The notes under the pieces were generated by a model. It searched no databases, had not been told where the DNA came from, and saw nothing but the letters and a program-made list of their open reading frames with translations. This document shows positions 1 through 56,109 of a DNA stretch of 56,109 nucleotides, one piece after another. Both the position numbers and the translations under genes were made by a program. The stretch's first letter is position 1; the number at the start of each line of letters is the position of its first letter. The DNA is from Caldithrix abyssi (GTDB lineage Bacteria; Calditrichota; Calditrichia; Calditrichales; Calditrichaceae), in the NCBI GenBank assembly GCA_011369465.1, contig DRQG01000022.1, positions 1-56,109 of the forward strand, in the 5' to 3' direction.

Positions 1-1005
1 GCTTACTCCGGCAATCTCATATACATTGTTATGCAAATAATCTATATATTGGAACAACCCCCATAGCAATTGATGCTTCCCGGATATCGTTTTTTGTTTA
101 CCGTTAACAATGCCGTGAATACGAAATTGTCCTAATACAGGTTGATTTTTCAGATTAATTGCCACGTAAAGATTAAAATAATCAAGCGGCTTGTAGGTAC
201 GTTTTAAAAACGGCTGGCCATATCTATAATTTAAGGTAACCATTGGATTTTTCTTACCTTCACGAAAACCTGTTCCCTCAGCAACATTATTTAGACCAAA
301 ACCCAGTTCGCCGATATTAGGCTCTTTCTCATAGAGGCTAACATCGATATGACGGTTAACACGTCCGTAAATAAGGCGGTTGATAAGTCGGCCAGGATTA
401 TAAATACCCGCTGCAAGCTCTTTCCAGAATCTTTTTGTTCCTTTCGTACTTTCAGAAATAATTAAACTGGAAAGCCGGTAAAAGGCTTCTCCATACAACG
501 CCCCGCCCAAAGAAGTCATAACAAAATCGTTAATCGCCGGAGGTTCAACTTCCATAAATAGTTCCCATTGCCAACTTCCAAATGCGGTAACTCCTAAGGA
601 TGTCCAATACCCATAGCCGCTGGAACGAGCCAGATTATAATATATAGCTCCCTGGAAAGGATGCCCCCACATATTTGTGATAAGATTATCTGCGTCCCAA
701 TCCCAACGATGCCTAAAATTATTCTTCACCGATTCAAAGCTAATCCGTGCATGAGGCGCGCCAACTATGTAGTTATTAAATAGATTCAGGGTCACATTGG
801 AAGCCAGTGTTTCCAGAAAGGGAATCCAAATAGGTTTTATTGGGTTATGTTTTTGAACGGTTTTTGAATCCGGAATATACGTGGAATCTCTCCATTGAAG
901 AAAACTCATATATATCTGTTTTGAAACAGCAAAATTTTGTTGAGCGGACAGGCAATTTATATTTATTTGTAAAAAAATAATACCAATAAGAATGTTTTTT
1001 TTCAT
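1..1005 (-). CDS. DUF3943-family protein, 3' end cut by window edge
   Basis: This reading frame is open from an ATG at 1005 to the window edge, giving about 335 residues without a stop. The first 22 residues are a typical Sec signal peptide ending in LSAQQ, so the protein is exported. The stretch GHPFQGAIYYNLARSSGYG, followed by WELFMEVEPPAINDF, matches the conserved core of DUF3943, a family of envelope proteins of unknown function common in the Bacteroidota and relatives. The C-terminal part cannot be judged. It is the only gene on this strand before a long intergenic stretch, so its operon context lies outside the window. Function is unknown; the family call rests on remembered motifs. Confidence 0.75.
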   Translation of the reverse strand, partial: MKKNILIGIIFLQININCLSAQQNFAVSKQIYMSFLQWRDSTYIPDSKTVQKHNPIKPIWIPFLETLASNVTLNLFNNYIVGAPHARISFESVKNNFRHRWDWDADNLITNMWGHPFQGAIYYNLARSSGYGYWTSLGVTAFGSWQWELFMEVEPPAINDFVMTSLGGALYGEAFYRLSSLIISESTKGTKRFWKELAAGIYNPGRLINRLIYGRVNRHIDVSLYEKEPNIGELGFGLNNVAEGTGFREGKKNPMVTLNYRYGQPFLKRTYKPLDYFNLYVAINLKNQPVLGQFRIHGIVNGKQKTISGKHQLLWGLFQYIDYLHNNVYEIAGVS

Positions 1006-1031
1006 TAAAAACCTGTCTTATCGAATTAAAA

Positions 1032-1253
1032 ATGATTATGAATGATATTACTAAAAATATACAAAAAAGACAAAGTCTAACTTTTAGTTTATATTTCTTA
1101 ACCGGGGTTTATCCTGTTAATTACGAAAAGAAATTGGAAACCAGAAATAAACTTGAAATGAGGATGTTTATACCCTATTTTACAAAAAATATAACAATGG
1201 TTCACGCAAGGAATGTTAACGTCATTCAATGCTTGAACCATCTGAAGAAATAA
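1032..1253 (+). other. Intergenic stretch with a doubtful 73-codon ORF
   Basis: The gap between the DUF3943 gene and the 39-codon gene contains a 73-codon frame starting at 1032. It has no Shine-Dalgarno sequence, no recognisable domain and a composition like AT-rich non-coding DNA. It may simply be the upstream part of the leader that ends in the terminator at 1306-1348. I do not call it a gene. Confidence 0.2.
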
Positions 1254-1258
1254 ATATT

Positions 1259-1295
1259 CTGGTTGACAGGATAGAGGGTTTCCGAAGCAAACCAG
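1259..1295 (+). promoter_or_regulatory. Structured leader hairpin upstream of a terminator
   Basis: CTGGTT at 1259-1264 can pair with AACCAG at 1290-1295, and inside it GGTTT can alternatively pair with AAACC. A third AACCAG-like segment lies beyond the terminator, near 1357. Mutually exclusive pairings ahead of an intrinsic terminator and a small gene resemble an attenuator or a small riboswitch. It does not match any aptamer consensus that I know, so the role is inferred. Confidence 0.3.
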
Positions 1296-1305
1296 CTATA
1301 TGTAA

Positions 1306-1348
1306 GCCAGCGCAAACGCCTTTAATAAGGTATGCGCTGGCTTTTTTT
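1306..1348 (+). terminator. Rho-independent terminator
   Basis: GCCAGCGCA (1306-1314) pairs perfectly with TGCGCTGGC (1333-1341) across an 18-base loop, and seven T follow directly (1342-1348). It lies about 50 bases before the 39-codon gene. It therefore either ends an upstream transcript or works as a conditional terminator in the leader. Confidence 0.8.
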
Positions 1349-1398
1349 ATGCCTGAAAACCAGTCATTAAATGTATTACAAAATTGAGGGGTGTTATT

Positions 1399-1518
1399 AT
1401 GGAAAACCAAAACGTAAGTAAAAAGCCCGGTAAAGAGATCAAAGGAATATGGGTACTGTTATTCTTCCTCTTTGCCCTGATAGGCGTAATTGTACTTCAT
1501 AAACTAACGTCACTGTAA
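1399..1518 (+). CDS. 39-residue single-span membrane peptide
   Basis: An ATG at 1399 is preceded by a purine-rich GAGGGG at the right distance and opens a 39-codon frame ending in TAA. The N-terminal 17 residues are polar and lysine-rich (MENQNVSKKPGKE...). They are followed by one clear hydrophobic span of about 18 residues (WVLLFFLFALIGVIVL) and a short HKLTSL tail. This is the layout of small inner-membrane regulatory or stress peptides with a positive cytoplasmic side. It lies just downstream of the hairpin and terminator leader and 57 bases before the TerB-like gene, with which it could be co-transcribed. No family is recognised. Confidence 0.6.
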   Translation: MENQNVSKKPGKEIKGIWVLLFFLFALIGVIVLHKLTSL

Positions 1519-1575
1519 AAAAATAAGGTCGAATCGTATCAGGAGTTCAATAATCAATCTGATGAGGTCAATCCA

Positions 1576-2505
1576 ATGTCTTTAAAATTACATCACCCCG
1601 GAGAGGCATTTGTTGCTATTACCATTCTGATTATGCATGCTGACGGTGAGGCTTCGGTTAAAGAATTGAATTATATTTTAAAAAACTACAGCAGCCAGCC
1701 GCTTAAAATTTTAGACGGTATCGATGATTCGGATAAATTCAATTTCTTTCTGGAAACCAAGAACAAAATTTATAAGACTTTTCTGAAAAATCCCAACACG
1801 GATGACAAACGACCGTTTGATAAAGAAGAGACCGAAACGATTATACTGGCTGCAAAGGATGTGCTCAGGCCGGATTTGCGTGAAACCGCTTTTTTGCTGG
1901 CCGCCGAATTAGCCCATACGGACGGTTTAACCGAAAATGAAAAGAATATATTAGTGCGCATCCGCGAGGCCTTTGAATTAAACCACGAACTTGCCAATAC
2001 CATTATGGAAGTAGCGGCCATAAAATACAGAGATGCGGATGAACTGGCAGAAAAGGAAATGCCCTCTTCATCCATTGAATTAAAAGATGTGGCCGAGGCC
2101 TTAATCGCCTTAGAGCTGGCCGTTGTTTTTGCCGATGAGGACGTAAACCGAATACAGCAGGTTAACATGTTTTGGAACTTAACCCTGTTAAATATTTTCA
2201 AAGATAAGTCCCCGGAATATTACTATCAGGTTAAATATCGTATTCTTACTATGTTTAACAAACATTTGGACGAGCCGGCTGCTTTTACAAAGCAGGAGCT
2301 GGCCGATTTATTTGAGGCCTGCAAGCGCGTAATGAGCCCCGCAGTACGTGAATTAGCTTTATGGGTCGCTTACGAACTGGCCTATGCTACCGGATTCAAT
2401 CCCCAGGAACAAGCATTTATAGAAGACCTTACTAACGAACTGAACATAGACCGGGAACTGGCTGAAAAAATACGTACGGTTGTGGAAATAAAATTCCGTT
2501 CCTGA
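1576..2505 (+). CDS. Tandem TerB-like protein
   Basis: This 309-residue soluble, acidic, largely helical protein has no signal peptide or membrane span. It contains two copies of a TerB-like module. The first ends in RETAFLLAAELAHTDG followed by ENEKNILVRI; the second ends in RELALWVAYELAYATG followed by PQEQAFIEDL. Both halves finish with an ELA-x2-I-x6-IKFR-like helix (IKYR near residue 155, IKFR at the C-terminus). TerB domains bind metals and appear in tellurite and stress-response proteins, but the function here is not established. The start has GAGG upstream. It is followed after 62 bases by the permease gene on the same strand. Confidence 0.65.
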   Translation: MSLKLHHPGEAFVAITILIMHADGEASVKELNYILKNYSSQPLKILDGIDDSDKFNFFLETKNKIYKTFLKNPNTDDKRPFDKEETETIILAAKDVLRPDLRETAFLLAAELAHTDGLTENEKNILVRIREAFELNHELANTIMEVAAIKYRDADELAEKEMPSSSIELKDVAEALIALELAVVFADEDVNRIQQVNMFWNLTLLNIFKDKSPEYYYQVKYRILTMFNKHLDEPAAFTKQELADLFEACKRVMSPAVRELALWVAYELAYATGFNPQEQAFIEDLTNELNIDRELAEKIRTVVEIKFRS

Positions 2506-2567
2506 GTCGCCGCACTCATTGTCTAAAAACCATATTTTATTGAAACTCAAAAGTAATAATAAACAAT

Positions 2568-4649
2568 ATGAATGTAACCGATACGTCCAAATTACTAAAA
2601 AAAGAGCTGTCTCTTTTTAACCTGTACGCCATTGCCGTTGGTGCGACAATTGCTTCGGGATTTTTCCTTTTACCCGGCTTAGCCTTTGCACAGGCGGGGC
2701 CGGCTATGGTGCTTAGCTATATTGTTGCCGCCATTCCGGTCATTCCTGCTATTTTAAGTAAAACCGAATTAGCCACAGCCATGCCGCGGGCCGGCGGTGT
2801 TTACTTTTATCTCGACCGGAGTATGGGGCCGTTGATGGGCACCATTGGCGGTTTGGGTACCTGGTTGGCGCTCATTTTAAAAACTGCCTTTGCATTGGTC
2901 GGCATCGGCGCGTACGTCAGTCTTTTCTTTCCGGATATTCCTTTGCTTACTCTGGCGATTGGCTTCTGTGTTTTATTCGGTATCCTTAATCTGTTCGGCG
3001 CAAAAAAAACGAGCTTTTTCCAAAGTATTCTCGTATCGGGTCTGCTTTTGCTTTTCCTGTGGTTTAGCGGATATGGTCTTACTTTTGTCGATCCCGGACG
3101 TTTTCAATCCTTTTTTGACACTGATATGAATTCCGTATTCAGTACGGCCGGGTTGGTTTATGTAAGTTACGTCGGTTTATCTAAAATTGCCAGCATCTCG
3201 GAAGAGGCCAATAAACCGGATAAGAATATACCGTTGGCCATGTTTTTGGCTCTGGGAACGGCGATTCTGGTTTATGCCATCGGCACCATCGTGATGATTG
3301 GCGTTGTTCCGGCTGAAATATTGCGCAACAACTTAACGCCTGTTGCTGCGGCTGCCGAAATTTTTGCGGGGCATCTGGGCGCTGTTCTAATGACACTGGC
3401 TGCCATATTTGCCTTTTTTTCCGTAACTAATGCCGGTATTTTAAGCAGTTCACGCTACCCGCTGGCCATGAGCCGCGACCATTTAATGCCGCCGTTTTTT
3501 CGTCAACTGACCAAACGTAAAACACCTCGTAATTCCATTATTTTAACGGTTAGTCTGGTCATTCTGGTCTTGATTTTCTTCGACGCCACCAAAATCGCCA
3601 AACTGGCCGGCGCCTTTCAATTAACCTTATTCAGTCTCAACTCCGTAGCGGTCATCGTCATGCGCGAAAGCAAAATTGCTTCATACGACCCCGGCTTTAA
3701 ATCTCCTTGGTATCCCTGGATGCAGATATTCGGAATCATCGCGCCAATATGGCTCATCATTTTAATGGGCTGGATTCCTGTGCTAGTTACATTAGGCCTG
3801 ATATTGTTGGGCATATTATGGTACGTTTACTACGGCAAAAGCAGGGTTTCCAGAGAAGGGGCCATTTATCATATTTTTGCCCGACTCGGTAAAAATCGCT
3901 ACGATGATCTGGATATTGAACTCAGGACTATTTTAAAAGAAAAAGGCGTGCGCGAACACGACCCGTTTGATACCGTTATAGCCCGGGCCGGGTTTCTTGA
4001 TTTCAATACCCATCCAACTTTTATAGAAATTGTTGAAAATGCTTCCGCTCACTTTTCCCGAACACTCCAGGTGGATAAAGATCGAATGGTATTTCTTTTT
4101 TTGGAAGGTACGCGAATCGGTGCCACCCCGGTCGCCCAGGGAGCTGCGCTTCCCCATGTCCGGCTACCGGACATCAAACATTCGCACTTGTTCATTGCCC
4201 GGGTAAAAAAGGGACTGGAGATAGACGGTTTGCCGGCAACGCAGGAAAAGGACGGCAAAATATACGCCTTATTCTTTTTGGTAAGTCCCGATAACAACGC
4301 GGGTCAGCATTTGCGTATTTTAGCGCAAATAGCAACGCAGGTTGATGACGATGCTTTCATATCCAAATGGCTTCGGGCAGAGAATGAACAGGAAATAAAG
4401 GAAGTTCTGCTGCGTGACGAACGTTATATTTCTTTGCATCTGCAACCCGGTACGGAAACGGCCCGGTTTATTGGCAAGCAGATTCGCGAGCTCTCTTTTC
4501 CGCAGGGCACCCTGGTGGCTTTAATACATCGGAATGGAGAAATCGTTGTTCCCCGCGGAAAAACCCGGTTGCTCGAAAATGATCGTATAACGGTTATTGG
4601 CTCTCCAAAGGAAATTAATCGGATTTATAAACAATACGTAAACGCATAA
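2568..4649 (+). CDS. APC-superfamily permease fused to EIIA-like and RCK_C domains
   Basis: Residues about 15-430 form a 12-span APC amino-acid permease with a glycine-rich first helix (AVGATIASGFF) and the conserved MPRAGGVYFY segment. A soluble C-terminal half follows. Residues about 480-600 resemble the PTS EIIA type 2 fold, with His530 in ALPHVRLPD at the position of the phosphorylated histidine of EIIA-Fru/NtrA proteins. Residues about 615-693 look like an RCK_C/TrkA_C ligand-binding domain (LVALIHRNGEIVVPRG, NDRITVIG). Related transporters carry such cytosolic domains as ligand- or phosphorylation-controlled gates; a regulatory role here is inferred. The substrate (amino acid or polyamine) is not predictable. 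No Shine-Dalgarno is visible before the ATG. Confidence 0.8.
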   Translation: MNVTDTSKLLKKELSLFNLYAIAVGATIASGFFLLPGLAFAQAGPAMVLSYIVAAIPVIPAILSKTELATAMPRAGGVYFYLDRSMGPLMGTIGGLGTWLALILKTAFALVGIGAYVSLFFPDIPLLTLAIGFCVLFGILNLFGAKKTSFFQSILVSGLLLLFLWFSGYGLTFVDPGRFQSFFDTDMNSVFSTAGLVYVSYVGLSKIASISEEANKPDKNIPLAMFLALGTAILVYAIGTIVMIGVVPAEILRNNLTPVAAAAEIFAGHLGAVLMTLAAIFAFFSVTNAGILSSSRYPLAMSRDHLMPPFFRQLTKRKTPRNSIILTVSLVILVLIFFDATKIAKLAGAFQLTLFSLNSVAVIVMRESKIASYDPGFKSPWYPWMQIFGIIAPIWLIILMGWIPVLVTLGLILLGILWYVYYGKSRVSREGAIYHIFARLGKNRYDDLDIELRTILKEKGVREHDPFDTVIARAGFLDFNTHPTFIEIVENASAHFSRTLQVDKDRMVFLFLEGTRIGATPVAQGAALPHVRLPDIKHSHLFIARVKKGLEIDGLPATQEKDGKIYALFFLVSPDNNAGQHLRILAQIATQVDDDAFISKWLRAENEQEIKEVLLRDERYISLHLQPGTETARFIGKQIRELSFPQGTLVALIHRNGEIVVPRGKTRLLENDRITVIGSPKEINRIYKQYVNA

Positions 4650-4677
4650 TATCCTTTGTCCATGATAATCGCGCCTG

Positions 4678-6097
4678 TCACTCAGACGTTAAACGAAAAT
4701 AATGGGGCAGTCGGATACGTAAAGTACCTCCCTCTGCATATACAACCCCCAGGGCTTCGCCGCGCCATACCAGCGCGTAATACCCCTTTTCCAAACGGGG
4801 CGACGGTATTGTTCCATTAGCAAAAAGACGCATAAAATTATCCCGGGACAGCTCCAACCGTCTCTTGCTGAGATAGCCGCTGAACATTTGGACACTTTGG
4901 TTGGTAGGCCGCCATCCGCTCAGGCGTTTTTCTGCCAAAAGCAAACCGGCGCTGACAAATTCGTTTTGCGGTATTTGTACCACCTCGTTGTTTACCAGCC
5001 AAAGCCGTGTTGCGGTACGGATAAACCGATAGGCAGACCAGACGGTTTGATCGATACCCCATTGTTTGGAAAAGGCCTTTAAATCCTCTTTCACTACCGG
5101 GCTGTCAGATGGAAAAGTGGGTATAAAAGGCATTCGTTTATCCGGGGGGCTTTCAAAACTGCGTGCCGATTTTTTAAGCTTAATCACAAAGAAACCTTCC
5201 AATCCATGAACAAGGGGATCGGTGCGCAAAGCACGGCGCATTTCCGGGTGATAGGTTTCGTTGCCAAACCCAACCCAACCCGGATTAAATGAGGAGACCG
5301 GAAGCGTATCGATGGTCATAATTTCCAGCGGATAGTTGGCTAATATTTGATGTATGACGGCCTCATTTTCAAGCGGCGAAATGGAACAGGTCGAATAGAC
5401 CAGTTCACCGCCTACTTTAAGCGCTTTTACTGCGGAAATTAACAATCGATGCTGTAGCGCCGAGAGCTTTTCCAGTTTTTGCCGATTCCACCAGCCGGCC
5501 ACTTCGGGATGACCGGGCAGAGTGCCCAGCGCCGTACAGGGCGCGTCCAGCAAAACTTTATCGAAAAAGGCCGGAAACAGATTGCCCAACCGCTCGCCGG
5601 GCAAACGGGTGATAATCTGATTGATCGCACCCGCGCGTTGGATGTTGGCGTTAAGCGCTTGCAGGCGGCCGCGATTAATATCGTTTAAAAACAATTGGCC
5701 TTTGTTTTTCATCAGGGCGGCCATTTGGGTGGATTTGGAACCGGGCGCCGCGGCCATATCCAACACCCGCTCACCCGGCTGCGGATTCAGGACGAGGGCG
5801 GGTATTTGTGATGCGATGCCCTGCATCTGGAAAAAACCGCGAAAAAATTCCAATGTGTGGCTCAAGGGAAACGGCGCTTTTTTTATGGCAAAACCGGACG
5901 GATTGAAGAACAGCGGTTCATATTCAACCTGCCACGTATCCAGTTTTTTTTTGCAAAGCAACAGGGTCGCATTTTAATGTATTTACCCGAATGGCCGGTT
6001 TTTCCGGCGGACAGCTTAAAAAAGTCTCGGTTCTTCTCCCCAGAATGGAACGTAAGTGGTTGATTAATTCTCTATTATCGGAAGGATTTATGGGCAT
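4678..6097 (-). CDS. NOL1/Sun-type RNA m5C methyltransferase (RsmF/RsmB-like), frameshifted at A9
   Basis: The long frame up to 5961 carries the SAM-binding motif RVLDMAAAPGSKSTQM, motif IV DAPCTALG and motif VI STCSISPLENE with the catalytic and release cysteines. It also has the C-terminal RNA-binding region usual for RsmF-type 16S rRNA cytosine-C5 methyltransferases. Read alone it would have to start at a TTG and would lack the family's N-terminal domain. That domain is present in another frame: from ATG at 6097 the sequence reads MPINPSDNRELINHL and continues to AIRVNTLKCDPVALQKK, the hallmark RVNTLK region. It meets the catalytic frame at a run of nine A (plus strand T9, 5944-5952). Removing one A joins the frames exactly. 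The indel is a real mutation, ribosomal slippage or a sequencing error. Confidence 0.85.
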
Positions 6098-6248
6098 AAT
6101 TAAAACAACTCTGATTTTTTTGCAAAGGTATATTAAATATGTTGTCAGAGCGTAAATTACAGAATTTTCTTATCCGATTAAAATAAAGATTGCTGTTTTT
6201 CCGCTATTCCAAATGAGTCCGGTTTTTAAGTTTATTAACCCGTTCATT

Positions 6249-6632
6249 CTATTTTATAAATTCGATCAGTTCCACCGGCGCCCCGTTCTCAATAATCATA
6301 GCCACCTTTACACCAGGGGACGGCTTAGAGACTGCGCTGATAATCTCTTTGCCCTTGAGCGCCTGCTCTATATCATCCACTTCAAAAGCCACATGCGGCA
6401 CTTTTTGTATAATTTCCGCTACAGGGCTGTCATCTTCAAAGCGCATCCACTCAATGCCATAAAGACTGGTTTCAAATCCCGATACATACATTTTTAAATG
6501 AGTGATGTATTTTTCGCCGGGCATTTGTTCTGTGGTTGGAATGCCTACATGATGGTATCGCCAGCCTGAATGCTCTGTAACAAATGGTAATTGGCTATCC
6601 CGACGTTTATAGGGCGTATTCCTTCCTTCCAT
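6249..6632 (-). CDS. VOC/glyoxalase-like protein
   Basis: This 127-residue cytosolic protein carries YHHVGIPTTE near the N-terminus, HLKMYVSGFETSLYGIEWMRFE in the middle (quoted in part), and VPHVAFEVDDIEQALKGK and APVELIEF towards the end. These are typical of vicinal-oxygen-chelate (VOC) proteins built from paired beta-alpha-beta-beta-beta units. Metal ligands are plausible at the first His pair and at the C-terminal Glu, but the substrate is unknown. The start overlaps the end of the upstream membrane-protein gene by 26 bases, which suggests translational coupling. Confidence 0.7.
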   Translation of the reverse strand: MEGRNTPYKRRDSQLPFVTEHSGWRYHHVGIPTTEQMPGEKYITHLKMYVSGFETSLYGIEWMRFEDDSPVAEIIQKVPHVAFEVDDIEQALKGKEIISAVSKPSPGVKVAMIIENGAPVELIEFIK

Positions 6633-7314
6633 TTTGTTTCCTTTTATTAAGATTTTTTAGCCTCCTGCTGACAATGATGGCAATGATTCCAAGAGGCAGT
6701 ATACACATCCCGCTTAATACAGTAAGACTATTCAGCTCTTTGCTGTTTAAGACCAGACCGATAAAGGCCGTAATGGATAAAAACGATGACACATACAGCA
6801 GCCAGCCAAATATTTTCATAGGCCCTTTATCAAATAAAAACCGATAACCTATGCAAAAACCACTTATCGCGAAAAATGTATAACCAAGTTGATTGAAGAA
6901 ATATGCGATGGAATGGAAATTACCAAAATACCACCGAATGGCATCTGCGGGTTTTTCGCTGAACAGGCTATTCGTAACTAAGGTAAACTGAGATGTATAG
7001 GCAATAGAAACGAAAACGACGTAAGGCAGTAAAAAGAATATTCCGGTACTGTTCAATATAGGTGTTTTTTTTCGCGAATTTAAAAACAGTCCAACCGTTA
7101 TCATCAAATAGGACAAAGACGGCCCGATGAGGGAAGCTAAAACAAAATTAAGCCGAAACGGAACCGGATTATTGCGGATCTGCTCCAATTGCATTTCTAT
7201 ACTTCCATTCAGGGAAGAAATCGCCATGAAAACAGGCCAAAGAAAAATAACTAACGTGAATATTATTCCAGATACGCTAAGATTTTTCACGATAGATTTA
7301 TCAGATAATTCCAT
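6607..7314 (-). CDS. Polytopic membrane protein of unknown function
   Basis: This 235-residue protein has about six hydrophobic spans (residues 14-34, 57-78, 90-108, 135-155, 166-186 and 198-215) and a short basic C-terminal tail. It resembles DUF4386-type integral membrane proteins in size and layout, but I cannot assign it with certainty. It is followed by the VOC gene in an overlapping arrangement and lies 60 bases downstream of the cytidine deaminase gene. Nothing in the sequence gives a function. Confidence 0.55.
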   Translation of the reverse strand: MELSDKSIVKNLSVSGIIFTLVIFLWPVFMAISSLNGSIEMQLEQIRNNPVPFRLNFVLASLIGPSLSYLMITVGLFLNSRKKTPILNSTGIFFLLPYVVFVSIAYTSQFTLVTNSLFSEKPADAIRWYFGNFHSIAYFFNQLGYTFFAISGFCIGYRFLFDKGPMKIFGWLLYVSSFLSITAFIGLVLNSKELNSLTVLSGMCILPLGIIAIIVSRRLKNLNKRKQNGRKEYAL

Positions 7315-7374
7315 TATAATTATCCCTTTCTGGGAAATCAGATTAACAGCATTTATTCATTCTTAAAGTTTTGT

Positions 7375-7755
7375 TTATTTTTCGTATTGAAAAGGCAGCA
7401 ATTCCGCAATCTTAATTCTTTGCGGTTTATTATCTTTCAGTATAATAACATCCGCCTGCGGGGAATAATCGGCGATCATCTCCCGGCACATACCGCAGGG
7501 CGAAACAATGCGCCCGGTTTCATCCACAGCTACAATGGATTCGATGTCTGTATCGCCAGCCGTAGCGGCGGCGCCTATGGCCACAGCCTCGCCGCAAACG
7601 GTTATGCGTCCCACATAAACTTCCACATGCACACCGCTGAATATTTGGCCAGATCTTGTTCTGAGCGCGGCAGCAATGTGATGCCGGCCTTCAATAAATC
7701 GTTTTTTTATCAACTCCCGGGCGATTTCAATCAGTTCCGCATCCTTTTTATTCAT
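7375..7755 (-). CDS. Cytidine deaminase-family enzyme
   Basis: This 126-residue protein has the zinc signature of the cytidine deaminase family: Cys54-Gly-Glu56 (VCGEAVAIG), then Cys87 and Cys90 in SPCGMCRE. Glu56 would be the proton shuttle. The family hydrolyses cytidine or deoxycytidine to uridine in pyrimidine salvage, although relatives act on blasticidin-like or modified nucleosides. The CGE form, rather than CAE, and the DYSPQADVIIL ending place it among the less well characterised small tetrameric members. Its ATG overlaps the stop of the upstream hydrolase gene by four bases (ATGA), so the two are probably translated together. Confidence 0.8.
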   Translation of the reverse strand: MNKKDAELIEIARELIKKRFIEGRHHIAAALRTRSGQIFSGVHVEVYVGRITVCGEAVAIGAAATAGDTDIESIVAVDETGRIVSPCGMCREMIADYSPQADVIILKDNKPQRIKIAELLPFQYEK

Positions 7756-9878
7756 TTTATTCTCCTTGCTGTAACCATACCATCGGGTTGTCTTAAAAGA
7801 AGCGCATCTACTTTTCCATTTTGATCAAATTTAAAGCGAATACTCACCGTGGAGTACTCTTTGAGATTAAACTCCTCACCCAACTGCGGTACTAAAGTAT
7901 ATTGCGGTTGTCCGGGGACGATAAGTTTCAGGCTGTTCCCCGCCAGTTCGATACGAATCTCGCGTCCGGCGAGATCATACGCGCCCACAAACTGCTGCAG
8001 ATATTGGGCCTCAAACAGTTTTGCCGATGGTTTTTTAACAAATATAATATTATCCACCGCCGGTTCAAAGGGCGCTTCCAGCGCGGCCACATGTCCTTTT
8101 AAATCAGTTCTGAATTGCAGTTTCATATTCTCAAAGGCGTCATCCGGCCCTTTCAAGGCGTTAAAAACCTCATAATGCCAGTGTTCCAGCGGCGTGGTGA
8201 TATCGTTAAAGGTAAATTCCAGGCGGCCATTCTTCAGACGCACGGTAAGCGTACCGTATCCGGGATGTTCATAATCACCCGTATATTCTTTCAGATCGTG
8301 TGCCGGACTGGTGCCTTTTATGCGTTCTGCTTTTTTGGTTTCCTTCGCCTCCTGATCCGCTTCTTTCCCTTTGGCCCTTCTTTCCAGTCCTTCTTTGTTC
8401 CAATCGATAAACTTAAGATTGAAAATACGGTCTGCTGCGTGCCGCGTTACGATTTCCGGCAGATCGGACTGTGATTTATTTACCAATACAACCATACCTA
8501 CGCCGTCGTTGGGAAAGAGCATAACCATGGCCGTGAAACCGTCAATATTGCCGCCGTGGTGCAAACGCCGGTGCCCGCGATAGGTATCGGCAAACCAGCC
8601 CAGCGCGTAATCGGCCGGAGAAATCTCAGGATGTTTTACCGTAGCGCCGGTGGTCATATACGGCGTATGTATATCGTTTAGCGTGGCGTTGTTGATAATC
8701 GTTTTGTTCTTGAATCTGCCATTGTTTAGATGCACCATCAGCCAGTGGCTTAAATCTTCCGCATTGGAATTGATGGAACCCGCCGGACCGATCAGGTCGA
8801 TTTGACGGAAAGGGATTTGTTTTAATTGATTATTTTCTTCCGTATAAGGCAGAGCAAAATCCGCTGTTTTTTGCGATTGCAGAACGGAAAAATTACTGGA
8901 AACCATTTCCAGCGGTTCAAAAATCCGCTCTTTTACCGCTTCTTCCCAGGTTCGGTTGGTTAAACGTCCGGCCAGATATCCTGCGGTTAAAAACATCAGG
9001 TTGTTGTACTGGAATTTTGCTCTTAAATCCGCGTTGGCTTGCAGATAGCGCATACGCCGGACAACTTCCTGACGGCTTATTCGATGATTGTTATACCAGA
9101 GCCTGTCGTGCCGCGGCAGCCCGGAACGATGCGTAACCAAATCGCGCGCTGTAATATGCTGTGAAATAAACGGGTCTTGCAGTTCGAAATCCGGTAAATA
9201 GGTACGCAGCGGTTGGTCCCATTCCAGCTTGCCTTCATCCACCAACGTACCGAGAACAAACGTTGTAAAAGCTTTGGTGCTGGAACCGATGGCAAACACT
9301 GTTTTGGGCGTAATCGGCAGTTTTTTGTCCACATCACGGTAACCGAATCCCTGTTGAAATACCACCTCATTATCACAGACCACCGCCATGGCCAGACCGG
9401 GCACCTGCCAATCCTTGATGGCCTGAGCGATGAAGGCGTCAAAACCACGCAGGGCATTTTTTGCCCGGGCAGCCCTGGTTGCGGCACGGGACAGTGTGAA
9501 AACAAATGTTTGTCCCGATTGCTTAAACTCACCCGAAATCTTACTGCCATCGTCGGATATTTGTCCCGCAAAAGAAGCGTTACCGGGCACATCCGGCAGC
9601 TTAAAACGGATTTTATTACCCTCAATGCTTATCTCACTAAGCGGTAAATCTTTTGCCCCCTGCAACGGGATGGAAATATCTCCGTTTATGATGTTGTCAT
9701 CGTTTATCAGAAAATCGATATCGATTCCCAAAGGCTGGCCGGGCAGCTCTATTTGGCCTTCCCAATGGCCGATAATTCCCTCAGCTTTTTCCTGTGCAGA
9801 CAGAGCGGCGTTGTTCAGCCATAATAGTATAAGTCCAATCGCAAAAAGTGCTGTTCTCAAACGGAAAAAATGTAACAT
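7752..9878 (-). CDS. Exported beta-lactamase-family serine hydrolase with DUF3471-like C-terminus
   Basis: A Sec signal peptide (residues 1-28, ending ALSAQE) is followed by a beta-rich domain (about 35-130), then a class C beta-lactamase/penicillin-binding-protein fold. This carries Ser199-x-x-Lys202 (GSSTKAF), a YNN motif in FQYNNLMF and an HHGG motif in RLHHGGNIDGF. The last about 170 residues resemble the DUF3471/lipocalin-like tail often attached to such enzymes. Members include D-aminopeptidases, esterases and peptidases acting in the periplasm; true beta-lactamase activity should not be assumed. It is the second gene of a minus-strand cluster, 51 bases after the subtilase-like gene, and overlaps the deaminase gene by four bases. 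Confidence 0.8.
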   Translation of the reverse strand: MLHFFRLRTALFAIGLILLWLNNAALSAQEKAEGIIGHWEGQIELPGQPLGIDIDFLINDDNIINGDISIPLQGAKDLPLSEISIEGNKIRFKLPDVPGNASFAGQISDDGSKISGEFKQSGQTFVFTLSRAATRAARAKNALRGFDAFIAQAIKDWQVPGLAMAVVCDNEVVFQQGFGYRDVDKKLPITPKTVFAIGSSTKAFTTFVLGTLVDEGKLEWDQPLRTYLPDFELQDPFISQHITARDLVTHRSGLPRHDRLWYNNHRISRQEVVRRMRYLQANADLRAKFQYNNLMFLTAGYLAGRLTNRTWEEAVKERIFEPLEMVSSNFSVLQSQKTADFALPYTEENNQLKQIPFRQIDLIGPAGSINSNAEDLSHWLMVHLNNGRFKNKTIINNATLNDIHTPYMTTGATVKHPEISPADYALGWFADTYRGHRRLHHGGNIDGFTAMVMLFPNDGVGMVVLVNKSQSDLPEIVTRHAADRIFNLKFIDWNKEGLERRAKGKEADQEAKETKKAERIKGTSPAHDLKEYTGDYEHPGYGTLTVRLKNGRLEFTFNDITTPLEHWHYEVFNALKGPDDAFENMKLQFRTDLKGHVAALEAPFEPAVDNIIFVKKPSAKLFEAQYLQQFVGAYDLAGREIRIELAGNSLKLIVPGQPQYTLVPQLGEEFNLKEYSTVSIRFKFDQNGKVDALLLRQPDGMVTARRIK

Positions 9879-9929
9879 TTTGTTCTCCTGTGATTTTTAC
9901 GGTTCGAAGGTAGCGATAAAAAATACGAT

Positions 9930-11288
9930 TTATTTTAAGATTTCTTTTACTCCTTTGATAAAACCTGTGGGATTAACGACGGCGCCGGCAGAAGTGAGTA
10001 CAGCCGTTTTTAAGAGTAATGCTTTAATCTGCTGCGGACGAATCTGCGGATTCACCTGCAAAGCCAGCGCCGCTAATCCGGCCAGATAGGGCGCGGCCCA
10101 GCTTCGGCCCCCTTCCCGGTCGTAAAAATAGACGCCCGGCCCGCTGTGACCGGCCAGGGTTTTATTGCCGGCCGGAATTCTTATCACATCATCGGGCAAG
10201 CTGTATTTTCCGATTTGATAGCTTTCTGCCAAATCAGGATCGGCGCCCTCGATCCGGGATAATGTACCGAAGCGCCACGTGCTGGTATCGCAGGTGACAA
10301 CAAAAATTCCTCTTTCTTCCGCTTCCTTAAGAACGGTTCGCCATTGGGAAAAGTGTTTTTTAACAGCGAAACGTCCGTCGGAGATGCTTACCACCCGTAT
10401 CATCTCATCCAGCGGCAGCAATTCGTTTAAGGCAAAGATCATGCGCAGAGCTCGGATATAACCGGCATTATCCTTTTCCCACATGGGAACGGCAAACCAG
10501 GAAAGCGCAGCATCCGGCGCCACGCCAAGGTCTTTCCCAACAGCCACAGCCGCTATCGGCGAACCGTGCATTTGCGGCGGAATTCCGGCCATTCCCGTAG
10601 CATCATAGCGAACCAGACGTTCGGCGTATTCCTCATTGTCTAAAAGCAAAGGCTGGTCGATGACGGCTAACCCGACGCCGCGACCGGTGATACCTTGTGC
10701 ATGCAACGAACGGATACCCAATCCGGGATTTTTTCCTGCCTCTAACAGACGGTGCGGATCAAACCCGGCGGGCAGGCTGTCGGCTGCAGGCCACTCGGTG
10801 CGGGAATCGAAGGGCATGGTGGCTAACCAGGCCGATTCATGACTCAAATCCACTTTTCTTAAAGATACGTTTTGCAGGCCTTCTATAGGATTCAATTTTT
10901 TCAAATCGTCGTTATTTCTCAGCACCAATTTTTCGTTTTGTCCGATATCGATCTCTTTTTTATTCATGGAGATATGTAACAGAGTAAAAACGCCCTTTTT
11001 ATCATTGCGATATTTTCCGAATAGGAATTCCAGGTGCGGATAGATCATTTCCAGCACATCCATTCCGCCGTCTTTTCGTTTGATTTCCTTCTGCGGCTGT
11101 CCAAATATTTGCTCGACTTCCTGCGGTTCGGTCAGCTTGTAAGCAATGGCACGCGTTTGCAGCGCTTTGCGGAGTATATCGGTTTGATCAGAGATTTTTT
11201 CCGGTAAGTTTTGCTGTGAAAAAAGACCATGAACGAGCGCAAAGAAAACCAAAGGGCCGAAAAGAAATAGTTGTTTTTTGATGAACAT
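9930..11288 (-). CDS. Exported subtilisin-like (S8) peptidase, divergent
   Basis: The start at 11288 is chosen because it has AGGA upstream and opens directly into a signal peptide (MFIKKQLFLFGPLVFF...); a longer frame to 11339 has neither. From this start Asp211 (GLAVIDQ), His241 (QMHGSPIA) and Ser396 (GRSWAAPYLAGL) match the order and context of the subtilase triad. The usual oxyanion asparagine region (AAGN) reads TCDTS, and GTSMAAP is GRSWAAP, so activity may be weak or altered. An N-terminal domain of about 170 residues has no recognised family. It leads a minus-strand gene cluster. Confidence 0.7.
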   Translation of the reverse strand: MFIKKQLFLFGPLVFFALVHGLFSQQNLPEKISDQTDILRKALQTRAIAYKLTEPQEVEQIFGQPQKEIKRKDGGMDVLEMIYPHLEFLFGKYRNDKKGVFTLLHISMNKKEIDIGQNEKLVLRNNDDLKKLNPIEGLQNVSLRKVDLSHESAWLATMPFDSRTEWPAADSLPAGFDPHRLLEAGKNPGLGIRSLHAQGITGRGVGLAVIDQPLLLDNEEYAERLVRYDATGMAGIPPQMHGSPIAAVAVGKDLGVAPDAALSWFAVPMWEKDNAGYIRALRMIFALNELLPLDEMIRVVSISDGRFAVKKHFSQWRTVLKEAEERGIFVVTCDTSTWRFGTLSRIEGADPDLAESYQIGKYSLPDDVIRIPAGNKTLAGHSGPGVYFYDREGGRSWAAPYLAGLAALALQVNPQIRPQQIKALLLKTAVLTSAGAVVNPTGFIKGVKEILK

Positions 11289-11339
11289 CTTTGTGTCCTT
11301 TCCTGTCATATATGCAGTTCGATTTGCATTGAAATCCAT

Positions 11340-11589
11340 TTAGCGCACCTTAATTGCATTTTTTAAATCCGAAAGCTGTGTTCAGACGTTTATTTTCCCA
11401 GACGAATAATTTTCTCATAAGATTCATTTAAAAAATTGATTCTCTTTACTAGTTATGTGGGTAATTATATTACATCTGCGCTTACAAATGTTGAAAAGTC
11501 TTTTAAACCGATTTTAAATTTCATTATCAAATTTATAAGATAATTTTATATCCTTTAAATCTGCACAGTTTCAAATTATACTGTTAAAT
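11340..11589. other. AT-rich intergenic DNA
   Basis: This is the upstream region of the subtilase-like gene. It is AT-rich with no open frame or hairpin that I can support. A promoter for the minus-strand cluster probably lies here, but I could not pick one with confidence. Confidence 0.3.
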
Positions 11590-11795
11590 ATCCCGTAGGG
11601 ATCGTTCACTATAGCCCACCGATTCATCGGTGGGAAAACCAAATCCGAGCCTATTAAATGTCCCGAAGGGGACATTTGATTTACAATTTTTTGAGGCATC
11701 AATCGTCCCTATCGGGACGAAAACTGTTGTAGGATATCTTTTCCCCACCGATGAATCGGTGGGCTATATTCAGATTCCCCTTTGGGGAAAATAAA
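11590..11795. repeat. Cluster of REP-like palindromes with an inverted pair
   Basis: Five short palindromes lie in about 200 bases: ATCCCGTAGGGAT near 11590, CCCACCGATTCATCGGTGGG at 11615-11634, TGTCCCGAAGGGGACA near 11660, GTCCCTATCGGGAC near 11705, and CCCACCGATGAATCGGTGGG at 11744-11763, with TTCCCCTTTGGGGAA near 11775. The two CCCACCGA palindromes are in opposite orientation with matching flanks (CTATAGCCCACC versus GGTGGGCTATAT). This resembles bacterial interspersed mosaic (REP/BIME) elements. It sits at the 3' end of the envelope operon. Confidence 0.7.
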
Positions 11796-11926
11796 AGCCT
11801 GTTTTGATTTTAGTTGACTCATAGTATATCCTATGTTTTACTTACAGTAAATAATTACTACAAAGTACCCGAAGGACGCAAAGGTTTTAATTTTTTTCGT
11901 GTTCTTATGGGATCGTGGTTTACTAT

Positions 11927-12652
11927 TCAGCGCTGTACTACGATCCCAACTTTCAGATAACTCTGCCCTCCCATGCCTTCGGCCGTATGATAACGGTCTT
12001 CGTAAATGCGGCTGCCGCGGTAAATATCCATATATAAACCGGCACGATAACCGGAAGCGGAACGCCAGGGATAAAAAGCCAACCCCAGGGTCGGCCCTGC
12101 ATCCCATGTGCTGAATCTGTAATCAGGCACATTCCCATAATCCGTTATGGACTTCGAAAATGTATACCCCAGGGAAACTCCTACCTTTAGTTCCAGCGCC
12201 ACCTGATTGCGTTCATTTCTGAAAAATAAAAAATTATAACTCAACGGCAGCCGTATTTGCTGAAAATTGATATCCCTTTGTCCGTAATCGCCCGCCGGAT
12301 AAGTATATCGAACAGACTGGTCAAAAGCGATATAGTCAAGGCCGCTTTCCAGGCGATGGCCGTTTATGTTGATTCCGGCATGTAAACCGGCGGTAAAGGT
12401 TTTGTTGGTTGCTCCGGTGATCGCATCTATGCCGGATTCATCTTCCAACCCGGTCATTGTATTGTTTTCCACCAACCCGCCTCTTGCGGCTCCGGCTAAT
12501 AGTGCAATATTTACTCTGCTCTGCCCAACTCCGTCGTCTTTAAGCGCTTCCGGTCCGACACAGCTCAAAAGAAGCAAAGCGATGACAGCAAAAACAAAAA
12601 AGAATTGACATATACCGGCCGCTAAATTCATGCGTAATTTTGTTATTCTCAC
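11927..12652 (-). CDS. Outer-membrane beta-barrel lipoprotein
   Basis: The GTG start at 12652 is supported by AGAGGA seven bases upstream. A hydrophobic leader ends in the lipobox LLLLSC, so the mature protein is probably lipid-anchored. The remaining about 205 residues alternate in short amphipathic strands (GLHAGININGHRLESGLDY, IRLPLSYNFLFF, KVGVSLGYTFS, PTLGLAFYPW) and end in a strand-like LKVGIVVQR, as in small porin-like OMP barrels. It is the last gene of the six-gene operon, 11 bases after the DUF6544-like gene. No specific function can be assigned. Confidence 0.65.
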   Translation of the reverse strand: MRITKLRMNLAAGICQFFFVFAVIALLLLSCVGPEALKDDGVGQSRVNIALLAGAARGGLVENNTMTGLEDESGIDAITGATNKTFTAGLHAGININGHRLESGLDYIAFDQSVRYTYPAGDYGQRDINFQQIRLPLSYNFLFFRNERNQVALELKVGVSLGYTFSKSITDYGNVPDYRFSTWDAGPTLGLAFYPWRSASGYRAGLYMDIYRGSRIYEDRYHTAEGMGGQSYLKVGIVVQR

Positions 12653-12663
12653 AGTGCTGTCCT

Positions 12664-13476
12664 CTATTCATATACAGCGGCAATATTGTATTCAATTGTA
12701 TAAATTTCCGGTTTATACCAGCAAAAGTCGCCATCATCCAGTTTCCAGACCACTTCGCTCTTTCTGGGAATGAAAACATCGTTAAAAGAGCTGTATTCGA
12801 CAATGCGTATTTCCCAGTCTTCCAATTCGAACCTGCCGTCCTTTTCCATATAGCGTTTGGTCGTTATTTTTTCCACCTGGTTCTTTTTGTTAAAATGGAA
12901 GGTAGCCGAAACGGAAAAATCACCGAGCGTTATGGTCGCTTTGGCCGACCGTTCATCCAACGCCTGCCAGCGGATGTAGTCGTTTAAAAATACGGATGGG
13001 AACCAGACGCCCTCTGCTAAAAAGCGTACGACTTCCCCTTGATTCACTTCGGGGCCTTCGGCGGAAGCAATTTTAATGAATCCCAGTAATTTTACGGTCA
13101 TATCACCTTTACCATTCAGAAAACGATCCGTAGCGGTGATGACGCTGACCTTACCCTGCCAAATAAATTCCATGGCCTCCAGGTTAAAATATTGCACCGC
13201 TTTCAGGGTTTTAAATTCATCTTCCGGTTTTAAACGGAAGCCGCCACCCTGTTTCAGGCGTACGGTTTTAATTTTTTCTTTGCCGATAATATTGGTGAAG
13301 CGCAAGTAATTTTGCACAACCTGCGGCAACGGCTTCAAATCTTCTTCGGATATTTTGTCTGCGGCTACCACATCAACCTTATCAAACATTTTGTTTACTG
13401 TTTTATTCATAGTTGTACACCCCATCGTTAAAATGACTAAAAAAAGCAAATGCGTTGTTTTTTTAAATCCTGCCAT
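12664..13476 (-). CDS. DUF6544-like lipoprotein
   Basis: The start has a strong GGGAGG upstream. A short leader ends in LTMGC, a lipobox, giving a lipid-anchored protein of about 250 residues. The order of motifs LPQVVQNYLRF, KTVRLKQGGGFR, EFIWQGKVSV, GKGDMTVKLLG, GEVVRFLAEGVWFPS and a C-terminal IPRKSEVVWKLDDGDFCWY matches DUF6544, a family of unknown function seen in many bacteria. Its start overlaps the end of the preceding 113-residue gene by 14 bases, so it is probably coupled to it. It belongs to the putative sigma-54-controlled envelope operon. Confidence 0.65.
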   Translation of the reverse strand: MAGFKKTTHLLFLVILTMGCTTMNKTVNKMFDKVDVVAADKISEEDLKPLPQVVQNYLRFTNIIGKEKIKTVRLKQGGGFRLKPEDEFKTLKAVQYFNLEAMEFIWQGKVSVITATDRFLNGKGDMTVKLLGFIKIASAEGPEVNQGEVVRFLAEGVWFPSVFLNDYIRWQALDERSAKATITLGDFSVSATFHFNKKNQVEKITTKRYMEKDGRFELEDWEIRIVEYSSFNDVFIPRKSEVVWKLDDGDFCWYKPEIYTIEYNIAAVYE

Positions 13477-13804
13477 TTTTTCCTCCCTTTTTTATTTCTT
13501 GAAATTTTGAGATAGTTTTTTTTCCCGTTTCCTGTTCTACCCACACAGTATGATTAACCAATCCGAAATCTTTTAAATCTGAGGCCAGCCTTTCTCCCAG
13601 GATACAGACATCCGCGTCCTGTGTTTTCGAATCGTATTGCACATGGATGCTAAAATCGGTTTCCAGCTCGGCCTGCCTGTATATTTTGACCAGCAGCGCT
13701 TTCCTCTCCGCCAGCACCTGCGTCTGCCAGCGCCATAAAAACGCTTCCACGGCTTCTCTGTTTTTTCGCACGGTTCGTAATTCAATGATATCCAGTCGCG
13801 TCAT
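13463..13804 (-). CDS. Uncharacterised 113-residue protein in envelope operon
   Basis: This small soluble protein has no signal peptide. The N-terminal half is helical and charged (MTRLDIIELRTVRKNREAVEAFLW, quoted in part) and the C-terminal half is strand-like (FSIHVQYDS, ADVCILGERLAS, NHTVWVEQ). The size and pattern resemble ferredoxin-like dimeric alpha-beta proteins such as the Dabb/ABM group, but I cannot assign a family. It lies eight bases after the serine hydrolase gene and overlaps the lipoprotein gene by 14 bases. This makes it the only evidently cytosolic member of the operon. Confidence 0.5.
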   Translation of the reverse strand: MTRLDIIELRTVRKNREAVEAFLWRWQTQVLAERKALLVKIYRQAELETDFSIHVQYDSKTQDADVCILGERLASDLKDFGLVNHTVWVEQETGKKTISKFQEIKKGGKNGRI

Positions 13805-13812
13805 AATTTCGC

Positions 13813-15318
13813 TTATCCCAGTTGATTTCTTTTTCTGTTATAATACCGATTTACTTCCCTGTAAGGGAATACCGCCGATAGCAACAAAAGCACGGCTAAA
13901 ACAAGAACAGACCACCCCAGCCAACCCGAGACTACGGGAAACAGAGAGGAGATGAACAGGTAGTCCTGATTTGCAGACCAGATCAGAGCCGCCAATGCAA
14001 CCGCCGACGTTGCGTACTGCATGATTTGCACAAAACCAGATTTTTTTGATAAGGGAGTAAAACGGCGCAAGCCGGAGAGAATTCCTGTCCCCAGGCGTAT
14101 GGCCTGCCCCAATACCGCAAGCATAATCAAAGCGATCAGTCCCCATAAAATTTTACGGCCCCGGATGATTTGATACATTCCGGGCATGGGTAATCCACAC
14201 CAGTTTGTCCAGTCGTTTAAAATAAGGGCGATGAACGGCCAACTACGCTGGCTATTGGTCAAAATGACAATGCCGTCGCCTGTTTGCGGAACAGAGTGAA
14301 AATGGGTCATCCAACCCGAACCCTGCCCGCCGTGTGCAACCGCCGTTATCCCGTCCGCTAAGTATTCAATAAAATGCCCCAATCCGTAGGCGTCAAAAGC
14401 AAAGCCGAAAAGCCCGGGAATCGGCACTGTTTCCGTATAAAACGCCTTGATGCTTTGTGGGCTGAGTACCCCCCAGCCCTTTCGTGAATAGCGGGTCATA
14501 CCGGCGGATACAAACAGAGCAATATCTTCAACCGTGGCAAAAAGACCGCCCGAGGCCTTATCGGGGTATACATATACCGGGATCGCCCGGCCGCTTAAAT
14601 CGTAACCGTTGGGGACGGGTGGATTCCATTTCGCACTCCAGGTAAACGAAGAATGATTCATGCCAAGCGGGTGCAATACTTCTGCGGCCATATATTCCGA
14701 AAAATCTCGGCCCGTCACCTCTTCTATTAACAGTTCGAGCAGATTAAACCCGGTGTTGGAATAGGAAAAGGCGGCACCGGGTTCCTGTTGTAGTACGGCT
14801 TCGTCATTCAGATACTCCGCCAACGAAGGTATGTCCTGCCCGGGAGCGTAGCGTACACCGATGGTCCCCAATGGCAGGCCGGCGTTATGGCTGAGCAGCC
14901 GCCGTACGGTTATTTTTTCCGTAGAAAATTCAGAACGGGGAAACTGCCAGTTCTTTAAATATCTTTGTACCGGCATATCCAATTCTATTTTGCCCTGTTC
15001 AACCAATTTCATCACGCCCCAGGCGGTAACGGATTTGGAAATGGATTCTACCCGGCAGCGTGTATCGGTTGTCATCTTGCGGCCCTTTTCGACGTCAGCC
15101 AATCCGTAAGCGCTTGTCCAGACGATTTCGCCGTTTTGAATAAGCGCCATACTCACACCGGGAATGCCGTAGGTATTCATCAACAACGGTATCCGCTCAT
15201 TAAGATAAAAAGTGAATTGCTGTAAGGGAATCCGCTCTCTGTTTCCTTCAGCGGCAGCGCCTTGCCTGGCAAATATCAGCAGCATTGAGACCAGCATGGC
15301 CATAAAAAATTTCTTCAT
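13813..15318 (-). CDS. Exported beta-lactamase-family serine hydrolase with C-terminal membrane spans
   Basis: The start at MKKFFMAMLVSMLL is chosen because it gives a clean Sec signal peptide ending QGAAAEG; a longer frame reaches 15393 but has no Shine-Dalgarno, and neither start is strongly supported. The catalytic part has SISK (in RVESISKSV), YSN (FSYSNTGFN) and HGG (VAHGGQGSGW), the three motifs of the class C beta-lactamase/esterase fold. The last about 140 residues contain roughly four hydrophobic spans, so the hydrolase is anchored in the inner membrane facing the periplasm. The substrate is probably a peptide, ester or cell-wall fragment. It is the third gene of the operon. Confidence 0.75.
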   Translation of the reverse strand: MKKFFMAMLVSMLLIFARQGAAAEGNRERIPLQQFTFYLNERIPLLMNTYGIPGVSMALIQNGEIVWTSAYGLADVEKGRKMTTDTRCRVESISKSVTAWGVMKLVEQGKIELDMPVQRYLKNWQFPRSEFSTEKITVRRLLSHNAGLPLGTIGVRYAPGQDIPSLAEYLNDEAVLQQEPGAAFSYSNTGFNLLELLIEEVTGRDFSEYMAAEVLHPLGMNHSSFTWSAKWNPPVPNGYDLSGRAIPVYVYPDKASGGLFATVEDIALFVSAGMTRYSRKGWGVLSPQSIKAFYTETVPIPGLFGFAFDAYGLGHFIEYLADGITAVAHGGQGSGWMTHFHSVPQTGDGIVILTNSQRSWPFIALILNDWTNWCGLPMPGMYQIIRGRKILWGLIALIMLAVLGQAIRLGTGILSGLRRFTPLSKKSGFVQIMQYATSAVALAALIWSANQDYLFISSLFPVVSGWLGWSVLVLAVLLLLSAVFPYREVNRYYNRKRNQLG

Positions 15319-15395
15319 CCGCCGTTGGCAAATATTATAGATTGCACCCATGAATGTATCGATATTTTTTTTCACCGTTCGTCCCGTCAGCATCT

Positions 15396-16307
15396 TTAAA
15401 ATTGTAGATTATTATTGTATTTTGATTTTGGAATGCCTTCTGGTTCTCCACCCAAAATATGATTCCGTAATAATTTGAAATCCAAAGCGCCGGAGATGTG
15501 TCCTTTTTCAACAGCCGTTATGCGATGCGCATCATAGCAGCGCTTTTGCCTGTCATAACGGATAATTTGATCGTACAAGCCTAATAGGGGATATACATTG
15601 TGTTTATCTTTCCCTGCAAATTGATCATCAAAGTTCAGAATCCTGCGCAGCTGTGCGGGATTCTCTTTAGCCAGAGGAGCGGTGAGTATTTGATAAGCCG
15701 AATCCAGAAAGACCTCGGCCAGACCGGCGCCTGCCATCAACGGCTTGTATTTATCGGCGCTGTTGTAAAAGGCGTGGTGCAAATTGGCGACCCAACCGCC
15801 CAGACTGATACCCGAGACGATCACTCCGGCGTTTGTTCTTTCCCGGCTGAACAACACCAACTGCTCAATGACCTGCACCGAAACCGACAGCATAGCCGTG
15901 AAATTTGCCAGATCTTTTATGCTGTTCATATACTCCCGTGAGGTATGGTTAAAGGGCGCACGTACCACGATTAGATTGGCCGGTGTGTTCCCTTTTTTCA
16001 GTCGGAATATATGGTTGAAGCTCCGGTCATAAGGATTTTCACCGCTGCCGTGATGATAAATTACCGTCGGATAATCCCTACCCTTCCACTGAGCGATTCT
16101 GAAAGCGGCGTCTAATCCGCCAAGCAGTGTATCGGCCCGAAGCTCATACTGTTTTTCCCATTTGATTTCAGGCAGCCGCAGACGGATGTTCTGCAAATGT
16201 TCGCTAAACGAGGGGCTTTCTATGCCGCTTCCAAAGAATTTGAACTGCAGGAAAAGAAGCGCCGACAGATTGACGGAGAGCCTGTCCAGAATGGTGTGTA
16301 TGTTCAT
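15396..16307 (-). CDS. Alpha/beta-hydrolase
   Basis: The start at 16307 (MNIHTILDRL) is preferred over 16346 because AGGAAG lies ten bases upstream. The protein has the nucleophile elbow GISLGGW, an oxyanion-type HHGSGE motif and a C-terminal GHISGA histidine, the layout of an alpha/beta-hydrolase of about 300 residues. There is no clear signal peptide. Esterase, lipase or peptidase activity is possible; the substrate is unknown. It is the second gene of the operon: 53 bases after the Omp85-type gene, measured from this start, and just ahead of the membrane-anchored serine hydrolase. Confidence 0.7.
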   Translation of the reverse strand: MNIHTILDRLSVNLSALLFLQFKFFGSGIESPSFSEHLQNIRLRLPEIKWEKQYELRADTLLGGLDAAFRIAQWKGRDYPTVIYHHGSGENPYDRSFNHIFRLKKGNTPANLIVVRAPFNHTSREYMNSIKDLANFTAMLSVSVQVIEQLVLFSRERTNAGVIVSGISLGGWVANLHHAFYNSADKYKPLMAGAGLAEVFLDSAYQILTAPLAKENPAQLRRILNFDDQFAGKDKHNVYPLLGLYDQIIRYDRQKRCYDAHRITAVEKGHISGALDFKLLRNHILGGEPEGIPKSKYNNNLQF

Positions 16308-16360
16308 GGTTTGAAATCTTCCTTTTTTTATTGGTAATCCGTTCATAATACGGATGATGT

Positions 16361-17464
16361 TTATAGCGCTTCACCGATGGTGATGTACATACCGTTTGAT
16401 TGATTCCCGTAAGCAAGATCAAAACGGATATTCAGCCTTTCTTCCGGTACTATCAGGAAACGAATACCTGCGCCTACGGAGTATTTAACATTCTGCCACT
16501 CAAAATTATCTATTTTGTCGGCTACATCACCCCAGCCTGCAAAAACCACCGCGCCAAAACGACCCCACAAGGGCATCAACCGGTATTCCATCCGAAAAAC
16601 AAACATGTTCTTATCCCGGTAACGGCCCTCATAATAACCGCGCATTAAGTTTTGCCCGTCTATCCTGCCGGCGAGCTGAGACAGTTTTTGAAAGGGCGGC
16701 CGGCCGCTGGTGATATTCATATATCCTTGCAGAGCCAAAACCGACGAGGAAAACAAAGAAAAATAGCGTCTCAGGTCCAGTGTATAGCGTTGGTAATCAT
16801 AATCGCTGCCTATGGCCCCGCTGAAGAAACCGACATAAAGCTGATAATATTTTCCCGACGTCGGATAGAATATATTCTGTCGCGTATCCCACCTCAGCAT
16901 GAAACCAATACCGTAAAGATACCCTCCTGCGCTGCCGGGAATATTCCCTGCGGCCAGCAATCCGTCGTTTTCCTTTTGGATAATTCCATTGCGTTCAAAT
17001 TCATATTGAATTCCGGCATGGAATCCGTTGGATATTTTCCGCTGCAGACTGAAGGCCAGTCTGAATATCTGCGGTGTGTAGCTCTCTTCCGCAGATACGG
17101 ATGTATTGTTACCGATGCCGTAAAACTTATCGGGAAACTTTTTGTAACCCAGATAACCCGACAGATAATACCTGTCCTCTTTCCAGTACAACGCCGTGTA
17201 AATATCGCAGATGATCTGCTTTTCCTGTGTATAAATAAAGGACGGCATAATGAGAGATGGCCGGCCTGTCCGGTCCTTTTGCCTGGCACGAAAATAATAG
17301 CTTAGCGCGACGCCGGCGCCTATTCGGGTTTCCGGCGAATACATGAGAATCGGCAGAGGGATGAACCCGCTTCTTTTCCGGTTGAGTGAATCCCGTTCTT
17401 TCCCGCTTACCAATGGCGGCCAAAGAATCAGACTCATTATTAGGATCAGAAAAAACTTTTGCAT
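16361..17464 (-). CDS. Omp85/BamA-type surface-antigen barrel protein
   Basis: The start at 17464 is supported by GAGAGGGG upstream and a signal peptide (MQKFFLILIMSLILW...). The mature protein is a run of amphipathic strands without obvious POTRA domains. It has the Omp85 features LRWDTRQNIFYPTSGKYYQ, a GYYEGRYRDKNMF segment like the conserved RGY...YR motif, and FRMEYRLMPLWGRFGAVVFAG (quoted in part). This is the barrel of the bacterial surface antigen (D15) family, in the short form without POTRA. Such proteins may secrete or insert partner proteins or act as pores. It is the first gene of the envelope operon and is read from the sigma-54-type promoter at 17528-17541. Confidence 0.75.
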   Translation of the reverse strand: MQKFFLILIMSLILWPPLVSGKERDSLNRKRSGFIPLPILMYSPETRIGAGVALSYYFRARQKDRTGRPSLIMPSFIYTQEKQIICDIYTALYWKEDRYYLSGYLGYKKFPDKFYGIGNNTSVSAEESYTPQIFRLAFSLQRKISNGFHAGIQYEFERNGIIQKENDGLLAAGNIPGSAGGYLYGIGFMLRWDTRQNIFYPTSGKYYQLYVGFFSGAIGSDYDYQRYTLDLRRYFSLFSSSVLALQGYMNITSGRPPFQKLSQLAGRIDGQNLMRGYYEGRYRDKNMFVFRMEYRLMPLWGRFGAVVFAGWGDVADKIDNFEWQNVKYSVGAGIRFLIVPEERLNIRFDLAYGNQSNGMYITIGEAL

Positions 17465-17515
17465 TCTTTTGAAACCCCTCTCAGAATTTTGTTGTCCCGG
17501 CATTTATATCGTGCT

Positions 17516-17543
17516 ACGTATTATATGGCGAAAACCGTGCCGT
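17516..17543 (-). promoter_or_regulatory. Sigma-54 (-24/-12) promoter
   Basis: On the minus strand GGCACGGTTTTCGC (plus-strand 17528-17541) has the invariant GG and GC elements separated by exactly ten bases, and CACG follows GG as in the consensus TGGCACG-N4-TTGC; the bases that differ are the first T and one T before GC. Transcription would start near 17516, 52 bases before the chosen ATG at 17464. It lies between the envelope operon and a divergent sigma-54 activator gene, which supports the call. Confidence 0.7.
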
Positions 17544-17594
17544 TTTTTATAATTCTTTATAAAACAATAAGATAGAAATTTGACAACAACGACG

Positions 17595-17612
17595 ATTACC
17601 AAATACGGTAAT
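17595..17612. promoter_or_regulatory. Palindromic operator/UAS 1
   Basis: ATTACC (17595-17600) and GGTAAT (17607-17612) form a perfect inverted repeat around six bases. Its centre lies about 88 bases upstream of the predicted sigma-54 start, where enhancer-binding activators usually bind. The half-site recurs in UAS 2. Confidence 0.6.
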
Positions 17613-17618
17613 TTTAAA

Positions 17619-17647
17619 TTGACATATATGGTAATTCCATGCATATT
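17619..17647 (+). promoter_or_regulatory. Sigma-70 promoter of the activator gene
   Basis: TTGACA at 17619-17624 is a perfect -35 hexamer, followed after 17 bases by CATATT (17642-17647), a 4/6 match to TATAAT. The predicted start is near 17654, about 31 bases before the ATG at 17685. The -10 region lies inside UAS 2, so the activator could repress its own gene. Confidence 0.45.
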
Positions 17648-17654
17648 TACCATA
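17627..17654. promoter_or_regulatory. Palindromic operator/UAS 2
   Basis: TATGGTAA (17627-17634) and TTACCATA (17647-17654) form a perfect eight-base inverted repeat with a 12-base spacer. It shares the GGTAA half-site with UAS 1 and is centred about 125 bases upstream of the predicted sigma-54 start. Confidence 0.6.
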
Positions 17655-17684
17655 TTTGATAACCATCCCATGACAGGACTCCCC

Positions 17685-19229
17685 ATGGATAAAAACCTGT
17701 TTTTCCGTCAGGCTACGCTGCGTATCTGCGGCAATCTGGAAATTGAACAAGCCCTGTATTCCGTTTTCCGCTTCTTGCAAGAGGAAATGCCGCTTAGCCG
17801 GATGACGCTCCAGTTATATGAAAAAGAGCTAAAAGCTGTACGCACCATAGCCGTGGCGACACCCGAAGGCGCCAGGGAAGTGGACTTTCTCACCCCGCTT
17901 TCCAATGAAGCCCGCCGGCAGATTGAGCAAAAGATTCGGCTCAAAGAAGCGCAGCCGCATCTTCATCTGGTCAACGAAGATACCCCTCGTATTTATCTGG
18001 AGATGTTTCGCTTTCATGGCGTCAGGGGCAGTTCGTTTATCATTATGCCGCTTAATGTGGGCGCACGGTATATCGGTTCATTAACGCTCATAAGCGAAGG
18101 CAAAGAGGTGTTTACCCAGGCGCATGTGGATCGGATTGCGTTGCTTAAAGAACCTTTTGTCATCGCTCTTTCCAACACAATCCGCTATCATGAAGTGGTT
18201 AAGCTGAAAAATCTGCTCAAAGACGACAACCGTTACCTGTTTCAGGAAATCCGCCATCTTACCGGAGACGAAATCATCGGTACGAATTTCGGTTTAAAAG
18301 AGGTGATGAATCAGGTGCAGAGGGTGGCCGCCCTGGATAGTCCGGTGCTTCTGTTAGGTGAAACAGGCGTTGGTAAGGATGTGATCGCCAACGCCATTCA
18401 CTATTCCTCATCCCGCAAAGACGGTCCTTTTGTAAAGGTTAATTGCGGGGCCATTCCGGATTCTTTGATCGACAGCGAACTGTTCGGCCATGAAAAGGGC
18501 GCCTTCACCGGCGCGTTGAGCCAGAAACGGGGACGGTTTGAACGGGCCGACAAGGGTACCATTTTCCTGGATGAGATCGGCGAGCTGCCTTTACAGGCCC
18601 AGTCGCGCTTGTTGCGGGTTTTACAACATAAGGAAATCGAACGGGTGGGCGGTAACAAAACCATACGGCTGGACATTCGTTTTATCGCCGCTACCAATCG
18701 GAATCTGGAGGATATGGTACGGAAAAATCAATTTCGCGAAGACCTTTTTTTTCGTCTGAACGTTTTTCCCATCCGAGTTCCGCCGTTACGGGAACGCGCA
18801 GCCGATATTCCGGCGCTGACGCAGTTTTTTGTCAGCAAAAAAGCTAAGGAACTCAAACTACCGGGTGTTCCTCATCTTGCTGCCGGCGCGGTGGATATTT
18901 TAACCGCTTATCAATGGCCGGGCAATGTGCGTGAGCTGGAAAACGTGGTAGAAAGAGCCTTAATCCTAAATCCCGAAGGCCCGCTGACCTTCAATGATTT
19001 ATCCGGCGGCAGGCCAACTTCAGCACAGACGGATATTATTGATGAAGGACAATGGGAAACGCTGGACAGCCTGACTGCGCGTTATATTCAGCGGGTTCTG
19101 TCCAAAACCAACGGCCGGATAAACGGCAAGGACGGCGCAGCGGAAATATTGGGCATCAATCCCAACACTTTAAGAAACCGGATGAGAAAACTGGGAATTG
19201 GGTTCGGCCGACAAGAGTCATACAATTAG
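17685..19229 (+). CDS. GAF-domain sigma-54-dependent transcriptional activator
   Basis: The start at 17685 is chosen because AGGA lies upstream and longer frames would run through the operator palindromes. An N-terminal GAF-like sensor covers about residues 15-175. The AAA+ domain has Walker A GETGVGKD at 225-232, the sigma-54 contact loop GAFTGA at 272-277, and the GTIFLDEIGELPL Walker B segment. The C-terminus carries a Fis-type helix-turn-helix (GAAEILGINPNTLRNRMRKL). It resembles the NorR/FhlA class, activated by a small ligand at the GAF domain rather than by phosphorylation. It is divergent from the envelope operon and is its probable activator. Confidence 0.9.
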   Translation: MDKNLFFRQATLRICGNLEIEQALYSVFRFLQEEMPLSRMTLQLYEKELKAVRTIAVATPEGAREVDFLTPLSNEARRQIEQKIRLKEAQPHLHLVNEDTPRIYLEMFRFHGVRGSSFIIMPLNVGARYIGSLTLISEGKEVFTQAHVDRIALLKEPFVIALSNTIRYHEVVKLKNLLKDDNRYLFQEIRHLTGDEIIGTNFGLKEVMNQVQRVAALDSPVLLLGETGVGKDVIANAIHYSSSRKDGPFVKVNCGAIPDSLIDSELFGHEKGAFTGALSQKRGRFERADKGTIFLDEIGELPLQAQSRLLRVLQHKEIERVGGNKTIRLDIRFIAATNRNLEDMVRKNQFREDLFFRLNVFPIRVPPLRERAADIPALTQFFVSKKAKELKLPGVPHLAAGAVDILTAYQWPGNVRELENVVERALILNPEGPLTFNDLSGGRPTSAQTDIIDEGQWETLDSLTARYIQRVLSKTNGRINGKDGAAEILGINPNTLRNRMRKLGIGFGRQESYN

Positions 19230-19276
19230 ATATTTTATGAAGAACAAATTTCGGGAATTTATTCATATCACAGCAT

Positions 19277-20338
19277 CTATGCCTCGGCCGCGGCGCTGAG
19301 CCGGGGATAAAAAGATTTGCGGATATTATGATAATGCCAGCGGGTAAGACGGTTGGAATTCATATTGATGAAAGCCAGAAAATATTCCTTACGGATCAGA
19401 CCGCGCGATATTTTAATCTTTTCCGATCCTAAAAGCGCCAGCGTATTTTGTTGAATTTTTTCCAGCGTGCGCATGGCCCAAAACAGGGGCAGCATACAAA
19501 ACAGCCGAATGCGCGTTTCCTCTTTGGGAATCAGCAAAATATAATCCAGCGCATGATCCAGATGCTTTACGGCGTTTTCGATCAGTTCGTTAAACATCAT
19601 TTCAGCCCGGGCGGCATTTTCCTTTTCAAAAATAGAGCTGCGGGTCAACTCGTATTTTTTCAACAGTTCATCGGGGATATACGATTGCCCGCGGCGCAGG
19701 TCCGTGGTCATATCGCGAATAATGTTAACCAACTGCAAACCCTTACCGAACGACTCGGCCAGTTGTTCCAGGCGCTGTTTGATGCGCGGCGTGATTTTGG
19801 TGGAATAAAAGGAGAATATCTCCGTCAACAAGTATCCTACCGTACCGGCCACATAATAGGTGTATTCATCCAGTTCCTGCATGGATTTCAGAAACGAAAA
19901 GCGCTGTTTGACGGCCGATTGAGCATACTGTTGCATTCCGCGCGACATTTCCACCACCCATTTACCGATATGTTTTTGCAAGGTGGGTGAAAATGACCGG
20001 AAGACATTGAAAACCCGCTGCGACTGTCGCACCAGCTCATCGTCCGCGGTATCTCCTTCCAAGCGGGCCACGGCGTTCAGAAATACGGTTTCCACGGCTT
20101 CCCGTTCCGAAAACATTCGGCTGAACAGAGAGAGCAGGGTGTCTTTGTCCTGTATGGAAAGACGCGGGTTATCTTCGATGGTATCGGCAATGCGGCAAAG
20201 CAGGTAAGCCGCGGTTACAGGGATTTCCAATCCTTTGGGTAAGAGTCGGATGGTTGGGGCAAAGGTACGCGACACCCTGGGTAAGGATGCGAGGCAGAAC
20301 TGTATGTCCTGTTGCAATGTATCGTCAACTGTTTTCAT
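19277..20338 (-). CDS. Squalene/phytoene synthase-family enzyme
   Basis: The start at 20338 has AGGA eight bases upstream; a longer frame to 20449 looks non-coding. The first aspartate-rich motif is DTIED (residues 52-56) and the second is RDMTTD with Asp209 and Asp213; both bind the magnesium-diphosphate of prenyl substrates. The segments LLPKGLEIPVTAAYLLCRIA and GKGLQLVNIIRDM are typical of head-to-head prenyl transferases. The product could be squalene, phytoene or presqualene diphosphate. No desaturase, hopene cyclase or second synthase is nearby, so the pathway is unresolved. Confidence 0.85.
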   Translation of the reverse strand: MKTVDDTLQQDIQFCLASLPRVSRTFAPTIRLLPKGLEIPVTAAYLLCRIADTIEDNPRLSIQDKDTLLSLFSRMFSEREAVETVFLNAVARLEGDTADDELVRQSQRVFNVFRSFSPTLQKHIGKWVVEMSRGMQQYAQSAVKQRFSFLKSMQELDEYTYYVAGTVGYLLTEIFSFYSTKITPRIKQRLEQLAESFGKGLQLVNIIRDMTTDLRRGQSYIPDELLKKYELTRSSIFEKENAARAEMMFNELIENAVKHLDHALDYILLIPKEETRIRLFCMLPLFWAMRTLEKIQQNTLALLGSEKIKISRGLIRKEYFLAFINMNSNRLTRWHYHNIRKSFYPRLSAAAEA

Positions 20339-20460
20339 AATAATCCTGTAAGTATTGTGTTGCCCTGTATCGTGATCCGGTCTTTTTCGCCAGCATATCT
20401 TCTGACTGATTTTGTAATCGGCATTGGTAGGCAGACTCCAATATAACAAAAATCAGCCGC

Positions 20461-21225
20461 TTATGAAAGCGGGCCCAAATAGGTCTGCAAAAACTCCACC
20501 GCCGTATCGAGCATGGCCTGAATAACCGCTTCGGCAAATTCTTTATCGGCCCGGGACGGAATGCCCTGATATCCCAGCGAGCCGATCTGCTCGCTTTTAT
20601 GTAATGTTTTATAATTATCTTGCACCAGAGATTCGTGTTCCAACAGCATAGCCGAGGTTTCCCACCAGCCGGCATGACTGTCTATACGAAAATCAGCCAA
20701 ATCGGTTGCGGATAGCGGCTTGGACAAATAGCTGTTTATTTTCTCAATCAGCCGCCCGTTGAAAAAGGCCTCGATGACATGGTTACTGACCGGAATCATG
20801 TTGAATTTTCGCTTGTTTTGCAGCGTGTCACAGGCATCCTGCAAAGCTTGCAGGTGCGCACTGCCGGCGTGACCGCTGGAAAGCAAACAGTATTTGAAGC
20901 CGTAAGCCGCCAGACTGTTCCCATAATCGATAACCACCTGCTTTACAGTTTGCGGATCGGATTCGATGGTGCCCGCCATAGGGATTCCACCGGCGCCTAA
21001 AGGAACCCCGCGCATCAGCACAATGTGTTTCATACCGAATAATCCGTCTATACGTTCGGCCAACCGGCGGGCCAGAGCCTCGGCCAGCAAAAGGTCTGTT
21101 CCTAACGGCAGGTGCGGGCCGTGCTCTTCCAGAAGACTTACCGGAAGGACAAATAAGGTACGTTCGCGGTCGTAATCGTCCAAATCAAATGTAGTAATAT
21201 GTTCGTATTTTACAATTTTTGACAT
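20461..21225 (-). CDS. Creatininase-family amidohydrolase
   Basis: This 254-residue protein carries LLEEHGPHLPLGTD (Glu34, His38 and Asp44 as metal ligands), the SSGHAGSAH motif and DSHAGWWETS with a final Glu. Together these mark the creatininase/formamide-hydrolase fold with a two-metal site. Family members hydrolyse creatinine, 3-hydroxyanthranilate-like formamides or mycofactocin intermediates; the reaction here is unknown. It lies 19 bases after the U32 gene and 122 bases upstream of the prenyl synthase start, probably in one transcript. Confidence 0.85.
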   Translation of the reverse strand: MSKIVKYEHITTFDLDDYDRERTLFVLPVSLLEEHGPHLPLGTDLLLAEALARRLAERIDGLFGMKHIVLMRGVPLGAGGIPMAGTIESDPQTVKQVVIDYGNSLAAYGFKYCLLSSGHAGSAHLQALQDACDTLQNKRKFNMIPVSNHVIEAFFNGRLIEKINSYLSKPLSATDLADFRIDSHAGWWETSAMLLEHESLVQDNYKTLHKSEQIGSLGYQGIPSRADKEFAEAVIQAMLDTAVEFLQTYLGPLS

Positions 21226-21244
21226 ACGATATTTATTTCGTTTT

Positions 21245-22528
21245 TTATTCTACTTCAACGGTTTCGGCAACCACTTTCCGCAACAAGGCATAGTCCCCGG
21301 GCGCCTGAGGCAGTTCCAGGCGGATATTCTTTCCGCCTCCGTGGGCTGTTTGTACCGGCGTTCCGTCCAGATCATGCATATTCGCAGCGAGAAAAGAAAC
21401 TGTTTTTTCCGGTGTAATCATTTCCAGGCGATCGCCCTCTTCCAAACGGTTGCGCACCCGTATAGTGGCCTGGCCGGTGCCTTCATCCCAGCCTTCCACA
21501 ATCCCCACAAACAAACGGGATTGGTTATCGGAATGACCCTGCTCGTAGTTTTGTCCGTTATCCAGCGGATTCCGTTCCAGAAAGCCGGTTACATAACCGC
21601 GGTTAGCCACGGCATAAACTTCCTCCTGCAGCTCCCGCGGAACCGGCCGGCCGGCAGCCAGCATATCCATAGCGCTGCGATAGGCGCGGGTGACCACGCT
21701 CAGATAATAAACCGATTTGGTGCGTCCTTCTATTTTTAAACTGTCGATGCCGGTATCCATTAAACGGTTTAAAATACCGATGGTACTCAGATCTTTGGCA
21801 TTCATAATATAGGTGCCGTGTTCGTCTTCATCAACAGGCATCAGCGAGCCGGGACGTTCCGTCTCTTCGATCATATAATGACCCGGTAAGACCGTATCGC
21901 CCGAATCTTCCATTTTGTACACATTGTATTCCCAACGGCAGGCATTGGTGCAGGTGCCCTGATTGGCGTCTCTGTGGTTAAAATAATTGGATAGCAGGCA
22001 GCGTCCCGAATAGGCGATGCAAATAGCGCCATGGATAAAGGTTTCCAGCTCCATCTCCGGAATACGCTGTTTTATTTCAGCTATCTCTTCGATACTGAGC
22101 TCGCGGCTCAAAATAATGCGCCGCACCCCCGCTTTTTGCCAGAATCGCACGCTTTCATAATTGATGGTATTGGCCTGGGTAGAAAGATGAATTGGAATAT
22201 CCGGATATCGGTCACGTGTAAATCCGATCATTCCGGGATCGGCCATAATCAGGCCGTCCATGTCCAACCGGGCCACACGGGAAAGCATTTCTTTAAAAGA
22301 GTCCACCTTGCGGTTATGGGGGAAAATATTCATCGTCAGGTAAATTTTTTTACCCAGCTTATGAGCAAACCGCACGGCTTGTTCCAGCTTTTGCTCGGTA
22401 AAATCGTTTTCCCTTGCCCGCAGCGAAAAACGCGGGATACCGGCATACACCGCATCCGCACCGTATGCAAAGGCGTAGGTCATTTTTTCAAAAGTCCCCG
22501 CAGGGGAAAGCAGTTCGGGTAGATGCAT
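21245..22528 (-). CDS. trhP: U32-family protein, TrhP (YegQ)-like tRNA hydroxylation protein
   Basis: The 427-residue protein starts with the U32 signature ELLSPAGTFEKMTYAFAYGA and continues with IPRFSLRAR, FIHGAICIAYSGRCLLSNYF and GTCTNACRW. The four cysteines are those that bind the iron-sulfur cluster in TrhP. The C-terminal beta-barrel (VGIVEGWDEGTGQATIRV) is also present, so this is a long, TrhP-type form rather than a short U32 peptidase. E. coli TrhP makes 5-hydroxyuridine at tRNA position 34 from prephenate; the same role is inferred here. It heads the three-gene minus-strand group. Confidence 0.8.
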   Translation of the reverse strand: MHLPELLSPAGTFEKMTYAFAYGADAVYAGIPRFSLRARENDFTEQKLEQAVRFAHKLGKKIYLTMNIFPHNRKVDSFKEMLSRVARLDMDGLIMADPGMIGFTRDRYPDIPIHLSTQANTINYESVRFWQKAGVRRIILSRELSIEEIAEIKQRIPEMELETFIHGAICIAYSGRCLLSNYFNHRDANQGTCTNACRWEYNVYKMEDSGDTVLPGHYMIEETERPGSLMPVDEDEHGTYIMNAKDLSTIGILNRLMDTGIDSLKIEGRTKSVYYLSVVTRAYRSAMDMLAAGRPVPRELQEEVYAVANRGYVTGFLERNPLDNGQNYEQGHSDNQSRLFVGIVEGWDEGTGQATIRVRNRLEEGDRLEMITPEKTVSFLAANMHDLDGTPVQTAHGGGKNIRLELPQAPGDYALLRKVVAETVEVE

Positions 22529-22532
22529 TTTT

Positions 22533-22960
22533 TAGTTTTTAGTTATCAGTTATCAGTTGTCAGTTATCAGTTATTAAGTTATTGAAATAGCTGTCAGCTA
22601 TCGGCCATCGGCTTTGGGCTATTGGCTATCAGCTATCGGCTGTCAGCTATCAGCTTTTTATTCATAATTCTTAATTTCTATCTTTTTTCAGCATCCAGCA
22701 TCCAGTTTCCAGTTTCTAATTTCTAATTTCTATTTTCTCGTCACGCGTCACCTGTCACTCAATACTCTGTACTAAGTACTAAATACTATGTACTTCTCAC
22801 AAGATAAATCTTGCGCTACTTTGTGCCTTTGTGCCTTCTGCCTTTGTCCCTTCTACCTCGCCGTCAGGGCGCAAGATAAATCTTGCGTTACTTTGTTGTG
22901 CCTTTGTCTCTTTGCCCCTGTGTGCCTGTCAATTCGTAATTCGTAATTGACTAATTCGTA
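22533..22960. repeat. Word-like low-complexity repeat cluster 1
   Basis: The gap between the U32 and MsrB genes holds no gene. It consists of short tandem 'words': TTATCAG and TATCGGC units (22538-22655), CAGTTTCCAG/TTTCTAA units, TCACGCGTCAC (near 22740), TACTAAGTACTAAATACT (near 22770), and two copies of the palindrome CAAGATAAATCTTG (near 22800 and 22872). TTTGTGCC units and CGTAATT units follow. The part at 22712-22815 recurs in reverse complement at 27039-27145. Confidence 0.85.
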
Positions 22961-23021
22961 ATTATTTTGTACTCAATTTATATCGTCTTTTTTCTTATTC
23001 CAAATAAACCGAAACGGATAT

Positions 23022-23534
23022 TTATTTTTCCTTCTTGCGTTCTTCAAAATCCAGCGAGAGAGAATTGACACAGTAGCGCAAGCCCGTGGGCGGCGGTCCG
23101 TCTTCAAACACATGTCCCAAATGCGATCCGCAGTTTCCGCAGACGATTTCCGTACGTACCATGCCGTAACTTGTATCAGGGCGGGTCAGCACGGCGTTTT
23201 CCTCCAGCGCATCCCAAAAACTGGGCCAGCCGGTACCGGAATCATACTTTTCCGTAGAGGAAAATAACGCATTACCGCAGGCAGCGCATTTATATATGCC
23301 TTCTTTTTTAAAATTGTAATACTTACCGGTAAAGGCCCGTTCCGTCCCTTTTTCCCGCAGCACTTTATACTGCTCCGGGGTCAGGCACATCTGCCATTCT
23401 TGTTCGCTTTTCTTCACCCTGGTCTTTATTGATTCTTCTTTTTTCGCATCGTTCATACGAATCTCCTCTTTAGGTGTGTTTTGCGCGCAGGCTGCGGCTG
23501 CAAAAACCAAAGATATAATTATATACCTGAACAT
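23022..23534 (-). CDS. msrB: Methionine-R-sulfoxide reductase MsrB, lipoprotein form
   Basis: Zinc ligands Cys83, Cys86, Cys132 and Cys135 (CAAC and CGNC) and the catalytic Cys155 in [11 protein letters not shown] identify Msr[12 protein letters not shown] and [17 protein letters not shown] are also intact. A signal sequence with lipobox FAAAAC (Cys16) shows an exported lipoprotein acting on periplasmic or surface proteins. The start has AAGGAG upstream. No MsrA partner is in the window, and the gene is bounded by repeat cluster 1 downstream, so it appears to be monocistronic. Confidence 0.95.
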
Positions 23535-23707
23535 CGATCCGACTCCTTATCTATTTATTAATTCCAGCGTAGGGCTTCCTAATCTATCTGTAACCAAATA
23601 ATGTACTGCCTCATTCCTTCCATCCATCCCTTTTTTATGAATGAATTAATTCGTATCTTATCGGGTAATCTTTTCTTTAAATGAAAATAACGACCGGAGG
23701 TTCATTT

Positions 23708-25231
23708 ATGGCCATTGTCCTCGACGGATCGAGTTTAACCATCGAAAAACTGGTGCGTATCGCCCGTTTTAATGAAAAAGTAGAACTGCATCCCGACGCC
23801 TTAACCCGCATAAAAAAATGCCGTGCAATGCTGGAAGAAAAAATAAAAGCGCGGGAAATTATGTATGGTATCAACACTGGGATCGGTGAGTTCTCGGAAG
23901 TGGTTTTAAGCGACGAGCAGGTTAAACAGTTTCAGAAATATCTCATCTATAACCATGCCGCCGGCATTGGCGATCCTGCGCCGATTGAATATATCCGTGG
24001 CGCTATGGCCGGCCGGATTAACGTACATGCCAAAGGCCACTCCGGTTGCCGCCCGGAAATTACGCTAACCCTGGTGGAGATGCTCAACAAAGGCGTAACG
24101 CCGGTTGTCTGCCAGAAAGGATCGGTCGGCGCTTCCGGTGACCTGGCGCCTATGTCGCAAATCGCGCTTTTATTAATGGGTGAAGGTGAGGCTTATTACA
24201 AAGGCGAACGCCTTCCCGGCAAGACCGCCCTGGAACGGGCAGGCATTCCCATTCCCGGCCTGGAAGCCCGTGACGGTCTGGCCACGATTAACGGTTCCAA
24301 TGTACTTACTGCCATGAGTGCCATCCATTTATACGATATCAATCGCTGGCTCAAACAGGCTGAAATCGCTGCCGCCATGTCTCTGGAAGCCCTGCACGCC
24401 AATATGAAGCCCTACGACGAACGTCTGCATAAAGCGCGCGGATTCAGCGGCCCCATCCGCAGCGCTCGGGCCATAAAAAAATGTATTGACGGCAGCGATC
24501 TGCTTTCCGGTAAAATTAAGCAAAAAGTGCAGGACGCCTATTCCATGCGCTCCACGCCGCAGGTTATCGGCGCGGCCCACGACGCTGTGGCCTATGCCCG
24601 CAGTCAGGTGGAAACCGAACTCAACGGCGTGGGCGATAACCCGGTCTTTTTTACCGACGAAAAGCTCACCCTCACCGGCGCCAATTTTCAGGGTACGCCG
24701 GTTGCTTTGCCTATGGATATGGTCGGTGCGGCGGTAACTATGGTCAGCGTGATGTCCGAACGTCGTCTGAACCGTTTGAACAATCCCGCTTTAAGCGTGG
24801 GCCTGCCGCCCTTTCTGACCAAAGGGGCCGGTATGTTTTCCGGTATGATGCTCAGCCAATACACGGCAGATACGCTCATCGTAGAACAACGTATCCTTTC
24901 CGCGCCGGCCTCCGTACAGTCCATTCCGGCTGCCGCCGATCAGGAAGATTTTGTTTCCATGGGTATGAATACCGCCCTAAAAAATGCCCAGATTTTGGAA
25001 AACGCCTACGGTGTATTGGGAATCGAATTTATGGCTGCCGCGCAGGCATTGGACTTGCGTAATTTTAAAAACGGCCGGGGTGTTACGACGGCTAAAGCGG
25101 TCATCCGCAAATACGTGGATTTTTTAGACGAAGATCGGCCTCTGCATGCCGATCATACGCGTATGCAAAAGCTGGTTAAATCGGCCGAAATACTGGAAGC
25201 GGTTGAAGCGGAAGTGGGCAGTTTAGGATAG
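23708..25231 (+). CDS. MIO-dependent aromatic amino-acid ammonia-lyase, histidine-type
   Basis: The start at 23708 is used because GGAGG lies eight bases upstream; a frame from 23681 overlaps that site. Ala142-Ser143-Gly144 in SVGASGDLAP form the MIO cofactor, at the same numbering as in well-studied histidine ammonia-lyases. Other lyase residues are present: the YGINTG tyrosine, the HAAG histidine, INGSN, QDAYSMRSTPQ and DQEDFVSMG. The Glu of QED is usual for histidine lyases, whereas phenylalanine/tyrosine lyases have Gln or Asn there. Phe replaces the His that normally follows in QEDHVSM. No hutU, hutI or hutG is adjacent, so the substrate remains open. Confidence 0.85.
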   Translation: MAIVLDGSSLTIEKLVRIARFNEKVELHPDALTRIKKCRAMLEEKIKAREIMYGINTGIGEFSEVVLSDEQVKQFQKYLIYNHAAGIGDPAPIEYIRGAMAGRINVHAKGHSGCRPEITLTLVEMLNKGVTPVVCQKGSVGASGDLAPMSQIALLLMGEGEAYYKGERLPGKTALERAGIPIPGLEARDGLATINGSNVLTAMSAIHLYDINRWLKQAEIAAAMSLEALHANMKPYDERLHKARGFSGPIRSARAIKKCIDGSDLLSGKIKQKVQDAYSMRSTPQVIGAAHDAVAYARSQVETELNGVGDNPVFFTDEKLTLTGANFQGTPVALPMDMVGAAVTMVSVMSERRLNRLNNPALSVGLPPFLTKGAGMFSGMMLSQYTADTLIVEQRILSAPASVQSIPAAADQEDFVSMGMNTALKNAQILENAYGVLGIEFMAAAQALDLRNFKNGRGVTTAKAVIRKYVDFLDEDRPLHADHTRMQKLVKSAEILEAVEAEVGSLG

Positions 25232-25287
25232 GATTGTCGCCCTGAAAAATATGATATTTCAATTTCATTTACGAAAAGTTGCCGCGC

Positions 25288-25665
25288 TTAATAAACCAAC
25301 AAAATATTGTAGAGCAGAGTAAAACCGGCCCACCAGGCAACGCCGAAAGCAAAAAAATAAATGAGGATGTTTTTTATATTTAGTGGCACCTCCCAATCTA
25401 CAAAAGCCAGACCCAGGATAAATACGATTACCATAATCTGTTTAAAGAAATGCCAGCCGTCCCAAAAAATAGGGTGGAGCTTAATGCCATGCCATTCTTT
25501 AAACTTGTCGGAGGCCTCGGATTTGAACCACTTGCGGATATCTTCGTTTTGGATATCTTTGAAAACGGATCGATCCCACTGAAAATCGATCGTGTCCATG
25601 GTACCGTTTAAACTTCCGGCCAGAAACATCAAACCAAGCAACCACCAGAACTTTCTGTTAATCAT
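25288..25665 (-). CDS. Small membrane protein of unknown function
   Basis: The 125-residue protein has three hydrophobic segments (residues 6-22, 74-90 and 97-121) separated by a hydrophilic, tryptophan-rich loop (DFQWDRSVF...FWDGWHFFKQ). AAGGAG lies ten bases before the ATG. It faces the lyase gene tail-to-tail and is divergent from the FKBP gene. I recognise no family. Confidence 0.5.
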   Translation of the reverse strand: MINRKFWWLLGLMFLAGSLNGTMDTIDFQWDRSVFKDIQNEDIRKWFKSEASDKFKEWHGIKLHPIFWDGWHFFKQIMVIVFILGLAFVDWEVPLNIKNILIYFFAFGVAWWAGFTLLYNILLVY

Positions 25666-25799
25666 CGGATTGCCACTCCTTTTTAAGGTAGGATTTATAC
25701 AACGGTAAGGTGCGGATATTTAAATATTTATTTTCCTTTGCATACGAAATATACTAAATTGCATGGAACTTTTAAATATTTACTAAATGAGGTTTTTTT

Positions 25800-26282
25800 A
25801 TGAAGATTGCCAACAAAAGTGTGGTCGGTATAGATTACACTCTAAAAAATGAAGCCGGTCAGGTTCTGGATAGCTCTCAGGGAGGTGATCCGCTTTATTA
25901 CCTTCACGGATACGGAAATATCATTCCCGGGCTGGAAGAAGCTCTGACCGATAAAAGTACCGGCGACAGCATTCAGGTAACTATTCCACCGGAAAAAGCC
26001 TACGGCCTGCGTAACGAAGAAGCCATTGTTCAGGTTCATCGTAATCAATTTGAAGGCGTGGCGGAAATTAAAGAAGGGATGGAAGTGCAGGCGCAGAGCG
26101 AACAAGGCGTACAGATTTTTACGGTAACCAAGATTATGGGTGATACAATCGTTCTGGACGGCAACCATCCGTTGGCCGGACAGACGCTTTATTTTGATGT
26201 GGAAGTGAAAGAAGTGCGTGAAGCGACTGAAGAAGAACTGGCCCATGGCCATGTGCATACACCGGGGCATCACCACCACTAA
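25800..26282 (+). CDS. slyD: SlyD-like FKBP-type peptidyl-prolyl isomerase
   Basis: The first 70 residues and a C-terminal strand form an FKBP domain (VVGIDYTLKNEAGQVLDSS, PGLEEALTDKSTGDSIQVTI), interrupted by the insert-in-flap chaperone domain (about 70-125) as in SlyD. The end is histidine-rich (HGHVHTPGHHHH) and would bind nickel or zinc. SlyD is a cytosolic prolyl isomerase and metallochaperone for hydrogenase maturation; no hydrogenase gene is in the window. GAGG lies upstream of the start. A terminator follows at 26311-26342. Confidence 0.9.
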   Translation: MKIANKSVVGIDYTLKNEAGQVLDSSQGGDPLYYLHGYGNIIPGLEEALTDKSTGDSIQVTIPPEKAYGLRNEEAIVQVHRNQFEGVAEIKEGMEVQAQSEQGVQIFTVTKIMGDTIVLDGNHPLAGQTLYFDVEVKEVREATEEELAHGHVHTPGHHHH

Positions 26283-26310
26283 GCTCTGAAGTAAACTCGG
26301 TAAATTATCA

Positions 26311-26342
26311 ACGGACTGTATTTGCGAATGCAGTCCGTTTCT
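26311..26342 (+). terminator. Rho-independent terminator after slyD
   Basis: ACGGACTG (26311-26318) pairs with CAGTCCGT (26331-26338), followed by TTT and a T-rich stretch. It lies 28 bases after the slyD stop codon. Confidence 0.6.
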
Positions 26343-26462
26343 TATTTAAAAATGCTTGTATAAAAATTTCTACCGTGCGGTTAATTTTTCCACCTAAAAT
26401 TCTACACATTTATAACAAGAAAGTGGGATTTATTTAATTTATTTAATTTAAAAGGATTTCCA

Positions 26463-26978
26463 ATGGATGCGCTGGAAACGATTTTCACGCGGCGTAGTAT
26501 CCGCAGATTTAAAAAAGAACCCGTTTCAGAAGAAGTGATAGAGCAATTATTGAGGGCCGGTATGCAGGCGCCCTCCGCTCGCAACACACAGGCCTGGCAA
26601 TTTATTGTGCTCAATGAACGATCGTTGCTGCACGCTATTGCCGACTTTCATCCTTTTGCTTCTATGCTGAATGAAGCGCCCTCGGCGATTGCAATTTGCG
26701 GGGATAAACGGGATGAACCACATGAGGGGTATTTGGCGGTAAACTGCGCCGCCGCCACGCAAAATATTTTATTGGCCGCCCATGCATTGGGCCTGGGAGC
26801 GGTATGGATTGGCATTTATCCGCGTGAAAACAGGATACAAAAATTGAGCGCATTGCTGCATTTGCCCGATTTTATCCTGCCGATTTCTTTGGTTGCCTTT
26901 GGTCACCCTGCCGAACAGAAATCCCCTGCCGATCGTTTTGATGTATCCAAAGTCCATTATAACACATGGGGTGGTTGA
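26463..26978 (+). CDS. Nitroreductase-family flavoprotein
   Basis: The 171-residue protein has the FMN-binding start TRRSIRRFKKEPV, the APSARNTQAWQFIVL segment and the helix ATQNILLAAHALGLGAVWIG, all typical of the nitroreductase fold. Members reduce nitroaromatics, quinones or flavins with NAD(P)H; this is a short, F420-independent type. AAGGA precedes the ATG. It follows the slyD terminator and so has its own promoter. The substrate is unknown. Confidence 0.9.
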   Translation: MDALETIFTRRSIRRFKKEPVSEEVIEQLLRAGMQAPSARNTQAWQFIVLNERSLLHAIADFHPFASMLNEAPSAIAICGDKRDEPHEGYLAVNCAAATQNILLAAHALGLGAVWIGIYPRENRIQKLSALLHLPDFILPISLVAFGHPAEQKSPADRFDVSKVHYNTWGG

Positions 26979-26989
26979 TAAATTATTAT

Positions 26990-27395
26990 TAAAAGCACAA
27001 AGTACCACAAAAAGTGACAAGTAACGGGTGATGCGTAACGCAAGATTTATCTTGCGAGAAGTACATAGTATTTAGTACTTAGTACAGAGTAGTTATTAAC
27101 AAATGACAGGTGACGCGTGACAAGAGAATAGAAATTGGAAATTGGAAATTTGGAACTTTCGTAGCGTAGCGAAGAACCCGCCGTGGCGGGGAAACTGGTA
27201 CCGAATTACGAATATTTCAATTACGAATTACGAATTAAAAACCAACCCTTCGACTGCGCTCAGGACAAGTAGCCTAAAGACCAGAATTTCGAATATCGAT
27301 TAACGATTTAAGATTTAAGAACCAATAACTCAATAACTTATTAACTGAAAACTAATAACTGATAACTGATAACTAATAACTAATAACTAACATCC
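26990..27395. repeat. Word-like low-complexity repeat cluster 2, inverted relative to cluster 1
   Basis: No gene is present. From 27039 it contains CGCAAGATTTATCTTGCG, then AGTACATAGTATTTAGTACT, TGACAGGTGACGCGTGAC and GAAATTGGAAATTGG. This is the reverse complement of the word order found at 22712-22815. After a unique part (27150-27300) it ends with units of TAACTGATAAC (27330-27390). Such arrays are seen in FCB bacteria and filamentous cyanobacteria and are of unknown origin. Confidence 0.85.
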
Positions 27396-27414
27396 GAGCA
27401 CTGACGACTCAAAT

Positions 27415-28608
27415 TCAGGCCCTTTCCAGGGTAATTATCGGCGCTTCGGGAGGGCAGCCCAGACGGAAGGGCATCCAATGCCCCACACCGGAAGAAGTGT
27501 ATAATTGTGTTTTTCCTTTGGAATACCTGCCCCACAAATAGCGGTTTTTCAAATAATCCTCAAAAACGCTGCGGCCCTGATAACCTAACTGGCCGCCATG
27601 TGTATGCCCGGCAAGAATCAAATCAATATCGGCCGGGCCGGCCACATCCAATGCCCGCGGGCGATGACTGAGCAAGAGTTTAAAGGCCTCGCCGTCGGCG
27701 TCTGCCATCGCTTTGTTTACGGTTTCCGTCATAAAATCGCTGATATCCGTATGCATACGAACGGGATCATCCGCCCCGCCGATAAATATTTGGGTCTCTC
27801 CGACCTGCAGCGGATACCCGCTGTTTCTGAGCAGATGCACCGGACTTGCCTCCATTTTACGAAGAACTTCTTTAATACCGCGGAAATATTCATGATTACC
27901 CAATGAAACAAATTTTGGCAAAGGCGTTTTTATCTGGTCAATCAGTTTTAAGGCCTCTTCCAGTTGGGTTAAATCATCGGCCACATCGCCGGTAATCAGG
28001 ACAAGATCAAGATATTCGGAGGAGAGCTTGCTCAATAATTCGTCCAAATCGGATAATTGAAAATAGTAGCCGAGATGCAAATCACTTAAATGCAAAATAC
28101 GAAAACCCTGCAAATCATCAGGTAAGTTTTTAAAACGCATGGTCAGCTCGGGGATACGCACCGCCTGAAAACCACCGGCAAAACCCTTGCCCACACCGCC
28201 CAGCACCAAAGCCGGCATGGCTGCCGTGGCCGCTTTTAAAAATTTCCGCCGACCCTGTCCGGAAACCGGAGTAAATGATTCACGTTCTTTTTTTCTAAAT
28301 ACGCTAATGAGCCGACCGATCCATTCCACCGTGAGAGAAAAAGGCAAGGTAAGGACAAGCAACAGGCTTGTAAGAACTAAAAAATATACCGTAATGCTGG
28401 CTACAGGCGTGAGCACGGGAATTTTAAAGTGCCAACCCAAAGCAAACAAACCAAGAAATACAAAGGCGGTATAGGGCAACGCAACAGCGCTTATTTCTAT
28501 GACCCGGCATTCCCAAATACGGTTGTTAATGCGGCGTAACAGCCAGCGGGCGGTAAATGTGAGTGAGCCAATCAATAACAGAGCAACAGCTATAAACAAT
28601 ACAGGCAT
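27415..28608 (-). CDS. Membrane-anchored metallophosphoesterase (YkuE-like)
   Basis: About four N-terminal membrane spans (residues 1-105) are followed by a Tat-type segment GRRKFLKAATAAMPAL, then a calcineurin-like phosphoesterase domain with SDLHLG, GDVAD, GNHEYF, SHRP and GHTHGG. These provide the two-metal site. YkuE-type enzymes face the outside and act on UDP-diacylglucosamine-like or nucleotide substrates; the substrate here is not known. It is a single gene flanked by repeat clusters on both sides. Confidence 0.85.
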   Translation of the reverse strand: MPVLFIAVALLLIGSLTFTARWLLRRINNRIWECRVIEISAVALPYTAFVFLGLFALGWHFKIPVLTPVASITVYFLVLTSLLLVLTLPFSLTVEWIGRLISVFRKKERESFTPVSGQGRRKFLKAATAAMPALVLGGVGKGFAGGFQAVRIPELTMRFKNLPDDLQGFRILHLSDLHLGYYFQLSDLDELLSKLSSEYLDLVLITGDVADDLTQLEEALKLIDQIKTPLPKFVSLGNHEYFRGIKEVLRKMEASPVHLLRNSGYPLQVGETQIFIGGADDPVRMHTDISDFMTETVNKAMADADGEAFKLLLSHRPRALDVAGPADIDLILAGHTHGGQLGYQGRSVFEDYLKNRYLWGRYSKGKTQLYTSSGVGHWMPFRLGCPPEAPIITLERA

Positions 28609-28703
28609 GATGATCCGATTTGTTAATTTGTTTTCATTTTATAACTTTTTTATTCTCTCATTTAATTCCAAAAAACTCTTTTAGTTCCCTTTCAAATAAA
28701 AAA

Positions 28704-28724
28704 GGCTGCCCGATACGGGCAGCC
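28704..28724 (-). terminator. Rho-independent terminator, likely both directions
   Basis: GGCTGCCCG (28704-28712) pairs perfectly with CGGGCAGCC (28716-28724) around a three-base loop. A-rich DNA on the left and TTTT on the right mean that the minus-strand transcript ends in a T run. It lies some 360 bases after the S46 peptidase gene. Confidence 0.65.
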
Positions 28725-28749
28725 CTTTTGGACAATAATAAGCCTAATT

Positions 28750-29075
28750 GAGCCAACCACAGAGAGCACAGGGAACACAGAGATTTTTATTCTTACTTTA
28801 ACTCTCTGTCACGCGTCACGCGTTACTTTGTGCCTGTGTGCCTGTTGGGTTAACCACGGAGCATGCTGAGAACACAGAGGATTTTTTATTCTTAATTCTT
28901 AATTCTTCATTCTTAATTCATCTTGTGTCTTTTGCCTTTGCCTTTCGGGCGCAAGATGAATCTTGCGTTACTTTGTGCCTCTGTGCCTTTGCCCCTTTGT
29001 GCCTGTCCAACCACAGAGGGCACGGGGAACACAGAGGTTTTATTTTTAATTCTTCATTCTTAATTCTTAATTAAT
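28750..29075. repeat. Word-like repeat cluster 3
   Basis: This contains three units of the AACCACAGAG-GCAC-GGGAACACAGAG type (near 28753, 28852 and 29008), TCTTAATTC tandem units, TCACGCGTCACGCG (near 28808), and GGGCGCAAGATGAATCTTGCG followed by TTTGTGCC units (28948-29010). The last part also occurs in cluster 1 at 22867-22930 in the same orientation. The 78-codon plus-strand frame here is an artefact of the repeat words. Confidence 0.8.
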
Positions 29076-29088
29076 TCCGGGTTTCCTT

Positions 29089-31230
29089 TTATTTTAAACC
29101 CATTTCCTTCAGTAGGTAATCGGCGCCGGCAAATTTTTCGGTAATAAACAGAACATAGCGAATATCCACGGCAATGGTGCGCTGCATATCATAATCGTAT
29201 TGCCAGTCGCTGGTCATGGCTTCATAGTTGCCGTCAAAAGCCAGACCGATAAGCTGCCCTTTGCCGTTCATTACCGCGCTGCCGCTGTTGCCGCCGGTAA
29301 TATCGCAGCGATTAAGAAAAGCTACCGGAACATCTTTCAATACGGGATCTTCCCATTGCCCAAAATCTTTGGCATCATGCAATTCCTGCAGTTTTAAAGG
29401 CATATCAAACGGTTTTTCACCGGTATTTTTCTCAATAACGCCTTTCAGGGTTGTAAACGGTTTGTACCATACGGCGTCCCGCGGCGTATAACCGGCCACA
29501 TGCCCATAGGTAAAGCGAATGGTGCCGTTGGCGTCCGGATACAGTCCGCTGCCCTTCCAGGCTAACAGAGCGTTGATATATTGTTTGCGCAGTTCGGTTA
29601 TTTTAGCGCTGAATTCTTTATCCCGTTCCTTTTTCTCTTCATTTTGACTATATAGTCTGGCCGCCAGTTGAATAAAGGGATCATCCGATTTGTCCAGCTC
29701 TTCAGCCGTTTTCTCATACAACGATTTGGCATATTCGGGATCGCCCAATTTGCTGTTTTTGTAGGCCTGATCCACAAACTCCTCAACCGTTTTGCCCCCT
29801 AACAATTCTTCCAACCCGTCTATACGGTTTTCGTCTTTGAGTTCCAGTGCTTTGGTTAAAGCCCGGCGGAAGAGTTCTTTGTCCAACGGTTCATAAAAAC
29901 TGAGATAGCGATATTTTAAACGCTCCAGGCCTTGTTTGATGCGGCGTTCGGAAAAGCCGGGTTCGCGTTCCTCCTCCGGTTTGGCCCGTTCCCGCGCAAT
30001 GGCATAAGCCTGACCGGCGATGGAAGAATACAGGCCGGAAAGCCAGCCAAAACCGGACAAGACCTCATCTTTTTTCCGCGTTTTTTCGAGACCGGCATAA
30101 AGCTGTCCGATCTGATCCAGAATGTGTCCGTATTTTTCCTTTAATTGCTCGTTGCCGTTGATGAACTTCATCAATTCGGCTTCGAAATCCTTTTTCTTCT
30201 GCACGAAATCGGTTTTGAGCATACCGTCCACATTGCCCTGGTAATTTTTCATGGCATTGGCCAATCCCGAACGGAAACCGGCCATTTTAATTGCCGCCTG
30301 CGGATTGTCTTTGCCCAACTCATCCATCAGGTCGATAATCTCGCCAAATTGTTTAATGCGCGGTTTATAACTGTGTTCCAGCGTCCATTGCACCGAATAA
30401 GACGTTCTCCAACGCGTGGTACGACCGGGAAAGCCAAGGATGAAACTGAAATCGCCGTCTTTCAAAGGTTGATCCGCGATGCGCAGATAGTTTTTGGGTT
30501 TTACGGGAATGTTTTCCGGGCTGTATTTGGCGCCCGAGCCATCCGGCGCCATATAAACCCGCAAATAGGTAAAATCGCCCGTATGCCGCGGCCACATCCA
30601 GTTATCGATATCGCCGCCGTATTTACCGATCGATTCGGGCGGCGCGTAAACGATACGGACGTCCTGGTATTTCTTATACACATATTTTATATATTGCTTG
30701 CCGTCGTACATGGAAGAAATACGCGCCGAGATATCCTCACGATCGCCTTCAATCTCATCCACCATTTGCGCCGTTACGGCTTTGATTTTTTCAGCCCGCT
30801 CCACCGGGTCTTCAATGTCTTTGACCGCGTTAAGCACTTCTTCGGTCACATCGGTCATCTCCTGCAAAACATAGGCGTTGCTGCCAATTGCCTGCAGTTC
30901 TTCGGAGCGATTTTTGGCCAGAAAACCGTCTTTAATGTAATCGTTGCCCGATTTGGATGAAGCCCTTTGCAAAGCGCCGTAAGCGCAATGATGATTGGTG
31001 AGCACCAAACCGTCGGGTGAAACAAATGAAGCCGAGCAGCCGCCCAGCCACACAATGGCGTCCGTGATGGATGTGCCGTCCGGATTGTAGATATCTTCTG
31101 GGCTGATTTCCAAACCTTTTTCCTGCATGTTAAGGTCTTTTATCTGCGTCAGCAGCCACATCCCTTCATCAGCCGTTAGTTGAGCGATGCCCAGGAACAT
31201 CAGCAAAACACTAAAAAGAAAATTACGCAC
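29089..31230 (-). CDS. S46-family dipeptidyl-peptidase, DPP7-like
   Basis: A GTG start at 31230 is fixed by AAAGGAGG upstream and opens a signal peptide ending LTADEG. The catalytic triad is visible: His in TNHHCAYG (His80/81), Asp in GGDIDNWMWPRHTGDF and Ser649 in GNSGSAVMN. Gly667, 18 residues after the serine in LAFDGN, corresponds to the residue that separates DPP7 (Gly; hydrophobic P1) from DPP11 (Arg; acidic P1). The full length of 713 residues fits the family. The enzyme is periplasmic and releases dipeptides from peptides. It lies 400 bases from the C1B peptidase gene on the same strand. Confidence 0.9.
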   Translation of the reverse strand: MRNFLFSVLLMFLGIAQLTADEGMWLLTQIKDLNMQEKGLEISPEDIYNPDGTSITDAIVWLGGCSASFVSPDGLVLTNHHCAYGALQRASSKSGNDYIKDGFLAKNRSEELQAIGSNAYVLQEMTDVTEEVLNAVKDIEDPVERAEKIKAVTAQMVDEIEGDREDISARISSMYDGKQYIKYVYKKYQDVRIVYAPPESIGKYGGDIDNWMWPRHTGDFTYLRVYMAPDGSGAKYSPENIPVKPKNYLRIADQPLKDGDFSFILGFPGRTTRWRTSYSVQWTLEHSYKPRIKQFGEIIDLMDELGKDNPQAAIKMAGFRSGLANAMKNYQGNVDGMLKTDFVQKKKDFEAELMKFINGNEQLKEKYGHILDQIGQLYAGLEKTRKKDEVLSGFGWLSGLYSSIAGQAYAIARERAKPEEEREPGFSERRIKQGLERLKYRYLSFYEPLDKELFRRALTKALELKDENRIDGLEELLGGKTVEEFVDQAYKNSKLGDPEYAKSLYEKTAEELDKSDDPFIQLAARLYSQNEEKKERDKEFSAKITELRKQYINALLAWKGSGLYPDANGTIRFTYGHVAGYTPRDAVWYKPFTTLKGVIEKNTGEKPFDMPLKLQELHDAKDFGQWEDPVLKDVPVAFLNRCDITGGNSGSAVMNGKGQLIGLAFDGNYEAMTSDWQYDYDMQRTIAVDIRYVLFITEKFAGADYLLKEMGLK

Positions 31231-31399
31231 AATGCCTCCTTTAAAAATTAAATGAAAATACTATTGAGAAATTGAACAACAATAGAACTACGTGGTCTCG
31301 ATGAAAATGTTTCTTTAACATCCGTGTAAGTTTAATCTTTAACCGCTCGAGGGACTATGTTACTTTGCCTTTCTGTATGAGTCGGGATTACTTGTATCA

Positions 31400-31600
31400 G
31401 GTACTGTCCTTCTCTCGACGGGCTTATGCTTCGACAGGCTCAGCTAACGTTCCCTGAGCTCTGCCTGCCCCGATTTGTCGGGGTCGAAGGGAACGGAGAT
31501 CGGCTTCGATCCCGATAAATCGGGGCAGGCCAGGCTCATGCTTCGATCCCGACAAGTCGGGACAGGCCAGGCTCAGCATTCGCTTATACGTTCACTGAGA
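31400..31600. repeat. Palindromic intergenic repeats
   Basis: The 400-base gap upstream of the S46 gene contains CCCCGATTTGTCGGGG (31468-31483), ATCCCGATAAATCGGGG (near 31508) and TCCCGACAAGTCGGGA (near 31548). They are interspersed with TTCGACAGGCTCAGC-like words and repeated CAGGCCAGGCTCA. No gene is supported; the plus-strand frame over this region follows repeat words. Confidence 0.7.
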
Positions 31601-31629
31601 TGGTGGCAAAGCGGAGCAAAGAATACGGA

Positions 31630-32802
31630 TTATTTTTCATCCGTTTTAAATTTCGCCAAAACATCTTTCACCGCATCCTTGTGTACACAAAAACCCAGCA
31701 TCTTTAGTTTTATGAAGTCATCACGGAAAAAGTAATACCCTTTGTACTTTCCGTAATGAGCGGAAGAACCGGAATCTTTGATCAGATACCAATCATGATC
31801 ACCGTGGCTTGTGTAACCGACCAGATGAATCCCGTGATCATCGGTTGTAGTTTTGTTATAAATGCGAAATTCACGGGAATACTGATTAATATCTTTTTGG
31901 GCAATATCCCAGGGTACTATTATGGCAATATCTTCCCAGCCGTATTTTCCGGCTTCGCTCACGTCCCCGCCTATCACAACCGAATATCCCTCCTTGATAA
32001 CGCGCTTAATGGTATCATAAAAAAGCGGCAGGGGGATATTATAGTAATTTTCACTGTGATTCCAGTTGTCGGGCACGTCAAATTCGCATTTGGTAAAAAA
32101 GTCGTATTTAATCGTCGATAAGAACTCCACATAGTCGTCCGGGTTAATCCGGCATGCCTGATCCCGAAAGGTTTCCGGTGTATATGTTTTACCCTCATAC
32201 TCAAACGAAACCGGCGGCTGCCCTATATGTTTATTCATAATGCTTTTGATGGTTGTGAGCGCCACATCTTCGTCCCAATAGCCGTTTTCTTTGATAAACA
32301 TCAGATAATTTTTCATTTCCCGAAACATGGGGTCGTGGTTGTGTTTGGCTTTTCCGTTAATCAATCCTGTGTAGGCGCTTAAGGGAACGATGCCGTATTG
32401 TTTAATCCGCTGCAAAGCCAAATCGGATTCTGAGCCCTGAGCAAAAGCCGAATTGCCTTTTTCCCGGATGAAGCGCCGGGCTTTTTCCACATATTCCCAA
32501 TAGGCTACATACATTTCCGAGAGTTTGATTTTCTTTTTATGCAAGCGGTATATCTCGGATTCGAGGAAAGATATGGTGGAATAGGACCAGCAGGTCCCCG
32601 TAGTATCCTGGCGTACGGGCGGAAAATGAAAAACCCGGGTTGTAAATTCATCCATGGTCGGCTTGTCCACCGAAGCAAAATCACCGCTCAGGATTTCGCG
32701 CTCTTTATCCCAGATGAATTTCTTTTCGTAAAAGGCTTTATCCTGAGCGAAAAGTGCCGTTAAATAAAATAGCGTTAAAGTGAGCAATACAACAGGTTTC
32801 AT
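31630..32802 (-). CDS. Exported C1B cysteine peptidase (aminopeptidase C-like)
   Basis: A Sec signal peptide (1-20, ending ALFAQ) precedes a papain-like enzyme of the bleomycin hydrolase group. Cys71 lies in TGTCWSYST and the histidine in DHGIHLVGYTSHG. The usual Asn is replaced by Asp in LIKDSGSSAHYGKYKGY, a pattern I recall from secreted Bacteroidota-type homologues. GGAG precedes the ATG. With the S46 dipeptidyl-peptidase next to it, the locus fits extracytoplasmic breakdown of peptides. Cytosolic relatives form hexamers; whether this exported form does is unknown. Confidence 0.8.
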   Translation of the reverse strand: MKPVVLLTLTLFYLTALFAQDKAFYEKKFIWDKEREILSGDFASVDKPTMDEFTTRVFHFPPVRQDTTGTCWSYSTISFLESEIYRLHKKKIKLSEMYVAYWEYVEKARRFIREKGNSAFAQGSESDLALQRIKQYGIVPLSAYTGLINGKAKHNHDPMFREMKNYLMFIKENGYWDEDVALTTIKSIMNKHIGQPPVSFEYEGKTYTPETFRDQACRINPDDYVEFLSTIKYDFFTKCEFDVPDNWNHSENYYNIPLPLFYDTIKRVIKEGYSVVIGGDVSEAGKYGWEDIAIIVPWDIAQKDINQYSREFRIYNKTTTDDHGIHLVGYTSHGDHDWYLIKDSGSSAHYGKYKGYYFFRDDFIKLKMLGFCVHKDAVKDVLAKFKTDEK

Positions 32803-33012
32803 CGTGTCTACTCCTTATTTTATATTTTTAGGATGAAGTGGAAATTTAACACATTCTCATGTTATGTCAAAAATCTGTTAAAACGTTCACAGGAATTTCC
32901 CCGCCGGAAAAAACATATTTGTAAAAAATCCGGCTAAGGTTGCCTATGATATACAGCTTACATATATTAACCCATTATACATCAACAGCGATTACCATAC
33001 ACAGGAGGATCG

Positions 33013-33549
33013 ATGCAGGAAGACACGGTATGGAGTAATATTTTTAAAAAGAAAGAAGTTAAACAGGAAGGCATTTTCCACGTGTTGAAACGGGTTCCCA
33101 TCTTTCGGAATTTAAACAACCGGGAACTGCGGATGATCGAACGTATTCTCCACAAGCGCACCTACGTAAAGGATGAAATTATTTTTAACGAGGGCGAACC
33201 GGGCGTTGGTATGTATATCATAGAATCCGGCCGGGTGCACATCACCTTGGGAAAAGAGAAAAAACTGTTGGCTGTTTTATCCGACGGGGACTTTTTCGGC
33301 GAAATGGCTCTACTTCTGGAAACACCGCGAACAGCCACAGCCGTGGCCCAGACTCCTTTGCGCATGCTGGGCTTTTTTCAGCCTGATCTTTTTAATCTGC
33401 TGGAAACGCATCCACGCATTGGCAATAAAGTTATTTTGCATCTGGCTCAGATGATTGCCGAACGCCTGCGACACACTTCGCTGGAAAATTCCGAGCTTAA
33501 GAAGAAATTAAATCAACTGGAAGAACAATTAGCAGCCAAAAAGGTTTGA
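33013..33549 (+). CDS. Cyclic-nucleotide-binding domain protein
   Basis: The 178-residue protein has a single cNMP-binding beta-roll (about 25-145) with the phosphate-binding cassette FGEMALLLETPRTATA, including the Glu and Arg needed to hold a cyclic nucleotide. It lacks a helix-turn-helix. A C-terminal coiled coil (SELKKKLNQLEEQLAAKK) follows. It therefore regulates a partner protein rather than DNA. The start has AGGAGG. It is one base from the AI-2E-type permease gene and probably controls or is co-expressed with that transporter. Confidence 0.8.
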   Translation: MQEDTVWSNIFKKKEVKQEGIFHVLKRVPIFRNLNNRELRMIERILHKRTYVKDEIIFNEGEPGVGMYIIESGRVHITLGKEKKLLAVLSDGDFFGEMALLLETPRTATAVAQTPLRMLGFFQPDLFNLLETHPRIGNKVILHLAQMIAERLRHTSLENSELKKKLNQLEEQLAAKKV

Positions 33550-33550
33550 C

Positions 33551-34591
33551 ATGGATTACACCATTGGCAGATTCATTAAATTTATTATCGCTCTTATCTT
33601 TCTGGCCGCCGTTGTCTGGCTGGTGATGGCGCTTAGTTCCACTATTACGATTATTATCATTGCCGCCCTAATCGCCTATATTCTTGATCCGCTGGCCACG
33701 TTTTTGGAATACAAGGGATTGTCGCGTACCATGGCCACAACGGTTTTATTTCTGGCAATCGCAGCTATAATAGCCGCCATATTTTCTTTTCTTATCCCAC
33801 CGCTCATTTACGAAATTCAGCTCATCGAACGTTCCATAAGTTCGGGAGAGGCGGTACGGTTATTTACAAAAATCGAAGCGGTAATAACAGAAAAAATTCC
33901 CTTTGTCGATGTGAGCTCAATGAATTTACAGGATACCTTTACAAATGCTCTCTCCAGCATATCCAGTTCCTTTTTTTCCATTATTGGCAGCGTGGTTTCG
34001 GTCATTACAACGTTGGTTATCATTCCCTTTGCCGTTTTCTTTCTGCTTAAGGACGGACAGGAGTTAAAAAAAGCCTTTATAAGCCTGGTGCCTAACCGCT
34101 ATTTTGAAATGGTGCTGAGCATGCTGCACAAAATCGATGAACAACTGGGAGGCTACCTGCGCGGGCAATTCTTCGACGCTTTGATCATCGGTATCCTGTC
34201 CACATTTGCCTTGTGGTTGTTGGATGTGCCTTACTTTCTGCTTATCGGTATATTTGCCGGGCTGGCTAACATGATCCCTTACGTGGGACCCCTGGCCGGC
34301 GCTGTAACCGCACTTGTTGTCGTGCTTGTGAATGACGGCAGCAATCAACAGCTTATTTTTGTTTTACTGGCTTTTGTGATTATTCAGTTGATCGACAATG
34401 TGCTCGTTCAGCCTTTGGTTGTGGCCCGAACCGTCAATCTGCATCCGCTTGTCGTTATTTTTGCGGTAATTATCGGCGGACAGTTTTTCGGGATTCTCGG
34501 CATGCTGCTGGCCGTGCCCAGCGCGGGAATTATAAAAGTGCTCGGCAGCCAGTTGTATCAAGGCTTTCGTAAATATCAGCGTTTCGTTTGA
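33551..34591 (+). CDS. AI-2E-family permease
   Basis: The 346-residue membrane protein has about eight spans and the family motifs PFAVFFLLKDG, LGGYLRGQFFDALIIGILS, FAGLANMIPYVGPLAGA and FGILGMLLAVPSAGI. Members of this family export autoinducer-2-like compounds or work as sodium/proton antiporters, so the substrate cannot be told. The gene follows the cyclic-nucleotide-binding protein gene directly, which suggests second-messenger control. The residues between spans 2 and 3 form the usual long periplasmic loop. Confidence 0.85.
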   Translation: MDYTIGRFIKFIIALIFLAAVVWLVMALSSTITIIIIAALIAYILDPLATFLEYKGLSRTMATTVLFLAIAAIIAAIFSFLIPPLIYEIQLIERSISSGEAVRLFTKIEAVITEKIPFVDVSSMNLQDTFTNALSSISSSFFSIIGSVVSVITTLVIIPFAVFFLLKDGQELKKAFISLVPNRYFEMVLSMLHKIDEQLGGYLRGQFFDALIIGILSTFALWLLDVPYFLLIGIFAGLANMIPYVGPLAGAVTALVVVLVNDGSNQQLIFVLLAFVIIQLIDNVLVQPLVVARTVNLHPLVVIFAVIIGGQFFGILGMLLAVPSAGIIKVLGSQLYQGFRKYQRFV

Positions 34592-34621
34592 TATTTTGTT
34601 CCCTTAATTAAAGGATAATAT

Positions 34622-35368
34622 ATGCATTGGACCGAAGAGTTTTTTGACGAATACTATCTTAAGTCCAGCCATTATCTGACCAGCGCCGATCATACGGAAA
34701 AAGAAGTGGATTTCTTGCTGGATCATGTGGAAATAACCAAAGAAAGCGCTATTCTTGATCTGGCCTGCGGACAGGGACGGCACGCCATCGCTCTGGCCAA
34801 ACGAGGCTATCAAAATATCACCGGTTTGGATTTGACCGAACCGTATATCAAGATGGCGCGGGAGAGGTCTCAGGGGCTGGAATTCCCGCCTGCCTTTGTT
34901 CAGGGCAATATGAGCGATTTTTCCGAACAGAATAAATACGATCTGATTTATAGTCTGTTTTCATCCATGTTTTATTTTGATGATACACACAATCTGGATA
35001 TTTTACAGCGCATTTACAACGGCCTGAAGCGGGACGGTTATTTTGTAATCGATTATTTTAATCCGCTCCATTTTCTGAAAATAAACAAAAAGAAAGATTG
35101 GTATATTACCGATGACGATTATTTGATATTGGAAAAATTTTCGCACAATCCCATTTCGGGAATGATCACCACCGAACGGTTGATTATTACTCCCGAAGGC
35201 AAACGTATTAAACGTATGTTTCATGTGCGGGATTACACCCCGGCGGAACTGCGTTATCATTTTGAACATATCGGTTTTGAAATCGTCCGTGTCTTCGGTA
35301 ATTTTGATGGCGACGAATACACGCTAGATGCGCCGCGGCAGATTTTTATCACCCGTAAACCGGAATAG
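34622..35368 (+). CDS. Class I SAM-dependent methyltransferase
   Basis: The 248-residue protein has the SAM-binding motif AILDLACGQGRHAIAL (residues 44-59), the acidic GLDLTEPYI strand and an IYSLFSSMFYFDD region. This is the common small-molecule methyltransferase layout. AAAGGA precedes the ATG. It is 30 bases after the permease gene and five bases before the next gene. The substrate is unknown. Confidence 0.85.
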   Translation: MHWTEEFFDEYYLKSSHYLTSADHTEKEVDFLLDHVEITKESAILDLACGQGRHAIALAKRGYQNITGLDLTEPYIKMARERSQGLEFPPAFVQGNMSDFSEQNKYDLIYSLFSSMFYFDDTHNLDILQRIYNGLKRDGYFVIDYFNPLHFLKINKKKDWYITDDDYLILEKFSHNPISGMITTERLIITPEGKRIKRMFHVRDYTPAELRYHFEHIGFEIVRVFGNFDGDEYTLDAPRQIFITRKPE

Positions 35369-35373
35369 GAATA

Positions 35374-35772
35374 ATGGAACAACAACAAAAACAAAAACTC
35401 ATTGAAATGGCGCCCATTCTTGTTTTTATTGCCGTTTTTTTTATTACCAATTTTTTCGACTGGATGGATGTATCCAAATTTATCTGGGCGATGCTGGCCG
35501 GTACGGCAACCTTTTTTGTTATGGCAGCCGATTTTAAAGAAGGACTCAAAGAAAAGAAAAATCTAAAAGATTTGGATGTGTACGTGGCTGTACTTACCGG
35601 CCTGTTCATTTTGTTTTTTTTACATGGGTTTTTGCACTGGTACCGTGTCCTTTCCATTTTTTTGCGCAACGGACTCATGTTTGTTCTCCTGTTAATCTAT
35701 TTTATAGTCATGTTCCGGGCTATCCGTGTGTTGGCTCAATACAAATCCATATTTAACCATTCGGGGCGGTAG
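35374..35772 (+). CDS. Small polytopic membrane protein
   Basis: The 132-residue protein has four hydrophobic spans (about 12-28, 35-50, 70-87 and 95-115), with a charged loop (KEGLKEKKNLKDLD) between spans 2 and 3. TAGGA precedes the ATG. Its stop codon lies four bases before the HtrA start, so the genes are probably translated together. No family is recognised. Confidence 0.6.
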   Translation: MEQQQKQKLIEMAPILVFIAVFFITNFFDWMDVSKFIWAMLAGTATFFVMAADFKEGLKEKKNLKDLDVYVAVLTGLFILFFLHGFLHWYRVLSIFLRNGLMFVLLLIYFIVMFRAIRVLAQYKSIFNHSGR

Positions 35773-35776
35773 TTTA

Positions 35777-37104
<1,328 letters not shown>

Positions 37105-37108
<4 letters not shown>

Positions 37109-38514
37109 AACGACTGACCCGTATCGCTCTGATCAGCATTGGTTTTGTGTATGCGCTAACGGCTCAAAGTACGGATTGGTCCAAAGCCATCGAGACAAAC
37201 CGCGCAAAAGTGGTGCTTATCGAATACTATGAACAACTAAATTCAGTAGAAGCCATTGTGGATAAGGGGCGGGTAAAACGTTTCTTAACCGGTGTTCTGG
37301 TTTCGGAAGACGGCCTGATAATGACCTCTTCATCCATTTTCAAACCCAGCCTGGAATTCTCTTCGCCGCAGGCATACTACAATTCGTACCAGCTGCCGGG
37401 AGACATCCGGGTGAAGATGGAAAACGGCCAATACATTCCCGCAAAATTTATCGGAAAAGATGACGACAAACGGCTGGCCTTTATCCGGCTTAAATCCGAT
37501 GCAAAATACGCGCCGGTTCATTTCCAAACGCAGCATACTTTACAGCTGGGCAGCCCGGTTTTGATCATGCAGCATCTGCCTAAACGGTTTAATTCCGAAT
37601 TAATGGTGAGCAAGCGAATGATCAATGCGGTGGTCTCCCAGCCGCAGCCGCGCTTCTTATGCGAAAACAACATCCGCGCCCTGTCTCATTTCGGCCTGGT
37701 GCTGGATGAAACAGGCCGCGCCGTAGGTGTGCTCCGATCGGCGGAATCCCCTCAGATGAATAGTTTCGGCTACGATGACAGCGATTCCTACACGCCGATG
37801 GAGATTATCCCTTATGTTCAATTTAAAGGCCTGATCGAAAATCCGCCTGTTTTTAAGAAGAAAAAGACCCGGCGTAAAAAATGGCTGGGCATTTATATGC
37901 AGCCTTTTACGCACGATATGGCGCGGTATTTTCAACGGGACAGTCTGAGCGGTGTTCTGGTAAATACCATTATTGACGAATCGCCTGCGGGCAAAGCCGG
38001 CCTGCAGGTTGGCGACGTTCTGACGCAAATGGATGGTCAGCCCCTAAAAGCGGAAAAAGACAGCGATCTGGAAGATTTCCGCAGTAAAATACGCGAAAGC
38101 GACTCCGACCGTGTGGTGTTCAGGGTTTTTCGCAAGGATCATTTTTTGGACATTCCGGTAGAACTTGGCGAAGCGCCGATCAGTTCATTTTTGGCCGATG
38201 AATTATCCAACACATTGCTCGGCTTCAGCGTAAAAGAACTCACTCAGGACATCATCATTGCCAAACAACTGGATTATGACACCGAAGGGGTGTGGGTTTC
38301 GCGAGTGGAACGGGCCGGCTGGGCCGATGTGGCCGGTTTGCAGGTGGGCGATTTGCTGCTTAAAATAAACGAACAACCGATCTCTTCCCTGGACGACCTA
38401 AAAAAATATTTTTCAAAAATAGAGCAGGAAAAACCGGAATACATCAGCCTGTTTATCAAACGCGGGCCGGATACCCGGTTTCTGTTCGTAAAAACCGAAT
38501 TCGATAAAAATTAG
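37105..38514 (+). CDS. Catalytically dead HtrA-like paralogue with two PDZ domains
   Basis: The 469-residue exported protein (signal peptide to about residue 21, LTAQS) has the same architecture as the preceding HtrA. The active site is lost, however: His is Ser77 (MTSSSIFKP), Asp is Arg123 (DDKRLAFIRL) and Ser is His195 (LSHFGLVLD). The two PDZ domains (SPAGKAGLQVGDVLTQMDG; ADVAGLQVGDLLLKINEQP) are well conserved. The PDZ domains are better kept than the protease core, so it probably binds substrates or the active partner, as a pseudoprotease adaptor. The 4-base overlap argues for matched synthesis; complex formation is inferred. Confidence 0.8.
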
Positions 38515-38570
38515 AAGAACAATCGGACATCATACAAAGCCCATATTTTTAAATGGAAAGGCGACAGGCT

Positions 38571-39023
38571 ATGGATCTTTTGCAAACCATTTTCGAAAAG
38601 CAATACGAACTGAACAAACGCATCCTCAAAGAACGCCACGGGCAGGACTATGACCGGCTGTGCGACCAGAGAACACAGGATGAAGAAACCGTACGCCGAC
38701 GGGTGGAATGGATTCTGAATTACAATCGCGCTCAAATCCACGAATCGATTGAGCTGGAAGACTCGCTGCCCTGGAAGTGGTGGAAGGATATGAAAGAAAT
38801 CGACTGGGACAACATCCGCATCGAGCTGATTGACGAGCTGCATTTTTGGGTAAGCAAATGTCAGTTGGTGGGTCTCGATCCGCAAAGCCTGGCCGAGTTG
38901 TATATAAAAAAGAATAAATTGAATCAGGTTCGGCAGGATAAGGGGTACGGCAGCACCTATTCCAAATACGACGAAAACGGGGTAGAGGACAACAAACGCA
39001 TCGACGAAATCATTGACGAGTGA
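38571..39023 (+). CDS. Dimeric dUTPase/MazG-like all-alpha NTP pyrophosphatase
   Basis: The start at 38571 (MDLLQTIFEKQ) has an AGG-rich site upstream, which a longer start at 38553 lacks. The 150-residue helical protein has Glu58/Glu61/Glu63 (HESIELEDS), the E-x-x-D pair Glu85/Asp88 (IELIDELHFW) and the C-terminal KKNKLNQVRQDKGYG block. These match the dimeric dUTPase (all-alpha NTP-PPase) family, which hydrolyses dUTP to dUMP. A nearby family member acting on other NTPs is possible. It sits three bases before the FGGY kinase gene. Confidence 0.65.
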   Translation: MDLLQTIFEKQYELNKRILKERHGQDYDRLCDQRTQDEETVRRRVEWILNYNRAQIHESIELEDSLPWKWWKDMKEIDWDNIRIELIDELHFWVSKCQLVGLDPQSLAELYIKKNKLNQVRQDKGYGSTYSKYDENGVEDNKRIDEIIDE

Positions 39024-39026
39024 TCT

Positions 39027-40577
39027 ATGAGCGACGATCTGCTTCTGGCCGTCGATTGCGGCACCCAAAGCGTACGTGCCCTGCTGTTCGATCCTCGCGG
39101 AACGCTGATTGACCGGGAACAAATCCCCATCGAACCCTATTTTTCCACCGCGCCCGGCCTGGCCGAGCAAGACGTGCAGGTGTTCTGGAAAGCGCTGTGT
39201 CAGGCCACACGAAAAATACTGGCTCGAGAGGCTTCTTATAAAACCCGAACCAGAGCCCTTGCGCTTACCACCCAACGCTCCACCGTTGTCAATCTGGATA
39301 AACAGGGGACCCCGCTCCGTCCGGCTATCGTCTGGCTGGATCAACGCCGCACGGAGAACTTGCCGCCAATGGGTGGTTTGTGGAATGCTATTTTCAAAAT
39401 AAGCGGCCTCAGCGATACCATTGAATATTTGCGCGCCGAAGCGGAAGCCAACTGGATTCGTACGCATCAACCGGAAATCTGGGACAAAACGTATAAGTAT
39501 CTTTTTTTATCCGGCTATCTCAATTACCGTCTCACCGGCGAATATATTGATTCCACCGGCAGTCAGGTGGGATACATGCCCTTTAATTATAAAAAACACA
39601 AATGGTCCGGCCGCTTCGATTGGAAATGGCAGGCTATTCCCATGCGCAAAGAGCTTTTGCCGCGGTTGGCAGCTCCCGGAGAGGTTATGGGAAAAATAAG
39701 TTCATCCGTAGCGGAAGAGACCGGTTTACCGGCCGGGCTGCCCGTCATAGCCGCGGCGGCCGATAAAGCCTGCGAAGTGATCGGTTCGGGCTGTCTGGAA
39801 CCGCATGTCGGCTGTCTGAGTTACGGAACCACGGCCACCATCAACACGGTGCGCAAAAAATATATCGAAGTGATACCGCTTATTCCGCCTTACCCCGCCG
39901 CTATCCCCAAAGCCTATAATCTGGAAATCCAGATATACCGTGGATTCTGGATGGTTAGTTGGTTCAAGGAACAGTTTGCTTTTTACGAGCAAAACATCGC
40001 CAAAGAAAAAGGTATTGCTGTGGAGGAACTGTTTGACGATCTTGTCAACCAGGTTGCGCCCGGTTCGGACGGCCTCATTCTGCAACCTTACTGGTCGCCC
40101 GGTCTGCGCCATCCCGGGCCGGAAGCGCGGGGCGCCATCATCGGTTTTGGCGATGTGCATACCCGCGCTCATCTCTATCGGGCAATTTTGGAAGGCATTG
40201 CTTACGGCCTGCGCGAAGGCGCCGAACGTATCGGTAAACGCAGCGGAGTGCCTGTGACGGAATTACGGGTGGCCGGCGGCGGCAGCCAAAGCGATGCTGC
40301 CATGCAGATTACCGCCGATATATTCAATCTGCCGGCGCAGCGTCCGCATGTGTACGAGGCTTCCGGCCTGGGCGCGGCTATCGACGCTGCGGTGGGCAGC
40401 GGTTTGCACAGCGATTTTGATTCGGCCATCAAGGCCATGACGCATCCCGGCGACCGCTTTGAACCCAATCCGGCCAATGTGGAAATCTACGATCAAATTT
40501 ACCGCCGGGTGTACCAGAAAATGTACGGACGGCTGAAAGATTTTTATAAGGAGATAAAAAGGATAATTAGTAGTTAA
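39027..40577 (+). CDS. FGGY-family carbohydrate kinase
   Basis: The 516-residue protein has the N-terminal phosphate motif LAVDCGTQSVRALLFD, the AIVWLDQRR segment and the C-terminal ATPase motif VAGGGSQSDAAMQITADI with LEGIAYGLREGAERI. These define the FGGY sugar kinase fold. The substrate pocket residues do not tell me whether it phosphorylates xylulose, ribulose, glycerol or another polyol. No isomerase or transporter for a sugar is adjacent, so the pathway is open. Confidence 0.85.
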   Translation: MSDDLLLAVDCGTQSVRALLFDPRGTLIDREQIPIEPYFSTAPGLAEQDVQVFWKALCQATRKILAREASYKTRTRALALTTQRSTVVNLDKQGTPLRPAIVWLDQRRTENLPPMGGLWNAIFKISGLSDTIEYLRAEAEANWIRTHQPEIWDKTYKYLFLSGYLNYRLTGEYIDSTGSQVGYMPFNYKKHKWSGRFDWKWQAIPMRKELLPRLAAPGEVMGKISSSVAEETGLPAGLPVIAAAADKACEVIGSGCLEPHVGCLSYGTTATINTVRKKYIEVIPLIPPYPAAIPKAYNLEIQIYRGFWMVSWFKEQFAFYEQNIAKEKGIAVEELFDDLVNQVAPGSDGLILQPYWSPGLRHPGPEARGAIIGFGDVHTRAHLYRAILEGIAYGLREGAERIGKRSGVPVTELRVAGGGSQSDAAMQITADIFNLPAQRPHVYEASGLGAAIDAAVGSGLHSDFDSAIKAMTHPGDRFEPNPANVEIYDQIYRRVYQKMYGRLKDFYKEIKRIISS

Positions 40578-40651
40578 CGCCTTTCATAGCAACATCCACT
40601 CTAATCGAAATAGAACCTAAATATTTTTACCTGTTCGAAAAGGATTCATAG

Positions 40652-41155
40652 ATGAAATATATTATTGTTACCGCCTTTATACTCTCTTCTTTTGGCCTTA
40701 GTCTTGCGCAAACAAACCATAACAACAATAGCGATTTATTAAACAAACTCACCGGCCCCTGGCAAATGACCGGTCATGTTATGAAAAAGCCGGTTGAATA
40801 TAAGGCGGAAGGCAAATGGATTTTAAATGATCAATTTTTTCGTTTCACAATGGCAGATGTGAATATGCCGCCTCAATACGAAGCTCAAATTTTTTTCGGA
40901 TATGACAGCGCAAAAACCGGGTATGTTGTCCATTGGCTGGATGTATTCGGCGGCGAGTATTCCAAAATACTGGGATTCGGAAAAGTCGCTGCGGATACCA
41001 TTAAAATTTTGTTCAAATTTGGGGACAGGCCCTTTCGCGATATAATCAGTTTAAATAAAAAACAAAATACCGGGCAATTTCTGATTGAGTACAAAAATGC
41101 TGAGGGGAATTGGAAAGAGTTTGCCCGATATAAAATGGTACGGCTGGAGAAATAA
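40652..41155 (+). CDS. Exported DUF1579-like protein
   Basis: The start has AAAGG upstream and leads into a signal peptide (to about residue 20, LSLAQ). The rest (about 145 residues) reads LTGPWQMTGHVM, EGKWILNDQFFRFTM, QIFFGYDSAKTGYVVHW and PFRDIISLNKKQ, the calycin-like pattern of DUF1579 and related periplasmic proteins. The function is unknown. It is 74 bases after the kinase gene, and a terminator-like hairpin follows. Confidence 0.6.
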   Translation: MKYIIVTAFILSSFGLSLAQTNHNNNSDLLNKLTGPWQMTGHVMKKPVEYKAEGKWILNDQFFRFTMADVNMPPQYEAQIFFGYDSAKTGYVVHWLDVFGGEYSKILGFGKVAADTIKILFKFGDRPFRDIISLNKKQNTGQFLIEYKNAEGNWKEFARYKMVRLEK

Positions 41156-41225
41156 TCCGAACTTTCCGGCGGTCGATTAGGGCTGGAGGAAACCGATCTG
41201 AGATAGAGTTAACCGGGTGTTTTCA

Positions 41226-41260
41226 GACCTTCCGGGTTTTGAAAATCTGGAAGGTCTTTT
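41226..41260 (+). terminator. Hairpin with T run after the DUF1579-like gene
   Basis: GACCTTCC (41226-41233) pairs with GGAAGGTC (41249-41256), followed by TTTT. It lies 70 bases after the stop codon. The same sequence motif is a common interspersed repeat, so terminator function is likely but not certain. Confidence 0.5.
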
Positions 41261-41292
41261 AACAGCCGATCTGCCTCTCAAGGCCGGGGAAG

Positions 41293-41325
41293 ACCGATGC
41301 CATCGCTTGGAGCGATGGCATCGGT
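41293..41325. repeat. Perfect 15-bp hairpin repeat
   Basis: ACCGATGCCATCGCT (41293-41307) is the exact reverse complement of AGCGATGGCATCGGT (41311-41325), with a three-base loop. Its length and position in a gene-free stretch fit a REP-like element. Confidence 0.7.
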
Positions 41326-41499
41326 GAAACAGGCAACAAACCCAATACGGAACAGCTAACGAGACACCAGAGGGGATAGCCGCGCTTCGCTCGCCATGAC
41401 GACACGACGCCCACAACCCTCCATGGCCCTTCCTTCGCCGAAGGGAGGGAATGATGTTAAACCCTGGTCTGACGCCAGGACAGGCTTGTTTCAGCATCC

Positions 41500-41640
41500 C
41501 ATGTTTTAGAAGAGGGGATTCCGATCCCGCCCGGGCGGGACGGAATGACGAAATGAGTCATGCTGAGCTTGTCTCAGCATCCACAAAACCAACATCGGAT
41601 TCCGAATCAAGTTCGGAATGACATCGGGCTTTCCTACGCT
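41500..41640. repeat. REP-like segments related to the 51-52 kb array
   Basis: The gap holds GATCCCGCCCGGGCGGGA (near 41532), TCATGCTGAGCTTGTCTCAG (near 41560), and TTCCGAATCAAGTTCGGAATGACA (a palindrome near 41603). The GGAATGAC ends and the CCCGCC/GGCGGG pairs resemble the units around the GIY-YIG gene. No gene is supported in 41156-41742. Confidence 0.6.
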
Positions 41641-41742
41641 ATCATTCGTTCATTTTCAATATTATTTCCAATTATATCATTTCCAAATTAAATTAGAAGT
41701 ATTCATTTGCAAAAAAAGTACAACCCCTGATAAGGAGACGCC

Positions 41743-42096
41743 ATGGGAGCGCCTGTTGTTCATTTTGAGATAATTGGAAAAAACCAGCCCAAACTGCAAA
41801 AATTTTTTTCCGAGGTGTTTGATTGGAAAATCAATACGGATAATACAATTGGTTACGGTTTGGTCGAAGCGCAAGGCGAAGGTAGCATCGGTGGCGGGAT
41901 AGGTTCGGCCGGGCAAAGCAAGGGGCATGCTACATTTTACATCGAGGTGGAAAATCTGGAAAAGACTTTGGAAAAGATCGAACGCCACGGCGGGAAAATT
42001 GTTGTTCCCGTTACCACTGTGCCCGGCATGGTTACCTACGCTATGTTCGTCGATCCGGAAGGACATTTGATCGGGCTGGTTAAAAAGGAATCATAA
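41743..42096 (+). CDS. VOC-family protein
   Basis: The 117-residue protein has the start PVVHFEIIGKNQPKLQKFF and the pair VFDWKINTD and MFVDPEGHLIGLV, typical of single-domain VOC/glyoxalase-like proteins that dimerise. AAGGAG precedes the ATG. It converges with the EamA transporter gene at a two-base distance. The ligand is unknown. Confidence 0.75.
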   Translation: MGAPVVHFEIIGKNQPKLQKFFSEVFDWKINTDNTIGYGLVEAQGEGSIGGGIGSAGQSKGHATFYIEVENLEKTLEKIERHGGKIVVPVTTVPGMVTYAMFVDPEGHLIGLVKKES

Positions 42097-42098
42097 AT

Positions 42099-43055
42099 TT
42101 AAGCGGCATTTTGCAGACGGCTTACTTTGATAATACCTGCAAATAAAATAAATACACCCAGCCATTGTACGGGTCCGAGCATATTTCCACGCAGAAGGTA
42201 TTCCAGTAAAACAGCGGTTAAGGGGAAGGCCAGCTCACAGATGGTAGCCACAGAGGCGGTTATCCTGCGTAAGCCGTAATAATAGAGAAAGATGGCTGGC
42301 CCGCCGGTGGAAAAGGCTATTAACAAAAAAATTAACATCTGTTTATTACTCACATCGCTTATCTGTGAAATATCACCCGCACTTAATACGATTATTAACA
42401 TTACCCCGGAAGAGATTAAAAAGCGCAGATAAGTGCCTAGTTTAAATTCCACATGCTTCAGAGCGCGTTTGCTCAGCACGGTGGAAGAACCAAAGCTGAA
42501 AGCAGCCAGAAGAGAAAGCAGCGCCGCCGCCGTGGTTTTATCGCCTTGCGTCCACTGGGGCAGCGAAAGGCCGAAGGTCATCAAATAAGCGCCCGCCAGC
42601 GCCATCCCGGCCCAAATAAAAAAGGTTTTGGGCAGCCGTTCTTTCAAAAAAACAGCGGCTAAAAAGATGGCGAACACCGGCTGAAGTTTCTGAATGAGTA
42701 CAACCACGGAAAGATTTACATAGTTCACATAGAACAGCGCCTTGGTAATGGCCATAACGCCTATGGCGCCGCCGGATAGCGCCACGCCCAAAAAGGCCAG
42801 CCAATCCAGATAAGTAAGTTTCTTTAATTCGCTGTAACGTTTTATAAAAAAGGGCGTTAGCAAGATCGCCACAATGGAACTTTCAATAAAAACCACCAGA
42901 GGTACCGGCAGGGTAAACAAGGCCGGCCGCAACACAATGCCGTCCACACCCCACAGGCTGGAGGCGAGGATAATAAAAAGCGGTGCAAATCTACTAAGGG
43001 ATGATTTTTGTTCCGACAAGGCCCGGCCTTTTTGTTTAGCATAACTGGTTAACAA
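42099..43055 (-). CDS. EamA-family transporter
   Basis: The 318-residue protein has ten membrane spans in two EamA halves, each with the pattern SSLWGVDGIVLRP in the first half and SFGSSTVLSKRAL in the second. Members carry amino acids, nucleotides or drugs out of the cell. The start could be a later methionine; the N-terminal 20 residues (KQKGRALSEQKSS) are hydrophilic. The substrate is unknown. Confidence 0.8.
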   Translation of the reverse strand: MLTSYAKQKGRALSEQKSSLSRFAPLFIILASSLWGVDGIVLRPALFTLPVPLVVFIESSIVAILLTPFFIKRYSELKKLTYLDWLAFLGVALSGGAIGVMAITKALFYVNYVNLSVVVLIQKLQPVFAIFLAAVFLKERLPKTFFIWAGMALAGAYLMTFGLSLPQWTQGDKTTAAALLSLLAAFSFGSSTVLSKRALKHVEFKLGTYLRFLISSGVMLIIVLSAGDISQISDVSNKQMLIFLLIAFSTGGPAIFLYYYGLRRITASVATICELAFPLTAVLLEYLLRGNMLGPVQWLGVFILFAGIIKVSRLQNAA

Positions 43056-43244
43056 AAGAGCGCAATTTACTAAAATTGGCCATAAAGAAAAATAAAACTT
43101 TGGTAATTATTGGTATTTTTTTACCGGATAATGCATAACCGAAAGCGCCGCATAAAAATATTGCAATCAATCGTCCCTGCGTTTAATTTCGCTCATATAT
43201 TTTAAGCCAATATCTTACGCCGGCTATCAATAAGGACTGTGAGT

Positions 43245-46200
43245 ATGATCCGCACCAAATCGGATAAAAAAAATGCAAAAACGAATAATTCGGATTCATA
43301 TCCGCGTTTTGAATTTCATATTTCGCGTGACGCGCGGGATCGGTACAAATTCGATGAGAGTCTGTTTTCTTCCGAGGGCGAGGTTATTTTCGGTAATTTT
43401 GCCGACAGCCAGCATCTGGCCGCTTTATTAAATGCCGATAAAGCCGGCGAGGAATATCTTTCTGCCGCGGAATTGTATGCTATGGGGCTGTTGGACGAAA
43501 TTGCCCATTTTATTATCGAAGCTTACCGCAGGCAGATCAATCCCAGGCTGTTGCGGCAGATCGAAAATGAGCTCGCTAAAAAATACGGCGCCGATAAAGT
43601 AGACCTCTTGCTAAAATCCTTTTTAAATAACTTTCCGCCGCAGACCGTGTACAACGGTGAACAAAGCGAAGAGGACTATTTGAAGGGAAAAAGCGGCGAT
43701 CTTACCGCGCGGGAAATATCGCTGGAAGAGGTCATTGTGTTATGGCTGGACAACCGCAACCCGGCCTATCAACCGATCAAGGAAATGATTTCCGAAGAAA
43801 CCCTGCAAAAAGAGACCATTTATGCGCAGATATTTGACGACCTGGAGGCCTTTTTCCGTCGTCTTCCCGGATTTGGTCCGGACAACCTTCCATTGCTGGA
43901 GATGCTTCAGATGCCGGCCCGGCTGTATCCGCATTCGCTTACGGCTCAGTTGCAGTTTATCCGCGAACACTGGCAGGATCTGATCGAACCCCTGCTGACG
44001 CGTATCTTAATCAGAATGGATTTTATCCGCGAAGAAGAAAAAGCCCGGCTGGCGGCGGCGTTCGGCGGCCCCGGGCCCACACAGGTTATCGCATTTGATG
44101 AAGACGAATTTGAAGAAGAACGCTTTAGCGCCGATTTGGACTGGATGCCCCGTCTGGTGCTGATCGCCAAAAGCACTTATGTCTGGCTGGATCAGCTCAG
44201 CAAAAAATATGAGCGGCCGATTACCCGTCTGGATCAGGTGCCGGATGAGGAACTGGATCGGCTGGCCCGGGCCGGGTTCAGCGGCTTGTGGCTGATCGGC
44301 ATTTGGGAACGCAGCCGCGCTTCGCAACGCATCAAACAGATGACCGGCAACCCGGAAGCCATGGCCTCGGCCTATTCGCTGGACCGCTACGAAATCGCCC
44401 GGGATTTGGGCGGCGAAGAGGCTTTTTTAAATTTGCGCCACCGGGCCATGCGGCGCGGCATCCGTATGGGTAGCGATATGGTGCCCAATCACATGGGCAT
44501 CGATTCCCAATGGGTCATCCATCACCCGGACTGGTTTGTTCAAATGGATCATCCGCCCTTTCCCACCTATAGTTTTACCGGTCCCGATTTATGCGATGAC
44601 GAGCGGGTGGGTATTTTTATTGAAGACGGCTACTGGAATCGCAGCGACGCCGCCGTGGTATTCAAACGGCTTGACCGCCATACCGGCGAGGTGCGTTATA
44701 TTTACCACGGAAACGACGGCACCAGCATGCCCTGGAACGACACCGCCCAGCTCAACTACCTGCTGGCCGAAGTGCGCGAGGCGGTGATTCAGACCATTTT
44801 GGAAGTGGCCCGCAAATTTCCCATCATCCGCTTTGACGCCGCCATGACGCTGGCCAAAAAACACTACCAGCGGTTGTGGTTTCCCGAGCCGGGCAAGGGC
44901 GGCGATATCCCCTCCCGCGCTCTTTTTGCCATGAGCAAAGAGGAATTCAACCGCGCCTTCCCCACCGAGTTCTGGCGCGAAGTGGTAGACCGGGTTCAGC
45001 AGGAAGTGCCGGACACGCTGCTGCTGGCCGAAGCCTTTTGGCTGATGGAAAGTTTCTTTGTCCGTACGCTGGGCATGCACAGGGTCTACAACAGCGCTTT
45101 TATGAATATGCTCAAAAACGAAGAGAATGATAAATACCGTTTGTCCGTTAAAAACGTTCTGGAATTTAATCCCCAGATTCTGAAACGCTACGTTAATTTT
45201 ATGAACAACCCGGACGAGGAAACGGCGGTGGCCCAATTTGGTAAGGGCGATAAATATTTTGGCGTGTGCGTTATGATGTGCACCATGCCCGGACTGCCCA
45301 TGTTTGGCCACGGTCAGATTGAAGGTTACGAGGAAAAATACGGGATGGAATACCGCAGGGCCTATTGGGACGAACAAGCGGACGCGGAACTGATGGCCCG
45401 GCACGAGCGGGAAATCTTTCCTTTGCTGCGCCAACGCCGCCGCTTTGCCGATGTGGAACATTTTTATCTGTACGACTTTTATCGCCCGGACGGGAGCGTG
45501 AATGAAAATGTTTTTGCCTACAGTAATGGAAACGGTGAGGACGTCAGTCTGGTGGTGTATCATAACAAATACGAAGAAACCGAGGGCTGGATAAACCTGA
45601 GCAGCGGCGTTTACCGGCAGGAATCGCTGGAACGTAAAACCCTGGCCGAGGCCCTGCAAATCGATGATGATCCCGATTTGTTCGTTTGTTTTAAAGATAT
45701 GATCAGCGGATTGGAATATCTGCGTCCCGCCGCCCAATTATGCGCCGAGGGTTTGCGGCTATTTCTGCCGGCCTATCGTTATCACGTATTTGTTGATTTC
45801 CATCATTTGCGCCGCAGCAACACCCGGCCTTATGATAAATTGTATGACAGAATACACGAACAGGGCGTTCCCTCCATCGAAGAAGCTCTGGATGATCTTT
45901 TGTACGAACCTTTATACATCGCTCTTCAAGAAGCCGTTAACCCGGGCAGTTTGCGCTGGCTGGCCGACGGATGGAAAAAGGGGCGAAAAAACCGGCAGGT
46001 ATTGCTAACTTTTGAGGAAAAAATAACCCTTCTGCTCGAAGCCTTCGCCTCATTCGACCATTTAACCGTTGCCCGCAACAAAATAATCGACTCCGCCCAA
46101 AAGGAGTATCTGGCCACTTTGCGGGCCATTCAGCCGGCGCTAAAAAAAGACGCCGCATTGCCGGTGTATGTGCGAAAAGCCGTCAGCGCTCTGTTCAGCG

Positions 46201-46739
46201 ATCCGCCCAATGACGCTCTGGACGGCTGGCGTATTTTGCTCAGTCTGCCCTTTTTACACGGCCTGCGCCATTTGTACGGCGATAAAACCGGGTCCACTCT
46301 GCCTCGATACAAACTGCAAAAGGCTTTTGCGCGCGCCTGGCAGGAACTGCCGTTGGAAAACGGCGCGGAGGAAGCCGATTACCTGCTTATCGATATTCTG
46401 AGCGAATATCGCCGTGGGCTTCTCGTCGATGAACAGCATCCCGCGCATATATTTTTTGAAGATCTGTTTGGGTATGCCTCCACGATTCGCTTTTTGGGGA
46501 TAAATCTTTTCGAAGGCGTGGTCTATTTTAACAAAGAGCGTTTCGAAACATTGATGCGCTGGTTGTTTATTCTGCGCTACATAGAACTAACGAAACTCCA
46601 AAAAAGTAAAAAGGGGCAGCGCTATCCGGGTTTGCACAAACTGCATAAATTTGTACAGGATATCATCAAATTGGCCGGCAAAACCGGGTATCGGAAAGAC
46701 GATTTTCTAAAGGAGTTAGGTGGTATTGATTTACATTGA
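43245..46739 (+). CDS. Large GH13-family alpha-amylase-type protein
   Basis: The ATG at 43245 has AAGGA eight bases upstream; a GTG six bases earlier is too close to it. The 1,165-residue protein has no signal peptide. The central domain (about 310-780) contains the GH13 regions: DMVPNHMG, RFDAAMTL with nucleophile Asp531, LLAEAFW with acid/base Glu596, and NNPDEETA with Asp657. The about 300 N-terminal and 380 C-terminal residues are mostly helical and match no domain that I know. It may act on glycogen, alpha-glucans or trehalose-like sugars in the cytosol; the substrate is not predictable. The gene ends 27 bases before tRNA-Leu. Confidence 0.8.
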   Translation: MIRTKSDKKNAKTNNSDSYPRFEFHISRDARDRYKFDESLFSSEGEVIFGNFADSQHLAALLNADKAGEEYLSAAELYAMGLLDEIAHFIIEAYRRQINPRLLRQIENELAKKYGADKVDLLLKSFLNNFPPQTVYNGEQSEEDYLKGKSGDLTAREISLEEVIVLWLDNRNPAYQPIKEMISEETLQKETIYAQIFDDLEAFFRRLPGFGPDNLPLLEMLQMPARLYPHSLTAQLQFIREHWQDLIEPLLTRILIRMDFIREEEKARLAAAFGGPGPTQVIAFDEDEFEEERFSADLDWMPRLVLIAKSTYVWLDQLSKKYERPITRLDQVPDEELDRLARAGFSGLWLIGIWERSRASQRIKQMTGNPEAMASAYSLDRYEIARDLGGEEAFLNLRHRAMRRGIRMGSDMVPNHMGIDSQWVIHHPDWFVQMDHPPFPTYSFTGPDLCDDERVGIFIEDGYWNRSDAAVVFKRLDRHTGEVRYIYHGNDGTSMPWNDTAQLNYLLAEVREAVIQTILEVARKFPIIRFDAAMTLAKKHYQRLWFPEPGKGGDIPSRALFAMSKEEFNRAFPTEFWREVVDRVQQEVPDTLLLAEAFWLMESFFVRTLGMHRVYNSAFMNMLKNEENDKYRLSVKNVLEFNPQILKRYVNFMNNPDEETAVAQFGKGDKYFGVCVMMCTMPGLPMFGHGQIEGYEEKYGMEYRRAYWDEQADAELMARHEREIFPLLRQRRRFADVEHFYLYDFYRPDGSVNENVFAYSNGNGEDVSLVVYHNKYEETEGWINLSSGVYRQESLERKTLAEALQIDDDPDLFVCFKDMISGLEYLRPAAQLCAEGLRLFLPAYRYHVFVDFHHLRRSNTRPYDKLYDRIHEQGVPSIEEALDDLLYEPLYIALQEAVNPGSLRWLADGWKKGRKNRQVLLTFEEKITLLLEAFASFDHLTVARNKIIDSAQKEYLATLRAIQPALKKDAALPVYVRKAVSALFSDPPNDALDGWRILLSLPFLHGLRHLYGDKTGSTLPRYKLQKAFARAWQELPLENGAEEADYLLIDILSEYRRGLLVDEQHPAHIFFEDLFGYASTIRFLGINLFEGVVYFNKERFETLMRWLFILRYIELTKLQKSKKGQRYPGLHKLHKFVQDIIKLAGKTGYRKDDFLKELGGIDLH

Positions 46740-46766
46740 ATATTATTGTAAATTTGAAAGTTCAGT

Positions 46767-46853
46767 GCGAAAGTGGTGGAACTGGTAGACGCGCTAGGTT
46801 CAGGGTCTAGTGCCCGCAAGGGCGTGGGGGTTCGACTCCCCCCTTTCGCACCA
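46767..46853 (+). tRNA. tRNA-Leu (CAG)
   Basis: The acceptor stem GCGAAAG/CTTTCGC pairs perfectly and the encoded ACCA end is present. A D-arm with GGTAGACGC, the anticodon stem around CAG (46801-46803), a long variable arm (TGCCCGCAAGGGCG) and a T-arm GGGGGTTCGACTCCCCC complete a class II leucine tRNA of 87 bases. The variable arm and the similarity to E. coli tRNA-Leu(CAG) support the identity. Confidence 0.97.
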
Positions 46854-46861
46854 CACAAAAG

Positions 46862-46885
46862 CCCGGCCAATGGCCGGGTTTTTTT
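46862..46885 (+). terminator. Rho-independent terminator after tRNA-Leu
   Basis: CCCGGCC (46862-46868) pairs with GGCCGGG (46872-46878) around AAT, followed by seven T. It lies eight bases after the tRNA. Confidence 0.9.
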
Positions 46886-47033
46886 ACTCCTGCCTATATG
46901 GTAACGTATGTTACTTGTATTGGTTATATACGTTACTTTATCTTTTGAATTTAATCCGCGTTTCCTGTATTTTATATCATGGCACACCGTTTGATTATAT
47001 TTTCTTCAGAAAACAATTATGGGAGGAAAAACT

Positions 47034-47699
47034 ATGTCAACCGGAACAAAAACCCACATTTCCATCATTCTTGACCGTACCGGTTCTATGGAAAGTATCC
47101 GCGACGACGTCATCGGCGGTTTCAATGCCTTTCTGGCTGAGCAGAAAAAAGACAACAAAGACCAAACGACATTAACCCTGGTCCAGTTTGATACCCAGAA
47201 CCCCTATGAAGTTATCCACAGTTTTAAACCAATCGAGAAGGTGAAGAAACTTACCAGGGAAACGTATGTGCCCAGAGCAATGACGCCATTGCTTGATGCG
47301 ATGGGAAGGGGCATCAATGATCTTGAAAAAACACTTTCGGACATGAAGGAGGATGACCGCCCCGATAAAGTGGTTATGGTGGTCATTACGGACGGGCAGG
47401 AAAATTCCAGCCAAGAATTCAGGAAAGACCAGATTGTAAAAATGATTAAAGAAAAGCAAAAGAAAAACGACTGGCAATTTGTATTCCTGAGCGCAGATCT
47501 GGATGCTATCCAGGATGCCGGCGATTATGGTTTCCATCAGGCTTCCACCATGGCTTTTGATAAGGACGGGGTTGGTATATCAAATGCCTTTCTTTCTTTA
47601 TCGGAGAGCGTAATGAGATACCGAAAAAATAAATCCGGGAATGTTTCATTCTCTGAAGATGATAGAAGAAAACAAAAAAGTGAGAAGAAACGAAAATAA
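47034..47699 (+). CDS. Von Willebrand factor A-domain protein
   Basis: The start at 47034 follows GGGAGG. The 221-residue protein has the metal-ion-dependent adhesion site DRTGSMES (residues 14-21) and the core strands VMVVITDGQENSSQ and WQFVFLSADLDA, giving a single VWA domain with no signal peptide. The tail is very basic (KQKSEKKRK). The ligand is unknown. Such stand-alone VWA proteins work in complex assembly, sometimes in defence or tellurite loci. It is 162 bases upstream of hsdR. Confidence 0.75.
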   Translation: MSTGTKTHISIILDRTGSMESIRDDVIGGFNAFLAEQKKDNKDQTTLTLVQFDTQNPYEVIHSFKPIEKVKKLTRETYVPRAMTPLLDAMGRGINDLEKTLSDMKEDDRPDKVVMVVITDGQENSSQEFRKDQIVKMIKEKQKKNDWQFVFLSADLDAIQDAGDYGFHQASTMAFDKDGVGISNAFLSLSESVMRYRKNKSGNVSFSEDDRRKQKSEKKRK

Positions 47700-47861
47700 A
47701 ATATAGTTCACATTGAACGTATTCATTTCGGTTAATGTAAATTGGCAATTATTTTAATAGATGAATCTTTTTTATTAACTTATAAAAGAGGAATGATAGC
47801 AGATGACTTATGAAATTTTTGATGTATAATTACACAAGGAAGAATAATAAAAGGCCTATTT

Positions 47862-50800
47862 ATGCAGGTAAATAATTTTGAATTCCTTAAAGATAAGCTG
47901 CCCATTTTAACCACTTTGGGTTCTTTTGCCGAGCAGTATGTCTATGCTGACCCGCAAAGCAGCGGAGTCAAATTACGTATCTTCGGTGAAGAAGTTACCA
48001 AAATCCTTTATCAGCAACTAAATATTCCCCTACCTGACGATAAAAGTTTTTTTGGCCTGTTGGATTATGACGGCTTTGTTCGCTTTATTCCCAAAGTTAT
48101 CATCGGAAAGCTGCACCGCATTAGAAAATCGGGGAATAGAGCCGCTCATTCCGATTTATTCACCAGCAAAGATGCAATTGAACTATTAAAAGAGGCATAC
48201 GATATAAGCCGGTGGTTGTATCTATCTGTTTTTAACGGAGAGATAACGGAATGCGGAGAATTTCAGTATCCCGCGGAAGCGCCAAAAACAGCAGAATGGC
48301 AAAAAGAACGGCAAGAATTATTGCAACAACTCTACAAAAGAGAACAACAAGTAGAAAAACTATTGGGGCAATTGGAGGAAGCACGTAACATTGCCCAGAT
48401 CGAACAAAAAACTCAAGAAGAACTTCATAAAATACACAAAAGAGGCAACCAGGTTGCTAATGTCCTGCAATTTGACGAGGCAACAACCCGTCGTTTGCTC
48501 ATTGATGATCAGTTGGTTGTAGCCGGCTGGAATATAGGCGCGGAGGGACAAAACACGTCGGAAGTGACTCAGGAAGAAGAAATAAAGCATCAGCCTACGG
48601 AAACAGGTATCGGATTTGCGGATTATGTGCTTTGGGATGATGACGGAAAACCCTTAGCGGTTATCGAAGCTAAACGAACATCTAAAGATCCTAATTTAGG
48701 GAAAAAACAGGCGGTTATATATGCTGACGGTTTGCAAAAAGAGTATGGACAGCGGCCGGTAATTTTTTACACAAACGGCTATGATATATATATTTGGAAT
48801 GATGCTGCCAAAGAACCGCCACGTAAAATATATGGTTTTTACTCCAAGGACAGTCTTCAATATTTACTTTTCCAGAGAAGAAATAAATTATCCATAAATC
48901 AAATAAAACCAAACCTGAGTATAATCGACCGCGCATACCAGTTGGAAGCCGTTAGACGTGTACTGGAAGATTTTAATCAAAAAAAGCGCAAAGCTCTTAT
49001 TGTACAAGCCACCGGCACCGGGAAAACCAGAGTTGCTATTGCCCTGGTTGACGCTTTGATTAAGGCCCGTTGGGCAAAGCGGGTGTTATTTTTGTGTGAC
49101 CGGCGGGAATTACGTAAACAGGCCAAGAATGTATTCAATGAATATACCAACGAGCCGTTAACCGTTGTATCTGCCAACACATACAAAGAAAGGGATAAAC
49201 GGATTTATCTGGCCACTTATCCGGCTATGCTGAAAATATATCAAACTTTTGATGTGGGTTTTTTTGACCTGATTATCGCTGATGAATCCCATCGTAGTAT
49301 TTACAATGTTTATAAAGAGATTTTCCTCTATTTTGATGCTTTGCAGGTTGGATTAACAGCCACGCCGGTTGATTTTATTCACCGCAATACTTTTAGCTTA
49401 TTCGGCCGGCCCGACGGTGATCCTACCACCAGCTTTAGTTACGAAGATGCCATAAACAGCGAACCGCCCTATCTGGTACCGTTTGAGGTTTTTACGCATA
49501 CTACCCAGTTTTTACGGGACGGTATTAAATACACGGAACTAAGCCATGAGCAACAACTGGAACTGGAAGAACAACTGGCCGAGGCGGAGGAATTGGAGGT
49601 AGAAGCAGGACAAATAGACCGGCAGGTTTTTAATAAAGATACGAACCGGGAAATTCTGCGCAATCTGATGGAAAACGGCATTAAAGATAAAACCGGCATG
49701 CACCCGGGCAAGACCATTATTTTTGCCCGCAGTCATAAACATGCCATGTTATTAAGGGAACTTTTTGATGAAATGTATCCCCAATATGGCGGGAAATTCT
49801 GCGCAGTAATTGATAATTACAATCCGCGTGCGGAACAACTTATTGACGACTTTAAGGGCTTCGGCAATAATGATGAACTTACCATTGCCATCTCTGTTGA
49901 TATGTTGGATACGGGCATCGATGTACCGGAGGTGGTTAATCTGGTTTTTGCCAAACCGGTAAAATCCTTCGTTAAATTTTGGCAGATGATCGGCCGGGGT
50001 ACACGTTTGTGTCCGAATTTGTTCGGTCCGGGCAAAGATAAGGAAAAATTCCGCATCTTTGACCATTGGCGAAATTTTGAATGGTTCGACGTACATTATA
50101 AAAAAGCCGAAACCACAACCAGCAAATCGCTGATGCAGCGGTTGTTTGAAATGTATGTACGGCTGGCGGATACCGCCCTGCAAAAATTCGACAAGCATAC
50201 CTTTTCCTTAGCGGTTGATTTAATGCATCAGGAATTAAATACCCTGCAAAGTATCAAAACCGTGGCTGTGAAGGAAAAGTGGAAAACAATAGCCGGAGTG
50301 AATCAGGAAACGGTGCTTAAACAGTTTTCGGCAGAAACCAAACAGGTTTTGCTTTCTGAAATTGCCCCTTTGATGAGCTGGCGCAATATTCGAGGCCAAT
50401 ATGCCGCTTATGATTTTGATTTGCTCATCGCTATCCTGCAAATTGAATTATTATCCCAAACCAGCTTATTCCGGGATTACAAAGATATATTGATCAATCG
50501 TTTGAATCGTTTGCAGCCGAATTTGAGTCCGGTACAGGCTAAAATGGATGTAATAAAAAAGGTTTTGGCGTCGGAATTCTGGCAAAAAGTGACTGTGATT
50601 GAGCTGGAAAACATCCGTCAGGAACTGCGCGGGATTATGAGATTTCAACAGCGGAAAATGGTAGAAAACACATCGCTCACTATTGACGTTACCGAAAATG
50701 AGGATTTGATTGAACATGATGTGTACATGCCCAAAAGACTGGAAGGACTTGACCTGTTAGCTTATAAACAGCGGGTGGAAAAGGTTTTACAGGAACTGTT

Positions 50801-51251
50801 CGATAACAACGAAACTCTGAAGAAAATAAAAGCCGGGGAACCGGTAAATGAGGATGACCTGGAATCTCTGGTTTCTTTGGTTCTGATGCAGCATCCTGAT
50901 ATTGATTTGAATATCCTGCAGGAAATTTATCCCGAAACGGCCGGACATCTGGATTATGCCATCCGGCGGATTATAGGCTTAGACGGCCGTTTTGTAAGCG
51001 ACCAGTTCCAGAAATTCATCCAAAGACATCCGGAGCTGACCGCCAAACAGATGCGCTTTTTGGATATGTTGAAAAACCATATCAGTAAATACGGAGCTAT
51101 TAAACCGGAACGATTATATGATTCACCCTTCACCTTAATCAGCGGTGACGGTCCGGAGGGAATATTTAAAGACAAACAGGTAGATGAGTTGATTGGCCTG
51201 GTAAAGGAAATCAGTGAGCCATATACAGCGGACGAAGAAAAGGATAAATAG
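47862..51251 (+). CDS. hsdR: Type I restriction enzyme R subunit (EcoEI-like HsdR)
   Basis: An N-terminal DUF4145-like domain (about 10-130) and a coiled coil (145-190) precede the nuclease domain, with ADYVLWDDDGKPLAVIEAK carrying the D...ExK site. The motor follows, with Walker A TGTGKT (383-389), IADESHRS (DEAD-like box) and GLTATPVDF, and the helicase half with MIGRGTRL. The C-terminal region (about 890-1129) fits the EcoEI_R_C domain. Complexes of R2M2S1 translocate and cut unmodified DNA. AAAGG precedes the start. It is followed by the repeat region and GIY-YIG gene rather than directly by hsdM. Confidence 0.95.
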   Translation: MQVNNFEFLKDKLPILTTLGSFAEQYVYADPQSSGVKLRIFGEEVTKILYQQLNIPLPDDKSFFGLLDYDGFVRFIPKVIIGKLHRIRKSGNRAAHSDLFTSKDAIELLKEAYDISRWLYLSVFNGEITECGEFQYPAEAPKTAEWQKERQELLQQLYKREQQVEKLLGQLEEARNIAQIEQKTQEELHKIHKRGNQVANVLQFDEATTRRLLIDDQLVVAGWNIGAEGQNTSEVTQEEEIKHQPTETGIGFADYVLWDDDGKPLAVIEAKRTSKDPNLGKKQAVIYADGLQKEYGQRPVIFYTNGYDIYIWNDAAKEPPRKIYGFYSKDSLQYLLFQRRNKLSINQIKPNLSIIDRAYQLEAVRRVLEDFNQKKRKALIVQATGTGKTRVAIALVDALIKARWAKRVLFLCDRRELRKQAKNVFNEYTNEPLTVVSANTYKERDKRIYLATYPAMLKIYQTFDVGFFDLIIADESHRSIYNVYKEIFLYFDALQVGLTATPVDFIHRNTFSLFGRPDGDPTTSFSYEDAINSEPPYLVPFEVFTHTTQFLRDGIKYTELSHEQQLELEEQLAEAEELEVEAGQIDRQVFNKDTNREILRNLMENGIKDKTGMHPGKTIIFARSHKHAMLLRELFDEMYPQYGGKFCAVIDNYNPRAEQLIDDFKGFGNNDELTIAISVDMLDTGIDVPEVVNLVFAKPVKSFVKFWQMIGRGTRLCPNLFGPGKDKEKFRIFDHWRNFEWFDVHYKKAETTTSKSLMQRLFEMYVRLADTALQKFDKHTFSLAVDLMHQELNTLQSIKTVAVKEKWKTIAGVNQETVLKQFSAETKQVLLSEIAPLMSWRNIRGQYAAYDFDLLIAILQIELLSQTSLFRDYKDILINRLNRLQPNLSPVQAKMDVIKKVLASEFWQKVTVIELENIRQELRGIMRFQQRKMVENTSLTIDVTENEDLIEHDVYMPKRLEGLDLLAYKQRVEKVLQELFDNNETLKKIKAGEPVNEDDLESLVSLVLMQHPDIDLNILQEIYPETAGHLDYAIRRIIGLDGRFVSDQFQKFIQRHPELTAKQMRFLDMLKNHISKYGAIKPERLYDSPFTLISGDGPEGIFKDKQVDELIGLVKEISEPYTADEEKDK

Positions 51252-51300
51252 TGCATATGTCATTTAGCGGAATACCATTTTCTACCGGTAACCAAAACAG

Positions 51301-51547
51301 GTCATTCCAACAAATGACCCATACCTGTCATTCTGACGAATACCCCCTACCTGTCATTCCGACGAACGAAGTGAGGAGGAATCTTAACAACACAAGGAGT
51401 AAAGATTTCTCATCCCGCCCCGGCGGGATTCGAAATGACAGTAGGCGATCTTTCCGGTGGGTGACCCATTTACGTCATTCCGACAAACGAAGTGAGGAGG
51501 AATCTTAATATACCAGGAGCATAGATTTTTACCCCGATAAATCGGGA
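51301..51547. repeat. Hairpin repeat units left of the GIY-YIG gene
   Basis: The complete 89-bp unit at 51352-51440 starts TGTCATTCCGACGAACGAAG and ends TTCGAAATGACA, so its ends are complementary; it carries a GCCCCGGCGGG inner hairpin. A second, partial unit (51474-51547) begins with GTCATTCCGACAAACGAAG and ends near the CCCGATAAATCGGG palindrome, 35 bases before the GIY-YIG ATG. Short TCATTCCAACAAA/CCCATACC units lie at the left edge (51302-51330). Confidence 0.85.
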
Positions 51548-51582
51548 TAAAAAAGTACATAACATGTAAAGATTGTTATACC

Positions 51583-51882
51583 ATGTACAAAGAAAAATTT
51601 TATTTCGTTTATATTATGACCAACTGGAATGACAAGGTCATGTATGTAGGCATGACAAATAATATTGTACGCCGGGTTTATGAACACAAAAACAAATTAA
51701 TAGACGGATTTACCAAAAAATATAATATTATTAAACTGGTTTATTACGAAACTTTCCAGGATGTCCGGCTTGCTATCGAAAGGGAAAAACAGATTAAAAA
51801 ATGGAGAAGAGAAAAGAAAAACAATCTGGTAAATACTCTGAATCCAGAATGGAGAGACCTTAGCGAAGATTTTGAAGATTGA
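51583..51882 (+). CDS. GIY-YIG nuclease-domain protein
   Basis: The 99-residue protein is a minimal GIY-YIG domain: VYIMTNWNDKVMYVGMTNN provides the two half-motifs, Arg in NIVRRVYEHK and Glu in AIEREKQIKKW complete the active site. It belongs to the small UPF0213/YhbQ-like group and has no DNA-binding extension. There is no Shine-Dalgarno. It is embedded between hairpin repeats inside the hsdR-hsdM interval. A possible job is cutting or moving those repeats, but this is inferred only from position. Confidence 0.85.
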   Translation: MYKEKFYFVYIMTNWNDKVMYVGMTNNIVRRVYEHKNKLIDGFTKKYNIIKLVYYETFQDVRLAIEREKQIKKWRREKKNNLVNTLNPEWRDLSEDFED

Positions 51883-52006
51883 AGTATTAAGATTTCTCTT
51901 CCACCCTGGTGTGATCGAAACGACGGGGCATTGTATTGCAGTGAATTTTGATTCTGTATTAAAAATAGCGTGTTCTCTGTCATTCCGAGGAACGACCGAA
52001 ACCTGT

Positions 52007-52340
52007 CATTCCAACAAACGACCCATACCTGTCATTCCGACGAACGAAGAGAGGAGGAATCTTAACAACACCGGGATCAAAGATTTCTCACTGCATTCGA
52101 AATGACATTAGACGGTCATTCCGAGGAATAAAGTGACGAGGAATCTTGATACACAGGGGGGGGTAAAGATTTCTCACTGCGTTCGAAATGACAGCAGGCG
52201 GTCATTCCAACAAACGACCCATACCTATCATTCCGAGGAATGACCCATACCTGTCATTCCGACGAACGAAGAGAGGAGGAATCTTAACAGCGCAGGGAGC
52301 AAAGATTTCTCATCCCGCCCCGGCGGGATTCGAAATGACA
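52007..52340. repeat. Hairpin repeat units right of the GIY-YIG gene
   Basis: Three units like those on the left are present: 52030-52107 (78 bp), 52115-52193 (79 bp) and 52252-52340 (89 bp). The last is nearly identical to the left-hand unit at 51352-51440. All start (T)GTCATTCC, contain GAGGAATCTT and AAAGATTTCTCA, and end CGAAATGACA. CCCATACC-type linkers separate some units. The array ends 45 bases before the hsdM ATG. Confidence 0.85.
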
Positions 52341-52385
52341 GTGTGTGATAGTTGAACATAAACAGCCAAACCCAATAGGATCCTT

Positions 52386-53891
52386 ATGTTACACAAAGAG
52401 TTACAAAACAAAATCGATAAACTATGGACCGACTTCTGGTCCGGCGGCATTACCAATCCTTTAAGCGTTATCGAGCAAATAACCTTTTTAATCTTTGCCC
52501 GTTTGCTGGATATACGGGAAACCAATAACGAAAAAATAGCCCGGCGGCTGGGCAAATCCTTTAAACGGATTTTCCCCCAGGATAAACAATATCTTCGCTG
52601 GTCGTCCTTCCGGCATCTGGGACCGGATGAGATGCTGAAGGTGGTGCGGGATGAGGTTTTCCCGGCCTTCAAGGATTTAGCCACCAATGGCTCTACCTTT
52701 GGCGAATACATGAAAGACGCCCAGCTATTAATACAAAAACCCGCCTTGCTGGTTAGCGCGGTAACGACCATTGAAGAGCTGCCCCTGACCAACGACGATA
52801 CCAAAGGCGATTTATACGAATACTTGCTCAGCAAACTGACCACGGCCGGCATAGCCGGGCAATTCCGCACCCCGCGCCACATCATTGAACTGATGGTTAA
52901 AATAACCGCTCCCAAACCGACCGAAAAAGTGGCCGACCCGGCCTGCGGCACCGCCGGATTCCTGGTGGGTGTTATTCAGCACTTAACCAAAGAATACACT
53001 TCCCAGCAGGGCGTATTGACCGACGATGAAGGCAATAAAATATACAGCGGGGATTTGCTGGAGCCTTACCGTGACCATATCCAACAAAATTTATTAACCG
53101 GCTTTGATTTTGACGCCAGCATGCTGCGCATCGCGGCCATGAACCTGATGCTGCACGGCATTGACTCGCCCAACGTCCATTATGAAGACACCCTGAGCAA
53201 TGCCTTTCGTGAACACTATCCGCTGCTGGCCAGCGATTATTTTGACGTTATTCTGGCCAATCCGCCTTTTAAAGGCAGTATCGATTTTGACAGCGTGGAT
53301 CCTTCCTTAACCGGCAAGGTGAAGACCAAAAAAACCGAATTGCTGTTTATAACGCTGATGCTGCGCATGCTTAAACTAGGGGGACGCTGCGCGGCCATTG
53401 TGCCGGACGGCGTATTGTTTGGCGCTTCCAAAGCGCATGTGAGTCTGCGTAAAGCGCTTATCGAAGAAAACCAGTTGGAAGGCATTATTTCCCTGCCCTC
53501 CGGCGTGTTTAAACCCTATGCCGGCGTTTCCACGGCCATTGTCATTTTTACCAAAGGCGGCGCAACCGAAAACGTTTGGTTTTACGACGTGCAGGCCGAC
53601 GGCTATTCCTTAGACGACAAACGCACACCGGTGGAGCAAAACGACCTGCCCGACGCTTTTAAAAAATGGCAGCAGCGCGACCCGCAAAAGGACAGCGACC
53701 GCACACAGAAAAACTTTTTTGTACCGGCGGACGAAATCCGCGAAAACAACTACGACCTGTCCATTAACCGCTATAAAGAGATTGTGTATGAAGAAGAGGA
53801 ATATGAAGAGCCAAAGGTAATTCTTACGAAATTAAAGAAGATTGAAAATGAAATTTTTGATGGACTAAATGAAATTGAGGAAATGCTTTAA
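52386..53891 (+). CDS. hsdM: Type I restriction-modification M subunit
   Basis: The 501-residue protein has the helical N-terminal domain ([28 protein letters not shown]), the SAM-binding motif [12 protein letters not shown] (about residue 180) and the N6-adenine catalytic motif NPPF (about residue 291). It methylates adenine within the site specified by HsdS. AGGA precedes the ATG. Its TAA overlaps the ATG of hsdS by one base (TAATG), so the two are translationally coupled. No damage is seen in the frame. Confidence 0.97.
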
Positions 53892-54163
53892 TGAGCACCT
53901 TTAGGAAAGTGGAACTTGGCGCTATTGCAAATTTTATTAATGGCTTCGCTTTTAAGCCATCAGATTGGAATAATAAAGGTAAAAAAATTATAAGAATACA
54001 AAATCTTACTGATACTAATAAACCATATAATTTAACCGATTTAGAGATTCCCGAAAAATATAAAGTTAAAAAGGGGACATTCTCGTATCATGGAGTGCAA
54101 CTCTTGATGTTTATGAATGGAAAGATGAAACAGCATTACTTAATCAACATATTTTCAAAGTGA
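53891..54163 (+). CDS. hsdS: hsdS, N-terminal fragment (frameshifted)
   Basis: The first about 62 codons encode a normal HsdS start: LGAIANFINGFAFKPSDWNN, then IRIQNLTD. At GGGG (54073-54076) the reading frame changes, and the remaining about 28 residues (TFSYHGVQLL...) are out-of-frame. Adding one G restores KKGDILVSWSATLDVYEWKD, a characteristic target-recognition segment, and joins this to the next frame. As written, the gene makes a short, probably useless peptide. Confidence 0.85.
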   Translation: MSTFRKVELGAIANFINGFAFKPSDWNNKGKKIIRIQNLTDTNKPYNLTDLEIPEKYKVKKGTFSYHGVQLLMFMNGKMKQHYLINIFSK

Positions 54164-55032
54164 TTCCGGATTATAACGTAATAGATAAAGGTTATTTTAA
54201 ATATGCTCTAAAACGATCTATTCAATTGATGTTGAGATATACACATGGCTCAACAATGAAACATATTAATAGAAATGAGTTCCTTTCCACAAAAATCCCC
54301 CTTCCCCCGCTGGAAGAGCAAAAACGCATTGCCGCTATTCTGGACAAAGCCGACGCCCTGCGCCAAAAGCGCCGCGAGTCCATCCGCCTGTTGGATGAGT
54401 TTTTACGCTCGGTATTTTTGGATATGTTTGGGGATGATGCTGAAGGAAAAAATTATGTAAATCTAGAAAAATTATGTTTTATTAATCCAAGTAAACTTGA
54501 AATAAAAAAATCAGAACTAGAATTAGAAGCCTCGTTTCTTCCGATGTCATCGATTAGTGAAGATGGACTTTTAGATTTATCCAAAACTGGAAAAGTTTCA
54601 GAATTAAAAAAGGGTTTTACATATTTTCGTGAAGGTGATGTTCTCTTTGCCAAAATAACTCCTTCAATGGAAAATGGGAAAGGAGCAATAGCAGAAAATT
54701 TATTAAATCAAATTGGATTTGGAACAACAGAGTTGCATGTCCTTAGACCGAAACATCCTTATAAAAGTTCGTGGTTGTATACACTTTTATCTTCAAAAAA
54801 AATAAGAAAGAAAGCGGCAAGTTTTATGACTGGAACAGCTGGTCAACAAAGAGTACCTGAAAATTTTCTAAGAAAACTAAAAGTTCCACCACCAGATTTA
54901 GAAAAAATGGCAATATTTGATAAGATTTTTTATGCTGTTAAGAACGAAAAAGAAAAGATGAAAGAAAGTAATGATATTTTTAAAGAATTATTCAACTCAT
55001 TAGTCCAGCGTGCTTTTCGGGGGGAATTGTGA
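54160..55032 (+). CDS. hsdS: hsdS, remainder (frameshifted specificity subunit)
   Basis: The frame contains the end of target-recognition domain 1, the central conserved block PLPPLEEQKRIAAILDKADA with the helical spacer, and target-recognition domain 2 (INPSKLEIKKSEL...). It ends with the C-terminal helix PPPDLEKMAIFDK...SLVQRAFRGEL. A GTG at 54160 is a formal start only; the true gene begins at 53891. Joined with the first part it would encode about 380 residues, the usual size. Without a frame correction the restriction system would lack specificity and be inactive. Confidence 0.85.
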   Translation: MIPDYNVIDKGYFKYALKRSIQLMLRYTHGSTMKHINRNEFLSTKIPLPPLEEQKRIAAILDKADALRQKRRESIRLLDEFLRSVFLDMFGDDAEGKNYVNLEKLCFINPSKLEIKKSELELEASFLPMSSISEDGLLDLSKTGKVSELKKGFTYFREGDVLFAKITPSMENGKGAIAENLLNQIGFGTTELHVLRPKHPYKSSWLYTLLSSKKIRKKAASFMTGTAGQQRVPENFLRKLKVPPPDLEKMAIFDKIFYAVKNEKEKMKESNDIFKELFNSLVQRAFRGEL

Positions 55033-55133
55033 ATAAAGAAAGGATTTTAGTTTTATAAAATCCCAATATTGTAAGTTATCGTGATGTCCAATCGAAAATT
55101 CAAATTTTCCAATTTATAAAAAGGGTTTTTATT

Positions 55134-56109
55134 ATGATGGATGATTATAAGCGGAGAGCAAATTTTGTGCTGAAGGAAAGATTGCCGCTTCACAGAAAAA
55201 TTAGTGATGCAACAGAAAGGCAATCTATCGTTAAAGTACTAAAGGATGTGTTTGATCTTCTGCATGATTCCTTCGGTTTACATCCTTTACCCGAGACTCT
55301 CGCTGATCCCAATGTATTATGTAAGTTTTACAAAGAAAACCTCTATGTATCCAGGGATATTAATCGCGATAAAGCCGAAAATATTTTAATGGTTATGGGT
55401 TTGAGGGGGAAAAAAGGACATCGTCAGCTTCTCATTCATACCTATCCCGAAGGCGGTTTTAAAAAGACGGATGTAGATATTAATATTGATGATAATTTAT
55501 TAATGAATTTTAAAAGTAAAATCTTCCCGTACCTGAGAAGTATTTTAGGCTATCCGGAACAGCATAAAAATAAAGAAAAAATATTAGGCTCAATCACAAA
55601 GATATACCTGGAGAACTTTAAAAGTATTAAAGACCGACAAGTGATTGAATTGAAACCTATTACATTACTGTTTGGCCCAAACTCAGCCGGTAAAAGCACG
55701 GTTATTCAGGCTTTACATTATATGCGAGAGATATTGTTACGGCAGAACTTTAATGCAGATCGCACAATGTACGGAGGGGATGTTATCGATTTGGGTGGAT
55801 TCCGTAATCTGGTTTATAACCACGATATTAGTCTGCCCATTGTGATGAGATTTGATTTGAATTTAGAAAAATTAGATTTTCCTTCATACAATCCTTACAC
55901 TGATTTCGATTTCTATTTTGAAGAAACATTAGAGAATGAAGAAGGGCTTTTAGAATCAGCGCAAAGAGGCGAAAGAGATATTATTGATAATATTTACGAT
56001 AAAGCAAAATCAGCTTATGTACAGATAACTGTGAAATGGAATGAAGAGCACAATAAAGCTATTGTAACGGATTATGAAACCGGATTTAATGACATTAAGA
56101 TGGCATCCA
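55134..56109 (+). CDS. AAA-type ATPase next to the type I system, cut by window edge
   Basis: An ATG at 55134 (or 55137), with AGGG upstream, opens a frame that runs to the window end, about 325 codons. Residues about 1-155 are a domain that I do not recognise (RRANFVLKERLPLHRKI, LLHDSFGLHPLP, NRDKAENILMVMGL). Then comes an ABC/SMC-like ATPase start: IYLENFKSIKD and the Walker A GPNSAGKS (about 182-189) in LLFGPNSAGKSTVIQALHY. This AAA_15/OLD-like type is common in phage-defence loci. The catalytic C-terminal half is outside the window. It is the gene following hsdS, and may be a separate defence gene. Confidence 0.7.
   Translation, partial: MMDDYKRRANFVLKERLPLHRKISDATERQSIVKVLKDVFDLLHDSFGLHPLPETLADPNVLCKFYKENLYVSRDINRDKAENILMVMGLRGKKGHRQLLIHTYPEGGFKKTDVDINIDDNLLMNFKSKIFPYLRSILGYPEQHKNKEKILGSITKIYLENFKSIKDRQVIELKPITLLFGPNSAGKSTVIQALHYMREILLRQNFNADRTMYGGDVIDLGGFRNLVYNHDISLPIVMRFDLNLEKLDFPSYNPYTDFDFYFEETLENEEGLLESAQRGERDIIDNIYDKAKSAYVQITVKWNEEHNKAIVTDYETGFNDIKMAS

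Follow-up and report, generated by a model that had tools for sequence, protein, structure and literature searches.

A sigma-54 activator and a 113-residue partner protein as the candidate core of a proposed horizontally moving switch with exchangeable cargo, found beside an envelope-rich operon of Caldithrix abyssi

NorR, the regulator of norVW, belongs to the GAF-type sigma-54 activators and has three enhancer sites (PMC2941729). In a second well-studied case, PspA, a coiled-coil protein (PMC6003685), is the negative regulator of PspF (PMC3128695). Here we describe a locus of Caldithrix abyssi that resembles both, located in a window of 56,109 nucleotides (the whole stretch of DNA that was analyzed). 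In common with NorR/norVW, it has a GAF-AAA+-HTH activator, three enhancer sites in an intergenic region that separates activator and target operon, a sigma-54 promoter and, as we propose, a detoxification output. It differs in that the activator, termed REG, scores under the cutoff of the NCBIfam NorR equivalog (351 versus 476 bits), in the absence of an NO reductase from the locus, and in having a constant extra partner, protein D. The NorR site is also unlike the REG operator, the palindrome TTACCATATATGGTAA. PspF/PspA is similar in that a sigma-54 activator is encoded divergently from an operon in which one early gene is constant. To our knowledge, PspF is without a GAF domain. The cargo of the two systems is unrelated, and D is predicted to be alpha/beta ferredoxin-like, whereas PspA is a coiled-coil (PMC6003685).

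Examination of REG revealed the hallmarks of sigma-54 enhancer-binding activators (bEBP): a PF00158 AAA+ domain, a GAFTGA loop and a Fis-type HTH. In the window copy, the GAF domain fell short of the Pfam cutoff, which the ortholog from another Calditrichota genome, G005, passed. The NCBIfam cutoffs for NifA (381 bits, cutoff 528.85) and FhlA (377 bits, cutoff 830) were not reached either. A GG-N10-GC sigma-54 promoter directed away from REG was present in all 17 intergenic regions with a score of at least 13.5, compared with a 99th percentile of 13.3 for random 200-bp stretches. The stock TGGCAY pattern with one mismatch allowed gave no match at the locus, since the promoter of the window starts with CGGCAC and has CGCC at its end. 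Three operators, spaced by 22-23 and 28 bp, were found in each of the seven Calditrichota loci and in a Vibrio locus. The operator matrix, although trained on Calditrichota alone, outscored all 500 dinucleotide shuffles at three loci from other phyla (G115, G388 and G121); with this matrix G450 was borderline and operators were not recognizable in G387. The triple site occurs once in the genome of the window, and single operator matches elsewhere in that genome were near background (13+15 versus 12+7 for a control pattern), and therefore no wider regulon is claimed.

Table 1. Features of the REG locus, in window coordinates.
Feature	Position	Strand	Remark
REG, GAF / AAA+ (GAFTGA) / Fis-HTH sigma-54 activator	17685..19229	+	divergent from operon; start from ortholog alignment
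sigma-70-like promoter of REG, TTGACA-N17-CATATT	17619..17647	+	consensus match only
operator 1 TTACCAAATACGGTAA	17596..17611	.	
operator 2 TTGACATATATGGTAA	17619..17634	.	overlaps REG -35 box
operator 3 TTACCATATTTGATAA	17647..17662	.	abuts REG -10 box
sigma-54 promoter CGGCACGGTTTTCGCC, GG-N10-GC, predicted driver of operon	17527..17542	-	
A, Omp85-superfamily outer-membrane barrel without POTRA	16361..17464	-	
B, alpha/beta hydrolase (GISLGG)	15396..16346	-	alternative start possibly 16307
C, serine beta-lactamase/S12-fold hydrolase, C-terminal membrane segments; SISK, YSN, HGG motifs	13813..15393	-	
D, 113-aa beta-alpha-beta-beta-alpha-beta protein (predicted), constant REG partner	13463..13804	-	
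E, DUF6544/DUF6920 putative lipoprotein, LolA-like predicted fold	12664..13476	-	
F, probable outer-membrane barrel lipoprotein	11927..12652	-	
REP-like palindromic block	11571..11807	.	inside F-S8 gap
S8, subtilase-family serine protease with signal sequence	9930..11339	-	
BLA708, beta-lactamase-fold hydrolase with DUF3471	7752..9878	-	
cytidine-deaminase-like protein	7375..7755	-	start overlaps BLA708 stop
DUF4386 membrane protein	6607..7314	-	last gene assigned to operon

The preliminary description had presented A to F as a tightly packed six-gene envelope operon under a GAF-type sigma-54 activator. All six open reading frames are indeed present on the minus strand with intergenic gaps of 14, 2, 8, -14 and 11 bp, the activator assignment is borne out by the domains, promoter and operators above, and alignment with relatives backs the start of A at 17464, as had been proposed, as well as that of REG at 17685. 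The envelope-heavy character of the operon thus stands, but its extent does not: the operon probably comprises about ten genes, running past F from 17464 to 6607, and the six are not its constant part. The F-S8 gap measures 587 bp, which makes co-transcription of the distal genes uncertain.

The products of the six genes largely matched their earlier assignments. A gave a Pfam match to the PF01103 Omp85 barrel (49 bits versus a cutoff of 24, E=7e-13); the same search returned no POTRA domains, and the barrel begins shortly after the signal sequence. B has the nucleophile motif of an alpha/beta hydrolase, with a family match that stayed below the Pfam cutoff, and F, previously called a barrel lipoprotein, gave a weak Pfam match to an outer-membrane barrel and is graded as probable. 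C, as expected of a membrane-anchored beta-lactamase-fold hydrolase, matched PF00144 (E=4e-64) and has C-terminal hydrophobic segments. With an S12/class-C-type domain that is secreted and membrane segments behind it at the C-terminus, C is reminiscent of the ClbP-type membrane-anchored S12 peptidases (PMC9889268), but its nearest solved relative in sequence is 2qmi, a PBP-related protein of Pyrococcus abyssi, and no biosynthetic cluster surrounds C. E, a putative lipoprotein, belongs to DUF6544/DUF6920 (E=1e-71; 241 bits for DUF6544 versus a Pfam gathering score of 25), a family on which our literature searches returned nothing. Its predicted model (pLDDT 89) matched LolA3 in Foldseek (E=5e-7, probability 1.0). 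E is thus predicted to share the fold of the LolA superfamily (LolA, LolA3 of P. gingivalis, NE2245), from which it differs in family, in being itself a putative lipoprotein, and in having only ~10% identity.

No named system with this gene set was found in Pfam, NCBIfam, PADLOC, the PDB or the open literature searched, in agreement with the preliminary description. PADLOC gave nothing for the gene set except a generic subtilase match for S8, and an anti-phage defense reading was rejected.

Protein D, which had been described as unknown, matched no Pfam or NCBIfam family, and a search of its sequence against the PDB gave nothing significant. Structure prediction, which had been suggested for both D and E, yielded a model of D (pLDDT 74) with a beta-alpha-beta-beta-alpha-beta order compatible with the dimeric alpha/beta-barrel fold, and we tentatively predict that D is a protein of this type. 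Four residues, R10, G81, H85 and W88, do not vary among the 14 D proteins. The gene for REG adjoins each of the 14 D genes found, which are spread over at least four phyla, one locus being on a Vibrio plasmid. In a sample of 385 genomes, the REG-GAF profile was strong (E<1e-79) in exactly ten, the same ten that hold true D, and the two genes were adjacent in each, as they were in G387, G388, G450 and the Vibrio plasmid. Of the 14 loci, 12 have D as the first divergent gene; in the window it comes fourth. Viral contigs and phages yielded no D, and plasmids the single Vibrio match; very weak matches in three genomes (G334, G375 and G012) were not accepted, being short, partial or within long open reading frames. 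Literature searches for a GAF/sigma-54 activator with an ABM-like partner returned nothing on the subject. In the REG tree the D-bearing proteins do not form one clade, and recognizable D is missing beside three more distant REG relatives.

Five of the six genes lie beside the same divergent REG in three other Calditrichota (G005, G017 and G024), where gene order is shuffled and the flanking genes are different. This contradicts a scattering of the genes among relatives, and the recurrence exceeds the four of six that the preliminary description had taken as support for a system. Elsewhere the cargo behind REG and D is exchanged: RND/MFP/TolC genes in G115, G388 and G387, SDR/NAD(P)H-binding proteins in G232, G010, G016 and Vibrio, an alpha/beta hydrolase in G450 and an OmpW-like barrel in G121, with methyltransferase genes also occurring. 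In these gene neighborhoods, the constant core is REG with D and not the envelope set. An inducible detoxification or chemical-stress switch with exchangeable cargo is therefore a better reading than the earlier one, in which an envelope-related compound was taken up, exported or modified, because in other phyla REG and D come with genes for RND efflux, SDR enzymes or a hydrolase.

The explanation we favor, to which we give about even credence, is a ligand-inducible, horizontally moving switch based on sigma-54, with interchangeable cargo for detoxification or chemical stress. REG would occupy the three phased, palindromic sites of the divergent promoter region and would be expected, from there, to keep its own sigma-70 promoter repressed as well. 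Once a small molecule, probably a toxicant of lipophilic or aromatic/quinone-like nature, has signaled to the GAF domain, the AAA+ ring would engage the sigma-54 form of RNA polymerase at the GG-N10-GC promoter and turn the operon on. D, predicted to be a small, soluble and dimeric protein of the alpha/beta-barrel type, would most likely bind or convert the same ligand, or bind REG, and would thereby tune or reset the switch. The remaining genes would be effectors that differ between lineages; those of the window (four serine hydrolases, the LolA-like lipoprotein, two outer-membrane barrels, a deaminase-like enzyme and the DUF4386 membrane protein) would act on the compound at the envelope by degrading, binding and moving it.

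Alternatively, D might be an ordinary cargo enzyme, an ABM-like monooxygenase at the front of the operon, with a NorR-like activator of varied targets as the sole regulatory unit. ABM-type dimeric alpha/beta barrels such as LsrG, SnoaB and Rv0793 resemble D in size and predicted beta-alpha-beta-beta-alpha-beta order and are among its best Foldseek matches (probability 0.9-1.0). Near REG relatives lacking D also exist, preceding EmrAB-type efflux and an FMN-reductase-like gene, or MFP/RND. The best Foldseek E value of 0.04 is below significance, and the Pfam ABM profile matched none of seven D members at E<=5. Against this alternative, D remains beside REG at all 14 loci while all other cargo is exchanged, and D has its own set of invariant residues; we consider the alternative rather unlikely. 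It is at odds only with a regulatory function of D and would be compatible with detoxification.

It is unlikely that the operon serves envelope lipid, lipoprotein or outer-membrane remodeling, with REG sensing an envelope signal in the manner of PspF and D as negative regulator. The LolA-like prediction for E, the barrels A and F, and the linkage of E and F in G014, where no REG is visible, are in keeping with such a role. An envelope-specific signal is nonetheless improbable because REG and D elsewhere precede genes for cytoplasmic SDR proteins, methyltransferases and RND pumps. D, with its predicted beta-alpha-beta-beta-alpha-beta order, bears no resemblance to the coiled-coil PspA (PMC6003685). 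As a point against the favored switch, the envelope hydrolases could equally serve cell-wall work or nutrient scavenging. An operon of the latter kind, induced by the breakdown product of a polymer or a peptide/ester that the secreted protease, the hydrolases and the outer-membrane proteins would digest and import, would account for the degradative S8 protease, the two S12-type hydrolases, the alpha/beta hydrolase, the two barrels and an M1-like peptidase in the G005 cluster; it seems quite unlikely, as TonB receptor, SusCD pair and importer gene are all absent among the cluster genes read, and the RND efflux and SDR cargo of other phyla is unsuited to feeding. A chance gathering of unrelated genes on an island, which the shuffled order and differing surroundings might suggest, is highly improbable given the conserved promoter and operators, the retention of the same set in several genomes despite shuffling, and the confinement of S8 to cluster-bearing genomes among 40 Calditrichota.

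Returning to the favored sigma-54 switch, we suggest more tentatively, and with some doubt, that REG and D are an undescribed two-protein sensing switch in which D serves the activator as a dedicated partner that handles the ligand, or else as an anti-activator, and that the pair moves between phyla as a portable promoter cassette capturing detoxification or envelope cargo. If true, D, which is "hypothetical" in public records and outside the searched family libraries, would gain a function that can be tested, that of partner to a sigma-54 activator, and a sigma-54 regulatory cassette would have stayed constant while its target genes changed. The range of cargo points toward a chemical-stress response that is inducible, and with promoter, operators and partner defined, a laboratory host would allow direct screening for the ligand.

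Re-reading the window returned six minus-strand ORFs, A to F, with the place and spacing given in the preliminary description, and a family profile search agreed with its calls for A, C, E, F and the activator gene REG. A is an Omp85 barrel without POTRA, E a member of DUF6544/DUF6920, and F a weak match to outer-membrane barrels. C is a serine hydrolase (PF00144) with membrane segments at its C-terminal end; it resembles S12-type peptidases and esterases, and its membrane anchoring is ClbP-like (PMC9889268). B reached a hydrolase profile only below cutoff and carries a GISLGG nucleophile motif. Family profiles make REG a sigma-54 activator; its GAF domain passed the profile cutoff in the ortholog of another Calditrichota genome, G005, and scored under it in the window copy. 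The starts of REG and A were set from start codons common to relatives.

The operon had been described as six genes, all of which are present, but the unit is larger, since four genes downstream of F (encoding the subtilase S8, the beta-lactamase-fold hydrolase BLA708, a cytidine-deaminase-like protein and a DUF4386 protein) belong to the same cluster in relatives. F and S8 are separated by 587 bp containing REP-like palindromes, and by only 18 bp in G005, so this block inside the operon looks like an insertion in the window. It comprises two perfect 20-bp palindromes (CCCACCGATNNATCGGTGGG) and GGGAC/GTCCC hairpins; no further copy of the 20-bp palindrome was found within the window.

Coordinates of features in the window and in compared loci
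Feature	Sequence	Position	Remark
DUF4386 gene	window	6607-7314	downstream of F
Deaminase-like gene	window	7375-7755	start overlaps BLA708 stop
BLA708	window	7752-9878	downstream of F
S8	window	9930-11339	downstream of F
REP-like block	window	11571-11807	between F and S8
A	window	17464	start
REG	window	17685	start
Aromatic amino acid lyase (HAL/PAL family) gene	window	23681-25231	near locus, outside unit
tRNA-Leu	window	46767-46853	
Type I restriction enzyme R-subunit-like protein	window	47862-51251	close to tRNA-Leu
Tandem array	L031 (G005)	about 12370-12650	REG-D intergenic region
E-F pair	L037 (G014)	2759-4257	short contig
RND-TolC ORF	L063	9145-13590	1481 aa
RND-TolC ORF	L095	9898-14490	1530 aa
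REG-D pair	L124 (Vibrio plasmid)	7553-9542	WP_253895616.1, WP_152470757.1

Read outward from REG, the window order is A-B-C-D-E-F-S8-BLA708-CDA-DUF4386 (CDA, the deaminase-like gene). Five of the six reported genes also stand beside REG in G005 (D-M1-like peptidase-membrane protein-unknown-E-F-S8-BLA708-DUF4386-C-A), G017 (D-membrane protein-E-F-A-C) and G024 (D-HXXEE protein-E-S8-BLA708-CDA-unknown-A-C, where B is found across REG from the others); three are visible in G006 before the contig ends (D-membrane protein-hydrolase-E-F-S8-BLA708). Among 40 Calditrichota genomes searched, S8 was present only in the four cluster-bearing ones. E is 69% identical in a Calditrichota relative, and close E orthologs (>60% identity) occur only in genomes with REG-D. 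In the tree, the REGs of G006, from the window's family, and G024, from another order, are highly supported sisters, and flanking genes vary from locus to locus, which together argue for horizontal movement of the locus. In G014, an E-F pair (39% and 58%) stands without visible REG or D, and E-F may therefore be a sub-module.

The most constant association is that of REG with D, the 113-residue protein. In 385 genomes, a D profile had true matches in ten, and a REG N-terminal-domain profile matched strongly (E<1e-79) in exactly those ten, with D on the divergent side of REG in every one. Further searches added REG-D in G387, G388 and G450, and in a plasmid collection the REG and D queries independently found the pair on a plasmid of Vibrio sp. 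THAF190c, the annotation of D there being just 'hypothetical protein'. All 14 D genes lie beside REG; they come from Calditrichota, three further phyla (G232; G115/G387/G388; G121/G450) and Vibrio, whose phylum could be one of these three or another. At 12 of the 14 loci no divergent gene intervenes between REG and D; in G121 a barrel gene does, and in the window A, B and C do. Residues R10, G81, H85 and W88 are invariant throughout. Distribution is patchy (7/40 Calditrichota; 2/247 in the phylum of G121; 1/41 in the class of G450). By sequence comparison the link is strong and not absolute, because no recognisable D was found at three more distant REG relatives (G149, G157, G286) and D-bearing REGs do not form one clade.

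A sigma-54-type promoter pointing away from REG scored at least 13.5 in 17/17 intergenic regions (99th percentile of random 200-bp stretches, 13.3). A trio of 16-bp palindromes (consensus TTACCATATATGGTAA) with spacings of 22-23 and 28 bp occurs in 7/7 Calditrichota; the spacing is 23/28 at the Vibrio locus, as in Calditrichota, and 22/20 in G115 and G388. With an operator matrix trained only on Calditrichota, G115, G388 and G121 scored above all 500 shuffles, G450 was borderline, and G387 gave no sites. For NorR, three enhancer sites scaffold the hexameric activator (PMC2941729). In the window, REG's sigma-70-like promoter has its -35 box overlaid by putative operator 2 and its -10 box directly next to operator 3, which predicts that REG represses its own promoter. 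The triple site has no second occurrence in the window's genome, suggesting that REG acts as a switch for this locus. In G005, a tandem array (AAATCCGTG...CACGGAT units) enlarges the intergenic region and separates the operator triple from REG, beside which lies one more operator copy.

The D model (beta-alpha-beta-beta-alpha-beta, mean pLDDT 74) has several ABM-type dimeric barrels among its best Foldseek matches, with high probability and E >0.03; this suggests an ABM-type fold, with family membership not established, and D had no sequence match in Pfam or PDB. For E, which was modelled confidently (pLDDT 89), the structural match is to the LolA superfamily (P. gingivalis LolA3, E=5e-7), so a role in carrying or binding a hydrophobic ligand is probable.

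Behind REG-D the cargo is exchanged. G115 and G388 have MFP and RND genes there, G387 has TolC-type and RND genes, G450 an alpha/beta hydrolase and G121 an OmpW-like barrel. In G232, G010, G016 and Vibrio the cargo consists of SDR or NAD(P)H-binding enzymes; farther along, G016 also encodes a metallo-beta-lactamase-fold protein and a methyltransferase, and the Vibrio plasmid carries SDR, NAD(P)H oxidoreductase and methyltransferase genes. Relatives of REG that lack D adjoin an FMN-reductase-like gene in G149 (by Pfam) and one for a similar 210-aa protein in G286 (judged by eye); in G149 a gene for an outer-membrane efflux protein and EmrAB-like ones come next, and the relative in G157 precedes MFP/RND-like genes. 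In L063 and L095, single ORFs each combine an RND pump and a TolC-type outer-membrane efflux protein; the L063 ORF shows a signal-peptide-like stretch where the two parts meet, and Pfam assigns ACR_tran and two OEP stretches to that of L095. Efflux, redox and hydrolytic enzymes dominate the cargo across loci, and we therefore prefer detoxification to an envelope-only role.

NorR and PspF are precedents for this class of activator and for its divergent arrangement. In the family libraries and open literature searched, neither the REG-D pairing nor the D family was found named, nor was the envelope cargo set, as the preliminary description had supposed. Sequence comparison shows the gene set and its recurrence, the promoter and operators, the linkage of REG with D and the exchange of cargo. 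The locus is very probably a functional conserved module. From known bEBP biology, a ligand would relieve GAF repression of REG, which would then promote sigma-54 open-complex formation. The inducer might be a lipophilic or aromatic/quinone-like compound, D conceivably a ligand-handling or feedback partner, and the hydrolases and barrels perhaps detoxification effectors. That the locus is a detoxification switch has roughly an even chance; active regulatory partnership of D is a more doubtful proposal. The Vibrio plasmid pair provides a handle on REG-D in a cultured, named strain.
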